64,000 nucleotides of DNA from Chimonanthus salicifolius (lineage: Eukaryota > Streptophyta > Magnoliopsida > Laurales > Calycanthaceae), in the NCBI GenBank assembly GCA_013350335.1, contig CM023535.1:35930991-35994990 (forward strand), given 5' to 3'. The position numbers and the translations under genes were made by a program. The notes below the pieces were generated by a model. The model was not told where the DNA came from, searched no databases, and saw only the letters and a list, made by a program, of their open reading frames with translations. Shown piece by piece: positions 1 to 64,000 of this stretch (position 1 is the stretch's first letter; the number at the start of each line of letters is the position of its first letter).

Positions 1-30
1 TGATTCTGATACTATTCAATACCAGATGAC

Positions 31-423
31 TCAACCCTTCATGCAGTCTGCTTTGTTTGTCAGTATACACCACATGTTGTTTTCCCTCGGTGACCAAAAT
101 GTCACCCTGCGGCGATAGCAATCAATGTTGGCCTGAAAGCTAGCCAACCAGTTTATGCCGAAGATGATATCGTACTCTGTCATATCGAGTACCAAATAGT
201 TGAACTCAAATCTGAGTCCAGCGAGTTTAGTATTCATTGCTGTGCATATAAGCCCCAATGCTGTGTCTCCGACAGGGGACACAATGGTGAGTGATTTGGA
301 CAGTTTTTGTATTAAAGTTCCAGTTGCAGATATGAATGCAGCAGATATGAAAGAGTGGGATGCTCCAGAATCAAATAAAGCAAAGGCGTAGGAACTACTG
401 GCTATCGCCATACCATGAATCAC
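31..423 (-). pseudogene. Retroviral-type aspartic protease fragment (gag-pol copy 1 of element C)
   Basis: The open stretch encodes the retrotransposon protease fold. The catalytic motif DSGASHSFIS lies near residue 18, followed by the hydrophobic strand YDIIFGINWLA and a VTFWSP motif typical of the protease/RT linker in chromoviruses. It is continuous with the gag remnant to its right in the same sense. The matching segment of copy 2 lies at 8430-8917. The left end is the window edge, so RT is not visible. Identity between the two protease copies is clearly lower than in the neighbouring gag block (see findings). Expected role: polyprotein maturation in the virus-like particle. Function is unlikely because upstream gag has stops. 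Confidence 0.85.
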
Positions 424-576
424 AGAGTGATCCTCTGCTGCTGGCGGAGCTAAGGTAAATAACCGTCCCGATCCTATAGGCGCCCATCCCGCTTTGTTAA
501 ATGTCCTGCCTTTTCGTGAGTTAGTTGGTCTAACTGGTGGGCAAGATGAAGCTCTGGAATAAGAGGGTTTGTAGAG

Positions 577-1546
577 TTATGGGCATTCCCTCTTAAAATG
601 GCCCGGCTCATCACAATGAAAGCAGTTGTTCACCCCTCTAGGAGCCTGAGTGACTGATGCAGATGGGGAGGGATGATTGGGACGAAAGCCCCCCTGTTGA
701 CCCAGTGGATGGTGAGGGTCTGCTAAAGTTCGGTCGGAACTTCGTGTCAGGCTGAAATGTACCCCTCCCACTCTGAGCTCGGCGGCTGTCAAAATGTACA
801 AACTCAGCCATCTCTTGCTCTGCTATAGTGGCCCTGCTGACCACCTCTGCCAATGCAGCTGCCTTGAATATGGTTACCTTGGCCCTAATGCTTGGCCAAA
901 AGCCCCGCTCAAACTTGTGTGCCCTTTGATACTCTGTATCCACCATATAGAATGCATAGCAAGACAAACTGAGAAACTCCTGGTGGTACTCTGCCAACGT
1001 CATCGTACCTTGTACCAAAGATAGAAAAGCTTGAGTCTGGCGCTCCTTCTCCTCCTTAGGGAAATAATGGTCCAAGAAGGTAGCTGAGAACTGATTCCAA
1101 GTCATTGCAGTCCTCTCTCCTTCCGGAAGAAGCGCTCACTGCTTCTCTACCACCTCCCACCATTTACCGGCGTCATCGATCAGTTGTGACGTGGCCAGTA
1201 AAATTTTGTCAGCGTGACTCGAAATCTTGAGTAGGGTCAGGATCTGAGTGATCTTCTTCAGCCAATTTTCTGCTCCGGCAGCCCCTTCTTTCCCTTTGAA
1301 ATAAGGAGGGCACTGTTGTTGGAAATCTCTGACCATGCTCTTGTCATTGGTCTCGTTGGTGGTTCCATTCCCGTTCAAGTGCTATTGAAGCACCGAAGTG
1401 ACCACCGCTTGAACAAAGTTTTATAGTTCAGGAGGCATCACCGGTATATTCAGGCTGCTTTGTTTTCCCTCCTCTTGGTGGGATGGTTGTTCTTCCTCTT
1501 TTTCCTTCCCTTTCTGCTTTTGTCGGGTATTTCTCTTTGGAGGCAT
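577..1546 (-). pseudogene. gag: gag remnant, copy 1 (capsid and CCHC zinc knuckle)
   Basis: The natural start is the ATG at 1546-1544 (MPPKRNTRQK...), after a GGGAA-rich leader. A basic/acidic N-terminus is followed by a stop near 1400. The reading resumes with NGNGTTNETND and the gag capsid segments (GKEGAAGAENWLKKI near 1275; MTWNQFSATFLDHYFP at 1105). A serine/proline-rich linker and the nucleocapsid knuckle CFHCDEPGHFKREC (CX2CX4HX4C) near 580-640 follow. At least three in-frame stops are visible: after MPPEL, in LQ*HLNG, and in VEKQ*ALLPEG. The last two also occur in copy 2. Gag normally forms the particle and binds RNA; this copy cannot be translated as one protein. Confidence 0.88.
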
Positions 1547-1941
1547 TTTTTTCCCTAAGCCATTGAAAAATATCATGACTTAGTTTTCATCGTAAAGTTT
1601 GTATTTTCCTACTTTTAGGGAAATTTCCAAATAAGCACTCTTGATTTTTCTTTGTTTTTGGGGAATTCCCTAAGTATCTATTGTTTGTTTCTCAATTCGG
1701 GTATATTGGGGAAATATATCCTATTTTGCTATGTTTGATAAATCCATTTATTTTGACTGTACTTCCTTTGCTATCATTCATTATTGTTCTCAGATTGAAT
1801 GTTCCGTCTGAGTCTAATGCAGTAAGTTAATCCGGCCTCCGTGCATCGGACTCCGAAGAATCGGTCAGTTGGGATTCTTATCTGTCAGTGAGACATGATA
1901 CCGTCTTAATGTTACTTCGAAAGATTCAACTTTTGTGTTTC

Positions 1942-1953
1942 GCTCTAATACCA
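1942..1953 (-). other. Primer-binding site (initiator tRNA-Met), copy 1 of element C
   Basis: On the minus strand the site reads TGGTATTAGAGC, one mismatch from the tRNA-iMet complement TGGTATCAGAGC. It lies 2 nt from the LTR end (TATAACGCC at 1956), which fixes both the orientation and the LTR boundary. Confidence 0.85.
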
Positions 1954-3016
1954 ACTATAACGCCCCGCCCTTTTTCACTCGCTTTCCGACAATCAAAGTC
2001 TATTTTTTTTTCTTAGAAGAGTGATAGAGAGCGGGACGACACGACGCGAGCAAAGTCCGAAGTTCTAAAGTCCGAACCTTAACTGGCCAACCCTATGTAT
2101 GCATGGACTAAGTCCATGAAAACGGTTCACACATAACAATATAAACATGCGGATTAAAATCATAACTGCAGAATTATAATAGAACCTAATTCTACTCCAT
2201 TTTAGATAGCAAAGTACGTCAAGTCTTTAATCATAATTAAAGTTAACTTAAAATATCCAACAAACCATTCAGACCATAGCAAAGTTATCTAAGTTATTAC
2301 ATGCCGAATTCAAGCTACTCAAATTACAAGTCCATGAGTATCTTAAGCAAATAAAAACCAAAAGCATCCAAGCTCCTATGCTTGGCCCTTTTCGTGTTCA
2401 TCGTTCCACTTGTTTCCTATATCATCCACTAGGGTAGAAGTAGGGCATTAGAACAACGAGCCCAGTAGGTATTTCATTTAGGGTCTACACATGGTTAGTA
2501 CAATTCATATATAATAATATAAAGTAAAAACCATATAAAACAATGCCATGTCATGATGTCAAATACATTGAGTCCCACCCATCACAAGCACAAATAACCT
2601 CTTGATGGAATTCTCATCATCAAGGTACCCCCACATAGGTCTTTCGGACGCCCTGACGGATGAGGTCCCTCAGGTTTCTTCTTGATGGGAAATGCAGATC
2701 AAGGTATCCCCACATTGGTCTTTCGTATGCCCTGACGGAGTGTGGCCCCTCCGGTTACATATCCTTCACCCCATGCCATGCATGAGATGTTAATGAAACA
2801 CATGCCATTTTATATTATAAACATAGCATTAAAACTCACATTTGAGACATATCTTTTACAACGTAAATTCATCACAATAAGATAAAAAAATTGTACATAA
2901 ACCCATGGTTTCAAAGGGGTAGAATCCTATGAAAAGACCACTAAGTGTCCTTGCTTCTTAATCCGGCAATCGCTCACGATCGTGCACCGTTTGTGAGGTC
3001 CCGTCACCTTGTTACA

Positions 3017-6000
3017 TGTAACGCCCCACCCTCTCCGAGAATTCAGAGTCTAATGTTTTTTTTTTAAATATTAATAAAACATCGAAAGAGACCGGGCGGC
3101 GTCACGACGCAAGTTAAGTTCAGACTACCCAAGTCTGAACCTCTGGCCACCCATGTGTACATGGACTAGACCATGATAATGAACACACATGGAACTAACA
3201 TCAACTTGCGGAATAGTATAAGTTAACTACGGAATAATATGAAAAGATAGCCAGTACCAGTCTCGAATAATAATTACTTAAATCAACCATACATTGTCAA
3301 TATCCTAAGCAAACCATAGCAAGTAACTACTTTATTACATGTTCATAATAAAGTATCAAATAAACAGCAAATAGAAATTCATTCCAGCATTCAAGCACTT
3401 GGGCTCAGCTCCCCTCCCGGTCAATGACCTTTTCTTTCCTTTACTTGTACCTGCAATCTTCTCTGAAGGATAGAATTAGGGCGTTAGATCAACGCGCCCA
3501 GTATGTTCCCGAATCAGGGCTACCACATGTTAGCATATAAAACATGCATATACATATCATAATACATGATCATCAAAACAGGTAAAACAATGCTATGAAG
3601 TATGCACATGCAATGAGCATCCCCCATCATGTACATTCATAGCCATCACTTGACGTGCCTTGCACCGTCAAGGTAAATTACACGCACTTTCATCTCTTCA
3701 TCATTGACTGATTCATATCACGTATGAGTCCTCCTGGCTGGACTCTCATCGCCTAAGGAGACCAATGTTACTATGATCATCATGTTACTCCTCCTGGCGT
3801 GACTTGCACCACCGAGGCAGGACGTAACCCATAAATTGCAACACTGTAAAACCTCATTCATAATCCCATGTCTATGCATGAGATGCCAATGTCTGTATGT
3901 CATTTGTTAATGCATAATATATCATTTGAAACACATATAATAAAACAAGAGTATCATAAAAAAACTGGGGTAAAACCGTGGTTACAAGTGGGTAGGAAAA
4001 CTACTGAAGAATCACTTCAGCGTCCGTTCTTTCTTAAGCTTTATCCGGTCACCGCTCGCAGTCGTGCACCGTCACAGAGATCCGTCACCTTATTCACACA
4101 AATCATGGACCAACTTTAATCCCTACTTTATTTGATTCCCATTTTTGAGTCTAAGTCCACAAATACCAACTCATGGTTGTGACCCTTATTTACAAACATG
4201 CCATTGTTACCAATACCTTGATTAAACTCTACAACCTTAACCACAACCTTAACATGGTTCAGTCATGTTTTGGACGACCAAAACAGCAAACATAATTCCA
4301 TCTTTAATCACATACACATCCATAAAATGACCCATGAAAACAGTCCATGGGGTTCGGCCATACTCATGGCCGAACCCTTATGGTTCTTTGCTCAATAATG
4401 TCCTTTATTTAAATAGTAATTGGCTCTACCCCCTTAGCCATGTTAAACCCATAGTTTAGCCATCCTATGGCCAACCCAAAATCAGTAACCATAACACATA
4501 AAATCTCCACCATTTGGTATGGTTTTATCTCTCCAAAACTATACCAACTTATCAACCAATTTTATGGGGTTCGGCCATCCAATGTGGCCGAACCCTATAC
4601 CCATGTTTTGGACCCTTTTTCACTTACATTTCATGTCCATTAAATCATGTAAGAATCAGCATAATATTATCAGATTTTACCTTTCAAAAACCATACAAAA
4701 ACAGTCCATAAAAAGTCTATGGTTTACATGTTTTCCAACATGAAAACCAACATTCTTTTACATGGGGTTCGGCCCTCCATGGTGGCCGAACCCAATGGTT
4801 ATGTTTACTGTTTTTAAACCTCAGATAATCATGTAATAACAATATACTAAAATCAGGTTTTACCTTTCAAATAAACATCCAAAAATTAGCCCAATTTCAT
4901 AGGGTTCGGCCATGGTCATTGGCCGAACACCATGACCTTTGGTTTTGAACATTTAACCCTTTATCTTGGGTCTGAAACCAACACCCAAATCCATGTTTTA
5001 ACCTCCTTAAAACATGCATTTTAAATCCAACAATAACATCTAATATCAGTCCCAAATCATATGGTTTTAATTTCCAAAAACTATCAAAAACAACCACTTG
5101 TTTCCATGGGGTTCGGCCATGCTAAGTGGCCGAACCCAATGGTCCATTTCCATCTTTTAATCCACTGATTTCAGACCATATAAACTTCAGTCCCTATGTC
5201 ATCCAGATCCATGTTTTTAACCATTCTAAAACATGTATTTAAATCTTAAATCAAAACCCAAAAACAGTCCACAAAATCCATGGTTTTCATGTTTCAAAAC
5301 ATGAAAACCAAGCCATCTTTTACATGGTTTAGACCCTTGTCAAATTCGGCCATAGCATGGCCAAATTATGACATTCAAATCCATGCTTTCAATCTTTCCA
5401 AAGTATGTATCTTAAACCTCCAAAATCAGTCCTATACTTGCATGGTTTAAATCTTACAAAACCATCAAGATAAACCATAATATTTCATGGGGTTCGGCCA
5501 TCCAAAGTGGCCGAACCCTATGTCCATGTTTTCCATCTAATTGGGCATAAAAGAATCATACTTTACCCCTTTGATAGATTTGACCATCACATGGCCGAAT
5601 CATGTCTTATTTTACCCATTTTATTAAACATAAATCAATGGAAAAACTTACCACTTTCCTTTGCCTTTTGATCCTTGGTTCCTTTCCTTCTTATTTCCTT
5701 CCTTCTTTCTTAATTCCTTGCTGGTTTAAGCTTGAATATTTGGTACCAAAAGCCTCTGCTGTTCCAGCCGAGAACACCAATTGGAGAGAGGGAGAAAGAG
5801 ATGGGATTGTAAGGCTTTCACAATGATAAAAATCGGCCAAACATGGGTGCTTATTACTTTTGTATTTCAGTCATCATAACCCTTCCACTTCTCATCAATC
5901 CATGCACAAAACGAATGGGTATTGGGTGCCATCCAAGGCACCCCTTGGCAGCTACCCATGCAGCCATTCAGATTTCTATGTAACTCATATCAATCCCATG

Positions 6001-6739
6001 TGTTCTCATTTACCATTCAACATGGAACTCACCAAAACAAGTCCCCAACATGTGGGACTTGTTTTGGTTGGTTTGAGACCAGCCAACCTCTTCAAATTCC
6101 CATTAAACTCACTGATTTACAGTCCCATGGATTTCCATTTTGACTCACCGAACTCAAGATATTTTTATTCCAACCCAACTCATCACATTTAATGCTCCAT
6201 ATTTGAGTCAACTCTTTTCTTAACTTAGACTCACTCCAAATCAGTCCAACTCAAGCTGAATTATCTCACACTTGAGTTCCATTGAGGTCCCACACGGTCA
6301 TCCGTGGTCAAACTAGTCAACCCGACCCGTTGGGTCCACCTTTAGCTCCTTGACCCGTTTTTTGACTCCATGACCCAATTATGGTATTTTGGTCATTTGT
6401 AATCGGTTTTTGCATATGGATCAAGCCTACCCATTTCTTCTCCACTTTATTTCCAATCAAATAAGATTAACCCTATTTAATTTAAATTCACAAAACGGTC
6501 AAATAATCCAGTAAGACCCGATGGGTCCCATTTGAGCCCTTTGACTCATTTAGCCATTTTTGACCCAAATGATGAAAATTACCCAACCAATCAAACTTAA
6601 CATTCATAATGTGCTCATATGATTTTATTTTGAGCAATGGGCCCCATTATTTCCTTACTTAACATCACAAAATAATTAATTTAACAACTCAGGGACATTT
6701 TGGTAATTTTCCACTTCATTGAGAAATTGGGGTGTTACA
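3017..6739 (-). mobile_element. Solo LTR B1 (family B)
   Basis: A complete 3,723-bp LTR runs from TGTAACGCCCCACCCTCTCC to ...ATTGGGGTGTTACA. It is flanked by a perfect 5-bp duplication TTACA (3012-3016 and 6740-6744), with no internal region, so it is a solo LTR. Family B is told from the others by CTCTCCGAGA near the end and by its own short repeats at 3650-3830 (CTTGACGTGC...CCGTCAAG; CTCCTCCTGG). It holds the acceptor-like site, six TTCGGCC hairpins, the donor-like site, a CT/GA-rich promoter-like tract (5670-5800) and a U3 rich in TTGACCC (6290-6560). Confidence 0.93.
3463..5651 (-). other. Predicted LTR intron in B1 with hairpin array
   Basis: On the minus strand the donor is GTG|GTAAGTTTT at 5651. 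The end is TCTAACGCCC...ATCCTTCAG at 3464-3463, a branch-point-like TCTAACG about 20 nt before a pyrimidine-rich AG. The predicted length is 2,189 bp. Six TTCGGCC...GGCCGAA hairpins lie inside, near 4348, 4568, 4766, 4902, 5109 and 5489. Nothing here proves splicing; the support is conservation of both sites in other families. Confidence 0.5.
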
Positions 6740-6998
6740 TTACATATCCACAAGTCAAACCAATATCCCATTTGATTTACAATTAAGTCTAAGACCATAA
6801 ACCCAACTTTGTGGGGTTCGGCCATACACTATGGCCGAACTTCACCTCTTTAGTTTTAGTTCCCTTTTTGCTCATTTAACTTAAGTCTAAGATCGTATGA
6901 CTTCTCATTCATTTATTCTAACATTCATAAACCCTAAGTCCATCAAACCTTCCCCATGGGGTTCGGCCATACACCATGGCCGAGCCTATGGTCCATTA

Positions 6999-8990
6999 AA
7001 TTGAACTCTCGTATGGTATTCAACATCTCCCATTCTGTCCTGATCAAACATGCCACTGATGCATGTGATATGCGGCTGAGGGCATCTGCCACCTTGTTCG
7101 CCTTGCTAGGGTGATAATGAAGTGCGAACTCATAATCCTGCAGATATTCCATCCATCTGTCCTGCCTCAGGTTGAGCTCTTTCTGATCAAACAAGTACTT
7201 CAAGCTCTTATGATCTGGAAACACTTCAAATTTCTTGCCATATAAAAAGTGTCTCCAGCTTTTGAGAGCGAAGACCACTGCAGCTAGTTCCAGATCATGC
7301 GTGAGATAGTGGCGTTCATGAATTTTTAACTGTCTTGATCCATAAGGCACCACACGATGAGTTTGACTGAGGACACACCTGAGTCCTTCTCCTGAAGCAT
7401 CGCATTGTACTTCATAACCCTTGCCTCTTTCCGGCAAAATTAAGATAGGTGCTGTTGTAAGTCTATCTTTCAGATCCTCAAATCTTAGGTTGCGTACATC
7501 TGACCACTCAAATTTGACTCCTTTCTGAGTGAGTTGGGTAAGTGGAGATGCAATCTTGGGGAAGTCCATGATAAACTTCCTGTAGTAACCAGCCAATCCC
7601 AATAAGCTACGGATCTCGGTTACATTCTTTGGCACTTTCCATTCTCTCAACTGCCGCCACTTTAATTGGGTCCATGGCTATACCTTCTGCTGATATGACA
7701 TGCCCCAAGAAGTTAACATTGGGTAGCCAGAATTCACACTTACTGGCTTTGGCATATAACTTGTTCTTCCACAAAGTGTCCAGAACTATCCTCAGGTGCT
7801 CAACATGTTCTTCCTGAGTTTTGGAATAAATCAAATTGTCATCAATAAATACAATGACAAAATGGTCCAAGGACGGAAAATCCTGTTCATTAGATCCATG
7901 AACACAGCCGGTGCATTGGTGAGTCCAAACGGCATGACTACAAACTCATATAGTCCATACCGCGTTCTGAAGGTTGTCTTCTCTATGTCTTCCTCCCTAT
8001 CCCGGCTTTGGTGGTATCCGGACATTAAATCAATCTTAGGGAAGTGGCTGGAACCTCTAAGTTGATCAAATAGATCATCGATCCTGGGTAGAGGATACTT
8101 GTTTCTGACAGTCAGCTGGTTCAGTTTTCGGTAATCCACACACATTCGGAGTGTACCGTCCTTCTTCTTTACAAACAACACTGGAGCTCCCCAAGATGAT
8201 GTGTTGTTCCGGATGCAACCTAGTCTGAGCAATTCATCAATCTGCTTCTTTAGCTCGGACATCTCTACTGGTGCCATCCAATAGTGTGATAATGACACAG
8301 GTGAAGTGCCAGGATACAGCTTCATTTCAAAATTAATCTCCCTCATGGGAGGTAAGCTAGGGAGTTCTTTTGGAAATACATCCGCATAGTCCTTTACTAT
8401 TGCCGGAAGTTCAGCCACTAGTGCCTTGTTGATTCTGATACTGTTCAACACCAGGTGGTTTAACCCTTCACGCAGTCTGCTTTGTTTGTCAGTACGCACC
8501 ACATATTGCTTTCCCTTGGGTGACCAAAATGTCACCCTGCGGCGATAACAATTAATGTTGACTGAAAGCTAGCCAACCAGTCCATGCCGAAGATAATATC
8601 GTACTCTGTCATATCGAGTACCAAATAGTTGAACTCAAATTAGAGTCCAGCGAGTTCAGTATTCACTGCTGTGCATATAACCCCAATGACGTGTCTCCGA
8701 CGGGGGATACAATGGTGAGTGATGTGGACAATTTTTGTACTAATGTTCCAGTAGCAGTTATAAGTGCAACAGATATGAAGGAGTGGGATGCTCCAGAATC
8801 AAATAAAGCAAAGACGTAGGAACTACTGACTACAACCATACCTTGAATCACAGAGTGATCCACTGCTGCTGGAGGAGCTAGAGTAAACAACCGTCCAGAT
8901 CCAGTAGGGTTAGGCACCCGTCCCGCCTGATTATATGTCCTCCCTCCTCGTGAATTAGCTGGTCTAGCTGGTGGGCAGAAAGAACCCCTA
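6999..8990 (-). pseudogene. pol: pol remnant: protease, reverse transcriptase and RNase H (element C copy 2)
   Basis: Minus-strand order is protease (DSGASHSFIS near 8800), RT (about 8400-7640) and RNase H (about 7560-7000). RT shows [22 protein letters not shown], the [10 protein letters not shown] block and MPFGLTNAP. The active site is FIDDNLIYS instead of the usual YxDD form, after a frameshift near 7860. A second shift near 7620 separates RT from RNase H. RNase H keeps CDASGEG, the glutamate in [20 protein letters not shown], and [12 protein letters not shown], and ends with VADALSR. The ORF then runs into LTR sequence at about 6999, so integrase is absent. The family copies RNA into DNA; this copy is dead. 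Confidence 0.9.
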
Positions 8991-9010
8991 GAATGAGAGG
9001 GTCTGCTAAG

Positions 9011-9989
9011 CTATGGGCATTTCCTCTTGAAATGGCCCGGCTGATCACAATGGAAGCTGTTGTTCACCCCTCTGGGAGCCTGAGCGACTGATGCAGATGG
9101 GGAGGGCTGGTTGGGACGAAAGCCCCCTGTTGACCCAGTGGATGGTGAGGGCCTGTTAAAGATCAGTCGGAACTTCTTATTGGGCTGAAATGTACCCCTC
9201 CCACTCTGAGCTCGGCGGCTGTCAAAATGTACAAACTCAGCCATCTCTAGCTCTGCTATAGTGGCCCTGCTGACCACCTCTGCCAATGCAGCTTGCCTTG
9301 AATATGGTTACCTTGGCCCTAATGCTTGGCCAAAAGCCCCGCTCAAACTTGTGTGCCCTTTGATACTCTGTATCCACCATATAGAATGCATAGCAAGACA
9401 AACTGAGAAACTCCTGGTGGTACTCTGCCAACGTCATCGTACCTTGTACCAAAGATAGAAAAGCTTGAGTCTGGCGCTCCTTCTCCTCCTCAGGGAAATA
9501 ATGGTCCAAGAAGGTAGCTGAGAACTGATTCCAAGTCATTGCAGTCCTCTCTCCTTCCGGAAGAAGCGCTCACTGCTTCTCTACCACCTCCCACCATTTA
9601 CCGGCGTCATCGATCAGTTGTGACGTGGCCAGTAAAATTTTGTCAGCGTGACTCGAAATCTTGAGTAGGGTCAGGATCTGAGTGATCTTCTTCAGCCAAT
9701 TTTCTGCTCCGACAGTCCCTTCTTTCCCTTTGAAATAAGGAGGGCACTGTTGTTGGAAATCTCTGACCATGCTCCTGTCATTGGTCTCGTTGGTGGTTCC
9801 ATTCCCGTTCAAGTGCTATTGAAGCACCGAAGTGACCACCGCTTAAACCAAGTTTTGTAGTTCGGGTGGTACCACTAGTATATTCACGCTATTTTCTTGT
9901 TCCTTCTCATTTTGAGGTTGTTCTACCACCTCTTCATCCCCATTTGGGTTTTGTCGGGTCCTTCTCTTGGTCTTTCTCTTTGGAGGCAT
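9011..9989 (-). pseudogene. gag: gag remnant, copy 2
   Basis: The start is the ATG at 9989-9987 in the context GGAGGCAT (plus strand), as in copy 1. The same domains follow in order: basic N-terminus, NWLKKITQILTLLKI (about 9690), MTWNQFSATFLDHYFP (9539), a serine/proline linker, and the knuckle CDQPGHFKRKC (about 9020). In-frame stops occur at ...LV* near 9846, at LQ*HLNG and at VEKQ*ALLPEG. The last two are identical to copy 1, so they predate the duplication. A single extra base near 9292 shifts the capsid frame. The window from about 9190 to 9843 is nearly identical to copy 1 while the flanks are not. Confidence 0.88.
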
Positions 9990-10397
9990 TTTTTCCCTAA
10001 GCCATGGAAAAATATCATGACTTAGTTTTCCTCGTTAAGTTTGGATTTTCCTACTTTTGGGGAAATTTCCAAATAAACACTCTTGGGTTTTCTTTGTTTT
10101 TGGGGAATTCCCTAAATATCTACTGTTTGTTTTCACAATTTGGGGATATCGGGGAAATATATCCTATTTTGTTATTTTGATAAATTCAATTATTTTGAAT
10201 GTACTTCCTTTGCTATCATCCATTGTTGTTCTCAGATTGAATGTTTAGTCTGAGTCTAACGAAGTAAAATAATTCGGCCCCCGTGCAGTTGATTCCGAAG
10301 AGTCGGTCAGTTGGGATTCTTATCTGTCAGTGAGACATGAAACCGCCTTAATCTTACTTCGAAAGATTCAACCTTCCCGTTTCGCTCCGATACCAAC
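9990..10397 (-). other. 5' leader and primer-binding site of element C copy 2
   Basis: This untranslated leader has repeated GGGGAAATTTCC-like blocks (10050-10170) and the CCGAAGAGTCGGTCAGTTGGG segment (about 10295) seen in every internal region here (1850, 33525, 43035, 49275). PBS at 10384-10395 reads TGGTATCGGAGC on the minus strand (11 of 12 to iMet). The LTR begins at 10398. Confidence 0.8.
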
Positions 10398-13300
10398 TAT
10401 AACGCCCCGCCCTTTTGCACTCGCTTTCCAAAAATCAGACTCTATGTTTATTTTTTTTATATAACTAGCAGAGTGAGAGAGAGTGGGACGTCACGACGCG
10501 AGCTAAGTCTGAACTTCTAAAGTCTGACCCTTAACTGGCCAACCCTATGTGTGCATGGACAAAGTCCATGAATACGGTTCACACATAATTATATATACAT
10601 GCGAATTAAATCATAAACTGCGGATTATAATAGATAATAAATCTATTCCTTTTTAGATAGCAAAACTTCAAGTCTTTAACATAATTAAACTTAACTTAAA
10701 TATCCAAACAAACCATTCCAACCATAACAAAATTATCTAAGTTATTACATGCCCGAAATCTAGCTACTCAAATTACAAGTCCAAGAGTAACTTAAACAAA
10801 AATATAATCCAATCATACATCCAAGCTCCTATGCTTGGCTCCGATCACGTTCATCGTTCCTTTCCTTTCCTGTGTCATCCACTAGGGTAGAAGTAGGGCG
10901 TTAGAACAACGCACCCAATAGGTATTCCATTTAGGTCTACACATGGTTAGTACAAATCTTATATAATAACATAATGTCAAAACTATATAAAAACAATGCC
11001 ATGTCATGATGTCAAATGCAATGAGTCCCACCCATCATCAGTACATATAACCTCTTGACGGAATTCTCCTCATCAAGGTACCCCCACAGTGGTCTATCGG
11101 ACGCCCCGACGGAGTGTGGCCCCTCCGGTTACCTCTTGATGGGAAATGCACATCAAGGTATCCCCACAGTGATCTTTCAGACGCCCCGACGGAGTGTGAC
11201 CTCCGGTTACCAATCCTTCACCCCATGCCATGCATGAGACGCTAATGAAACACATACTATTTTATATTATAAACATAGCATTAAAACTCACATTTGGAAC
11301 ATATCATTTACAACATAAATTCATCAAAATAAGATAAAAACCATCATACATAAACCCATGGTTTCAAAGAGGTAGAATCCTACGAAAGACCACTAAAGTG
11401 TCATTGCTTCTTAAACTGGCAACCGTTCACGATCGCGCACCGTTTATGAGGTCTCGTTACCTTATAACATATCCATGAGTCAAGCCAATACCCCATTTGA
11501 TTTGCAATAATATCAAAGTCCAAAAATACACTTTGTGGGGTTCGGCCATACACTATGGCCGAACCTCACCTATTTGGTTTTAGCCCCTGTTTTGATTTGT
11601 TAATCAAGCACCACTAAGGTAATCATCTAAACCCTAAGTCCACAAATCATTCCTCATGGGGTTCGGCCCTACACCATGGCCAAACCCATGGTCCATTATT
11701 TCCACTTAATTACATCCTTGCCATTGGTCTAATCCTTAGTTAACATTTCATTCATTTAATCTACCATATATAGATCCTAAGTCCACCAAACATTTCCCAT
11801 GGGTTTCGGCATGCACCATGGCCGAACCCATGGCTTATTATTTCCACTTAATTACAACATTGTCATTCTTTTATCCATGGCTAACATTCTATTCATCTAA
11901 ACATACATAAGTCCACATCTGATCCACAACAAGGTTCATGGGGTTCGGCCATACACCATGGCCGAACCCTATGATGTCTAATACCCATTTCTCCATTGAG
12001 TTCCTTACCATTTAATCCCTTCAAAATCATTGATATCCCTTCCATGATGTTCGGCCATACACCATGGCTGAACCCATGGTTCATGGTTCTTTCACCGATT
12101 ACATTTTAACATGTAAAATGATTAGTATTCCTCTTTTTAAAGTCCTTTTAAAAGTCCTTAACATGCACCTACCATTTCCATGTTTTGAAACCCATTAAAA
12201 TTATTAAAACAATCCACTTGAATTCAATATCTAAAAACCCTAAGTCCATACATACTCCTTGGTGGGGTTCGGCCATACAACATGGCTGAACCTCACCCTT
12301 TGGTTATGTGCCCTTCTTTCCATTCTTTATCTCCTTTCACTAATATCCTCTCCATTTTAAACCTTCTAAATCATTCATAAACTTTCTTTTTTATTCTTCA
12401 AGAACCCATAAAATAACCAAGGTCCCTCCATGGGGTTCGGCCATGCTCTATGGCCGAACCCTATGGTTCATCCTTTCCATTAAAATACCATATGCTTCCC
12501 TTAATGTTACTTCCACACTATGGCCGAACCCTATGGTTCCGCCATACACCATGGCCTAACCCTATGGTTCCTTGCTTTAAACAAAGTCTATAAAAAATAC
12601 CTACCGGTTCCCCGACTCCTCCGGTTTTCCTTTTGCTCCGGCTTGTTCTTCCGGTCCTTTCCTTCCTTAGCCTTTTCCTCATTCTTTTTGATCTTTTGGC
12701 CGTATGTGAGAGCTTGAGAGAGAGAGAGATAGAATTCGGCCTTGAGTGAGAGGGAGAGATGTTTGAGATGTCCACTCTAAATTCTTTTCTCTTTGGTCCT
12801 TATGGGTGGTCTACCAAGAGATGGTTTTGAGGGAGAGAAGAACAGCCAAGAGGGAGAGAGAGATAGAGTTGCAAAACTAATATCTTTCTTTGATCAATAG
12901 GGTCGGCCAAAAGTGGTGTCCTTCGTTGACACCCCTTTGTAACTCCCAACCTCATTTATCTCCCTCAATTGAATTCCATTTGGGGGTTTCATCCATGAGA
13001 TGAAACCACATGTCTCCAACGGCTGCAATGGAGGTGCTTTGTGTAACCTCCCCAAACATCATTCATCTTCCATTAATGCTTTCTTTGGGGGTTTCATCTA
13101 TGAGATGAAACTTCCTCCCCTTTCCCCCTCCAACGTGTACCCCTTGGATTTTGAATTGTGTAATCCCCAAAATTTTTCCTCTCCTCGTTACTTCTCCATG
13201 TGGGGGTTTCATCTTTGAGATGAAACTCCCATGCCAACGTGTGCCTTTGTTTGAATTTTGCAATAAACCAAAACTCCCCACCTCTCCAACGTGTAACCCT

Positions 13301-13738
13301 TGGTTTGATTTTTTGAAACAACAACCCTTCATCTTCACACTTGACTCACTCTTTAATTCAACTCACCACTTTAATTTAACTCATTTCAAATCAACTCAAC
13401 TCACTTAACTCATCACTTTAAAGTCCACTCACTCACTTGATTGCCTTCCCATTTTAATTCAGCCCCAATTAAGTTAGGCTTTTACTCACTTGGTGGTCAA
13501 CCAAGTCAACCATGACCCATTGGGTCCCAATTGGGTATTTTGACCCAAATAGCAACCTTGACCCAATTAAATGTATCTTACCCATTCACCTTACATTGAA
13601 CTCTCATTCCATAATCGTTGGGTCTTAATTGGGCCATTGCCCAACACCTTGCCCATCTAAGGTCCATTTTCGTTAGTTCATAAAATTAAATGGGCAAATT
13701 TCATATAAATTGATATCTTGAAAATCCGGGGTGTTACA
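10398..13738 (-). repeat. 5' LTR Cb of element C (complete, 3,341 bp)
   Basis: It runs from TATAACGCCCCGCCC beside the PBS to ...CCGGGGTGTTACA. In transcription sense from 13738: a U3 with clustered TTGACC/GGGTCA words (13480-13600), conserved GATGAAAC/GTTTCATC inverted words (12980-13230), a GA/CT-rich promoter-like tract (12700-12870), a donor-like site (12605), eight TTCGGCC hairpins (11537-12545), an acceptor-like site (10883), two CTTGAYGG/CGACGG units (11050-11210) and the shared U5-like block (10400-10600). Confidence 0.9.
10882..12605 (-). other. Predicted LTR intron in Cb with hairpin array
   Basis: Donor ACCG|GTAGGTATT at 12605 is weaker than in the other families. The acceptor CTAACGCCCTACTTCTACCCTAG (key parts: TCTAACG, then CCCTAG) ends at 10882. 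Hairpins lie near 11537, 11660, 11803, 11941, 12050, 12262, 12432 and 12515; several arms are decayed (GGCTGAA, GGCCAAA). Confidence 0.45.
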
Positions 13739-16021
13739 GTTCCGTCCATTTCCTGTGTCATCAACTAAGGTAGAGTAGGACGTTAGACAATGCACACAGT
13801 ATGTATTCCAATTAGGGTCAAACATATGGGTCAGTATAAAAATCCAAATATAATACATCATACCGTACTTGTAAAGCATCATATCCAAAACATTGTATGA
13901 TAATACAGATCCAATCATACAAATAAAAACCATAAACCGTGCATGATAATAGAGATCATAATCATGCTAATTCAATGTCATGCCATGGGTGTCATATGCC
14001 ATGAGTCCCACCCATCACCCATATCACAATCACATAGTATCCTCTTGATGGAAACTCCTCATCAAGGTATCCTCACGAATGCCTTACGGACGCCCCGACA
14101 GAGCGTGGTCTCCGGTTACCTCTTGATGGATTAATGCACATCATGTAACGCCCCGCCCTTTTTCACTCGCTTTTTCCCATAAATTCAGAGTCTATTTTTT
14201 TTTATAACAGAGTAGAGTGATAGAGCGCGGGGCGTCACGACCCGAGGTAAGTCCGAACTTTCAAAGTCCGACCCTTAACTGGCCAACCCTATGTGTGTAT
14301 GGATCCAGTCCAATAAAATGGTTCGCACATAGCAATATCGAAATGCGGAATAAAATCATAACCTGCGGAATCATGACATCAAAATGCGGAATCATAATAG
14401 AACCAAGTTCTTTCCATTCAGATAGCAAAGTACGTCATAATCATCAAACCAAAACATTCAACCATCTAAGTTATTATATTCCGAAATCCAAATACTCAAA
14501 TACAAGTTCATGAGTACCTTTATTCAAAAACAAGTAAAGTAAGTCTTCCAAACTCCTATGCCTGGTCCGTCATAGGTTCATTATTCCCCTGATTACCTGT
14601 ATCATCAACTAGGGTAGAAGTAGGGCGTTAGTACAACGCGCCCAGTAGGTATTCCAATTACGGCTAACACATGGTTAGTACCAAAACATATATAATAATA
14701 TAGTGATGTCACAACCATATAAAATCCATGCCATGCAATATGACAAATATGCAATGAGTCCCACCCATCACCTGTATATAAATGTGCCCACCACATAGGT
14801 CTTTCAGACGCCCCGACGGAGTGTGGACCCTCCGGAAATCTTCTTGATGGAAATCACATCAAGGTGTTGCACATAGGTTTTTCGAACGCCCCGACGGAGT
14901 GTGACCCCTCCGGTTATAAATCCTCCACCCCATGCCATGCAAGAGATGCCAAGGAAACACATGCCATTTTATAAGATAAACATAGCATTGAAAATCATCA
15001 TTTGAAAACACGTACAACACATGTTTTTTATATAAATAAACCTAGCATGTAAAATCATCCTTTGAAACATAATTGGCCCACGCTATTTTAAACACTTAAA
15101 TATAGCATTTGAAATTCAATATAATAAAACATATCCTTGGAAACATATTTTCATCAAACATAATATAAAAACAAAGTACATAAGCCATGGTTTCAAAGAG
15201 GTGGAATCCTACCTAAGACCGTTCACAAGTCCTTGCGTTTCCGTCCAAAATTCGATTACCGATCGCGTACCACTTGCGAGATCCCGTTACCTTATAATAT
15301 AACGATAAATCAACACCGAGTCTCACCTAATTACAAGGTTCTAAGTCTATAAACAAAAACCCATGTAACGCCCGCCCCTTTTCACCGAAATCAGAGTCTC
15401 TTTTTTTTTTTTTTTTTAAATAACGTGTGACAAAGGGCGCGGACGTCACGACGCGAGTTAAGTCCGAGCTTCTAAAGCCCGGCCCTTAACTGGCCAACCC
15501 TACGTGTGTGTGGAACTAAGTCAACGGAGAATGGTTCACACGTAGCAGTAACCTTGCGGAATATTAAATTAAGTGCGGAAATATAATTGAGACTATCCTA
15601 CAAATTGTAGATAGCAGGGAAAAACATTCTTTTAATTACAAAGTTACCTCAAAATCATAATGTCCATAATAAAATCCAAAACATATCAAGTACTCTAAAT
15701 TATTACATTCCGACGAGCTAAGCTATTCAAATTACATTTCCAAAATAAATTAAATAAACTAAGTAGTCCGCCTTCCCAAACTCCTAAGCTTGGCCTCCGT
15801 CTCGTCCTTCGTTCCGCCATCTCCTGCGTCATCAGCTAGGGTAGAAGTAGGGCGTTAGACAACGTGCCCAGTAGGACTCCAAGTAGGGCTAACACATGGA
15901 TTAGTGGTAACAAAACATATAGATAATATCATATCCAAAACCATGTAATTTGGTGCAATGTCATGCAATGGGTGTCCTATGTCATGAATCCCACCCATCA
16001 TCCATACCATCATGCTGCCAT

Positions 16022-16165
16022 ATCCCCCTTGACGGAAAAACCTCGTCAAGATATAAATAATCACAGATCATCCCCCTTGACGGCAAAACCTCGTCAAGGT
16101 GTAAACAATCACAAATCATCCCCCTTGACGGCAAAGCCTTATCAAGGTGTCCCCATGCTTGCTTC
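16022..16165. repeat. 48-bp hairpin minisatellite, 3 units (A2)
   Basis: Units start near 16022, 16070 and 16118. Each has CCCCCTTGACGG, a short loop and CCTCGTCAAGG, so each unit folds on itself (CTTGACG with CGTCAAG). The third unit has a decayed right arm (TATCAAG). Confidence 0.85.
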
Positions 16166-16409
16166 TCGGTCGCCCTGACGAAGCATGGACTCCGGTTATA
16201 TCTCATAATATCCCTCTTGATGGATGAAACACATCAAGATATCCCCATGCTTGCTTCTCGATCGCCCCGATGGAGCATGGACTCCGGTTTCATTTCATCC
16301 TTCCCATACCATATCCCTCCCATGCCATGCATGAGATGTAGATGCCATATGCCATGTAATATATATGATCATAGTCATAAAACCCATCTTAAAACCATTA
16401 CATGATTAC

Positions 16410-16552
16410 CAAAATAAATCAAATGAAAGACCATCACATAATACTTAATCCATGACCAAGGTAAATCAAAGGAAAAACCATCACATAATACTTAATCCAT
16501 GACCAAAATAAAACAAAGGAAAAACCATCACATAATACTTAATCCATGGCTT
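16410..16552. repeat. 47-bp tandem repeat, about 3 units
   Basis: Units contain CCATCACATAATACTTAATC and a variable ACCAARRTAAAWCAAA part. They lie between the hairpin minisatellite and the TCCTACC palindrome region of A2. The homologous part of A1 (26760-26960) shows the same words in a more diverged form. Confidence 0.75.
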
Positions 16553-19500
16553 ACAAAAAGGTAGGAATCCTACCAAATACCGACTAACGTCCTTTCTTTC
16601 GTTTCCGTCCGATAGACCCGGTCGCCGATCGCGCACCGTTTGCGATGTCCAGTACCTTATAATACATTAATAATTAGTCCATGTTTTTAACATTTTAAGT
16701 CCATTAATCACACCTTAGCGGGGTTCGGCCATACACCTTGGCCGAATCTCACTAACTAGGTTTTGTAGGTCCCATTTAATCTATTAAACCTTTTAATCCC
16801 ATAAGTCTTAAAAATCAGCCACCCTAGGCTTTATTAATCACATACTTAAGGTTACCATAATTGCACTTAAGTCCATGATCATTTCTCATGGAGTTCTTGA
16901 ATTTGGCCATTATTTACGGTTTTGCCACTACCTCTTTTTCCATGGTTAATCATTCACTTAACCATGTACACCTTTATTCATAATTGATCCATACCCTCAA
17001 GTCCATTAGCGACCCATTTAATCATGCCATAATATCATTAAAACAACCTTTTTTTCTTAACTTAATCTGCATTAATTAACCACATACATAAACCCTTTCT
17101 TAGCCCATAAAAATGACTTATAATTGAATCATCATTCTTAGCCACATCTTGAGTCCATAATTGATCCATCAACCATATCACAAGACCACTTACCTCAACC
17201 ATCTAATTAACCTAATTCCATTAATTTAAGCATATACATACACATTAATCTTAGACCAAAAAAATGATCTACAATTGGGTCATGGGTTCGGCCATACACC
17301 ATGGCCGAACCCATGATGTCTCTTTCTCCAATTTTCTTGGGTCCATTTACATCATTTGACTCCATCACAAGTCCCTCCATTGAGAGAATCTAAACCATAC
17401 ATTTAATCCATCATTCCTTAATCATTATTTGATACATTTAGGGTCCATCAATCTTAGCCATAATTCCTTTTTCTTTTCAACATTAGGTTCATCATTTGGA
17501 GTTCATCAACATTACCAATTACATTTCAAATCCATTGAAGTTGCCAACATTCCTTCATCCTTACTATGGTCTAAGTACTTCTAAATTCACCAATCACTCT
17601 CCATGGTTTTTATCATTGTTTCCACCCCTTTTAAAATTCACTAATACCCATTCATTTAAAACCTTTATAAATCATTAACCCCTTTTCATAGCCTCCATTC
17701 TCTAAATCCATTAAAATTCTAACCCCATGAGAAGGTTCACATAATGCATTTCCTCATTTACAATCCCTTTAAAATTATTACATTCAATCATTAAAAACAA
17801 ACTAAATTCATTAATCATCCCTTCATTATTCTAACCCTAAAAACTCCATTAAAAATCCTTAATTACCTACCATGGTTTTCTTTATTAAGCTCCCTTTAAA
17901 ATTTACAAACATTTGACCCTTTTTAAACCTCCAAATTATTAATGCATTACTCCATATCTTCCATCCTTCTAAACCCATTTAAAGCCACCATTACATCACC
18001 ATAGGATTTAAAAACATTCCATCCCTAAAATCTCCCCATGGTTTTATTTTTTAGAACACTATTTCCCACACTTAAAATCCATTTTAAACTATCACCATTC
18101 TCAACCATTTTTCCCTATTTTTACACCCTTCAAATTTACAAACACATAACCCTAGGGTTCATGGTTCACTCCCATCTATGCCTTTCAAGGCCATAAAACC
18201 ATTTACATTTTTATGAATTTCTTCATTTAAAACCCTTTCAAAAATCACTACATTTGATCATAAAAACTCTAAAAATCATAATCATCTTTCCATGGCTTTC
18301 ATTCTTTACAACCCTAATAAAATCACTTAAACACCAACCATGGTTTTGACCTTAAAAACTCCATTCCAATTTACTTAATTACTCACCATGATTCCTTCCA
18401 AAAATTCCATACATCCATTGCTTAACTAATTTAATTACATAATGTCCTTAATCCATTTATTTTTCTTAACCCTAATTTACCCATTAGGGTTTTGTCCATT
18501 TTTCATCCTTCCATGGGATGGATTTGAGATCCAAGGCCTATGATCATTTGGCCACCATCAAATCTAATAAGAATGGATCCCAAATCTTAAACCCTAAAAA
18601 TTCAAATCTCTTGTTTAGGAATTACTTACAATCCAACGTCTCCTCTGGCTTTTCTTTCTCCTCTTGATTTCCTTAGCCTCCTTTCTCTTTCTTCTTGATC
18701 TTTGGTCGGCCAAGATGCTTTATCAATGGAAAAACATCAAGGCTTGGGTCGGTTAAGGTAGGGTTAGGTTTGAGAGAGGGAGAGGAAGAGATGGTGAGAA
18801 AGAAGATCCCAAGCTTTGATCTTGGAGTGGTGGACCATGCTTGCACTTCTTTCTTCTCTTCTTCTCTTCTTAGTTCTCTTCCTCTCTCCCTTGGGTGTGT
18901 GAGGGACGGCTTTGAGAGTGCAAAAGAGGAAAAGAGTGAAATGAGAGTGAAAATGGAGAGAATGAGATGAAAACTCATCTTATCCTTTTGATTACTTAAT
19001 TTACACACAACCATTAACTTTCCCACCAACCCATAAGATATTTTCCATGCTTTATGGTGGTGGTTGGGATAACCACCACCAAGCCAATGTTGGTGTTAAA
19101 GATAAAATGGCTTTTGGTCTTCCATCTTTGACCACCTTTTTTATTAGCTTAATTAATTAATTAAACTGGATCATTAGGTTAAGTTAATTAATTTCCACTT
19201 AACTTAATTCCATTTGCTTAAATTCCCTTCATGCATACACCCATGGTTGACAAATTCAACCATGGTGGCCGGCCCCACCAATCCTTGGTCCACACGCCAC
19301 CTCACTTGGTGAGGTGGAGGTGGGTCCCATTTGGCCATGTCATCTTGATCTAATTAAAATTAACTTAGGTGATTTTTCACATTAATTTATTCAATCCCTT
19401 CCAACTAATGGGATCTCCATTGGGCCCATGGCCCAATTACATTCCCTCCTATCCATTTACCTTAGAGCTTAAATCATTTTGACCAATTGGGTCCCGGATG

Positions 19501-22500
19501 TGCATTGGGCCCAATTTGACCATCCTTGGCCCAATTGACCATCATTGACCCTTTAAACGAATTTAAATCTAATCCATGGTCCATTGGGCCACACTTGGGG
19601 CATTTGTCCAATTTTTGATCCATTTACCATCTACTCCATCAAATTTCCCAATTTCCATCATTAAAATAAATAATAGCCACATTTTTATTGATTTAAAAAT
19701 TCCGGGCTATTACACCCCATGGGGTTCGGCCATACACCATGGCCTAATCCATGGCTTACCATTTTTCATACATATTTACAAAAATGCCGTTGCTGATAAC
19801 CCTAGCCCCTTTTCTTTGCTTAGGTTCCAAGTCATCCATTCATGCTTCCAAAGCACATAATCCCATAAAATAATTCATGGGGTTCTGCGTTACACCATGG
19901 CCGAACCCAATGTCCAATATTCTCTCATATTTACAAAAATGCCATTGGTTTCCTCTTTCCTTTAAATCTTCCATAATTAGACCTTATAAATTTCCCTAAC
20001 CAAATAAGTCCATCAAATACAACTCATGGGGTTCGGCCATACATCATGGCAGAACCCATGGTTCTCCACTTTGGTGTTTAATTACACTTTTGCCATTCCT
20101 TTCTCCATCAATTCATAACATACATTGTATCCTTTATTTTATTTTAAAACTACACATAACCTAACTCATGACATAGGTTCATAATCTGATTTATAAATCA
20201 GCCCTTAAACCATGAATTAAAGATGCCATTAATCCCATAATTTGGACCATGGGGTTCGGCCATACACCATGGCCGAACCCTATGGTGTATAATTTCCAAC
20301 CATGCCATTAAATTGATACCATCCATCTCCTTTGATTCAATTATACATGAGCCTAAACCATATATTTAATTCCACAATTAAATAGGTGTTCAAAAACTAA
20401 ACCTTAGTGGGGTTCGGCCATACACCATGGCCGAACGTCACTCATGGCATCCAATCCATTTATTTAATCCAAGTTCCATAATCAAACCCCACTTTCCATT
20501 CTTGGATAGTTTCCATAAATAATCTTCATGGTCAATAAGTAGATATTTTCTAATTTTAATATCAACTTCCAAGAATAGAAACTTTCTTAATATTCAATCC
20601 TCCTTTCCATAATTGGAAACACCTTCCAAAAATAGATTGTTTCAAAAAATAACAGCATTCCTTCCATTTTTAGATTGCTTTCCAAATTTAGCAATCATTA
20701 CCATACTTAGATGTTTTCTAGTTTTAGCAATAATAACCATATTTGGAACCTTTCCATATTTAGATTGCTCTCCAAATTTAGCAACCATTTCCATCTAACA
20801 TTCCAAACTTAACCCATGGGGTTCGGCCATACACCATGGCCGAACCCTATGGTTCATGCTCTTGGTCATTGGTTTAGATCCAATCAAAACCGATCATCAA
20901 TCCATAAAATGTTTGGTGGGGTTCGGCCATACACCATGGCCGAACCTCACCTCTTCCTTTCATTACTTTAGATCCAATAACTTAGCCATCTAGAAATCAT
21001 GGTTCGGCCATACCAAGGCCGACCCACATCTCTATCCAATTCTCCCTTTAAAATTATCCAAATCTTCCATGGATTTCCGTCATTCAAATTTGTAAATCAA
21101 AACCATAAATCCCCATGGTTTTTATCATGAAATCACCATGTCTTTCCATGTTCCAAAATTTAAGAACATAAACCCAATTCATAAATCAAGTCTCTCCATG
21201 GTTTTCAATCTTAAAATCAACAATTAAATAAAATCTTTCCATGGGGTTCGGCCATGCACTATGGCCGAACCCTGTGGTTCTTTCTCTCCATTTAACCCAT
21301 TAAGCCAACTCTTAATCTTTCTCCATGGGTTCGGCCAACCACCATGGCCGAACCCTATGGTTCTTTTGTTTCAAAGGATAAAATTTTAAATCACGATACT
21401 AACCTTTTCCCCTTTGGTTTCTTGCTCTTCCAATTTTATTTTCTTTTCCCTTTACTCTTCTCCAAACAAGAACTCCTTCTTGTTGCTGCCCTTTCTTCTC
21501 TTACTTTTGGCGTGAAAGAGAATGATGAATTGAGAGAGGGAGAGAGAAGAATAAAACTTGATAATGGGGTTGTAAAAACCGTGCACCCCCTCCTTGCCTC
21601 TCCTTTTATTAGCTCTCCTTAGTCCACATTAGAAATTTCTTAAGATGAGCAACCCTTAGCCGTGTACCCCTTGCCATAGATGGCCATTGCCGACCTACCT
21701 TGTCCTAGATGGCAATACCGTGTGGCCTTGCTTCACTTAGCCATTGCCGACCTCCCTTGCCTTATTAAGACCTTCCTTAATTCTTATTTAGCAAGTATTA
21801 TGCGCATAACCTTAATCATAATCCAAATAATCTTTTAATTTAATTCAAGACAATATACATTCCCTTTTAAAATATCCCATGAGCATAATATGCATATCAT
21901 TATCTAAAGTTCGGCCAAGATAATCTTTATTTGACTTTTAACATCTCCTTGGATATTTCAAATCCAATACTTGGCCATAATATCTTTTATCCAAAATTGG
22001 ATATGATTCATCACCAATTTATTTCAACCTATTTAAATTTTTAATAAGACCAATTCCATCCTTGGTTGGGTCCTAATTGGGTCATGGCCCAATTCCTTAT
22101 CCATATAAGATTTAATTCTAAAATTCACAATTAAAATTGAATAAATAATAAACTGAAAACCCGAGGTGTTACACATCAAGGTCTTCCCACGAATGCCTTA
22201 CGGACGCCCCGATGGAGCGTGGTCTCCGGTAACATTTCATCCCTCCCATGCCATGCATGAGATGCAAATGCCAACATGCTATGTAATAATATAAATCATA
22301 GCATTTAAAATTCCATATTTGAACCATAACATTTGATACAAAATAACTCATCAAAATATGAACTAAAATCATCATACATATCCCGTGGTTTCAATGACCA
22401 ACAAATGTGTCCTTGCATTTTTGTCCGAACACCGCTCACCGATCTCGTCAAGCTGATCGAACACCGCTTGTGAGCTCCCATTACCTTATTACATATCAAT

Positions 22501-24835
22501 AAATTAAAACAATGATCCCTTTTTATTTCCACCCATGTTTAAGTCCATAAACATGTCTTAGTAGGGTTCAGCCATACAACATGGCCGAACCTCACTTACA
22601 TGGTTTTGGGTCCTTCTTTTTAGTCCTTTGATCTTTTAATTAAGCCCAAGATCATTCCATTAGTTTTACATTAATGAAAACCCTAAATCCGCAAACAAAC
22701 ATTCTCCATGGCTCAATCATACACTTAGTCACTTATTCATACTTAGATCCAAAAACATGATCCATCGGGTTCGGCCATACACCATGGCCGAACCCATGGT
22801 CCTTTAATTTCACCATTTGACATTCTTTCCTTCCATAGGTAATCACTCATTTTTGTTTACACACAGGTTAATCACCTATCATAAATAAAACCCTAAGTCC
22901 ACAACAACTTCTCCATGGGGTTCGGCCATAGTGTATGGCCGAACCCATGGTCCATCATTTTTACCCTATTTACATCCTAGCCACTATTTCCATCACCTCA
23001 TGCTTAGGTCCAAAACATAGATCCTTAACTAAACATTTCATTTATTTAATCATGCCTAGATCTCTAAATAACCCATTAAAATGGTCTATGGGTTTCAGCC
23101 ATACACCATGGCCGAACCCATGATGTCTTATTTCCCATCTTCTCCTTTAAATCATTTACAATCTTAGGTCCATAAACAAAGTCCCTCCATGGGGATTTAA
23201 TCATACACTTAGGTTCATCCTTTTGGATCATCATTAACCATATTTAAAACCAGTTAAAATTACCAACATTCCCCCATCATTTTCATGCTCCAAAACATCT
23301 AAGTCCGTCAATATCTTTCCATGGGGCTCGGCCATACACCATTGCCGAACCCATGGTCCATGGTTCTTCACCAATTTCAACATTTGAGACCATTTAAACA
23401 TAAATAGCATTCCTCCATTATTTCTCCCTTTAAAACCTTTTAAAACACTAACACCCTTTCATGGGGTTCAGCCATACAGCAAGGCTGAACCCTATGGTTC
23501 ATCATTTCCATTAAAATAAATCATACATACATGATTGATCCTTTGATGGGGTTCGGCCATACATCATGGCTGAACTTCATCCAACCCCTGTTTGTCCTTG
23601 ATGGTTTTATACACAGAATTTAGGGTTTGGCCATGCAAGGGCCAAACCATGATCCTTGATCATCCACCACTTCCTACATGGTACATGCATAAGGTTATTT
23701 AGCTATACCAAGATTAGGATTCGACCATGCAATGGCCTAACCATGTTCCTTGACCATCTTTTCTTACTTAATAAAATCTCATAAAGTACTTACCGATTCC
23801 ACGACTCCTCCGGTTTCTTTCACTCTTTCTTGTTCCTCCGATCTTCTCCCTCCTTAGCCTCTTCTTCCTCCTTGATCTTTGGCCGAGTGTGAACTTGAGA
23901 GGCCTTGAGACGAAAACCCAAGGAGAGGATTCAGCCAAAGAGTGTAGGTTTAAGAGAGGGAGAGGAGGAGAGAATCGAAACCCTTAATCTTTTCTTGTTC
24001 AATGAGAGGGTCGACCAAGCTTGAGAGGGAGAGAAGCTTGAGATCAAAATTACTCTAAGTCCTTTGTCTTGAGAGGGGGATCAGCCTTGAGTGAGAGAGG
24101 GAGAGAGTGAGATGAAGCAAAGATTCCTCTTTGTTTGTCCAATGTAATTTGGCCAGGGGTGGTGTCCTTTGGTTGATACCCTTTTGTAACTCCTATGACT
24201 CTTCACCTCCTCATTGACATTTACTTTGGGGGTTTCATCCCATGAGATGAAACTCCCAACCGTGTGCCCCTTGGGTTTCCATCATACGATGGAAACCCTC
24301 CAACTCCCAACGTGTAGCCTTGTATATACTTTTTGTAACAACCAACCTTTCACCTCCCTCATTTAATGCTTCCTTTGGAGTTTTATCCCATGAATTGAAA
24401 CTCCCACCTCCTCAACGTGTATAACCTTGATTTGGTCTTATGAGATGCAACTCTCCATCTTCCCACTCCACTCACTTAAAATGAAAGTCTCATTAACTGC
24501 CCATTCAACTCAACTCTTTAACTCAACTCATATCTTTAATTCAACTCCTTTAACTCACTTAAAATCAACTCAATTACTTGATTCCATTTCCAACTTAATT
24601 CAGCCACACTTTAATTAAGGTTGGCTCTCATGATGGTCGACCAAGTCAACCATGACCCATTGGATCCCAATTGGGTATTTGACCCAATTGACAACCTTGA
24701 CCCAATTAAATAAATCTTACCCATTTATTTCAATTGAACCTTATCCATAATCCGTTGGATCTTAATTGGGCAATTGACCGAACATCATACCCCTCTAAGG
24801 TCTATCTCCATTAATTCACAAATTAAATGGACAAT

Positions 24836-24839
<4 letters not shown>

Positions 24840-24877
<38 letters not shown>
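24840..24877. repeat. (AT)n microsatellite in G LTR1
   Basis: About 18 TA dinucleotides. The same spot in LTR2 (about 46645) has only CATATATATTC, so the expansion happened after the LTRs separated. Confidence 0.95.
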
Positions 24878-24883
<6 letters not shown>

Positions 24884-24911
24884 TTATGAATTGAAAATCC
24901 GGGGTGTTGCA

Positions 24912-25034
24912 ATATTACCCTTTTTTGAACATTTTCGTCCCGAAAATCGAGCGAAGTAGTGTTTCAAACAGATTACATAAATAGCTCAGGGTGAGCTCTT
25001 CTCATTTCATGATTTAAGATCTCGGGGTGTTACA
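24912..25034 (-). pseudogene. Captured pol C-terminus and old polypurine tract inside G LTR1
   Basis: On the minus strand 25024-24970 encodes EILNHEMRRAHPELFM followed by TAA, the last residues of a chromovirus integrase/chromodomain (A1 has WELESEMRASHPELFV at the same place). After it come the palindrome ATTTTCGGGACGAAAAT and a polypurine-like AAAAAAGGG, then the old U3 start TGCAACACC. The block is 123 bp and is present at the same position and length in LTR2 (46680-46802), so it is part of the LTR and not a later insertion. Confidence 0.75.
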
Positions 25035-25060
25035 AATGGCTCACGAGAAAAGGATATAAC

Positions 25061-25190
25061 ATGAGACAGAACAAAAGGGTGTTACAAAATCGAGCGATTC
25101 AGTTCGTCAAAGTGGTATGGGATCTACATGGTATTGAGGAGGCCACTTGGGAACTTGAAATCGGAGATGGGAATAGCTTAGTCTGAGCTA
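25061..25190 (+). pseudogene. Chromodomain fragment of F
   Basis: Plus-strand translation gives GVLQNRAIQFVKVVW, then EEATWELE, the conserved middle and end of the integrase-linked chromodomain; compare the fuller copy in A1 at 29565-29852. Chromodomains of this kind are thought to bind modified histone H3 and steer integration. Here only about 40 residues remain. Confidence 0.8.
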
Positions 25191-26198
25191 TTTATGTACA
25201 TCATTTGAAATCCTACTTCGCTCGATTTTCGGGACGAAAATTTTAAAAAGAGGGTTATATGGTAACACCCCGATTTTTCAAAGATATAAATATTTACAAA
25301 AATGCCATTGGAATGGTAAATTAGAATGTTATGATTGTAGATGAGAAAATGGTGGGGCCCATTGTTCAAACTAAAACCTAATGTGCATATTATAAGGATC
25401 AAATTAAAGTAGATGGGTATTGTACATCTAATTGGGTCAAGAAGGTCATTTGGGTCAAAGGACCCAATTGGGACCCAATGGGTCATGATGGACTCATTTG
25501 ACCATTGGGTGAGCCAATCTTAATTGGGTTAGGCTGAATTGATTTGGAATTAGATGAATGATAATAGGTAGGCTGGATGCAAATGGGTAAACCAACCATA
25601 AATGGGTCAAGGCGCCAAATTGGATCAATAAGCTAAGTTGGGATCCAATAGGTCGAGTTGACCATGTTGACCACGTTGATCGTGTGGATCATCAAATGAG
25701 CTCAAAGGGTGAGTCAAATCAGGTTGAGTTTGTAACGCCCGCCCCTTTTCACTGAAAATCAGAGTCTAATTTTTTTTTAAAAAGTAAAAGTGACAAAGGG
25801 CGCGGACGTCACGACGCGAGTTAAGTCCGAGCTTCTAAAGCCCGGCCCTTAACTGGCCAACCCTACGTGTGCGTGGAATGAAGTCCACGGAGAATGGTTC
25901 ACACGTAGAAGTAAGCATCGGGGAACATTTAAACCAATTGCGGAAAATTATAAAAGAGCCTAACCTACAAATTCTTAGATAGCAGGGAAGTTACATTCAT
26001 TCAATCACCAAACATCCTTAAAACCATAATGTCCAAAATATAGTAAGTAATCTCAATTATTACATTTCCGACAAATTAAACTACTTCAAATACACATTTC
26101 TCAAAATAACTTAAAATAAAATAATTAGTCCGCCTTCCCAAGCTCTTAAGCTTGGCTCCTGTCCCGTCCTTCTGCTCCAGCATTTCCTACGTCATCAG

Positions 26199-28448
26199 CT
26201 AGGGTAGAAGTAGGGCGTTAGACCACGCGCCCAGTAGGACTCCGAGTAGGGCTAACACATGGATTAGTGATAACAAAGCAGATAGATAATACGTAACGAA
26301 AAGCCATAGAATGAATGTCATGCCATGGGTGTCTGTGTTATGAATCCCACCCATCATCCTTACTATCCCGATGCCATATCCCCCTTGACGGTAAGGCCTC
26401 GTCAAGGTGTAACCACAAATACAATATCCCCCTTGATGGAAGAACCATCATCAAGGTATAACAATAAATACAACATCCCCCTTGACGGTAAGGCCTCGTC
26501 AAGGTGTAACCACAAATACAATATCCCCCTTGATGGAAGAACCATCATCAAGGTATAACAATAAATACAACATCCCCCTTGACGGTAAGGCCTCGTCAAG
26601 GTACAATAATACATATGTGAAATGTCCCCATGCTTGTTTTTCGGTCGCCCCGACGGAGCATGGACTCCAGTTTCATTTCATCCTTCCCCTGTCATATGCC
26701 TCCCATGCCATGCATGAGATGTAGATGCCATTTGCCATGTAATATATGAAATTCAATAGTAATAAAACCCATCTTAAAACAATTACAAGATTACCAACTA
26801 AATCCAAGAGAAACCATCCCACAATATTTAATCCAAAACCCATCATAAGCATTCACATAATTTCCAAAATAATTTAGAGTAAAACATCACATGATACATA
26901 ATCCAAAACTTATCTTAAAGACAACCACATGATTTCCAAACTAGATTAAAGAAAACATCACCCAAATCCATGGCTTACAAAAAGGTAGGAATCCTACCGA
27001 ATACCAACCCGCGTCCTTTTACGTTTTCCGTTATATAAACCCGGTCGCCGATCGCGCACCGCCTGCGATGTCCAGTACCTTATTACACATTCATCATTAG
27101 TCCATGTTTTAACCATTTCTAAGCCCATATGAAAAAATCGGTCACTATTTAGGTTTTGTGGGTCCCATATCATCTATTAAACCTTTTACTCCCAGAAGTC
27201 TTAAAATTCGGCCACCCTAGGCTTTATCAATCACTTATAAGGTTATTACATTAGCTCCCCTAAGTCCAGGATCAATTTCCATGGAATTCTTGAATTTGGC
27301 CACTAATTACGGTTTTGCCACTACCCCTTTTTTCATGCTTAATCACTCATTTATCCATGCATGATTAAGTCCATAATTGATCATAAACTTAGATCCCCAA
27401 CTTAGGTCCATTAATTACCCATTGACCCATGTCACATAGCCATTAAAATTAATCATTTTATTAACCTACCCCTCATTCATTTAAACCCATACAAAATCCC
27501 ACACTTAACCCTTTAGATGGGTAATGAATCATGGTTTCAAAATACCTCATTCATCAACTCTTCCCATGGGATTTAGCTCATACATTTAAACTACAATGAA
27601 TCCATTACCCATTCATACTCTTTGGAGACCATGAACATCACTCATCCTCCAATTTAACCCACCAAAATGGATCACAATTGGGCCATGGGTTCGGCCATAC
27701 ACCATGGCCGAACCCATGGTGTCCTTTCCCCATTTTTCTTGGGTCCATTGTTACACATTTGGGTTTATCACAAATCCCTCCATGAAGGATTTAATTCATA
27801 CACTTAAAACCATCATCCTTAGCTACATTAGAGTCCATTACAAATATCAATGCTAAAACCATTTTCGGGTCCATCAACACCACCAACATTCCCATTTACT
27901 TTCCATTATTCACAACCCTTCATTCCACCATTTGATCACCATAGGGTTCGGCCATACACCATGGCCGAACCCATGGCTCAAGGTTCACTTCCTCCATGCA
28001 TTTCAATGCCATAAACCCTTTTGCATTTTCATCATAAAACCATTTTACAACTTACTCCCATTCATTCATCTACAACCCTAATTTTCATTAGATAAAACCC
28101 TCATTGTCTTCCATCTTTTTGAAACCCTAATTATTTAAATCCAATTCCAAATCACCCACCATGGGGTTCGGCCATACCACATGGCTGAACCCTATGGCCC
28201 ATGATTTTCTTCCAATCATCCAATTCTATGCTTAATTTCATAAATTACCAAATGCACATAATCCAAGTATTTATTTCTTTTCCCTAACCCTAATTTTTCC
28301 ACTTAGGGCTTTTGCCCACTTTTCCATTCATTCCATTTGATGGATTTAAAATCCATAGCATAAATTTACTTGACTACCATTAAATTCACAAAATAAAACC
28401 CAAATCTTAAACCCTAAAATCCAAAATTTCTTGTTAAAAAAATACTCA
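26199..28448 (-). other. Predicted LTR intron in A1 3' LTR
   Basis: Donor GGATA|GTGAGTATTT is at 28448. Acceptor CTAACGCCC...TACCCTAG is at 26200-26199. Length 2,250 bp. The copy in the other A1 LTR is 34095-36248 (2,154 bp); the difference is two minisatellite units. Both donor and acceptor are intact in this recently active element. Confidence 0.5.
26376..26612. repeat. 48-bp hairpin minisatellite, 5 units (A1 3' LTR)
   Basis: Units start at about 26376, 26424, 26472, 26520 and 26568 and alternate between two types. Type a has CTTGACG...CGTCAAG and type b has CTTGATG...CATCAAG, so both arms change together. The 5' LTR has three units (34270-34405). The 96-bp difference is a two-unit expansion or loss after insertion. 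Confidence 0.92.
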
Positions 28449-29564
28449 CTATCCGACGTCTCCTCCGATTTCCGCCGCTCCCGTCTGTCTCCGTAGCCTC
28501 CTCTCTCCTTCCTTTTAATCTTTGGTAGGTTAAGATCTTTGATCAAGGGTGGCAATCCCCAACCCTAGAATCAGCCAAGGTAGGTTTTGTGTGAGAGAGG
28601 GAGAGGGGAAAATTATGAGAGGGAAGATGATAACCCTTTACCTTAGAGTGATTTCTCTCAAAATTCCACTTCTTTCTTCTCTCCTTCTCTTCTCTTTTCC
28701 TTAACTCTCTTTCTCTCCTTCACTTGGATGTAGGGGACGACCATGGGAGAGTGGAAATGGAGAGAGTTGAATGAAAAGAGAATGGGAAAAGACATCAAGG
28801 CTTATCCCCATTTTTTTTTTTTTTTACATTAATTACCTTCACCAACCTCAAGATATTTTGAGATATTTAAGTTGCTTTATGGCTTATAACTCCACCCCTC
28901 TAATTCCCAACGTGTCTATTTTTTTTTGAGTTTGAGATGAGGTGAGTCTTCACCTCATGGGCCCCCTTTGACCACTCTTAACTACCATTTTAAATAGTTT
29001 AATTATTTAATTACTTAGTTACTTTAATTCCCATTTACTTATTTAAATCACCTTAGGTGAATTCATTATACTTAACCTAATTTCCATTATTCCACCCATG
29101 GTTGACTAAATCAACCATGGTGGTCGGCCCCACCAAACCTTGGGTCCACACTTGGCCACATCACCATTGTTTAATTCCAAATAACTTAGGTGATTTAAAA
29201 TCATTGAATTCACTCTAAGTGGATTACCATTGGGCCTATGGCCCAATTACATTTTTATCTAGCCCATTTACCTTAGAGCATAACCCTCTTGACCCATTGG
29301 GTCCCAAATGGGTATTTGACCCAATTTAACCATTCTTGACCCATTTAAATAAATTTAAATCCAAACCAAGTCTATTGGCCCACACTTGGTCCTTTGTCCA
29401 AGTTTTGGCCCATTTACCATTTATTCCACCAATTTCCAATTTTCATCATTAAAATAAATAATATTCCCATATTTATTGATTTAAGAATTTCGGGCCATTA
29501 CAATACAATCCTCTTTTAAAATTTTCGTCCCGAAAATTCGAGCGAAGTAGGGGTTCAAATCATC

Positions 29565-30240
29565 TTATACAAAGAGTTCCGGATGAGAGGCTCTCATCTC
29601 CGACTCAAGTTCCCAGGTGGTTTCTTCATTGCCATGTCGTTCCCATACCACCTTGACGAACTGACTGGCACGGTTCTGCAGTACCCTTTGTCCGCTCCCG
29701 ATCATTATGATCGGCTTCTCCACATACGTCACGTCGCTTTGCACATCGACGTCTTGTACGTTCAACACCTGTAAAGGATCAGGGTTGTACTTCCTCAACA
29801 CGGACACATGAAACACATCACGTAAAGATGATAACTGTGGAGGAAGCGCCAACTAATAGGCCACCTCCCCCACCCTCTTTAGGATTGGAAACGGCCCCAC
29901 CATCTAGGTGACAATTTCCCCTTATTTCCGAATCTCATGTGTCCCTTCCGTGGTGAGACTTTCAAAAACGCCAAGTCTCCCACCTCAAATTCGAGGAACC
30001 TTCTCCTCTTGTCGACGTAACTCTTCTAACGGTTCTGTGCAGTGAGTAGATGTTGCCGTATCAATTTGACCTGTGCTGTGGTCTCTACAACCAATTCCGG
30101 TCCAATTAGCGTAGGCTCACCGGCCTCTGTCCAACACACTGGCGATCTACTCGGCCTACCATATAAGGCCTCAAATGGAGCCATCTCTGTCAGACACAAT
30201 AGTCCGGGGTACACCAGGTAGTCTGATAATATTTCGGATG
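29565..30240 (-). pseudogene. pol: Integrase C-terminal part and chromodomain of A1
   Basis: The minus-strand frame at 30214-30026 gives MAPFEALYGRPSRSP and TAQVKLIRQHLLTAQNR, the C-terminal end of the integrase core and the following helix. After a break, 29852-29565 gives LRDVFHVSVLRKYNPDP and then QNRASQFVKVVW and EETTWELESEMR up to PELFV and a stop: the GPY/F-type module and chromodomain. The stop is followed by ATTTTCGGGACGAAAAT and the PPT. The order and the end of the reading frame are normal for a chromovirus; several frameshifts make it a pseudogene. Confidence 0.9.
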
Positions 30241-30250
30241 TACCGTCGAC

Positions 30251-30620
30251 TCATGTTGCATCGTTGCCCCTTGATGACCTTAGTAGCCCTGTTACAAAAT
30301 CCATGGCTACATGTTCCCATCTCCACTCCGGCACTGGTAAGGGTTTGAGTGATCCCGGTGGCTCCTGATGCCCCACCTTAACCTGTTGACAAGTTAGTGC
30401 AGCGAGTAACAAACTCTGCCACATTTCTCTTAAGTCCATGCCACCATTAGTGCCTCTTAAGATCCTTGCACATCTTAGCGCTGTCTGGATGGGTAGAGAG
30501 CTTGGTTTGGTGTGCCTCAACCAACAACTCCCTTCCGCAGCTCTTAGGTACCTCCGTCCTACCTCGGAACACAAGACCCTATCCGGGTCGTAACTCGAAT
30601 TCCGATACTACCTCACATGT
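30251..30620 (-). pseudogene. pol: Integrase N-terminal HHCC zinc domain and first catalytic Asp of A1
   Basis: In two frames one reads [20 protein letters not shown] and [15 protein letters not shown], then [11 protein letters not shown] and [12 protein letters not shown], whose D is the first residue of the DDE triad. An in-frame stop (RH*WW) and a frameshift are visible. The sequence then jumps at about 30250 to the MAPFEALYG region, so the middle of the catalytic core, with the second D and the E, is deleted. Integrase would join the cDNA to target DNA; this copy cannot. Confidence 0.88.
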
Positions 30621-32723
30621 AGATATCTTGGTCCAAGTCTCCTCCATTTCTGGGTCTATTCGTTGTTCCCGTTCAATCGTGTCAAGTATTTCTTACTCAC
30701 ATCAACACCACTCATATCAACCTATGAGTTTCATTCTTGCAGAATTTACTTTGCCTCGTATTATCTCTTTTCCTCATGAATCCATTTGCGATTTTATGTA
30801 GACTAACGTATTCTATTTCACTTTATCTGTTGCCAAAACATTTCTCATACGTACTCCTTCAATACGTTCTTTTGTCTACTCTCCATGTGAGTTAGTCTGC
30901 CAATACAAGCCTATGCTCAAGTCCATTGTTGATTCCATTTTAACTAGGTTTCTAGCTTCACCCTCCTGGAATTCCATTGGCCAACTACAGAGTCAGGTGA
31001 TCAGTCTCACTCGGCAGTCGCCCATAGCTTCCCATTCAAGTTTCACTAGACTCTTAACCTTTCCCTTAGGCCTATCTCTCAAAAGCAATCATACTTTTAT
31101 TTGCATATAAGCCACTATGTGACTAACCCTTTTTGTTCATAACTCCTACAATACCAATACCCGACATCAATCCAAATCATATAGATACTAATTTCCTACC
31201 CTTCTGGATTATTCCACATATTTTCATAGATTCCATAAAAACAGTGATATATCTAAGCTTACTTAGATTATGCAAATAGTGCCCATTCACCAATAAAATA
31301 TTCACAAGTATTACCAATTTCACCAACCACCAAATTCCACCCTACATGCCTACGTTATCAATGGTTACCACATCATACGGTTCATATTCCTTCATTAGCA
31401 GGCCACGTAGAATTGAAATCACACAATCTTCGAATAACACAATTCATGTGTAACCAGATCTTTCACCTCCATTCACATCAAACAACAACTTGAGGTAACA
31501 TAAGAAATAACACATTAATAAGATCTAGTGATTCAACCTAATTATGATTAAGTTACCCTACCCCATTTACAACATACACCTAGAGACTTTGAAATAACAA
31601 TCCTACTCATCCAAAGCAAGTCATCCCAATACATTCAAAGACCATCCATGAATTCCTAAACTTTGGAATTTTCCAGCCGCCCCACCTAGGTTTCCAACCA
31701 AACGCATTGGCATGTCACAGCCTCTTCATGCATACTACATATTCACAACTCAAGGCACCTTATCAACTCATCATCATATACATAACCTATAACACATCCT
31801 TGTTTCCTCAATGACTATTCATTGCATAGAATCAATTATCAAAGCAATATCATATAAACTCATTGCAATGATTGATAATTCACAATTTAGTAACATCATA
31901 GAGAATCCTCATGCAATCACTAAATAAAATATTTTCATAAGTTCATGATCCATCATTCATTCATGCTTTTTAAGGCCATAAACCCATTTCAAGGCCTATC
32001 ATCACTCGTTTCATAATCTCCACAACACATTGGGAGAATGCAATTGCATTATACATACAAGAATTTTTTTTTTTTTTTTCATACAATATATTAGTCTTTG
32101 CAAGCTAGACCCTTCACATTCTCCTCATAATATCATCTTCTCACGAGTTTCATGTGGCAAGTTAACCCATGCATTCCGGTCTCTTTCAAGTAGATTGTTT
32201 ATCCAACATCTCTCAAATGGCACTTTGTTCACATGAGAACCTCTTATACCCCTTCACAAAGCGTTTACATCATCACCCATTATATGTCATAACATAAATC
32301 TCTTCACTTGGTCATGACAAATTATCAAACCATGGGTTATCACCAATATAAAAACCATTTCTAAAAGCCATTGTACCATCCCCCAAGTATACCCATACAT
32401 CACATTAACAAATACTCCCCACCCTTTTTATTCACATTTACCTCACTCATAAGCATATGCAACATATACCCCACATCAAAAGTTCATGCCTCTTATCCTC
32501 ATTTGATGCATGCAGTTCCTCATTGTACATTTTTTTTTTTTACATACTCTTTCCTCACTTAATTAGTATGATCATAACTATTAATCTTTCCACATTTCAT
32601 CACCTCATACACTCAACAATAAGAATTCAACACATGTATATTCACATGCACTCACATTACAAGTATGCTTGTGCAATTTAATATCACACTTATTTCCTTC
32701 ATTTAAAACCCCAAAATCATTAA
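30621..32723. other. A1 internal region without recognisable coding
   Basis: AT-rich, with no long frame and no pol motif. The part 30913-31100 is clearly related to 40715-40870 and 46975-47110 in G (GATTCCATTTTAACTAGG; CAGTCGCCCATAGCTTCCCA), so A1 and G share ancestry inside as well as in the LTR. A poly-T run lies near 32065. I see nothing else in it. Confidence 0.7.
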
Positions 32724-33000
32724 CTATCTTCCAATATAAGGACAGTTAGTCCTCTCTTTCCCGTGTCCATGTAGTCCACAAATCGGGTATACCACTTAAA
32801 GAGGGTAGGGGCAATATGTGCAGTTGTGCCCAACCTGGTCACACAACTCGCACATATAACTGGGTTCCAATTCCCCTACCGACTATCTTATCATCAGAAA
32901 GTCTTCCACATTCTCTTCAGAAAAAGATGCTAAATTCTCTTCATCTTCCTCGGGAGGTCCCTCTTGAAAGTCCAGGCTAACTGCTATGCTAGAAGCAGAC
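32724..33000 (-). pseudogene. Zinc-knuckle, gag-like small protein remnant in A1
   Basis: The minus frame shows an acidic stretch (EEDEENLASFSEENVEDF), a stop, SVGELEPSYMCELCDQVGHN, then CTYCPYPL, a stop, and PICGLHGHGKERTNCPYIGR before TAG at 32726-32724. Relative to the G copies the words ENxxD, SVGE, YMxELCxQxGHNCTxC and PICGLHGHGxERTNCPYIG are kept. The Cys/His order in the first module is CX2CX4HXCX2C. It sits just inside the leader and PBS, where gag belongs. No clear start codon remains. It is unlike the CX2CX4HX4C gag of element C. Confidence 0.65.
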
Positions 33001-33626
33001 ACAAATCTATGAAACAGTTAGGGTTTCCCTTATCCCATAATTCCATACACTCCCCTTCATTTGACACACTTGTATTCATAGAATACAATTAGAACCCAAA
33101 AATCATCAAATGCAATTTCCAATAAAACCAATCTCGGTTTTGGGGAATTTCTTATGTATACCACAATACATTTTGTTTGGGGAAAGTTGCCAAATAAGCA
33201 CACTTGTTTTTCCTTTGTTTCTGGGGGGGGAATCTCTAAATTCCTATTGTCTGTTGTTCAAATTGGGAATACAGGGGAAGTACATCCTACTTTGCTATGA
33301 CTGATAAATCTAGTACTGTTTCATCAATTTGGGGGGAAAAAAAACTAGATGTTTTCTCATTTCTGGGAAAGTAAACCCTATCTTACTATGTTTCAGTAAA
33401 TCTCTCCTAGAATGAATCTTTCTTCCCTTGCTATCATTCCTTTCCGTCAGTTGTTGTTCTCAGACTAAACACTTCAGTTTGAGTCAATCGAAGTAAATTA
33501 ACCCGGCCCCCGTGCAGCGGACTCCGAAGAGTCGGTCGGTTGGGATTTTTAGCCGTCAGTGAGACGTGCAACCGTCTTAATCTTACTTCGAGAAATTCAT
33601 TCTTCCGAATTCGCTCTGATACTTAC
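33001..33626 (-). other. 5' leader and PBS of A1
   Basis: GGGGAA/TTCCCC-like blocks (33130-33370), the CCGAAGAGTCGGTCGGTTGGG segment (about 33525), and a PBS at 33613-33624 that reads AAGTATCAGAGC (10 of 12 to iMet) 2 nt from the LTR end at 33627. Confidence 0.8.
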
Positions 33627-36600
33627 TGTAACGCCCGCCCCTTTTCACCGAAAATCAGAGTCTAATTTTTTTTTAAAAAGTAAAAGTGACAAAGGGCGCG
33701 GACGTCACGACGCGAGTTAAGTCCGAGCTTCTAAAGCCCGGCCCTTAACTGGCCAACCCTACGTGTGCGTGGAATGAAGTCCACGGAGAATGGTTCACAC
33801 GTAGAAGTAAGCATCGGGGAACATTTAAACCAATTGCGGAAAATTATAAAAGAGCCTAACCTACAAATTCTTAGATAGCAGGGAAGTTACATTCATTCAA
33901 TCACCAAACATCCTTAAAACCATAATGTCCAAAATATAGTAAGTAATCTCAATTATTACATTTCCGACAAATTAAACTACTTCAAATACACATTTCTCAA
34001 AATAACTTAAAATAAAATAATTAGTCCGCCTTCCCAAGCTCTTAAGCTTGGCTCCCGTCCCGTCCTTCTGCTCCAGCATTTCCTACGTCATCAGCTAGGG
34101 TAGAAGTAGGGCGTTAGACCACGCGCCCAGTAGGACTCCGAGTAGGGCTAACACATGGATTAGTGATAACAAAGCAGATAGATAATACGTAACGAAAAGC
34201 CATAGAATGAATGTCATGCCATGGGTGTCTGTGTTATGAATCCCACCCATCATCCTTACTATCCCGATGCCATATCCCCCTTGACGGTAAGGCCTCGTCA
34301 AGGTGTAACCACAAATACAATATCCCCCTTGATGGAAGAACCATCATCAAGGTATAACAATAAATACAACATCCCCCTTGACGGTAAGGCCTCGTCAAGG
34401 TACAATAATACATATGTGAAATGTCCCCATGCTTGTTTATCGGTCGCCCCGACGGAGCATGGACTCCAGTTTCATTTCATCCTTCCCCTGTCATATGCCT
34501 CCCATGCCATGCATGAGATGTAGATGCCATTTGCCATGTAATATATGAAATTCAATAGTAATAAAACCCATCTTAATACAATTACAAGATTACCAACTAA
34601 ATCCAAGAGAAACCATCCCACAATATTTAATCCAAAACCCATCATAAGTATTCACATAATTTCCAAAATAATTTAGAGTAAAACATCACATGATACATAA
34701 TCCAAAACTTATCTTAAAGACAACCACATGATTTCCAAACTCGATTAAAGAAAACATCACCCAAATCCATGGCTTACAAAAAGGTAGGAATCCTACCGAA
34801 TACCAACCCGTGTCCTTTTACGTTTTCCGTTATATAAACCCGGTCGCCGATCGCGCACCGCCTGCGATGTCCAGTACCTTATTACACATTCATCATTAGT
34901 CCATGTTTTAACCATTTCTAAGCCCATATGAAAAAATCGGTTACTATTTAGGTTTTGTGGGTCCCATATCATCTATTAAACCTTTTACTCCCATAAGTCT
35001 TAAAATTCGGCCACCCTAGGCTTTATCAATCACTTATAAGGTTATTACATTAGCTCCCCTAAGTCCAGGATCAATTTCCATGGAATTCTTGAATTTGGCC
35101 ACTAATTACGGTTTTGCCACTACCCCTTTTTTCATGCTTAATCACTCATTTATCCATGCATGATTAAGTCCATAATTGATCATAAACTTAGATCCCCAAC
35201 TTAGGTCCATTAATTACCCATTGACCCATGTCACATAGCCATTAAAATTAATCATTTTATTAACCTACCCCTCATTCATTTAAACCCATACAAAATCCCA
35301 CACTTAACCCTTTAGATGGGTAATGAATCATGGTTTCAAAATACCTCATTCATCAACTCTTCCCATGGGATTTAGCTCATACATTTAAACTACAATGAAT
35401 CCATTACCCATTCATACTCTTTGGAGACCATGAACATCACTCATCCTCCAATTTAACCCACCAAAATGGATCACAATTGGGCCATGGGTTCGGCCATACA
35501 CCATGGCCGAACCCATGGTGTCCTTTCCCCATTTTTCTTGGGTCCATTGTTACACATTTGGGTTTATCACAAATCCCTCCATGAAGGATTTAATTCATAC
35601 ACTTAAAACCATCATCCTTAGCTACATTAGAGTCCATTACAAATATCAATGCTAAAACCATTTTCGGGTCCATCAACACCACCAACATTCCCATTTACTT
35701 TCCATTATTCACAACCCTTCATTCCACCATTTGATCACCATAGGGTTCGGCCATACACCATGGCCGAACCCATGGCTCAAGGTTCACTTCCTCCATGCAT
35801 TTCAATGCCATAAACCCTTTTGCATTTTCATCATAAAACCATTTTACAACTTACTCCCATTCATTCATCTACAACCCTAATTTTCATTAGATAAAACCCT
35901 CATTGTCTTCCATCTTTTTGAAACCCTAATTATTTAAATCCAATTCCAAATCACCCACCATGGGGTTCGGCCATACCACATGGCTGAACCCTATGGCCCA
36001 TGATTTTCTTCCAATCATCCAATTCTATGCTTAATTTCATAAATTACCAAATGCACATAATCCAAGTATTTATTTCTTTTCCCTAACCCTAATTTTTCCA
36101 CTTAGGGCTTTTGCCCACTTTTCCATTCATTCCATTTGATGGATTTAAAATCCATAGCATAAATTTACTTGACTACCATTAAATTCACAAAATAAAACCC
36201 AAATCTTAAACCCTAAAATCCAAAATTTCTTGTTAAAAAAATACTCACTATCCGACGTCTCCTCCGATTTCCGCCGCTCCCGTCTGTCTCCGTAGCCTCC
36301 TCTCTCCTTCCTTTTAATCTTTGGTAGGTTAAGATCTTTGATCAAGGGTGGCAATCCCCAACCCTAGAATCAGCCAAGGTAAGTTTTGTGTGAGAGAGGG
36401 AGAGGGGAAAATTATGAGAGGGAAGATGATAACCCTTTACCTTAGAGTGATTTCTCTCAAAATTCCACTTCTTTCTTCTCTCCTTCTCTTCTCTTTTCCT
36501 TAACTCTCTTTCTCTCCTTCACTTGGATGTAGGGGACGACCATGGGAGAGTGGAAATGGAGAGAGTTGAATGAAAAGAGAATGGGAAAAGACATCAAGGC

Positions 36601-37302
36601 TTATCCCCATTTTTTTTTTTTTTTTACATTAATTACCTTCACCAACCTCAAGATATTTTGAGATATTTAAGTTGCTTTATGGCTTATAACTCCACCCCTC
36701 TAATTCCCAACGTGTCTATTTTTTTTTGAGTTTGAGATGAGGTGAGTCTTCACCTCATGGGCCCCCTTTGACCACTCTTAACTACCATTTTAAATAGTTT
36801 AATTATTTAATTACTTAGTTACTTTAATTCCCATTTACTTATTTAAATCACCTTAGGTGAATTCATTATACTTAACCTAATTTCCATTATTCCACCCATG
36901 GTTGACTAAATCATCCATGGTGGTCGGTCCCACCAAACCTTGGGTCCACACTTGGCCACATCACCATTGTTTAATTCCAAATAACTTAGGTGATTTAAAA
37001 TCATTGAATTCACTCTAAGTGGATTACCATTGGGCCTATGGCCCAATTACATTTTTATCTAACCCATTTACCTTAGAGCATAACCCTCTTGACCCATTGG
37101 GTCCCAAATGGGTATTTGACCCAATTTAACCATTCTTGACCCATTTAAATAAATTTAAATCCAAACCAAGTCTATTGGGCCACACTTGGGCCTTTGTCCA
37201 AGTTTTGGCCCATTTACCATTTATTCCACCAATTTCCAATTTTCATCATTAAAATAAATAATATTCCCATATTTATTGATTTAAGAATTTCGGGCCATTA
37301 CA
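33627..37302 (-). repeat. 5' LTR of A1 (3,676 bp)
   Basis: It is nearly identical to the 3' LTR. Donor-like GTGAGTAT at 36248, acceptor-like TACCCTAG at 34096-34095, hairpins at 35486, 35742 and 35963, minisatellite units at 34270-34405. In this position the LTR would drive transcription leftward through the PBS at 33613. Confidence 0.95.
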
Positions 37303-37926
37303 GAGTTAGGGCTGAAGTGAGTTGGATTTGAATCAAACGATGGAGTTGACTCAAGTGCATTAAATGAATGGCATTAAATGTGGTGAGTTGAGCTAATGAG
37401 TTGGGTGAATTAAATTGGAAACCAAAGGGACCTTGAATTCAAGTGAGTCAAATGGGGAGGTGAGGAGTTGCCTTGATCTCAACACCACCAAAAACAAGTC
37501 CCACACGTTGGTGGCTTGGGAGTTATGTTCCATGCATAGACTTTAATGTAATGGGATAAGAATCACATGGGGAATTTGGAGTGTTTCCATCTCATGATGG
37601 AAACCCAAAGCCCAACGTTGGGAGTGCCAAGGGATGCCTTGGTTAGTATCAAAAGACTCCTTGGTTAGATCAAGAATTCATGAGGTTTAATGAGAATTTA
37701 TGGTGGCTGATTAGCATAAGGGATACACACCATCACTTGGCCGAATTCCATCTCAAAGAAAGCATAGAATTTCATCTCTCTCTCCGTCTCTCAAAACCTA
37801 TCTCTTTGGCCGAACCAGTCCTTTGGTGTTTTCACCATTGTTCAAGCTTTCAATCAGCTAAGGACTAAGGAAGCAAGAAGGAAGAAAGCAAGGATCAAAA
37901 GGAGAGAAAAAAAGCAAAGGAAATTG

Positions 37927-40043
37927 GTAAGTGTTTACATAAGAACTTAGTTAAATAAATTGGTAAAAGGGAGCATGATTTGGCCATGGAATGGTTGAAT
38001 CCATCAAGGGTTTAAACCTTGGATAAATGTTGTTTAAAAAGGATAAAAGTGGATCATAGGGTTCGGCCACTTTGGATGGCCGAACCCCATGAAAAGATTT
38101 GGTTAGGTTGATGGTTTTTGAAAGCTAAAAACCATGCAATATGATGGAGATTTTTACAGGTTTAAATTAGACATAAGATGTATGTTAAAGGGTTCAAATC
38201 ATGGGTCATAGGGCTCAGCCACTTTGGATGGCCGAACCCCATGAAAGGATTTAATAAGCTTATGGTGATTTTTGATGGTTTTGAAAGATAAAAACCATAC
38301 CAATATATGAGAGTTTTTAAGTGTTTTATTTGGAATAAAAATTGATGTTTTAGGTTGATCTTCGGATGGCTAAACCATATCATAATTATGGTTAAAAGGT
38401 TGAATATGAACCATACATAAAGGATGGGAGGATTGACTCAAGAGAACCATAGGGTTCGGCCATGTGTATGGCCGAACCCCATGGACCCTTGTATGGGTAT
38501 TTGGATTCTAGTAAATGATTAGAAATTATTGTTGGTTTTGTAATGTTTTTTTTAAAGAGTTTAAGTTATGACCATATGGTGAAGCATGATTAATGGATAA
38601 AAGAACCAAGGGTCATATATAGGGTTCGGCCATTGGTATGGCCGAACCCCATAGAAAGAGGCATAGGTCATGGTTGGGGGTTTTGAAGGATAAAAATTAT
38701 GGAATGATATGAATATCTTAAATGGATTTGTAATATGTTAATAGGTGGAAATAAAGAACCATAAGGTTCGGCCATATGTATGGCCGAACCCCATGGAATG
38801 ATTCTAATGGACATAAGTATTTGTGGAGCCATAAAGATGATGAAAGATTAAGGGCTAGTTAAGTATGAAGGATTGGACCCAATTTGGATTGGTGAGGTTC
38901 GGTCAAGTTGTATGGCCGAACCCTACTAAGGTGGATTGTTTCATGGACTTTGATTATTAAGCAAAGATTAAGCATTGGTTAGTTAGTGGCAAAACCGTAA
39001 ATACAAGTTCTAATGGAATGAAGGATTAAAGGACTTGAAAAAGGGGTCAAACCAAAGTGGTATGGTTCCGCCATGCTGTATGGCCGAACCCTATCAAGGT
39101 ATATTATTTAGTATAAGGTGTTAATGTAAGTTATATGTAAGGTATTGATCAAATGAAAAGGAAGATCAAATCCAGAGTGGGTGAGGTTCGGCCATGGGGT
39201 ATGGCTGAACCCCACAAAGTGGTTTTTGGGATATAAACCTAACAAGAAATCAAAAGGTTATGTTATTAACTTGCTGTTATATAAACAAGGTAACAGGACT
39301 TGAACGGCGTATGAGTCGTAAGCGGGTGACGGTTAAGAAGCAAAGGACACTTGAGTGGTCTTTTGGTAGTATTCCTACATCATTGAAACCATGTATATGT
39401 ATTATGTACTTTTGATGATTTTATTTCATGCTTGATAAGTTATTTTGGTATCAAACAATATGTTGCAATTATGGGATTTTCATGCTATGTTTTGTAATAT
39501 TCTGTAGCAAGATTGGCATTTGCATCTCATGCATGGCATGGGGGGATGTTATGCAACCGGAGCCCACACTCCGTGGGAATGTCCGTGATGCAACTGTGGG
39601 GCCTCCTTAGGTGGTGAGAGTCCCACTAGGAGGATACTTTAACCGGAGACCTACGCTTCGTCGGGGCGTCCGTAAGTCGTGAGGAGTAATTTGATGTGGT
39701 GAATACTATCAAGAGATGAGAATACTATCCAGAGATGAGAATACTATCAAGAGATGAGAATACTATCAAGAGATTATATGTATGTGATGGGTGGGACTCA
39801 TTGCATAAGACATATACTAGCATGACATGGCATTGAATAGGCATGATATGATCTTTATTATCATGCAAGTTTACTGGTTTTTATCTGTATGATTGGATCT
39901 CTGTTATCATACATAATTTTGGACACGATGTTTTATAAGTATGATATGGTATATTATATCTGGATTTTATATACTAACCCATGTGTTAGCCCTAATCGGA
40001 ATACCTACTGGCCACGTTGTCTAACGCCCTACTTCTACCCTAA
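37927..40043 (+). other. Predicted LTR intron in F (acceptor mutated)
   Basis: Donor TTG|GTAAGTG follows a tract of AAGGAGAGAAAAAAAGC type. The 3' end reads CTAACGCCCTACTTCTACCCTAA at 40021-40043; the expected TAG is TAA, a G-to-A change. Length 2,117 bp. Hairpins lie at about 38060, 38213, 38455, 38624, 38768, 38900, 39066 and 39187. Because F is on the plus strand, it confirms that donor, hairpins and acceptor keep their order relative to the element. Confidence 0.5.
39701..39776. repeat. 19-bp tandem repeat, 4 units, in F LTR
   Basis: GAATACTATCAAGAGATGA is repeated at 39701, 39720, 39739 and 39758, with one C/A difference in unit 2. It lies where other LTRs carry the CTTGATGG hairpin units and probably arose from one of them. 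Confidence 0.9.
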
Positions 40044-41824
40044 TGGATGACATAGGAAAATGAAAGGCAAAGGCCGAGGATCGCTAAGAAAACCAAGTGT
40101 AGGAGTTTGGATATCTGAATGGAATTTATATATATGGATATTTTGTTTATGTTTGCAAGGATATGTGATAACGTAGAATACTGCTATGGTTTGGTTTGTT
40201 TTGAGTTGGATATTTAATTTAAGTTATTGTGGATAGGACTTGTACTTTGCTATCTCATATGGAATAGGATTGTCATCCTATTGTTATTCCGCATATTTGA
40301 TTTATTCCGCAATCAGTTATGTATATTCCGCAAGTTTTACTTAGTTCTATGGTGTGGTTTGGTTTTCATGGACTTGGTCCATGCACACATAGGTTTGGCC
40401 AGTTAAGGGTCGGGCTTTGGAAGTCCGAACTTAGTTCGCGTCGTGACGCTCCCTACTCTCTTCCACTTTACTTGTCTATTTATATATAAAAAAAAATAGA
40501 CTCTGATCTTCGAAAGGTTGGAAAAAGGCGGGGCGTTACAGTTGCAATACTAACACTTTTTAGAATTTTCGTCCCAAAAAATTTCAACAGGGCTTGGGTT
40601 CTACTTATTTCCATTCCAATCATCTCGGATAGAACACTCTTATCTTCTATCCATATTCTCAAGTTCATTCCTTCATCGTCATGTCACTTCCCTGCTAGCC
40701 ATTCTATTATCCATATGGCTTTCGCTGATTCCATTTTAACTAGGTTTCTAGCTGCACTCTCCTGGAACTCCATCGGCTATCTACAAAGTCAGCTGGCCAG
40801 TCTAGCTTGGCAGTCGCCCATAGCTTCCCATTCGAGTATCACTAGACTCTTATCTTTTCCACTAAGTACATCTCCAAAATTAAGCATATCTTCATTTGCA
40901 AATAGTCACTATGTGACTAACACCTTTTGTTCAAAACTTCTACGATACCGATTATCTCTCAACACTAACTTTCTTGTGATACAAGTCGTAATAAGACAAC
41001 ACCTTTTTCTTATAACGTGGGATGTAGATCGAAACATGTCCCAATCATTAGAGCAATACATCATCTATGGGACCAACAAGTCCATCACACTACCAACATG
41101 TCTACCATGGTACCGATACTCGGCATCAATCCAAACCACCATGGGAACCATCATCCACGGTTATACATATCCATCCCTGGTATCACTCCATCAGTGAGTA
41201 TCATCTATTAATAGTTAATAACCATACATGAATATAATCCTTCCATTGGCATAATCCATCCATGGGCATAATTAATCCAGGGCACATCATCTACCATGAG
41301 ATATTATATCCGTAGGCACAATACTCGAATGAATCACTACGTGATTGTGGCAACAATATCAAATCATAAATATACCCCGACCCCTAGCAAGACTTAGGGC
41401 CCATGACTTACTAAGCGGAAGAGCAACGTCCAACGTGATCAAGTCTACCTCGCCCTGCATCCCTTCACCCCAAGGGTGATTCAGTCAAGCTCTAAGGCGA
41501 TCGAACCGCGCCTAATGAAGCTAGCACCACCCCCATGGGGTAAAATAGTATCTAGCTTTGCGCATCAACGCACATCAAGTGTGCGAAATAGCCGTGAGAG
41601 CTCCCTCCAGCCGTAGCATGTGAGGGACCCACTCCTCAACGACAACCCTATGGGACCAAGTCTCTGTATGTTCATATCGAGGCTCCCACGGTCTCACGGC
41701 TACTCTAGGCCATACTCATGGAATCTATATACTTATCTCATCATTTTAACTACACAAAGGTGAGACGCAATGATCTACTAATCGGACAATCTCCTTTTCC
41801 AACGGACTAAGGCATAACGTTATT

Positions 41825-41950
41825 AATATCAGGTGAGAGACATACCCATACCATGTCTCAATCATCAATATCACGTGAAGGACGCACCCATCCCACGTCT
41901 CAATCATCAATATCACGTGAGTGACGTACCCATACCACGTCTCAATATAA
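41825..41950. repeat. 42-bp tandem repeat with CACGTG core, 3 units (internal 1)
   Basis: Units start at 41825, 41867 and 41909, with AATATCACGTGAG and CCCATACCACGTCTC words. Units 2 and 3 hold CACGTG (G-box core). The length is a multiple of three, which makes a spurious repetitive ORF. The same array is at 48065-48190 in internal 2. Confidence 0.9.
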
Positions 41951-42147
41951 TCAAGTGACCTCGTCACATACATGTCAGTGCCAAAGTCCTCACAAACTCT
42001 TAAGGTTGCATACTTTATTAAAAGTCATTCGACTTCCATCACAATACAAGGTTTGATAGGGTTAGAACAAACCCTTCAAGAACAAAACGTACCCACAACC
42101 CTTACAAAATCTCCCATTTTCCCTACTTTTCCTTACCGTTTCTTAGC

Positions 42148-42624
42148 CTAACCTTCCGTAGAAGACCCTGCATCATCACCAAAATCGAAGAAGTTGTTAG
42201 GGCATGTCGTCGACGTGTGTCCCAACACTCCACAAGTCAGACAAGGTATTATTCCCGGACCCCCAATGTAAAGACAGTTAGTCCACTCTTCCCGTGCCCG
42301 TGAAGTCCACAAATAGGGCAAATAACCTCAAAGGGGTAGGCAGAAAGTACAGTTGTGTCCCTCCTGGTTGCACAATTCGTACATATACCCGGGCGAGCCT
42401 ATTTCCCCTACAGATTCTCCTATCATTGGGATATCTACCATATTCTCTTTTGGAAAAGGGGCTGGAATCACTTCGACATCCTCGGGTGATCCTACTTGGA
42501 CGTCTACATTAACTTCCACAGCTCGGTCTGGCCTGCTGGAGTTGTTGGAAGAAGAAACCAAATCTATAGGGCAGCTAGGGGTTCCTCTGTCCAACAACTC
42601 TGTATACTCTATGTTACTCGACAT
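42148..42624 (-). pseudogene. Zinc-knuckle, gag-like small protein of G internal 1
   Basis: Start ATG at 42624 (MSSNIEYTELLDRG). The N-terminal 75 residues are Ser/Asn and acid rich (VGSPEDVEVIPAP), then SVGEIGSPGYMYELCNQEGH with NCTFC. After a one-base shift come EVICPICGLHGHG and, after another, CLTCGVLGHTSTTC (canonical CX2CX4HX4C), ending FFDFGDDAGSSTEG and TAG at 42150-42148. That is three Cys/His modules in about 158 codons, two frameshifts, and one Cys of the first module replaced by Tyr. Position next to the leader and the nucleocapsid-like knuckles suggest an RNA-binding, gag-derived protein. I do not recognise it as a named family. Confidence 0.65.
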
Positions 42625-42659
42625 ATCTGTATCACAATAATAGAAGCATATCAATGACA

Positions 42660-43137
42660 ACAACAGTTCTAATCAAACTAATCTTTGTTTTGGGGAATTT
42701 TCCTAATCATCATCTTGTATTTTTTTGTTTTCGGGAGTTTCCTATGTATCACATAATGTCTCTTGTTTGGGGAAATTGCCAAATAAACAACTTGTGTTTC
42801 TTGTTTTTGGGGAAATTTTCCTAAGTATTGAGTATCATTTCTCAATTTGGGGAAATCCTGATGTTTTCCTGTTCTCTCGGAAAATATCTCCTATTTGCTA
42901 TGTTTGATAAATCCATCTTATAGTGATTGTCCTTCCCTTGCTATCATTCCTTTTTCGTCAAGTGTTGCTCTCAAATTGATTGTGCTAAAGTCTGAGTCTA
43001 ACGAAGTAAATTAATCCAGCCCCCATGCAGCGGACTCCGAAGAGTCGGTCAGTTGGGATTCTTATCTATTAGTGAGACATGATACTGTTTTAATCTTATT
43101 TCGAAAGATTTATTCGTCCAGTTTCGCTCTGATACCG
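42660..43137 (-). other. 5' leader and PBS of G internal 1
   Basis: At least five blocks of GGGGAAATTT type (minus: AAATTTCCCC) at 42685-42900, the CCGAAGAGTCGGTCAGTTGGG segment (43036), and the PBS at 43126-43137. Confidence 0.8.
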
Positions 43138-43611
43138 ACTATAACGCTATGCCTTTTTTCACTAGCCGAAAATCAGAGTCTATTTTTTTTTTTTTTATAA
43201 AAGAATGAGAGAGAGCGGGAGCGCCACGACCTGAGCTAAGTCTGAGTTCCAAAGTCCGACCCTTAACTGGCCAACCATACGTGTGAGTGGACCCAGTCCA
43301 CTAAAACGGTTCACATGTACTAAGGTTACACATGCGGAATAAATCATAGATGCGGAATTATAATACAATAACAATTCGATTCCATTTTAGATAGCAAGGA
43401 TGTCAATCACTTAATCATAATTATCTTACGTTAAAATATCCAAAATTAACATTCCAAACCATAGCAAATAATCTACGTTATTAAAGTCCCACGAACTAAT
43501 TCTCAAATACATTATCCATGAGTAATGTAAATAAAACGAAACTTAATCATCCAAGCTCCTAAGCTTGGCTCCGATCACGTCCTTCGTTCCATCCATTTCT
43601 TGTGTCATCAA

Positions 43612-45608
43612 CTAAGGTAGAAGTAGGGCGTTAGAGAACGCGCTCAGTAGGTATTCCAATTAGGGTCAAACACATGGGTTAGTATAAAAATCAAGATATA
43701 ATACATCATACCGTACTTGTAAAGCATCGTATCCAAAACAGTGAATGATAATAGAGATCCAATCATACAGATAAAAACCAGAAACCGTGCATGATAATAG
43801 AGATATAATCATGTTGATTCAATGTCATGCCATGGGTGTCATATGCCATGAGCCCACCCATCACCCATATCACAACCACATAGTATCCTTTTGATGGAAA
43901 CTCCTCATCAAGGTATCCTCACGAATGCCTTACGGATGCCCCGACAGAGCGTGGTCTCCGGTTACCTCTTGATGGATTAATGCACATGAAGGTCTTCCTA
44001 CGAATGCCTTACGGACGCCCCGACGGAGCGTGGTCTCCGGTTACATTTCATCCCTCCCACGCCATGCATGAGATGCAAATGCCAACATGCTATGTAATAA
44101 TACAAATCATAGCATTTAAAATTAAATATTTGAAACATAACATTTGATACCAAATAACTCATCAAAATATGAACTAAAATCATCATACATATCCCATGGT
44201 TTCAATGAGATAGGAATCCTACCAATGACCAACTAATGTGTCCTTGCGTTTTTGTCCGAACACCGCTCACCGATCGAGTCAAGCCGATCGAACACTGCTT
44301 GTGAGGTCCCGTTACCTTATTACATATCAATAAATTAAAACAATAATCCCTTTTTATTTCCACCCATGTTTAAGTCCATAAATATGTCTTAGTGGGGTTC
44401 AGCTATACAACATGCCCGAACCACACTTACTTGGTTTTGGGTCCTTCTTTTTAGTCCTTTGATCTTTTAATTAAGTCTAAGATCATTCCATTAGTTTTAC
44501 AATAATGAAAACCCTAAATCTGCAAACAAACATTCTCCATGGTTCAATCATACACTTAGTCACTTATTCATACTTAGATCCAAAAACATGATCCATGGGG
44601 TTCGGCCATACACATGGCGGAAGCCATGGTCCTTTAATTTCACCATTTGGCACTCTTTCCTTCCATAGGTAATCACTCCTTTTGTTTGCACATATAAATA
44701 AAACCCTAAGTCCACAACAACTTCTCCATGGGGTTCGGCCATACACCATGGCTGAACCCATGGTCCATCAGTTTTACCCTATTTACATCCTAGCCATTAT
44801 TTCCATCACCTCATGCTTAGGTCCAAAACATAGATCCTTAACTAAACATTTCATTTATTTAATCATGCCTAGATCTCTAAATAACCCATTAAAATGGTCC
44901 ATGGGGTTCGGCCATACACCATGGCGGAACCCATGATGTCTTATTTCCCATCTTCTCCTTTAAATCATTTACAATCTTAGGTCCATAAACAAAGTCCCTC
45001 CATGGGGATTTAATCATACACTTAGGTTCATCCTTTTAGATCATCATTAACCATATTTAAAACCAATTAAAATTACCAACATTCCCCCATCATTTTCATG
45101 CTCCAAAACATCTAAGTCCATCAATATCTTTTCATGGGGCTCGGCCATACACCATGGCCGAACCCATGGTCCATGGTTCTTCACCAATTACAACATTTGA
45201 GACCATTTAAACATCAATAACATTCCTCCATTATTTCTCTCCTTTTAAACCTTTCAAATCACCAACGCCCTTTCATGGGGTTCGGCCATACAACATGACC
45301 GAACCCTATGGTTCATCATTTCCATTAAAATAAATCATACATACATGATTGATCCTTTGATGGGGTTCGGCCATACATCATGGCTGAACTTCATCCAACC
45401 CCTTTTTGTCCTTGATGGTTCTTATACATAGAATTTATGGTTTGGCCATGTAAGGGCCAAACCATGATCCTTGATCATCCACCACTTCCTACATGGTACA
45501 TGCATAAGGTTATTTAGCTATACCAAGATTAGGTTTCGACCATGCAATGGCCAAACCATGTTCCTTGACCATCTTTTCTTACTTAATAAAATCTCATCAA
45601 GTACTTAT
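43612..45608 (-). other. Predicted LTR intron in G LTR2 (donor mutated)
   Basis: The donor position reads AATCG|ATAAGTACT (minus) where LTR1 has AATCG|GTAAGTACT, a G-to-A loss of the GT. The acceptor TACCTTAG is intact at 43613-43612. Hairpins are at about 44396, 44597, 44731, 44903, 45136, 45284 and 45361. Confidence 0.45.
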
Positions 45609-46679
45609 CGATTCCGCTACTCCTCCTGTTTCTTTCACTCCTTTTTTTTCCTCCGATCTTCTCCCTCCTTAGCCTCTTCTTCCTCCTTGATCTTTGGCTG
45701 AGAGTAAGCTTGAGAGGTCTTGAGATGAAAACCCAAGGAGTGGGCTCAACCAAAGAGTGTAGGTTTGAGAGAGGGAGAGGAGGAGAGAATCGAAAACCTT
45801 AATCTTTTCTTGTTCAATGCGAGGGTCAGCCAAGCTTGAGAGGAAGAGAAGCTAGAGATCAAAATTACTCTAAATCCTTTGTCTTTGAGAGGGGGATCGG
45901 CCTTGAGTGAGAGAGGGAGAGACTGAGATGAAGCAAAGAATCCTCTTTGTTGGTCCTATGCAATTCGGCCAAGGGTGGTGTCCTTTGGTTGATAACCTTT
46001 TGTAACTTCTATGACTCTTCACCTCCTCATTAACATTTACTTTGGGGGTTTCATCCCATGAGATGAAACTCCCAACAGTATGCCCCTTGGGTTTCCATTT
46101 CCTCCATCTCCCAACCTGTAGCCTTGTATATACTTTGCGAAACAACCAACCTTTCACCTCCCTCATTTATTGCTTCCTTTGGAGTTTCATCCCATGAGAT
46201 GAAACTCCCACCTCTCCAATGTGTGTAACCTTTATTTGGTCTTATGAGATGCAACTCTCCATCTTCCCACTCCACTCACTTAAAATGAAAGTCTCATTAA
46301 CTTCCCATTCAACTCATCTCTTTAACTCAACTCATATATTTAATTCAACTCCTTTAACTCACTTAAAATCAACTCAATCACTTGATTCCATTTCCAACTT
46401 AATTCAGCCACACTTTAATTAAGGTTGGCTCTCTTGATGGTCGACCAAGTCAGCCATGACCCATTGGATCCCAATTGGGCATTTGACCCAATTGACAACC
46501 TTGACCCAATTAAATAAATCTTACCCATTTATTTCAATTGAACCTTATCCATAATCCGTTGGGTCTTAATTGGGCAATTGACCCAACACCTTACCCCTCA
46601 AAGGTCTATCTCCATTAATTCACAAATTAAATGGACAATTTTCATATATATTCATGAATTGAAAATCTGGGGTGTTACA

Positions 46680-46802
46680 ATACTACCCTTTTTTGAACAT
46701 TTTCATTCCGAAAATAGAGCGAAGTAGGGTTTCAAACAGATTACATAAATAGCTCAGGGTGAGCTGTTCTCATTTCCTGATTTAAGATCTCGAGGTGTTA
46801 CA
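46680..46802 (-). pseudogene. Captured pol C-terminus and old polypurine tract inside G LTR2
   Basis: Same 123-bp block as in LTR1: minus-strand coding for a chromodomain end with HPELFM and a stop, the (partly mutated) GGAATGAAAATG form of the palindrome, a polypurine tract AAAAAAGGG, then the older LTR start TGTAACACCCC at 46679. The right edge TGTAACACCTCGAG is the present LTR start, proved by the PPT next to it. Confidence 0.75.
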
Positions 46803-49384
46803 ATACTAACACCTTTTAGAATTTTCGTCCCGAAAATTTCGACAGGGCTTGGGTTCTACTTATTTCCATTCCAATCATCTCGGATAGAACACTCTTATCT
46901 TCTATCCATATTCTCAAGTTCATTATTTCATCGTCATGTCGCTTCCCTGCTAGCCATCCCATTATCTATATGGCTTTCGCTGATTCCATTTTAACAAGGT
47001 CTCTAGCTGCACTCTCCTAGAACTCCATCGGCTATCTACAGAGTCAGCTGGCCAGTCTAACTTGGCAGTCGCCCATACCTTCCCATTCGTATTTCCCTAG
47101 ACTCTTATCTTTTCCATTAAGTAAATCTCCAAAATTAAGCATATCTTCATTTGCACACAGGTCACTATGTGACAAACACCTTTTGTTCAAAACTTCTACG
47201 ATACCGAGTATCTCTCAACACTAACTTTCTTGTGATACAAGTCGTAATACGACCAACACTTTTTTCTTATAACGTGGGATGTAGATCGAAACATGTCCCA
47301 ATCATTAGAACAATACGTCATCCATGGGACCAACAGGTCCATCACACTACCATCATGTCTACCATGGTACCGATACCCGGCATCAATCCAAACCACCATG
47401 GGAACCATCATCCACGGTTATACACATCCATCCTTGGTATCACTCCATCAGTGAGTATCATCTATCCATGGTTAATAGCCGTGCATGAATATAATCCTTC
47501 CATGGGCATAATTAATCAGGGCACATCATCTACCATGAGATATTTTATCCGTAGGAACAACACTCGAATGAATCACTACGTGACTGTGGCAACAATATTA
47601 AATCATAAATATACCCCGACCCCTAGCAAGACTTAGGGCCCATGACTCATTAAGCGGAAGAGCAATGTCCAACCTGATCAAGTCTACCTCGCCCTGCATC
47701 CCTTCACCCCAAGGGTGATTCAGTCAAGCTCTAAGGCGGTCGAACCGCGTCTAACGAAGCTAGCACTACCCCCATGGGGTAAAATAGTATCTAGCTCTGC
47801 GCATCAACGCACATCAAGTGTGAGAAATAGCCGTGCGAGCGCCCTCCAACCCGTAGCATGTGAGGGACCCACTCCTCAACGGCAACCCTATGGGACCAAG
47901 TCTCCATATGTTCATATCGAGGCTCCCAAGGTCTGATGGCTACTCTAGGCCTTACGTATGGAATCTATATACTTATCTCATCATTGTAACTACACAAAGG
48001 TGAGACACAATGATCTACTAATCGGACAATCTCCTTTTCCAACAGACTAAGGCATTACGTTATCAATATCAGTTGAGAGACATACCCATACCACGTCTCA
48101 ATCATCAATATCACATGAGGGACGCACCCATCCCACGTCTCAATCATCAATATCACGTGAGGGATGCACCCATACCACGTCTCAATATAATCAAGTGACC
48201 TCGTCACATACATCTCAGTGCCAAAGTCATCATAAACTCTTAAGGTTGCATACTTTATTAAAAATCATTCAACTTCCATCACAATACAAGGGTTGATAGG
48301 GTTAGAACAAACCTTTCAAAGAACAAAACGTACACACAACGCTTACAAAATCTCCCCTTTTCCCGATTTCTCCTTACCATTTCTTAGCCTAACCTTCCGT
48401 AGAAGACCCTGCATCATCACCAAAAATCGAAGAAGTTGTCAGGGCATGTCGTCGACGTGTGCACCACAACACTCCACAAGTCAGACAGGGTATTATTCCC
48501 GGTCCCCCAATGTAAGGACAGTTAGTCCTCTCGTTCCTGTGCCCATGAAGTCCACAAATAGGGCAAATAACCTCAAGGGGGTAGGGGCAGAAAGTACAGT
48601 TGTGCCCCTCCTAGTTGCACAATTCGTACATATACCTATGCGAGCCTATCTCCCCTACAGATTCTCCTATAGTTGGGATATCTCCCATACTCTCTTCTGG
48701 AAAAGGGCTGGAATCACTTCGACATCCTCAGGTGATCCTACTTGGACGTCTTCGTTAACTTCCACAGCGCCGTCTGGCCTGCTAGAGTTGTTGGAAGAAG
48801 AAACCATATATATAGGACAGCTAGGGGTTCCTCTGTCCCACAACTCTGTATACTCTATGTTACTCGACATGTCTGTATCACAACAATAGAAGAATATCAA
48901 TGACAACAGCAGTTCTAATCAAACTAATCTTTGTTTTGGGGAATTTCGCTAATCATCATCTTGTATTTTCTTGTTTTGGGGAGTTTCCTATATATCATAT
49001 AATGTCTCTTGTTTGGGGAAATTGCCAAATAAACATCTTGTGTTTCTTGCCTTTGGGGAAATTTTCCTAAGTATCAAGTATCATTTCTCAATTTGGGGAA
49101 ATCCTGATGTTTTCCTGTTCTTGGGGAAAATATCTCCTATTTTCTATGTTTGATAAATCCATCTTATAGTGATTGCCCTTCCTTGCTATCATTCCTTTTT
49201 CGTCACGTGTTGCTCTCAGATTGATTGTGTTAAAGTCTGAGTCTAATGAAGTAAATTAATTTGGCCCCCGTACAGCGGACTCCGAAGAGTCGATCAGTTG
49301 GGATTCTTATCTGTCAGTGAGACATGATACCGTCTTAATCTTATTTCGAAAGATTCATTCTTCCGGTTTCGCTCTGATACCAAC
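46803..49384 (-). mobile_element. Internal region 2 of tandem element G
   Basis: Same organisation as internal 1 and highly similar over its length. The PPT (minus: CTAAAAGGTGTTAGTAT) is at 46803-46819. An unrecognised region 46840-48388 includes the GC-richer block (47610-47930) and the 42-bp repeats (48065-48190). The zinc-knuckle gene, leader (48920-49150) and PBS follow. The PBS at 49371-49382 reads TGGTATCAGAGC, a perfect 12-of-12 match to the tRNA-iMet complement. Confidence 0.87.
48389..48870 (-). pseudogene. Zinc-knuckle, gag-like small protein of G internal 2
   Basis: Start ATG at 48870 (MSSNIEYTELWDRG). The same acid/Ser-rich N-terminus is followed by MYELCN, a TAG stop, EGHNCTFCPYPLEVICPICG and LHGHRNERTNCPYIGG. 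Here the second module reads through without the shift seen in internal 1. The third module (CLTCGVL...) is broken by a shift. It ends at the TAG at 48391-48389. The two copies are broken in different places, so a fuller reading frame existed in their parent. Confidence 0.65.
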
Positions 49385-49565
49385 TGTAACGCCACGCCCT
49401 TTTTCACTAGCCGAAAATCAAAGTCTATTTGTTTTTTTTTATAAAAGAGTAAGAAAGAGAGGGAGCTTCACGACGCGAGCTAAGTCCGAGCTTCCAAAGC
49501 CCGACCCTTAACTGGCCAACCATATGTGTGAGTGGACCCAGTCCACTAAAACGGTTCACACGTAC
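49385..49565 (-). repeat. Start of LTR3 of tandem element G, interrupted by I
   Basis: TGTAACGCCACGCCC beside the perfect PBS; it matches LTR2 43140-43318 through the U5-like block (ACGCGAGCTAAGTCC, TTAACTGGCCAACCA). It breaks at CGTAC before the insertion of I; the rest should lie right of the window. Confidence 0.85.
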
Positions 49566-51925
49566 TGTATCAGCCCGCCCTTTTTCACTTACTTTCAGAA
49601 AATCAGAGTCTATTTTTTTTTTTAAAAATGATAGAGAGCTGGACGTCACGACGCGAGTTAAGTTCGAGCTTCTAAAGCCAGACCCTTAATTGGCCAACCA
49701 TACGTGTGCGTGGACTAAGCCCACTGAGATGGTTCACATGTATTAAGTTTATAATTGCGGAATATAACATAAACTGAATGCGGATTATAATGGAACCTAA
49801 GGCTACTCCATTTTAGATAGCAAAGTACTTAGTCACTTAACCAAATTAACTTAAATTAAATATCCATACCAAACCATTCACAAACCATAGCAAATATCTA
49901 GTTATTACATGCCGAAGTCTAACCACTCAAATTACATGTCCTTGAGTAACTTAATAAAATAACAAATAACATTCCAAAGTCCTTATGCTTGACTCCATTC
50001 ACGATCATCATTTTCTTCATTTCCTGTTTCATTCACTAGGGTAGAAATAGGGCGTTAGAACAACGCGCCCAGTAGGAATTCTAAATAGGGCTAACACATG
50101 GGTTTGTAACAAAAATCATATATAATATCATATCATCAAAATCATATGAAATCATGCCATGCCATATGACTTACGCAATGAGTCCCACCCATCACAATAC
50201 TTGTAACCTCTTGATGGAATTCTCCTCATCAAGGAATCCCCACAGTGGTCTTTCGGACGCCCCGACGGAGTGTGGCCTCCGGATTCTTCTTGATGGGATT
50301 ATACACATCAAAGTCTTCCCACGATTGCCTTATGGACGCCCCGACGGAGTGTGGCCTCTGGTTACAAACTTTCCTCCCATGCCATGCATGGAATGTAAAT
50401 GTCCATATGCTATGTAATTTAAATAACCATAGCATTAAAAACTCCACATTTGAAACATAATATATTTACAACATAAATAAGCAAAATAAAGATAAAACCA
50501 TATTACATAACCATGTTCCAATGAGGTAGAATCCTACCCAAGACAACTAAGGTGTCCTTGAGCTTTAAACTGGCAACCGTTCACGATCATGCCCCTTTTG
50601 TGAAGTCCCGTTACCTTATAACATATCCATGAATTAAACCAACAACCCATTTGATTTGTAATGGTATCTAAGTCAAACAACACAACTTGTGGGATTCGGC
50701 CATACACCATGGCCGAACCTCACTTACTTTGATTTTAACCCTTAATCCACCAAAATTCACCTTAGTGGGGTTCGGCCATACAACATGGCCAAACCTCACC
50801 ATCTTGATTTTGGTCCCTCTTTTTGATCCTTGACCATTCTAATCGATGTGGGTCCAAGGTCATGCATTCTTTGATTCATTAGTCCAAACATATTTAAGTT
50901 AATCATTTAATATGAATAACACCTTGAATCCACAAAACATTCCCCATGGGGTTCGGCCATATACCATGGCTGAACCCATGGTCTTTCATTTCCATGATTC
51001 ATTCATACATCTAAGCCACTTGTATAAATCCATATCTAATACCACAACCCATGGGGCTCGGCCATACACCATGGCCGAACCCATGGTCCTTCAATTTTAA
51101 CTATATTTACCTTTTTGCCATTATTCTTTCTATGACTAAACTCTCCAATCATTTTTACATATCTAGGTCCATAATTGACCCAAAAACCTAAATCCATAGA
51201 TGGTCCACTAATCATGTCATACAACCGTAACAATTCCCTAACAAAAGTCTCCATTCCATAGCTTGATAACCATACATAGCACTTGGTGGGGTTCGGCCAT
51301 ACACCATGGCCGAACCTCACCCTTTGGTTTTGTGCTCCTCTTTTCCATTCTTTTTTATCCAACAGCCCAACACCTTTCTAAATCATTAACCATTTCAAAA
51401 TTCATTACAAATGACCACCCTATCCATCATTGTCTCTCCATGGGGTTCATCCATATGCATGGCCGAACTGTAATGCCCTGCCCTCTCCGAGAAATCAGAG
51501 TCTAATTTTTTTTTAAATAACAATAGAATAACACCGGAAGAGAGCGGGCGGCGTCACGACGCGAGGTAAGTTCGGACTTCTCAAGTCCGAACCTTAACTG
51601 GCCACCCATGTGTGCATGAACTAAACCCACAATAACAATCCACACATGGAACTAAACAAGTTATGCGGAATAAACTAGACTAACTGCGGAATCAGACTGA
51701 ATAGATAGCAAGTACAAGTCTCAATTATTAAACAACTTAATCCAAACATCCATTGTCAATATCATAAACAAACCATAGCAAGGTATCAACTTGTTACATG
51801 TCCATAAAAATGTAACTCAAAAAGACAGTAATATAAAAATCCCATATGTCATTCAAGCTCTTAAGTTTGGCTCCCCTCATGGTCCTCAACCTTCTCTTTC
51901 CCCTTCCTTGTTCCTGCATTATCCT

Positions 51926-53613
51926 CTAAGGATAGAATTAGGGCGTTAGATCAACCCGCCCAGTAGGTTTTCCGATCAGGGCTACCACATGGTTAGCATA
52001 TAAAACATGCATATATATCATAGTACATGATTATCAATAAAACATCTGAAAACAATGCTAAGTATGTAAGTGCATATGTAATGAGTCCCACCCATTACCA
52101 GTATACATAGCCATCAAGTTCTTTCACAGTGTTCTTTCATTGGGACTCACACGATAAGGTAATCCACAGTAATCCTCATTTCCTGTGGAAAGACTCTCAT
52201 CATTGAGTTGTTTCACAGTGTTCTTTCTTTGGGACTCACAAGATAAGGTAATCCACAGTAATCCTCATTTCCTGTGGAAAGACTCTCATCATTGAGTTGT
52301 TTCACAGTGTTCTTTCTTTGGGACTCACACGATAAAGTAATCCACAGTAATCTTCATTTCCCGTGGAAAGACTCTCATCATTGAGTTGTTTCACAATGTT
52401 CTTTCATTGGGACTCACACGATAAGGTAATCCACAGTAATCCTCATTTCCTGTGGAAAGACTCTCATCATTGAGTTATTTCACAGTGTTCTTTCATTGGG
52501 ATTCTCAAGTCAAGGTAATCCATAATCATCACCCCATGCCATGCATGAGATGTCAATGTATATGTATGTCATTTGTAAATACATATCTCATCATTCAGAA
52601 CCAATTTGAAACATAATATCAATAACAACATATCTCATAAAAACATGATAAAACCAAATCATAATTGTGGTTACAAGTAGGTGGGAAACCTACTGAAGAT
52701 TAGCTTCGGTGTTTGTTTTTTTTTCACTTGATCATGACTCGCCCACCGCTCAACTTTCGCTTCCTTGTTTATACAATGACAAGTTAATATCATAACCATT
52801 GGATTTCTTATCAAGTCCAAATACCATATTCCATCTTGTGGGGTTCGGCCATACCCATGACCGAACCTGATCAACTTAGGATTTAACCTCCTTTTTTATT
52901 TGATCTCTCTTTTATTTAATCCTTATTAAACATCATATACTACAAAAATACCTTGGTAGGGTTCAGCCATACAACATGGTCGAACCATACCACTTTGGTT
53001 TGGGTCCATACGTCCACTCCTATGATCATTTCATCCATAACCATGGTCCATGTTACTCACCATCCTTTCCATCCTTGAACTCCATATGAGATGGTCCTTG
53101 GGTTTCGGCCATACACATGGCCGAACCCAATGGTTCCCTTGGTTCAATGGTCTCATTCTACGTACTTAACTTAGGCTCTACCATTTTAAATCACATAACA
53201 TCCCATAAAATGACATACGGGGTTCGGCCATTCACATGGCCGAACCATATGGTTCTTTGGATGCAATTCTTCCAATAACTGTACATAATTTATCCACTGT
53301 GTCTTAGCCATAAAAACGGTAGGATTCAGCCATCCATAGCCGTCCCCATAATAAGAACTTAATTCTATTTTTTTTTTCAGTCCTTTAAAATCTTCACACA
53401 TGGTATGGTTTTTATCCCCCAAAATCATCAATCTTAACCAAATAATTTCATGGGGTTCGGCCATCCAAGGTGGCCGAACCAAATGATCCATTTTATCATT
53501 TTTAAACCACCATTACCCAAGGTTTAAACCTTGATGCATTCGGCCATACCCATGGCCCAAAACATGTTCCATTTGTCCCATCTTATTAAACAAAAATCCA
53601 TGGAAATGCTTAC
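51926..53613 (-). other. Predicted LTR intron in B2
   Basis: Donor AATTTG|GTAAGCATT is at 53613 and acceptor TCTAACGCCC...ATCCTTAG at 51927-51926. Length 1,688 bp. Hairpins are near 52840, 52966, 53104, 53220, 53458 and a half-copy at 53540. Confidence 0.48.
52112..52535. repeat. 89-bp tandem repeat, 4 units and a partial fifth
   Basis: Units start at 52112, 52201, 52290, 52379 and 52468. Each has TTTCACAGTGTTCTTTC, GATAAGGTAATCCACAGTAA and CCTGTGGAAAGACTC. CACAGT/CCTGTGGAAA words give partial self-complementarity. B1 and B3 carry instead short CTCCTCCTGG units here, so the array is special to B2. Confidence 0.95.
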
Positions 53614-53889
53614 CAAATTCCAAGCTTCTCTTCTTGTCTTTGCTCTTTGCCTTCTTCCCTCTTGTTTCCTTCCTTCTTCCTCAGCTTCTAGCCGAATTGA
53701 CCTTGCTGGAATCCCTTGGAGTGATTCAACCAAATTAGGTTTTAATTGAGAGAAAAACAGAATTTCAGCATTGATGTGAACAATCACCACTTTGAGGTGC
53801 AACTTCTTTGTTCTAAGTCCACTAAACTTGGTGGTGTGATCGGCCAAATGAGTGATTTGTGGGAGAGAACCTGTAACACCCCAATTTCC

Positions 53890-54185
53890 CAATGAAGTGG
53901 ATAATTACGAAAATGCCCCTGATGTGTTAAATTAATTATTTTGTGATGTTAAGTAAGGAAATGGTGGGGCCCATTACTCAAATTAAGATCATATGAGCAC
54001 ATTATGATTGTCAAGTTTGATTGGATGGGTAATTTCTCAATGAAGTGGATAATTACGAAAATGCCCCTGATGTGTTAAATTAATTATTTTGTGATGTTAA
54101 GTAAGGAAATGGTCGGGCCCATTGCTCAAATTAAGATCATATGAGCACATTATGAATTTCATGATTGATTGGATGGGTAATGTAC
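53890..54185. repeat. 148-bp tandem duplication at the start of the B3 U3
   Basis: CAATGAAGTGGATAATTACG begins both copies (53890 and 54038); they differ at a few sites (GTGGGGCCC/GTCGGGCCC). The junction shares AATTTCYCAATGAAG, so slippage or recombination at that short homology is likely. Confidence 0.93.
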
Positions 54186-55662
54186 ATCAATTGGGTCAAA
54201 AATGGCTAAATGGGTCAAAGGGCCCAAATGGGACCCAACGGGTCTTACTGGATTATTTGACTGTTGTGTGAGCTTAAATTAAATGGGATTAAGCTGATTT
54301 GATTGGAAATCAAGTGGAGTAAAAATGGGTAGGCCTGATGCACTTGTGAAAACCAATTACAAATGACCAAAATACCCATAATTGGGTCATGGAGTAAAAA
54401 ACGGGTCAAGGAGCTAAAGGGGGGCCCAACGAGTCGGGTTGACTTTGTTGACCACAGCCGACCATGTGGGCCCACAAATGAGTTCAATGGTGAGTTAAAT
54501 CAGGCTAAGTGGAACTGATTTTATTTAATTTGAATTGAAAATGAGTTGATTCAAATGCATTAAATGATTGTCAATTAATGAGGTGAGTTGGACATGTGAG
54601 TTGGACATGTGAGTTGGGTGAGTCAAAGTGGAAGTCAATGGGACTGTAAATCAGTGAGTTCAGACGGAATAGGAGTAGTTTGGCTCAGTCATAACCACCA
54701 AAACAAGTCCCACACATTGGGGACTTGTTGGGGTGTTTTCCATGTTAAATTTTAAATGAAAATACATGGAAATGGGAGGTGTTGCTTGGGGAGTTGAAAG
54801 GCTGCATAGGTAGGTACCAAGGGGTGCCTTGGATAGCATCCAAGACCCATCGTTTTTGGTAAGAATTGATGAGGGAATGGAGGGGTCTTGGGGGCTGATG
54901 TACTAAAGCAAATGACCACCAAGCTTGGCCGTTTTTCACCTTGGAAAGCCAAGAATTCCCATCTCTCTCTCCCTCTCTCCAATTCGTTTTTCCTAGCTGG
55001 AACATCAGAGGATTTTACACCAGTAGATCAAGCACAAAACAGCAAAAGAAAGGAAGAAATAGAAGGGAGAAACCAAGGACCAAAGGCAAGAAGAAAGATT
55101 GGAATTTTGGTAAGTATTTATATGTTATTTTGGTTTAATAACATGGAACAAATGGGGTGTGTATTGGGCCATGGTTATGGCCGAATTGTAACGCCCATCC
55201 CTTTTCACCGAAATATCAGTCTATTTTTTTTTTTTTACATAAAAGTGACAAAGGGCACGGACGTCACAATGCGAGTTAAGTTCCGAGCTTCTAAAGCCCG
55301 GCCCTTAACTGGCCAACCCTACGCGTGCGTGGAACATAAATCCACGAGTACGGTTCACGCGTAGAAAGTAAGCTCGTAACACATAAAAATCAATGCGGAT
55401 GATAATAGACACTATCCTACCAATCTTCAGATACCAGGGAAGAGATATCCATTAAATTACTAAAATGCCCTCATACTGTACTGTCCAAAATAATTTATAA
55501 AACATAGCAAGACATCTAAGTTATTACATTTCCGACAAGCTAAATTATGCAAATACACATTTTCCCAAAATAAACTTAAACAAAATAATTAGTCCGCCTT
55601 CCCAAGCTCCTAAGCTTGACTCCCGTCCTGTCCTTCCGTTCCGCCATCTCCTGCATCGTCGG

Positions 55663-57731
55663 CTAGGGTAGAAGTAGGGCGTTAGAACACGAGCCCAGTA
55701 GGACTCCGAGTAGGGCTAGCACATGGATTAGTAATAACAGCATGCAGATAATATTATAGAAAAATCATGCACTTTGGGCAATGTCATGCAATAGGTGTTC
55801 TATGTCATGAATCCCACCCATCAATCTCATCCTCATTCTGCAATGTCCCTTTTTCAACCATCCATAGTGTCCCAAATAAAATCCATACCATCATCGTGCT
55901 ATGACCCTCTTGATGGAAAAACCTCATCAAGATGCGGTCCACACTAGGCATCAGCCCCCCCCCCCCCCCCCCCCCCCTTGATGGAGAAACCATCATCAAG
56001 GTATACCAATACATACAACCTCCCCCTTGATGGAAAACCATCATCAAGGTATCATAATTACAAGAGTCCCCCCTTGATGGCAAAGCCTCATCAAGGGATA
56101 ATAATACATATGTGAAATGTCCCCATGCTGTCTATCGGTCGCTCCGACGGAGCATGGACTCCGGTCTCATTTCATCCTTCCCCTGTCATATGCCTCCCAT
56201 GCCATGCATGAGATGTAGATGCCTTATGCCATGTAATATATGAAATTCAATAGTAATAAAACCCATCTTAAAACAATTACAAGATTACCAACTAAATCAA
56301 AGGGAAACCATCCCACAATATTCAATCCAAAACCCATCATAAGCATTCACATAATTTCCAAAATAATTTAGAGTAAAACATCACATGATACATAATCCAA
56401 AACTTATCTTAAAGGCAACCACATGATTTCCAAAATAGATTAAAGAAAACATCACCCAAATCCATGGCTTACAAAAAGGTAGGAATCCTACCGAATACGG
56501 ACCCGCGTCCTTTTACATTTTCCGTTCGATAAACCCGGTCGCCGATCGCGCACCTGCGATGTCCAGTACCTTATTACATTACCAAATCAATCCAAGTTTT
56601 AATCATTTCCAAGCCCATAAATCATAACTTAGTGGGTTTCTTCATTTTAGCCCATATTTACCATTTTTGCCACTGCCCTTCACATAAACAATTTTTCATT
56701 AATTCATGCCTACTTAAGCCCAAAATTTAATCCACAACTTAGGTCCTTAACTTAGGTCCATTACTGACTTACCAAAACATTAAAATTTGTCATGTAATTA
56801 ATCTAACCATTACTCATTTAAACCCCATACTTAATCACATATATACCCATTGACCTTAAACCCAAATTGATTTACAATTTGGGGCATGGGTTCGGCCATA
56901 CACCATGGCCGAACCCATGATGTTCCTTTCTCCATTTTTTCTTCTTGGGTCCATTGTTACATTTTAGATCCACCAATAATCCTTCCTTGAGGGTTTTAAA
57001 TCATGCATCTAAAGCATATTCTTAACCCCATTTGAATCATTACACTTGTTCATTTAAAAACCCTAAATTCATCAATACATTATCCTTTAAACCCACCATT
57101 TAATCATCATTTCATCACCATAGGGTTCGGCCATATACCATGGCCGAACCCATGGTTCAAGGCTCATTCCCTCCATGCATTCATTAAAACCCTAAATTCC
57201 ATTAGCTACCTTCATTATCTTCCATTCATCAAAACCTTAACCAATTTCATCGAACCCTAATCACCCACCATGGGGTTCAAGGTTCACTTCATCCATGCCT
57301 GTCAAGGCCATACACCTCTTTGCATTTTCATCATAACACCATTTTAAAACTTTCCCACATTCATTCATTTACTAAAATTCACTAGTTAAAAATCCTCATT
57401 GCCTTCCATTTTTCAAACCCTAATAAATCATACATTACTTACCATGGGGTTCGGCCATGCTACATGGCCGAACCCTATGGCTCTGAACTCCAAAAAAAAA
57501 TGCATATACCTCGATGTTTGATCACATTAAACACATAATATCCTTAATCCCTTTTATTTTTCCTTAACCCTAATTTTTTTTTTCCATTAGGGTTTTACCC
57601 GCTTTCCATTGCTTCCATTTGATGGATTTAAAATCCATAGCATAAATTTACTTAACTACCAATAAATTCACAAAATAAATCCCAAATCTTAACCCTAAAA
57701 TTCAAAATTTCCTTGTTTAAGAAATACTTAC
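55663..57731 (-). other. Predicted LTR intron in A3
   Basis: Donor GGATT|GTAAGTATTT is at 57731, acceptor CTAACGCCC...TACCCTAG at 55664-55663. Length 2,069 bp. Confidence 0.5.
55905..56100. repeat. Hairpin minisatellite (4 units) with a 23-base C run
   Basis: Four CTTGATGG...CATCAAGG units. Between the first and second lies an uninterrupted run of 23 C (55955-55977), grown from the CCCCC that opens each unit. The run length may be an assembly or sequencing artefact. Confidence 0.9.
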
Positions 57732-60700
57732 AATCCATCGTCTCCTCCAATCTCCATCGCTCCCGTCGGTCTCCGTAGCCTCCTCTCTCCTTCCTCTTGA
57801 TGTTTGATAGGTCAAGATTCTTGATCAATGGTGGCAATCCCCAACCCTAGGATCGGCCATGTTAGGGTTTGTGTGAGAGAGGGAGAGGGAAAAAAAAACC
57901 ATGAGAGGGAAGATGTTAACCCTCACCTTAGAGTGATTTCCCTCCAATTTCTACTTCTTTCTTCTCTCCTTCTCTTCTCTTTTCCTTAGCTCTCTTTCTC
58001 TCCTTCACTTGGATGTAGGGAACGACCATGGAGAATGAAAAATGGAGAGTGCACAAATGAAGAGAGGATAAGAAATGAGAAAAGAATCAAGGCTTATCCC
58101 CATTTTTTCTTTACATTAATGATCTCACCCACCCTAAGATATTTTTTAGATATTTAATTTGCTTTATGGTGGTGGTTATCTAAACCACCACCAAGCCCCA
58201 ACGTATTTTATTTTGGGTTTGGGATGAGGTGATTTGGTTTTCACCCTTTGACCCCACTTTGACCACCTCATTTGTATAATTTTTTTAATCATTTTATATT
58301 TAGATATTTTAGTTACTTTAATTCCCATTTACTTAAGCCACCATCTTTATAAATCCACCCATGGTTGACCAAATCAACCATGGTGGCCGGCCCCACCAAT
58401 TATTGGCCCACACGTCACCTCACTTGATGAGGTGGAGGTGGGTCCCACTTGGCCACATCACCTTGGTTTAACTTTTAACTTAACTTAGGTGATTTAATTT
58501 CATTGAATACCCTCTAATTGGATCACCATTGGGCCCATGGCCCAATTACATTTCCATCTAGCCCATTTACCTTAGAGCTTAACTACTTTGACCCATCGGG
58601 TCCCAAATGGGTATGTGACCCAACTTGACCATTCTTGACCCATTTAACCCTCATTGCCCCTTTAAATGAATTTAAATCAACTCCATAGTCCATTGGGCCA
58701 TACTTGGGCCTTTGTCCAAATTTTTGGCCCATTTACTCTTTACTTCACCAATTTTCCAATTTCCATCACTAAAATAACTTATATCCACATTTTTTATTAA
58801 TTTAAAAATTCCGGGCCCTTACACGAATACACCAAGGTTTTAACCTTGATTAATAGAGGTTTAAAAATGGTAAAAATAACCATTGGGTTCGGCCACCATG
58901 GAGGGCCGAACCCCATGTAAAAGATTGGTTGGTTTTCATGTTTTGAAAAATGGAAACCATGGAGTTTTATGGACTGTTTTTAAATGATTTAAAGTGTATG
59001 TTTTAAAAAGGTTAAAACATAAATAAGGAAGTTTGATTTAGACCTACATGAATGATTAAGAAATTCAAAACCAAAGGTCATAGGGTTCGGCCACCATGGA
59101 GGGCCGAACCCCATGCAAATGATGGTTTGGTTTTGATGTGTTTGAAACATATAAACCATGAAGTTGGTGGACTGTTTTGATGTTTCATTAAGACTCAATT
59201 GCATGTTTTAAAGAGGGTTAAAAACATGGATCTGAATGACATAAGGACTGAAAGTAACATGGGTCTAAAACAGTGGTTTAAAACCAATGAGATGGACCAT
59301 TTGGATCGGCCATCTTGGATGGCCGAATCCCATGAAGTATGAGGGTCATCTAGACAAAGAGATGAACTTATTTGGATGGTTTCTAAGAGGTATAAATCCA
59401 GCAATGTTATACTGATATGGTATGTTTAAATAACACCTAAAACATGTTTGAAAGATCAAAACATGGACATAGGGTTCGGCCACCTTGGATGGCCGAACCC
59501 CATGTAAGTAATTGATGTGATTTGGTGAAGTTTAATTTACTGTTTTGGTGGATGTTTATGCGGCTGAACCATGTATAATTCATGGTTGAGTTAGCATGTT
59601 TAAACCATGAATAATCATGGGTAATTGATTGATCAATCAGATCAAGAGAATCATTGGGTTCGGCCATGCATGGGGCTATTTTTGGGATGAATGGACCAAG
59701 TTTATGGGTTTTCTTATGTGTGTTGAATGGAAATAAGCTTGCTGATTTTGGTTGGCCAATAGAGGGCTGAATCATGTAGCAATCATAACAAACAATAGCG
59801 CATGGATGTTGGAGTTATGGAACCAAGGGAACCATATGGCCGAACCCCATGGACCATTTTATTTGATTGAAAAGTTTCTAAGTTATGAAATTTAGTGAAC
59901 TTGGTGTAAACAAATAACAAATCATGGTTGATGAAGGAAAGTGGGATAAAAACCCATAGGATGTGGTTCAGCCATGTAGTATGGCCGAACCCCATCAATG
60001 ATTATTTGATGGAATTGGGTTAAGTAATAAATGGGATTAAAGGTGATGAATGAAGAACTCCACATGATGTGGATGGGTCGTAGATGTGATTGAATAACTA
60101 AATGATGTTATGACTTACTGATTGATATATGGATAAGGTACCGGAAGTTGAACGACGTGCGAGTCGTAATCGGGTGACGCTAAAGAAAGATCAAGTACTG
60201 AAGTGAATCTTCAGTAGGTTTCCTACCTACTTGTAACCACATTTACACCTATTTTCTTGAAGGGTTTTATGAGTTATTGACATACTATTACTTACCATAT
60301 TTTGAATGATGAATTACACATTTACAAATGGCATACAAAGCATTGGCATCTCATGCATGGACATGGGATGATGACTGAGGTTCTACAGTGTTGCAATTAT
60401 GAGTTACGTCCTCCTTAGGCGATGAGAGTCCCGCCAGGAGGAGTAACATGATGATCATAGTCACAATGGTCTCCTTAGGCGATAAGAGTCCCGCCAGGAG
60501 GACTAATATGTGATATGAGTCAACTCAATGATGAAGAGATGGAAGTGTATTGTGATTTACCTTGATGGTGCGAGGCACGTCAAGTGATGGCTATGAATGT
60601 ACATGATGGGAGAGACTCATTGCATGTGCATACTTCATAGCATTGTTTTACCTATTTTTTATGATCATGTAATATGATATATATGCATGTTTTATATGCT

Positions 60701-62678
60701 AATATGTGGTAACCTTGATTCGGGAACCTACTGGGCGCGTTGATCTAACGCCCTAATTCTATCCTCAGAGGAGAATGCAGGTACAAGGAAAGGGAAAGAG
60801 AAGGTCGATGACCGGGATGGGAGCCAAGCCTAAGTGCTTGAATGATGAACATGATTACTTATCTATTGTCATTTGAATTATATTTTGATGGACATGTAAT
60901 AAGTTATTAGTCGCTATGGTTTGATTAGATTATTAATTTTGGATGGTTGATTCATGTTAATTAATATTTGAGACTGTTACTTGCTATCTAGTCATTGTAT
61001 TCCGCAAATAGTCTAAATTTATTCCGTAAGTTGTTGTTAGTTCCATGTGTGATTTATTATCATGGGCTAGTCCATGTACACATGGGTGGCCAGTTAAGGT
61101 TCAGACTTGAGTAGTCTGAACTTAACTCGCGTCGTGATGCCGCCAGCTCTCTTTCGATGTTTTGTTTTTATTATAAAAAAGAAATTAGACTCTGACATTT
61201 CTCGGAGAGGGTGGGGCGTTACAAAACCAGCAGCCACGGTTTTGTCTCTTGGAAGGTGAAAGAATGATCAAAGGAGAGAGAGAGATAAGATGGATGTGCT
61301 TAAGTGTTGGGAGTTAACCAAAGGTGGTGACCCTTGATGGCACCCCCTTGGTAACTCCCCTCCCCATCATGTCTTTCATTTATTCCCTTTGGGGGGTTTC
61401 ATCCTTGAGATGAAGCCCACCCAACGCTTGTGACCCTTGGGTTTCCATCTAAGATTGGAAACCCTCAAGCTTCCAAGTCCAATCGGCTGCAACCTTGTTC
61501 AAGTACAATGTGACCGTCCAACTCCCCATGGTTCCTCATTAATACCTAGGTGGGGGTTTCATCATTGAGATGAAACTTCCCCCCCTCTCTTGCTGCCCTC
61601 CAACGTGTGGAGTGGTGTGTGTTTAAGATCAAGAAACCATTCATATACCACTTGACTCACTTAAACTCAAGGCCCCTTAGATTTCAACTCAACTCACCCC
61701 ACTCACTACACTTAATGCATTTCATTTAATGCACTTGAGTCAACTCATTTCTTAATTCAAAACCAACTCAATTCAGTCCCACTCAACCTGATTTAACTCA
61801 CCATTGAGGTCATTTGAGGGCCCACATGGTCAGCCATGGTCAACATGGTCAAGCCGACCCATTGGGTCCCCATTTAGCTTGTTGATCCGTTTTGACTCCA
61901 TGACCCATTTATGGGTTGTTTTAGTCATTTGCATTTGGTTTTCACATGTACATCAAGCCTACCCATTTATGCTCCACATAATTTCCAATTAATTCAGCTT
62001 AACCCCATTATGGGCTCACCCAATGGTCTAATAAGTCCATTATGACCCATTGGGTCCAATTGGGTCCTTTGACCCAATTAACCATATTGACCCAAATTGA
62101 TGTTCATTACCCATTCATAATAATTTGACCCTTATAATATGTTCATATGATCTTAATTTGAACAATGGGCCCCACCATTTTTACAATCACATTTATTAAA
62201 TTCACCAATCCAGTGGCATTTTCGTAAATATTCATATTATTGAGAAATTGGGGTGTTACACGAACCCTATGGTTCCTTATTTCCATAAAAACCTATTATA
62301 CATCTATGATTGGTTCTCATACTTCCATCCATTAAATCCTTTTAAAACTTTAACAAAATCAAACACATACACTTATGATTTCCTTCCTTCAAATCCAATA
62401 AAATCAAACCAATATCTTTTCATGAGGTTCAGCCATACAAAGTGGCCGAACCCTATGGTCCATGTTCTTCCCTTTTAAACATCATTTTAAACCCATAAAA
62501 CTTCCTTGACTCTTTCCATGGGGTTCGGCCATACATCATGGCCGAACCCTATGGTTCCTTATCTCCTCTTTTAAATTCAATAGCCATGATTTTAGCCCTT
62601 GATGGGCTCCTTGACCATCTTATTTAACAAGAGTTTATTGAGCACTTACCAATCCCACGACTCCTCCAGTTCTTTCAC

Positions 62679-64000
62679 TGTAACACCCCGCCCTTTTCAC
62701 TCTAATAATCAGAGTTTTTTTTTTTTAAATAATAATATTAACAAGTGATCGGGGCGGGATGTCACGAAGCGAATTAAATTCGGACTTCTAAAGTCTAACC
62801 CTTAACTGGCCAAGCCCATGTGCGTATGGACTAAGTCCATAAGAATCGATCTACACATGGTACAAATAAGACTTGCAGAATATACTTAAACTAACTGATG
62901 GTTATAATAGATCCTATGACTACTCCATTTTTAAATAGCAATTTAGGTAGCAAGTACAAGACATAGAAATATCTAAAGTTACCGAATTTACCTTAACTAA
63001 ATGTTCATCCAAACCATCCAAAATAAACCAAACCATAGTAACTAATTAACTACATTATTACATGCCGACATCATCTAATTATCAAATTACATTGTCTCAA
63101 ATAAACTTAAATAAAAGTCCATAAATAAAAGTCCATGGATCAATCCATAAGTCAAAGCCCATTCAAACCCAAGCTCCTATCCTTGGTTTTCTTCACGATC
63201 CTCTTTCTTCCCCTTTCCTGCGTCATCCACTATGGATAGAGATAGGGTGTTAGATCAATGCGCCCAGTAGTGTTTCCGTTTAGGGCTACCACATGGTTAG
63301 TATAAAAACATGCAAATAGTATAATAATACATGTTCATCAAAATCCCATAAAAACAATGCTATGTATGAAATAAACATGTAATGAGTCCCACCCATCACC
63401 ATTATACATAGCCTCCTCTTGAAGGGATTCTCATCGTCAAGGTACCCCACAGTGGTCTTTCGGACGCCCCGACGGAGTGTGGCCTCCGGATTCTTCTTGA
63501 TGGGATTCTCATCATCAAGGTACCCTACAGTGGTCTTTCGGACACCCCGACGGAGTGTGGCCTCCGGTTACAACCATCATCCCATGCCATGCATGAGATG
63601 TCTATGCAAACATGCCATTTGTAAATATAACTTTACATTCAAACAACTTATCAAAATTAACATAAAACAGCAAATATCATATGTGGTTACAAAAAGGTAG
63701 GAAACCTACACAATGTTACTTAGTTTGACCCTTCTTTTGAACTGTCTCCCGTTCACGACTTGTATACCGTTCTAGCAATCCCAATACCTTATTTACATAA
63801 CAGCAAGTTAAACATAAATCTACTTAATTTCCAACAAAGCCTAAGTTCCAAAAACCACTTTGTGGGGTTCGGCCATACCCCATGGCCGAACCTCACCCAC
63901 TTTGGTCTCTCTTTTATTTATCCAAATGACCCAATCCTCCAAATGTACCTTGGTAGGGTTCGGCCATACAACATGGCCGAACCTTACCACTTTGGTTTTG
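62679..64000 (-). mobile_element. Element/LTR H, left part only
   Basis: TGTAACACCCCGCCC with the U5-like block (CACGAAGCGAATTAAAT, CTTAACTGGCCAAGCC), a left flank TTCAC (62674-62678), acceptor-like ATCCATAG (63232-63231), two CTTGA.GGG/CGACGGAG units (63415-63570), and TTCGGCC hairpins at 63862 and 63955. It continues past the window, so whether it is solo is unknown. It inserted next to the donor of I. Confidence 0.82.

Follow-up and report, generated by a model that had tools for sequence, protein, structure and literature searches.

The window analyzed here, 64,000 nucleotides of Chimonanthus salicifolius DNA, holds plant LTR elements nested in one another, whose LTR ends are inverted (TGTAAC/T...GTTACA). 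Self-comparison together with these end motifs resolved 15 LTRs, nested insertions being excluded, which make up about eight families by our own grouping. Element A1 is an insertion with both LTRs, a 5' LTR of 3,676 nt (TGTAAT...GTTACA; 33627..37302, minus strand) with inverted termini and a near-identical 3' copy (25731-29502, minus strand), a target duplication AACTC, and the PBS-like sequence TATCAGAGC after the 5' LTR. The same PBS-like sequence, partly with changes, follows the I, Cb, Ca, and LTR1' LTRs. The A1 LTR/PBS junction (33619-33629, ACA/GTAAGTATC) is donor-like, probably by chance, given that four other junctions read GTTGGTAT or GTCGGTAT. Based on their 5-bp flanks, which are exact duplications around B1, B2, E, and A3 and differ by one mismatch around A2 and B3, the first four look like solo LTRs, and the latter two do likewise.

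The stretches that follow the Ca and Cb LTRs contain matches to Retrotrans_gag, RVP_2, RVT_1, and RT_RNaseH, and these gag, protease, reverse transcriptase (RT), and RNase H matches place the element group in Ty3/gypsy. The defining features of a Ty3/gypsy LTR retrotransposon (LTR pair, target duplication, PBS, and gag/RT/RNase H) are all found, spread over several copies, none of which is complete. A preliminary description of this DNA had spoken of Tekay-type elements; the domains seen support that label at the Ty3/gypsy level and not at the level of Tekay. In a search for the features of Tekay (Del) chromoviruses, no chromodomain was matched, only SH3_Tf2-1, below its cut-off, and the RT relatives that carry names, among the best 120 of 7,994, are plant RTs. 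Between 40541 and 49385 the tandem order is LTR(I)-internal-LTR1'-internal, with two internal regions that are ~92% identical, an arrangement that presumably arose by unequal recombination between LTRs. Both internal regions encode an open reading frame starting MSSNIEY, and the copy at 42151-42327 has a weak zinc-knuckle match. An internal piece of A1 (30930-31158) has two counterparts on the same strand, 40726-40952 and 46981-47205, that resemble it at 81-83%; the A1 and I/LTR1' elements thus have an internal segment in common. Relatives were absent from viral_contigs and genome_contigs for the acceptor pattern described below, from viral_contigs for the RT, and from the plasmids collection for positions 33627-34200, results of little weight given that these collections are by description without plant nuclear genomes.

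Inside the LTRs lies a set of signals with the layout of an intron. In the A1 5' LTR, all on the minus strand, a conserved CT-rich tract (36392..36409), a candidate start-site (Y-patch-like) element whose end is 143 nt upstream of the donor, is followed by a putative exon 1 (36249..36391) that is ATG-poor, purine-rich, and T-poor. The donor GTGAGT (36243..36248) opens, with 36248 as its first base, a putative intron of 2,154 nt (34095..36248) containing 3 palindromic hairpins. The branch-point motif TCTAACG (34112..34118) precedes a pyrimidine tract and acceptor ending in CCCTAG (34095..34111), and the putative exon 2 runs from there to the LTR end (33627..34094), with ATGTAATAA, a candidate poly(A) signal, located 133 nt past the AG.

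The corresponding putative introns on the minus strand are those of the A1 3' LTR (26199..28449; 2,251 nt), B1 (3463..5651; LTR 3017-6739), Cb (10882..12604, donor GTAGGT; LTR 10398-13738), A2 (15836..18629; LTR 15364-19714), A3 (55663..57731; LTR 55187-58823), B2 (51926..53613, donor GTAAGC; LTR 61224-62260 plus 51469-53871), and LTR1' (43612..45608), whose donor is mutated to ATAAGT and which the preliminary description had not listed. Also on the minus strand are E (donor GTTAGT at 21398..21403, acceptor AG at 14609-14610), the LTR of which is split around A2 (19715-22173 plus 14144-15363), LTR1 (GTAAGT at 23788..23793, AG at 13765-13766), and I (GTAAGT at 62644..62649, AG at 50036-50037). 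Two copies lie on the plus strand: F (37927..40043, ending at the first AG site, which has become AA at 40043; the next AG is at 40054-40055) and B3 (GTAAGT at 55110..55115, AG at 60767-60768), whose LTR is split around A3 (53872-55186 plus 58824-61223). Ca and J, both on the minus strand, retain the stretch from branch point to AG (2429..2451 and 63230..63253, respectively); the Ca donor is not preserved, and that of J is outside the window. With nested insertions left out, the donor-to-AG spacing in 13 LTRs is 1,688-2,794 nt, in agreement with the span of about 1.7-2.8 kb given earlier.

The comparisons below use a MAFFT alignment of the 15 LTRs that was built blind to the intron finding. 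LTR1' ends at 43140, the LTR set having been defined with 43156. The A1 3' copy and LTR1' are close second copies and were both kept out of the composition and ATG counts; the A1 3' copy was also kept out of the donor hexamer table and the motif-anchored identities, and I was kept out of the exon 1 counts.

At plant acceptors, CTAAC-type branch points lie 18-40 nt from the splice site. The present LTRs have CTRAY at such a distance and a pyrimidine tract: CTAAY is found in 15/15, the branch A is 19-22 nt ahead of the first AG site, and 84% of the tract before the acceptor is pyrimidine. TCTAACG, earlier called near-invariant, indeed appears exactly in 12 of the 15 LTR acceptors, out of 16 occurrences on both strands of the window (the other four are at 10255, 30025, 42997, and 47750), and the remaining three LTRs read ACTAACG (E), TCTAATG (Ca), and TCTAACA (J). 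The bases before the AG vary as previously proposed (CCCTAG, CCTTAG, CCTTCAG, CCTCAG, and CCATAG); the accompanying proposal that the AG itself is kept holds for 14 of 15 LTRs and fails in F, which reads TAA there and has its AG 12 nt further along. In most copies another AG is kept 12-13 nt downstream (shifted by one base in LTR1'), and the acceptor in use may be the first or the second. When the alignment was scanned for an AG with CTRAY 14-42 nt before it and at least 9 of 15 pyrimidines, branch point, pyrimidines, and AG were complete at one column in 14/15 rows; the next column reached 27% and the best antisense column 20%. Acceptor-like sites by themselves have a frequency of one per 1,278 nt in the sense LTRs, the present ones included. 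The 24-column stretch running from the branch point to the AG has an identity of 0.902 (rank 2 of 2,749 windows), versus 0.767 for the 24 columns before and 0.598 for those after. Counting against an intron, other blocks are equally conserved, for example, one at 34520 within the intron (0.96) and one at 33761 in U5 (0.915).

The donors listed in the preliminary description are all present, in sense orientation and inside LTRs, with two of them off by one base (the Cb G is at 12604 and the A1 3' donor at 28449). Donors were located in the 13 LTRs whose sequence extends to the site; 11 share one alignment column, and those of E and I were placed by eye or motif instead. GT is intact in 12 of the 13, and its loss in LTR1' (ATAAGT at 45608) is a single case, the close relative LTR1 retaining it. 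Among the donor hexamers of 12 LTRs (the A1 3' copy dropped), GTAAGT occurs seven times and GTAGGT, GTTAGT, GTGAGT, GTAAGC, and ATAAGT once each, such that changes are confined to +3, +4, and +6, plus the one loss at +1, and T at +2 and G at +5 are invariant. Of the 2,623 sense columns scanned, each with at least 10 rows, the donor column has the highest score for GT plus GTRAGT (1.71; best antisense, 1.57). It has GT in 10/12 aligned rows, the others being LTR1' and E, which is misaligned by 6 columns; the I row starts merely 29 nt ahead of its donor. If complementarity to U1 is scored with GT left unweighted, a U5 block that lacks GT, CAGTTAAGG, takes first place and the donor column second. 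Within its own LTR, out of 2,492-4,341 positions, an individual donor has a rank between 1 and 35, and the sense LTRs contain one GTRAGT per 744 nt; judged from sequence, single donor copies are unconvincing, and the donors are convincing as a set.

Are donor and acceptor better conserved than their neighbors, as the intron proposal would have it? In the 15-LTR alignment this is true of the acceptor. For the donor, the answer depends on how it is aligned: when the 2,767 hexamer windows are ranked by plain identity between families, the donor hexamer comes 487th in the original alignment, which misplaces E and I, and this rank counts against an intron. Anchored on the motif, the donor hexamer is first of 85 nearby hexamers, with a between-family identity of 0.86 versus 0.35 and 0.38 alongside, values that are inflated given that the donors were picked by motif within 8 bases of the previously described coordinates.

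Composition changes at both sites. T makes up 8.7% of the final 52 nt of exon 1, 35.3% of the opening 52 nt of the intron, and 12.8% of the opening 52 nt of exon 2, a step that agrees with the U-rich-intron rule as cited in the BARE report (PMC3735527). ATG density (10 or 11 LTRs) is 29 per kb in far U3, 15 from -260 to -160, and 3.3 over the final 150 nt ahead of the donor, and it then rises to 42 in the 150 nt after the donor and 56 in the remaining intron. Dinucleotide shuffles of exon 1 give 10.8 ATGs versus the 5 observed, and 4 of 300 shuffles are as low; composition therefore accounts for part of the scarcity. Exon 2 is ATG-rich, at 27 per kb and above its shuffles, which counts against an intron; the tallies for intron and exon 2 are slightly shifted, the AGs of B1-B3 having been set 12-13 nt too early in them. 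Further upstream, 12 LTRs contain a conserved pyrimidine tract whose end lies 111-158 nt ahead of the donor. It is the most pyrimidine-rich conserved column in the LTR alignment (weaker in B2, with 15 of 18), and we infer that it marks the transcription start. TATA columns upstream of the donor reach at most 18% of rows in the LTR alignment, and this also counts against an intron.

In total, with GT-AG ends and a donor consensus (12/13 GT donors, 14/15 first AGs), we consider it probable that the LTRs of these Ty3/gypsy-type plant elements carry a spliceosomal intron of the U2 type, a reading based on comparative sequence from one window of one genome. The preliminary description had gone on to propose that the LTR is transcribed and spliced; the comparison supports the LTR-internal intron well, and transcription and splicing of the LTR are at present predictions.

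The putative intron has contents of its own. Near-palindromes of the form GGTTCGGCCAT-N3..9-ATGGCCGAACC number 85 across the LTRs at up to 4 substitutions. In the 13 mapped LTRs, 81/81 fall between donor and AG, a segment comprising 59% of the length, and the other 4 lie upstream of the AG in Ca and J, where donors are out of view. Half-sites are distributed similarly (140 between donor and AG, 9 before the donor, and 1 after the AG). At a looser limit, 86/87 palindromes in the mapped LTRs are inside, the one in B2 exon 2 being a different U5 hairpin. The arrays comprise 2-10 hairpins per LTR, for example, at 35481-35996 (A1), 11533-12567 (Cb), and 19717-21360 (E). In a set of 67 equal-length palindromes that excludes the A1 3' copy, stem pairing is 84.1%, and 52 cells are changed on both sides, versus 20.5 (sd 3.9) when shuffled and 2-25 when slid. 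The double changes are mostly in the four outer stem pairs, with pairing kept (CCAT/ATGG, GGTG/CACC, and GATG/CATC). Pairs with two-sided change (5 versus 5.4) and further pair types (19 versus 19.1) show no excess over shuffles. These data are hints of a structured RNA and fall short of proof, since duplicate-related copies inflate the counts and DNA-level palindrome repair could mimic the pattern.

Other motifs share this segment. The most conserved 20-column block of the LTRs, CATCTCATGCATGGCATGGG (34501-34520 in A1 and its counterparts), has an identity of 0.96, and the CATGCATG within it resembles the RY element. By eye, an in-intron palindrome, GGTAGGATTCCTACC (34783-34797 in A1), is present whole or in part in most LTRs and absent from LTR1. 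A TATA box at 34836 (A1) was considered as a start within the intron and rejected, being found in just the two A1 copies. The motif of intron-mediated enhancement occurs 11 times in the first 300 nt and 51 times in the rest of the introns (3.3 versus 2.6 per kb), with no clear excess.

How might such an intron persist in an element that replicates through RNA? In the mechanism that we propose, RNA would start from a promoter that has no TATA box and lies close to the conserved CT tract, and it would begin with an exon 1 of ~110-160 nt that is ATG-poor and purine-rich, followed by the intron of ~1.7-2.8 kb with its hairpin array and by an exon 2 that starts ~450-550 nt before the LTR end and continues into the PBS and gag. 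The spliced fraction would be the capped, exported mRNA, and RNA that keeps the intron, having escaped splicing or started inside the intron, would be the replication template; with a template that retains it, the intron would persist in new copies. We infer the promoter, transcription, splicing, and division of labor from the position, conservation, and composition of the signals, which are read directly from the window. The previous suggestion that intron-bearing RNA is the genomic form is thus likely and not forced, as a start within the intron or strand transfer within R would also keep the intron. Regarding the latter, ATGTAATAA lies 119-166 nt after the AG in the LTRs having exon 2 (exact in 10/14 and with up to 2 substitutions in 14/14) and is a candidate poly(A) signal. 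If this site were used, R would contain the entire intron, and strand transfer inside R could restore the intron despite a spliced 5' end. Translation is accounted for less well: spliced RNA would keep the ATGs of exon 2 and of the gag leader, so simple scanning to gag is left unexplained, and the Cb leader has five further ATGs before the likely gag start, which again counts against an intron. A strongly conserved U5 block near the PBS (33690-33765 in A1) contains the inverted repeats GTTAAGG..CTTAAC, seen by eye, and is a candidate leader structure.

A start within the intron leads to a supplement to the intron reading rather than a replacement for it, one that is possible and that we hold tentatively. 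An upstream start would give the spliced mRNA, and a TATA-like site, TATTATATATG, 84-92 nt before the acceptor would give the genomic RNA, with R beginning inside the intron. The donor would then be in U3 of the replicating RNA, as would most of the intron, and would be copied from the 3' LTR, such that persistence would require no protection from splicing. The site is an exact TATAWAW in 6 of 15 LTRs and the best TATA column in the alignment (27% of rows), a strongly conserved block follows ~15-20 nt downstream (by eye), and the candidate poly(A) signal would give an ordinary R of ~200-250 nt. However, the exact TATA is absent from 9/15 LTRs, including all four A copies, and equally good matches are found in 36-48% of same-LTR 60-nt windows for A1 (twice), A2, A3, B1, LTR1, LTR1', and F and in 88% for J. 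The full combination, that is, an LTR-internal intron with a confined hairpin array in which mRNA and genome are sorted by start site, with upstream-start spliced RNA being translated and genomic RNA from beyond the donor being unsplicable, its intron hidden in U3 and copied from the 3' LTR, is a speculation that we regard as doubtful.

Could the same signals be something other than an intron? The acceptor-like block might be a core promoter, or a 5'-RNA hairpin, located where transcription truly begins, with the donor-like site being a conserved but untranscribed element of U3; we think this unlikely. Such a reading would accommodate conservation that reaches ~45 nt upstream of the branch point (by eye), the further conserved blocks in the same stretch, and a potential hairpin in the acceptor block (GGGC..GTT/AAC..GCCC) with 92% of cells paired, versus 32-56% when slid, for which a hairpin reading is still conceivable. 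However, as a covarying hairpin the block was rejected, with no compensatory changes in 14 rows and a performance no better than that of shuffles; moreover, the conservation peak spans branch point to AG, and the donor-type substitution pattern, the ATG depletion, and the T-content step upstream would be left unexplained. It seems about equally improbable that the LTR donor is real and mainly joined to partners elsewhere, such as AGs just before gag, the LTR acceptor being minor. By eye, 3' splice-like AGs do lie a few bases before candidate starts in two internal regions (e.g., GATACAG before ACATG), a CTGA..CTCTTCGGAG site soon after the LTR end is flagged by our automatic test in 3/5 leaders, and a direct jump to gag would bypass the ATG-rich exon 2; yet in the five leaders examined the gag-proximal sites were not flagged by that test, and no site within the LTRs rivals the acceptor column. 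That a conserved ancestor merely carried an accidental GTAAGT and CTAAC-AG is, in our estimation, very improbable. The background frequencies of GTRAGT and of acceptor-like sites given above would allow for it, but donor and acceptor are each the best column of their own kind, both are flanked by less conserved bases, and both coincide with shifts in composition.

The intron reading can be set beside known systems. Plant LTR elements are generally without introns, Ogre and EVADE being notable exceptions (PMC12786077); spliced sunflower elements have also been described, in an expressed set that includes no Tekay member. Ogre, a plant Ty3/gypsy element, shares with the mechanism proposed here the partial splicing of its RNA and differs in that its intron is outside the LTR, between the gag-protease and RT-RH-INT reading frames (PMC6317226). 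In BARE1 of barley, a spliced, translated RNA is separate from the packaged RNA, and two LTR TATA boxes provide a precedent for two promoters with separate RNA pools (PMC3735527), a likeness that is putative for the present elements; its 104-nt intron, in contrast, lies just past the gag end, outside the LTR. Splicing, as proposed here, separates RNA roles in the shGAG of EVADE/EVD (Ty1/copia, Arabidopsis), where, unlike here, the intron takes out the protease part of the coding region (PMC12786077). In the mostly open-access literature searched, the plant elements with a described intron are Ogre, EVD, BARE, and two sunflower elements, and none of these introns is internal to an LTR. The present donors are upstream of the candidate poly(A) signal ATGTAATAA, as is characteristic of the foamy virus type, with a placement in R that is putative. 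Foamy virus acceptors are outside the LTR, which is not known to contain a whole intron. The likeness concerns the major splice donor, which in foamy virus lies within the R region of its LTR, ahead of the poly(A) signal, and at which U1 binding suppresses early polyadenylation (PMC3694450).

If the LTR intron is real, its promoter-proximal position would help to explain the great length of these LTRs, and it would provide a simple separation of translated from replicated RNA. Solo LTRs would then be portable promoters equipped with a first exon and an intron and able to feed nearby genes.
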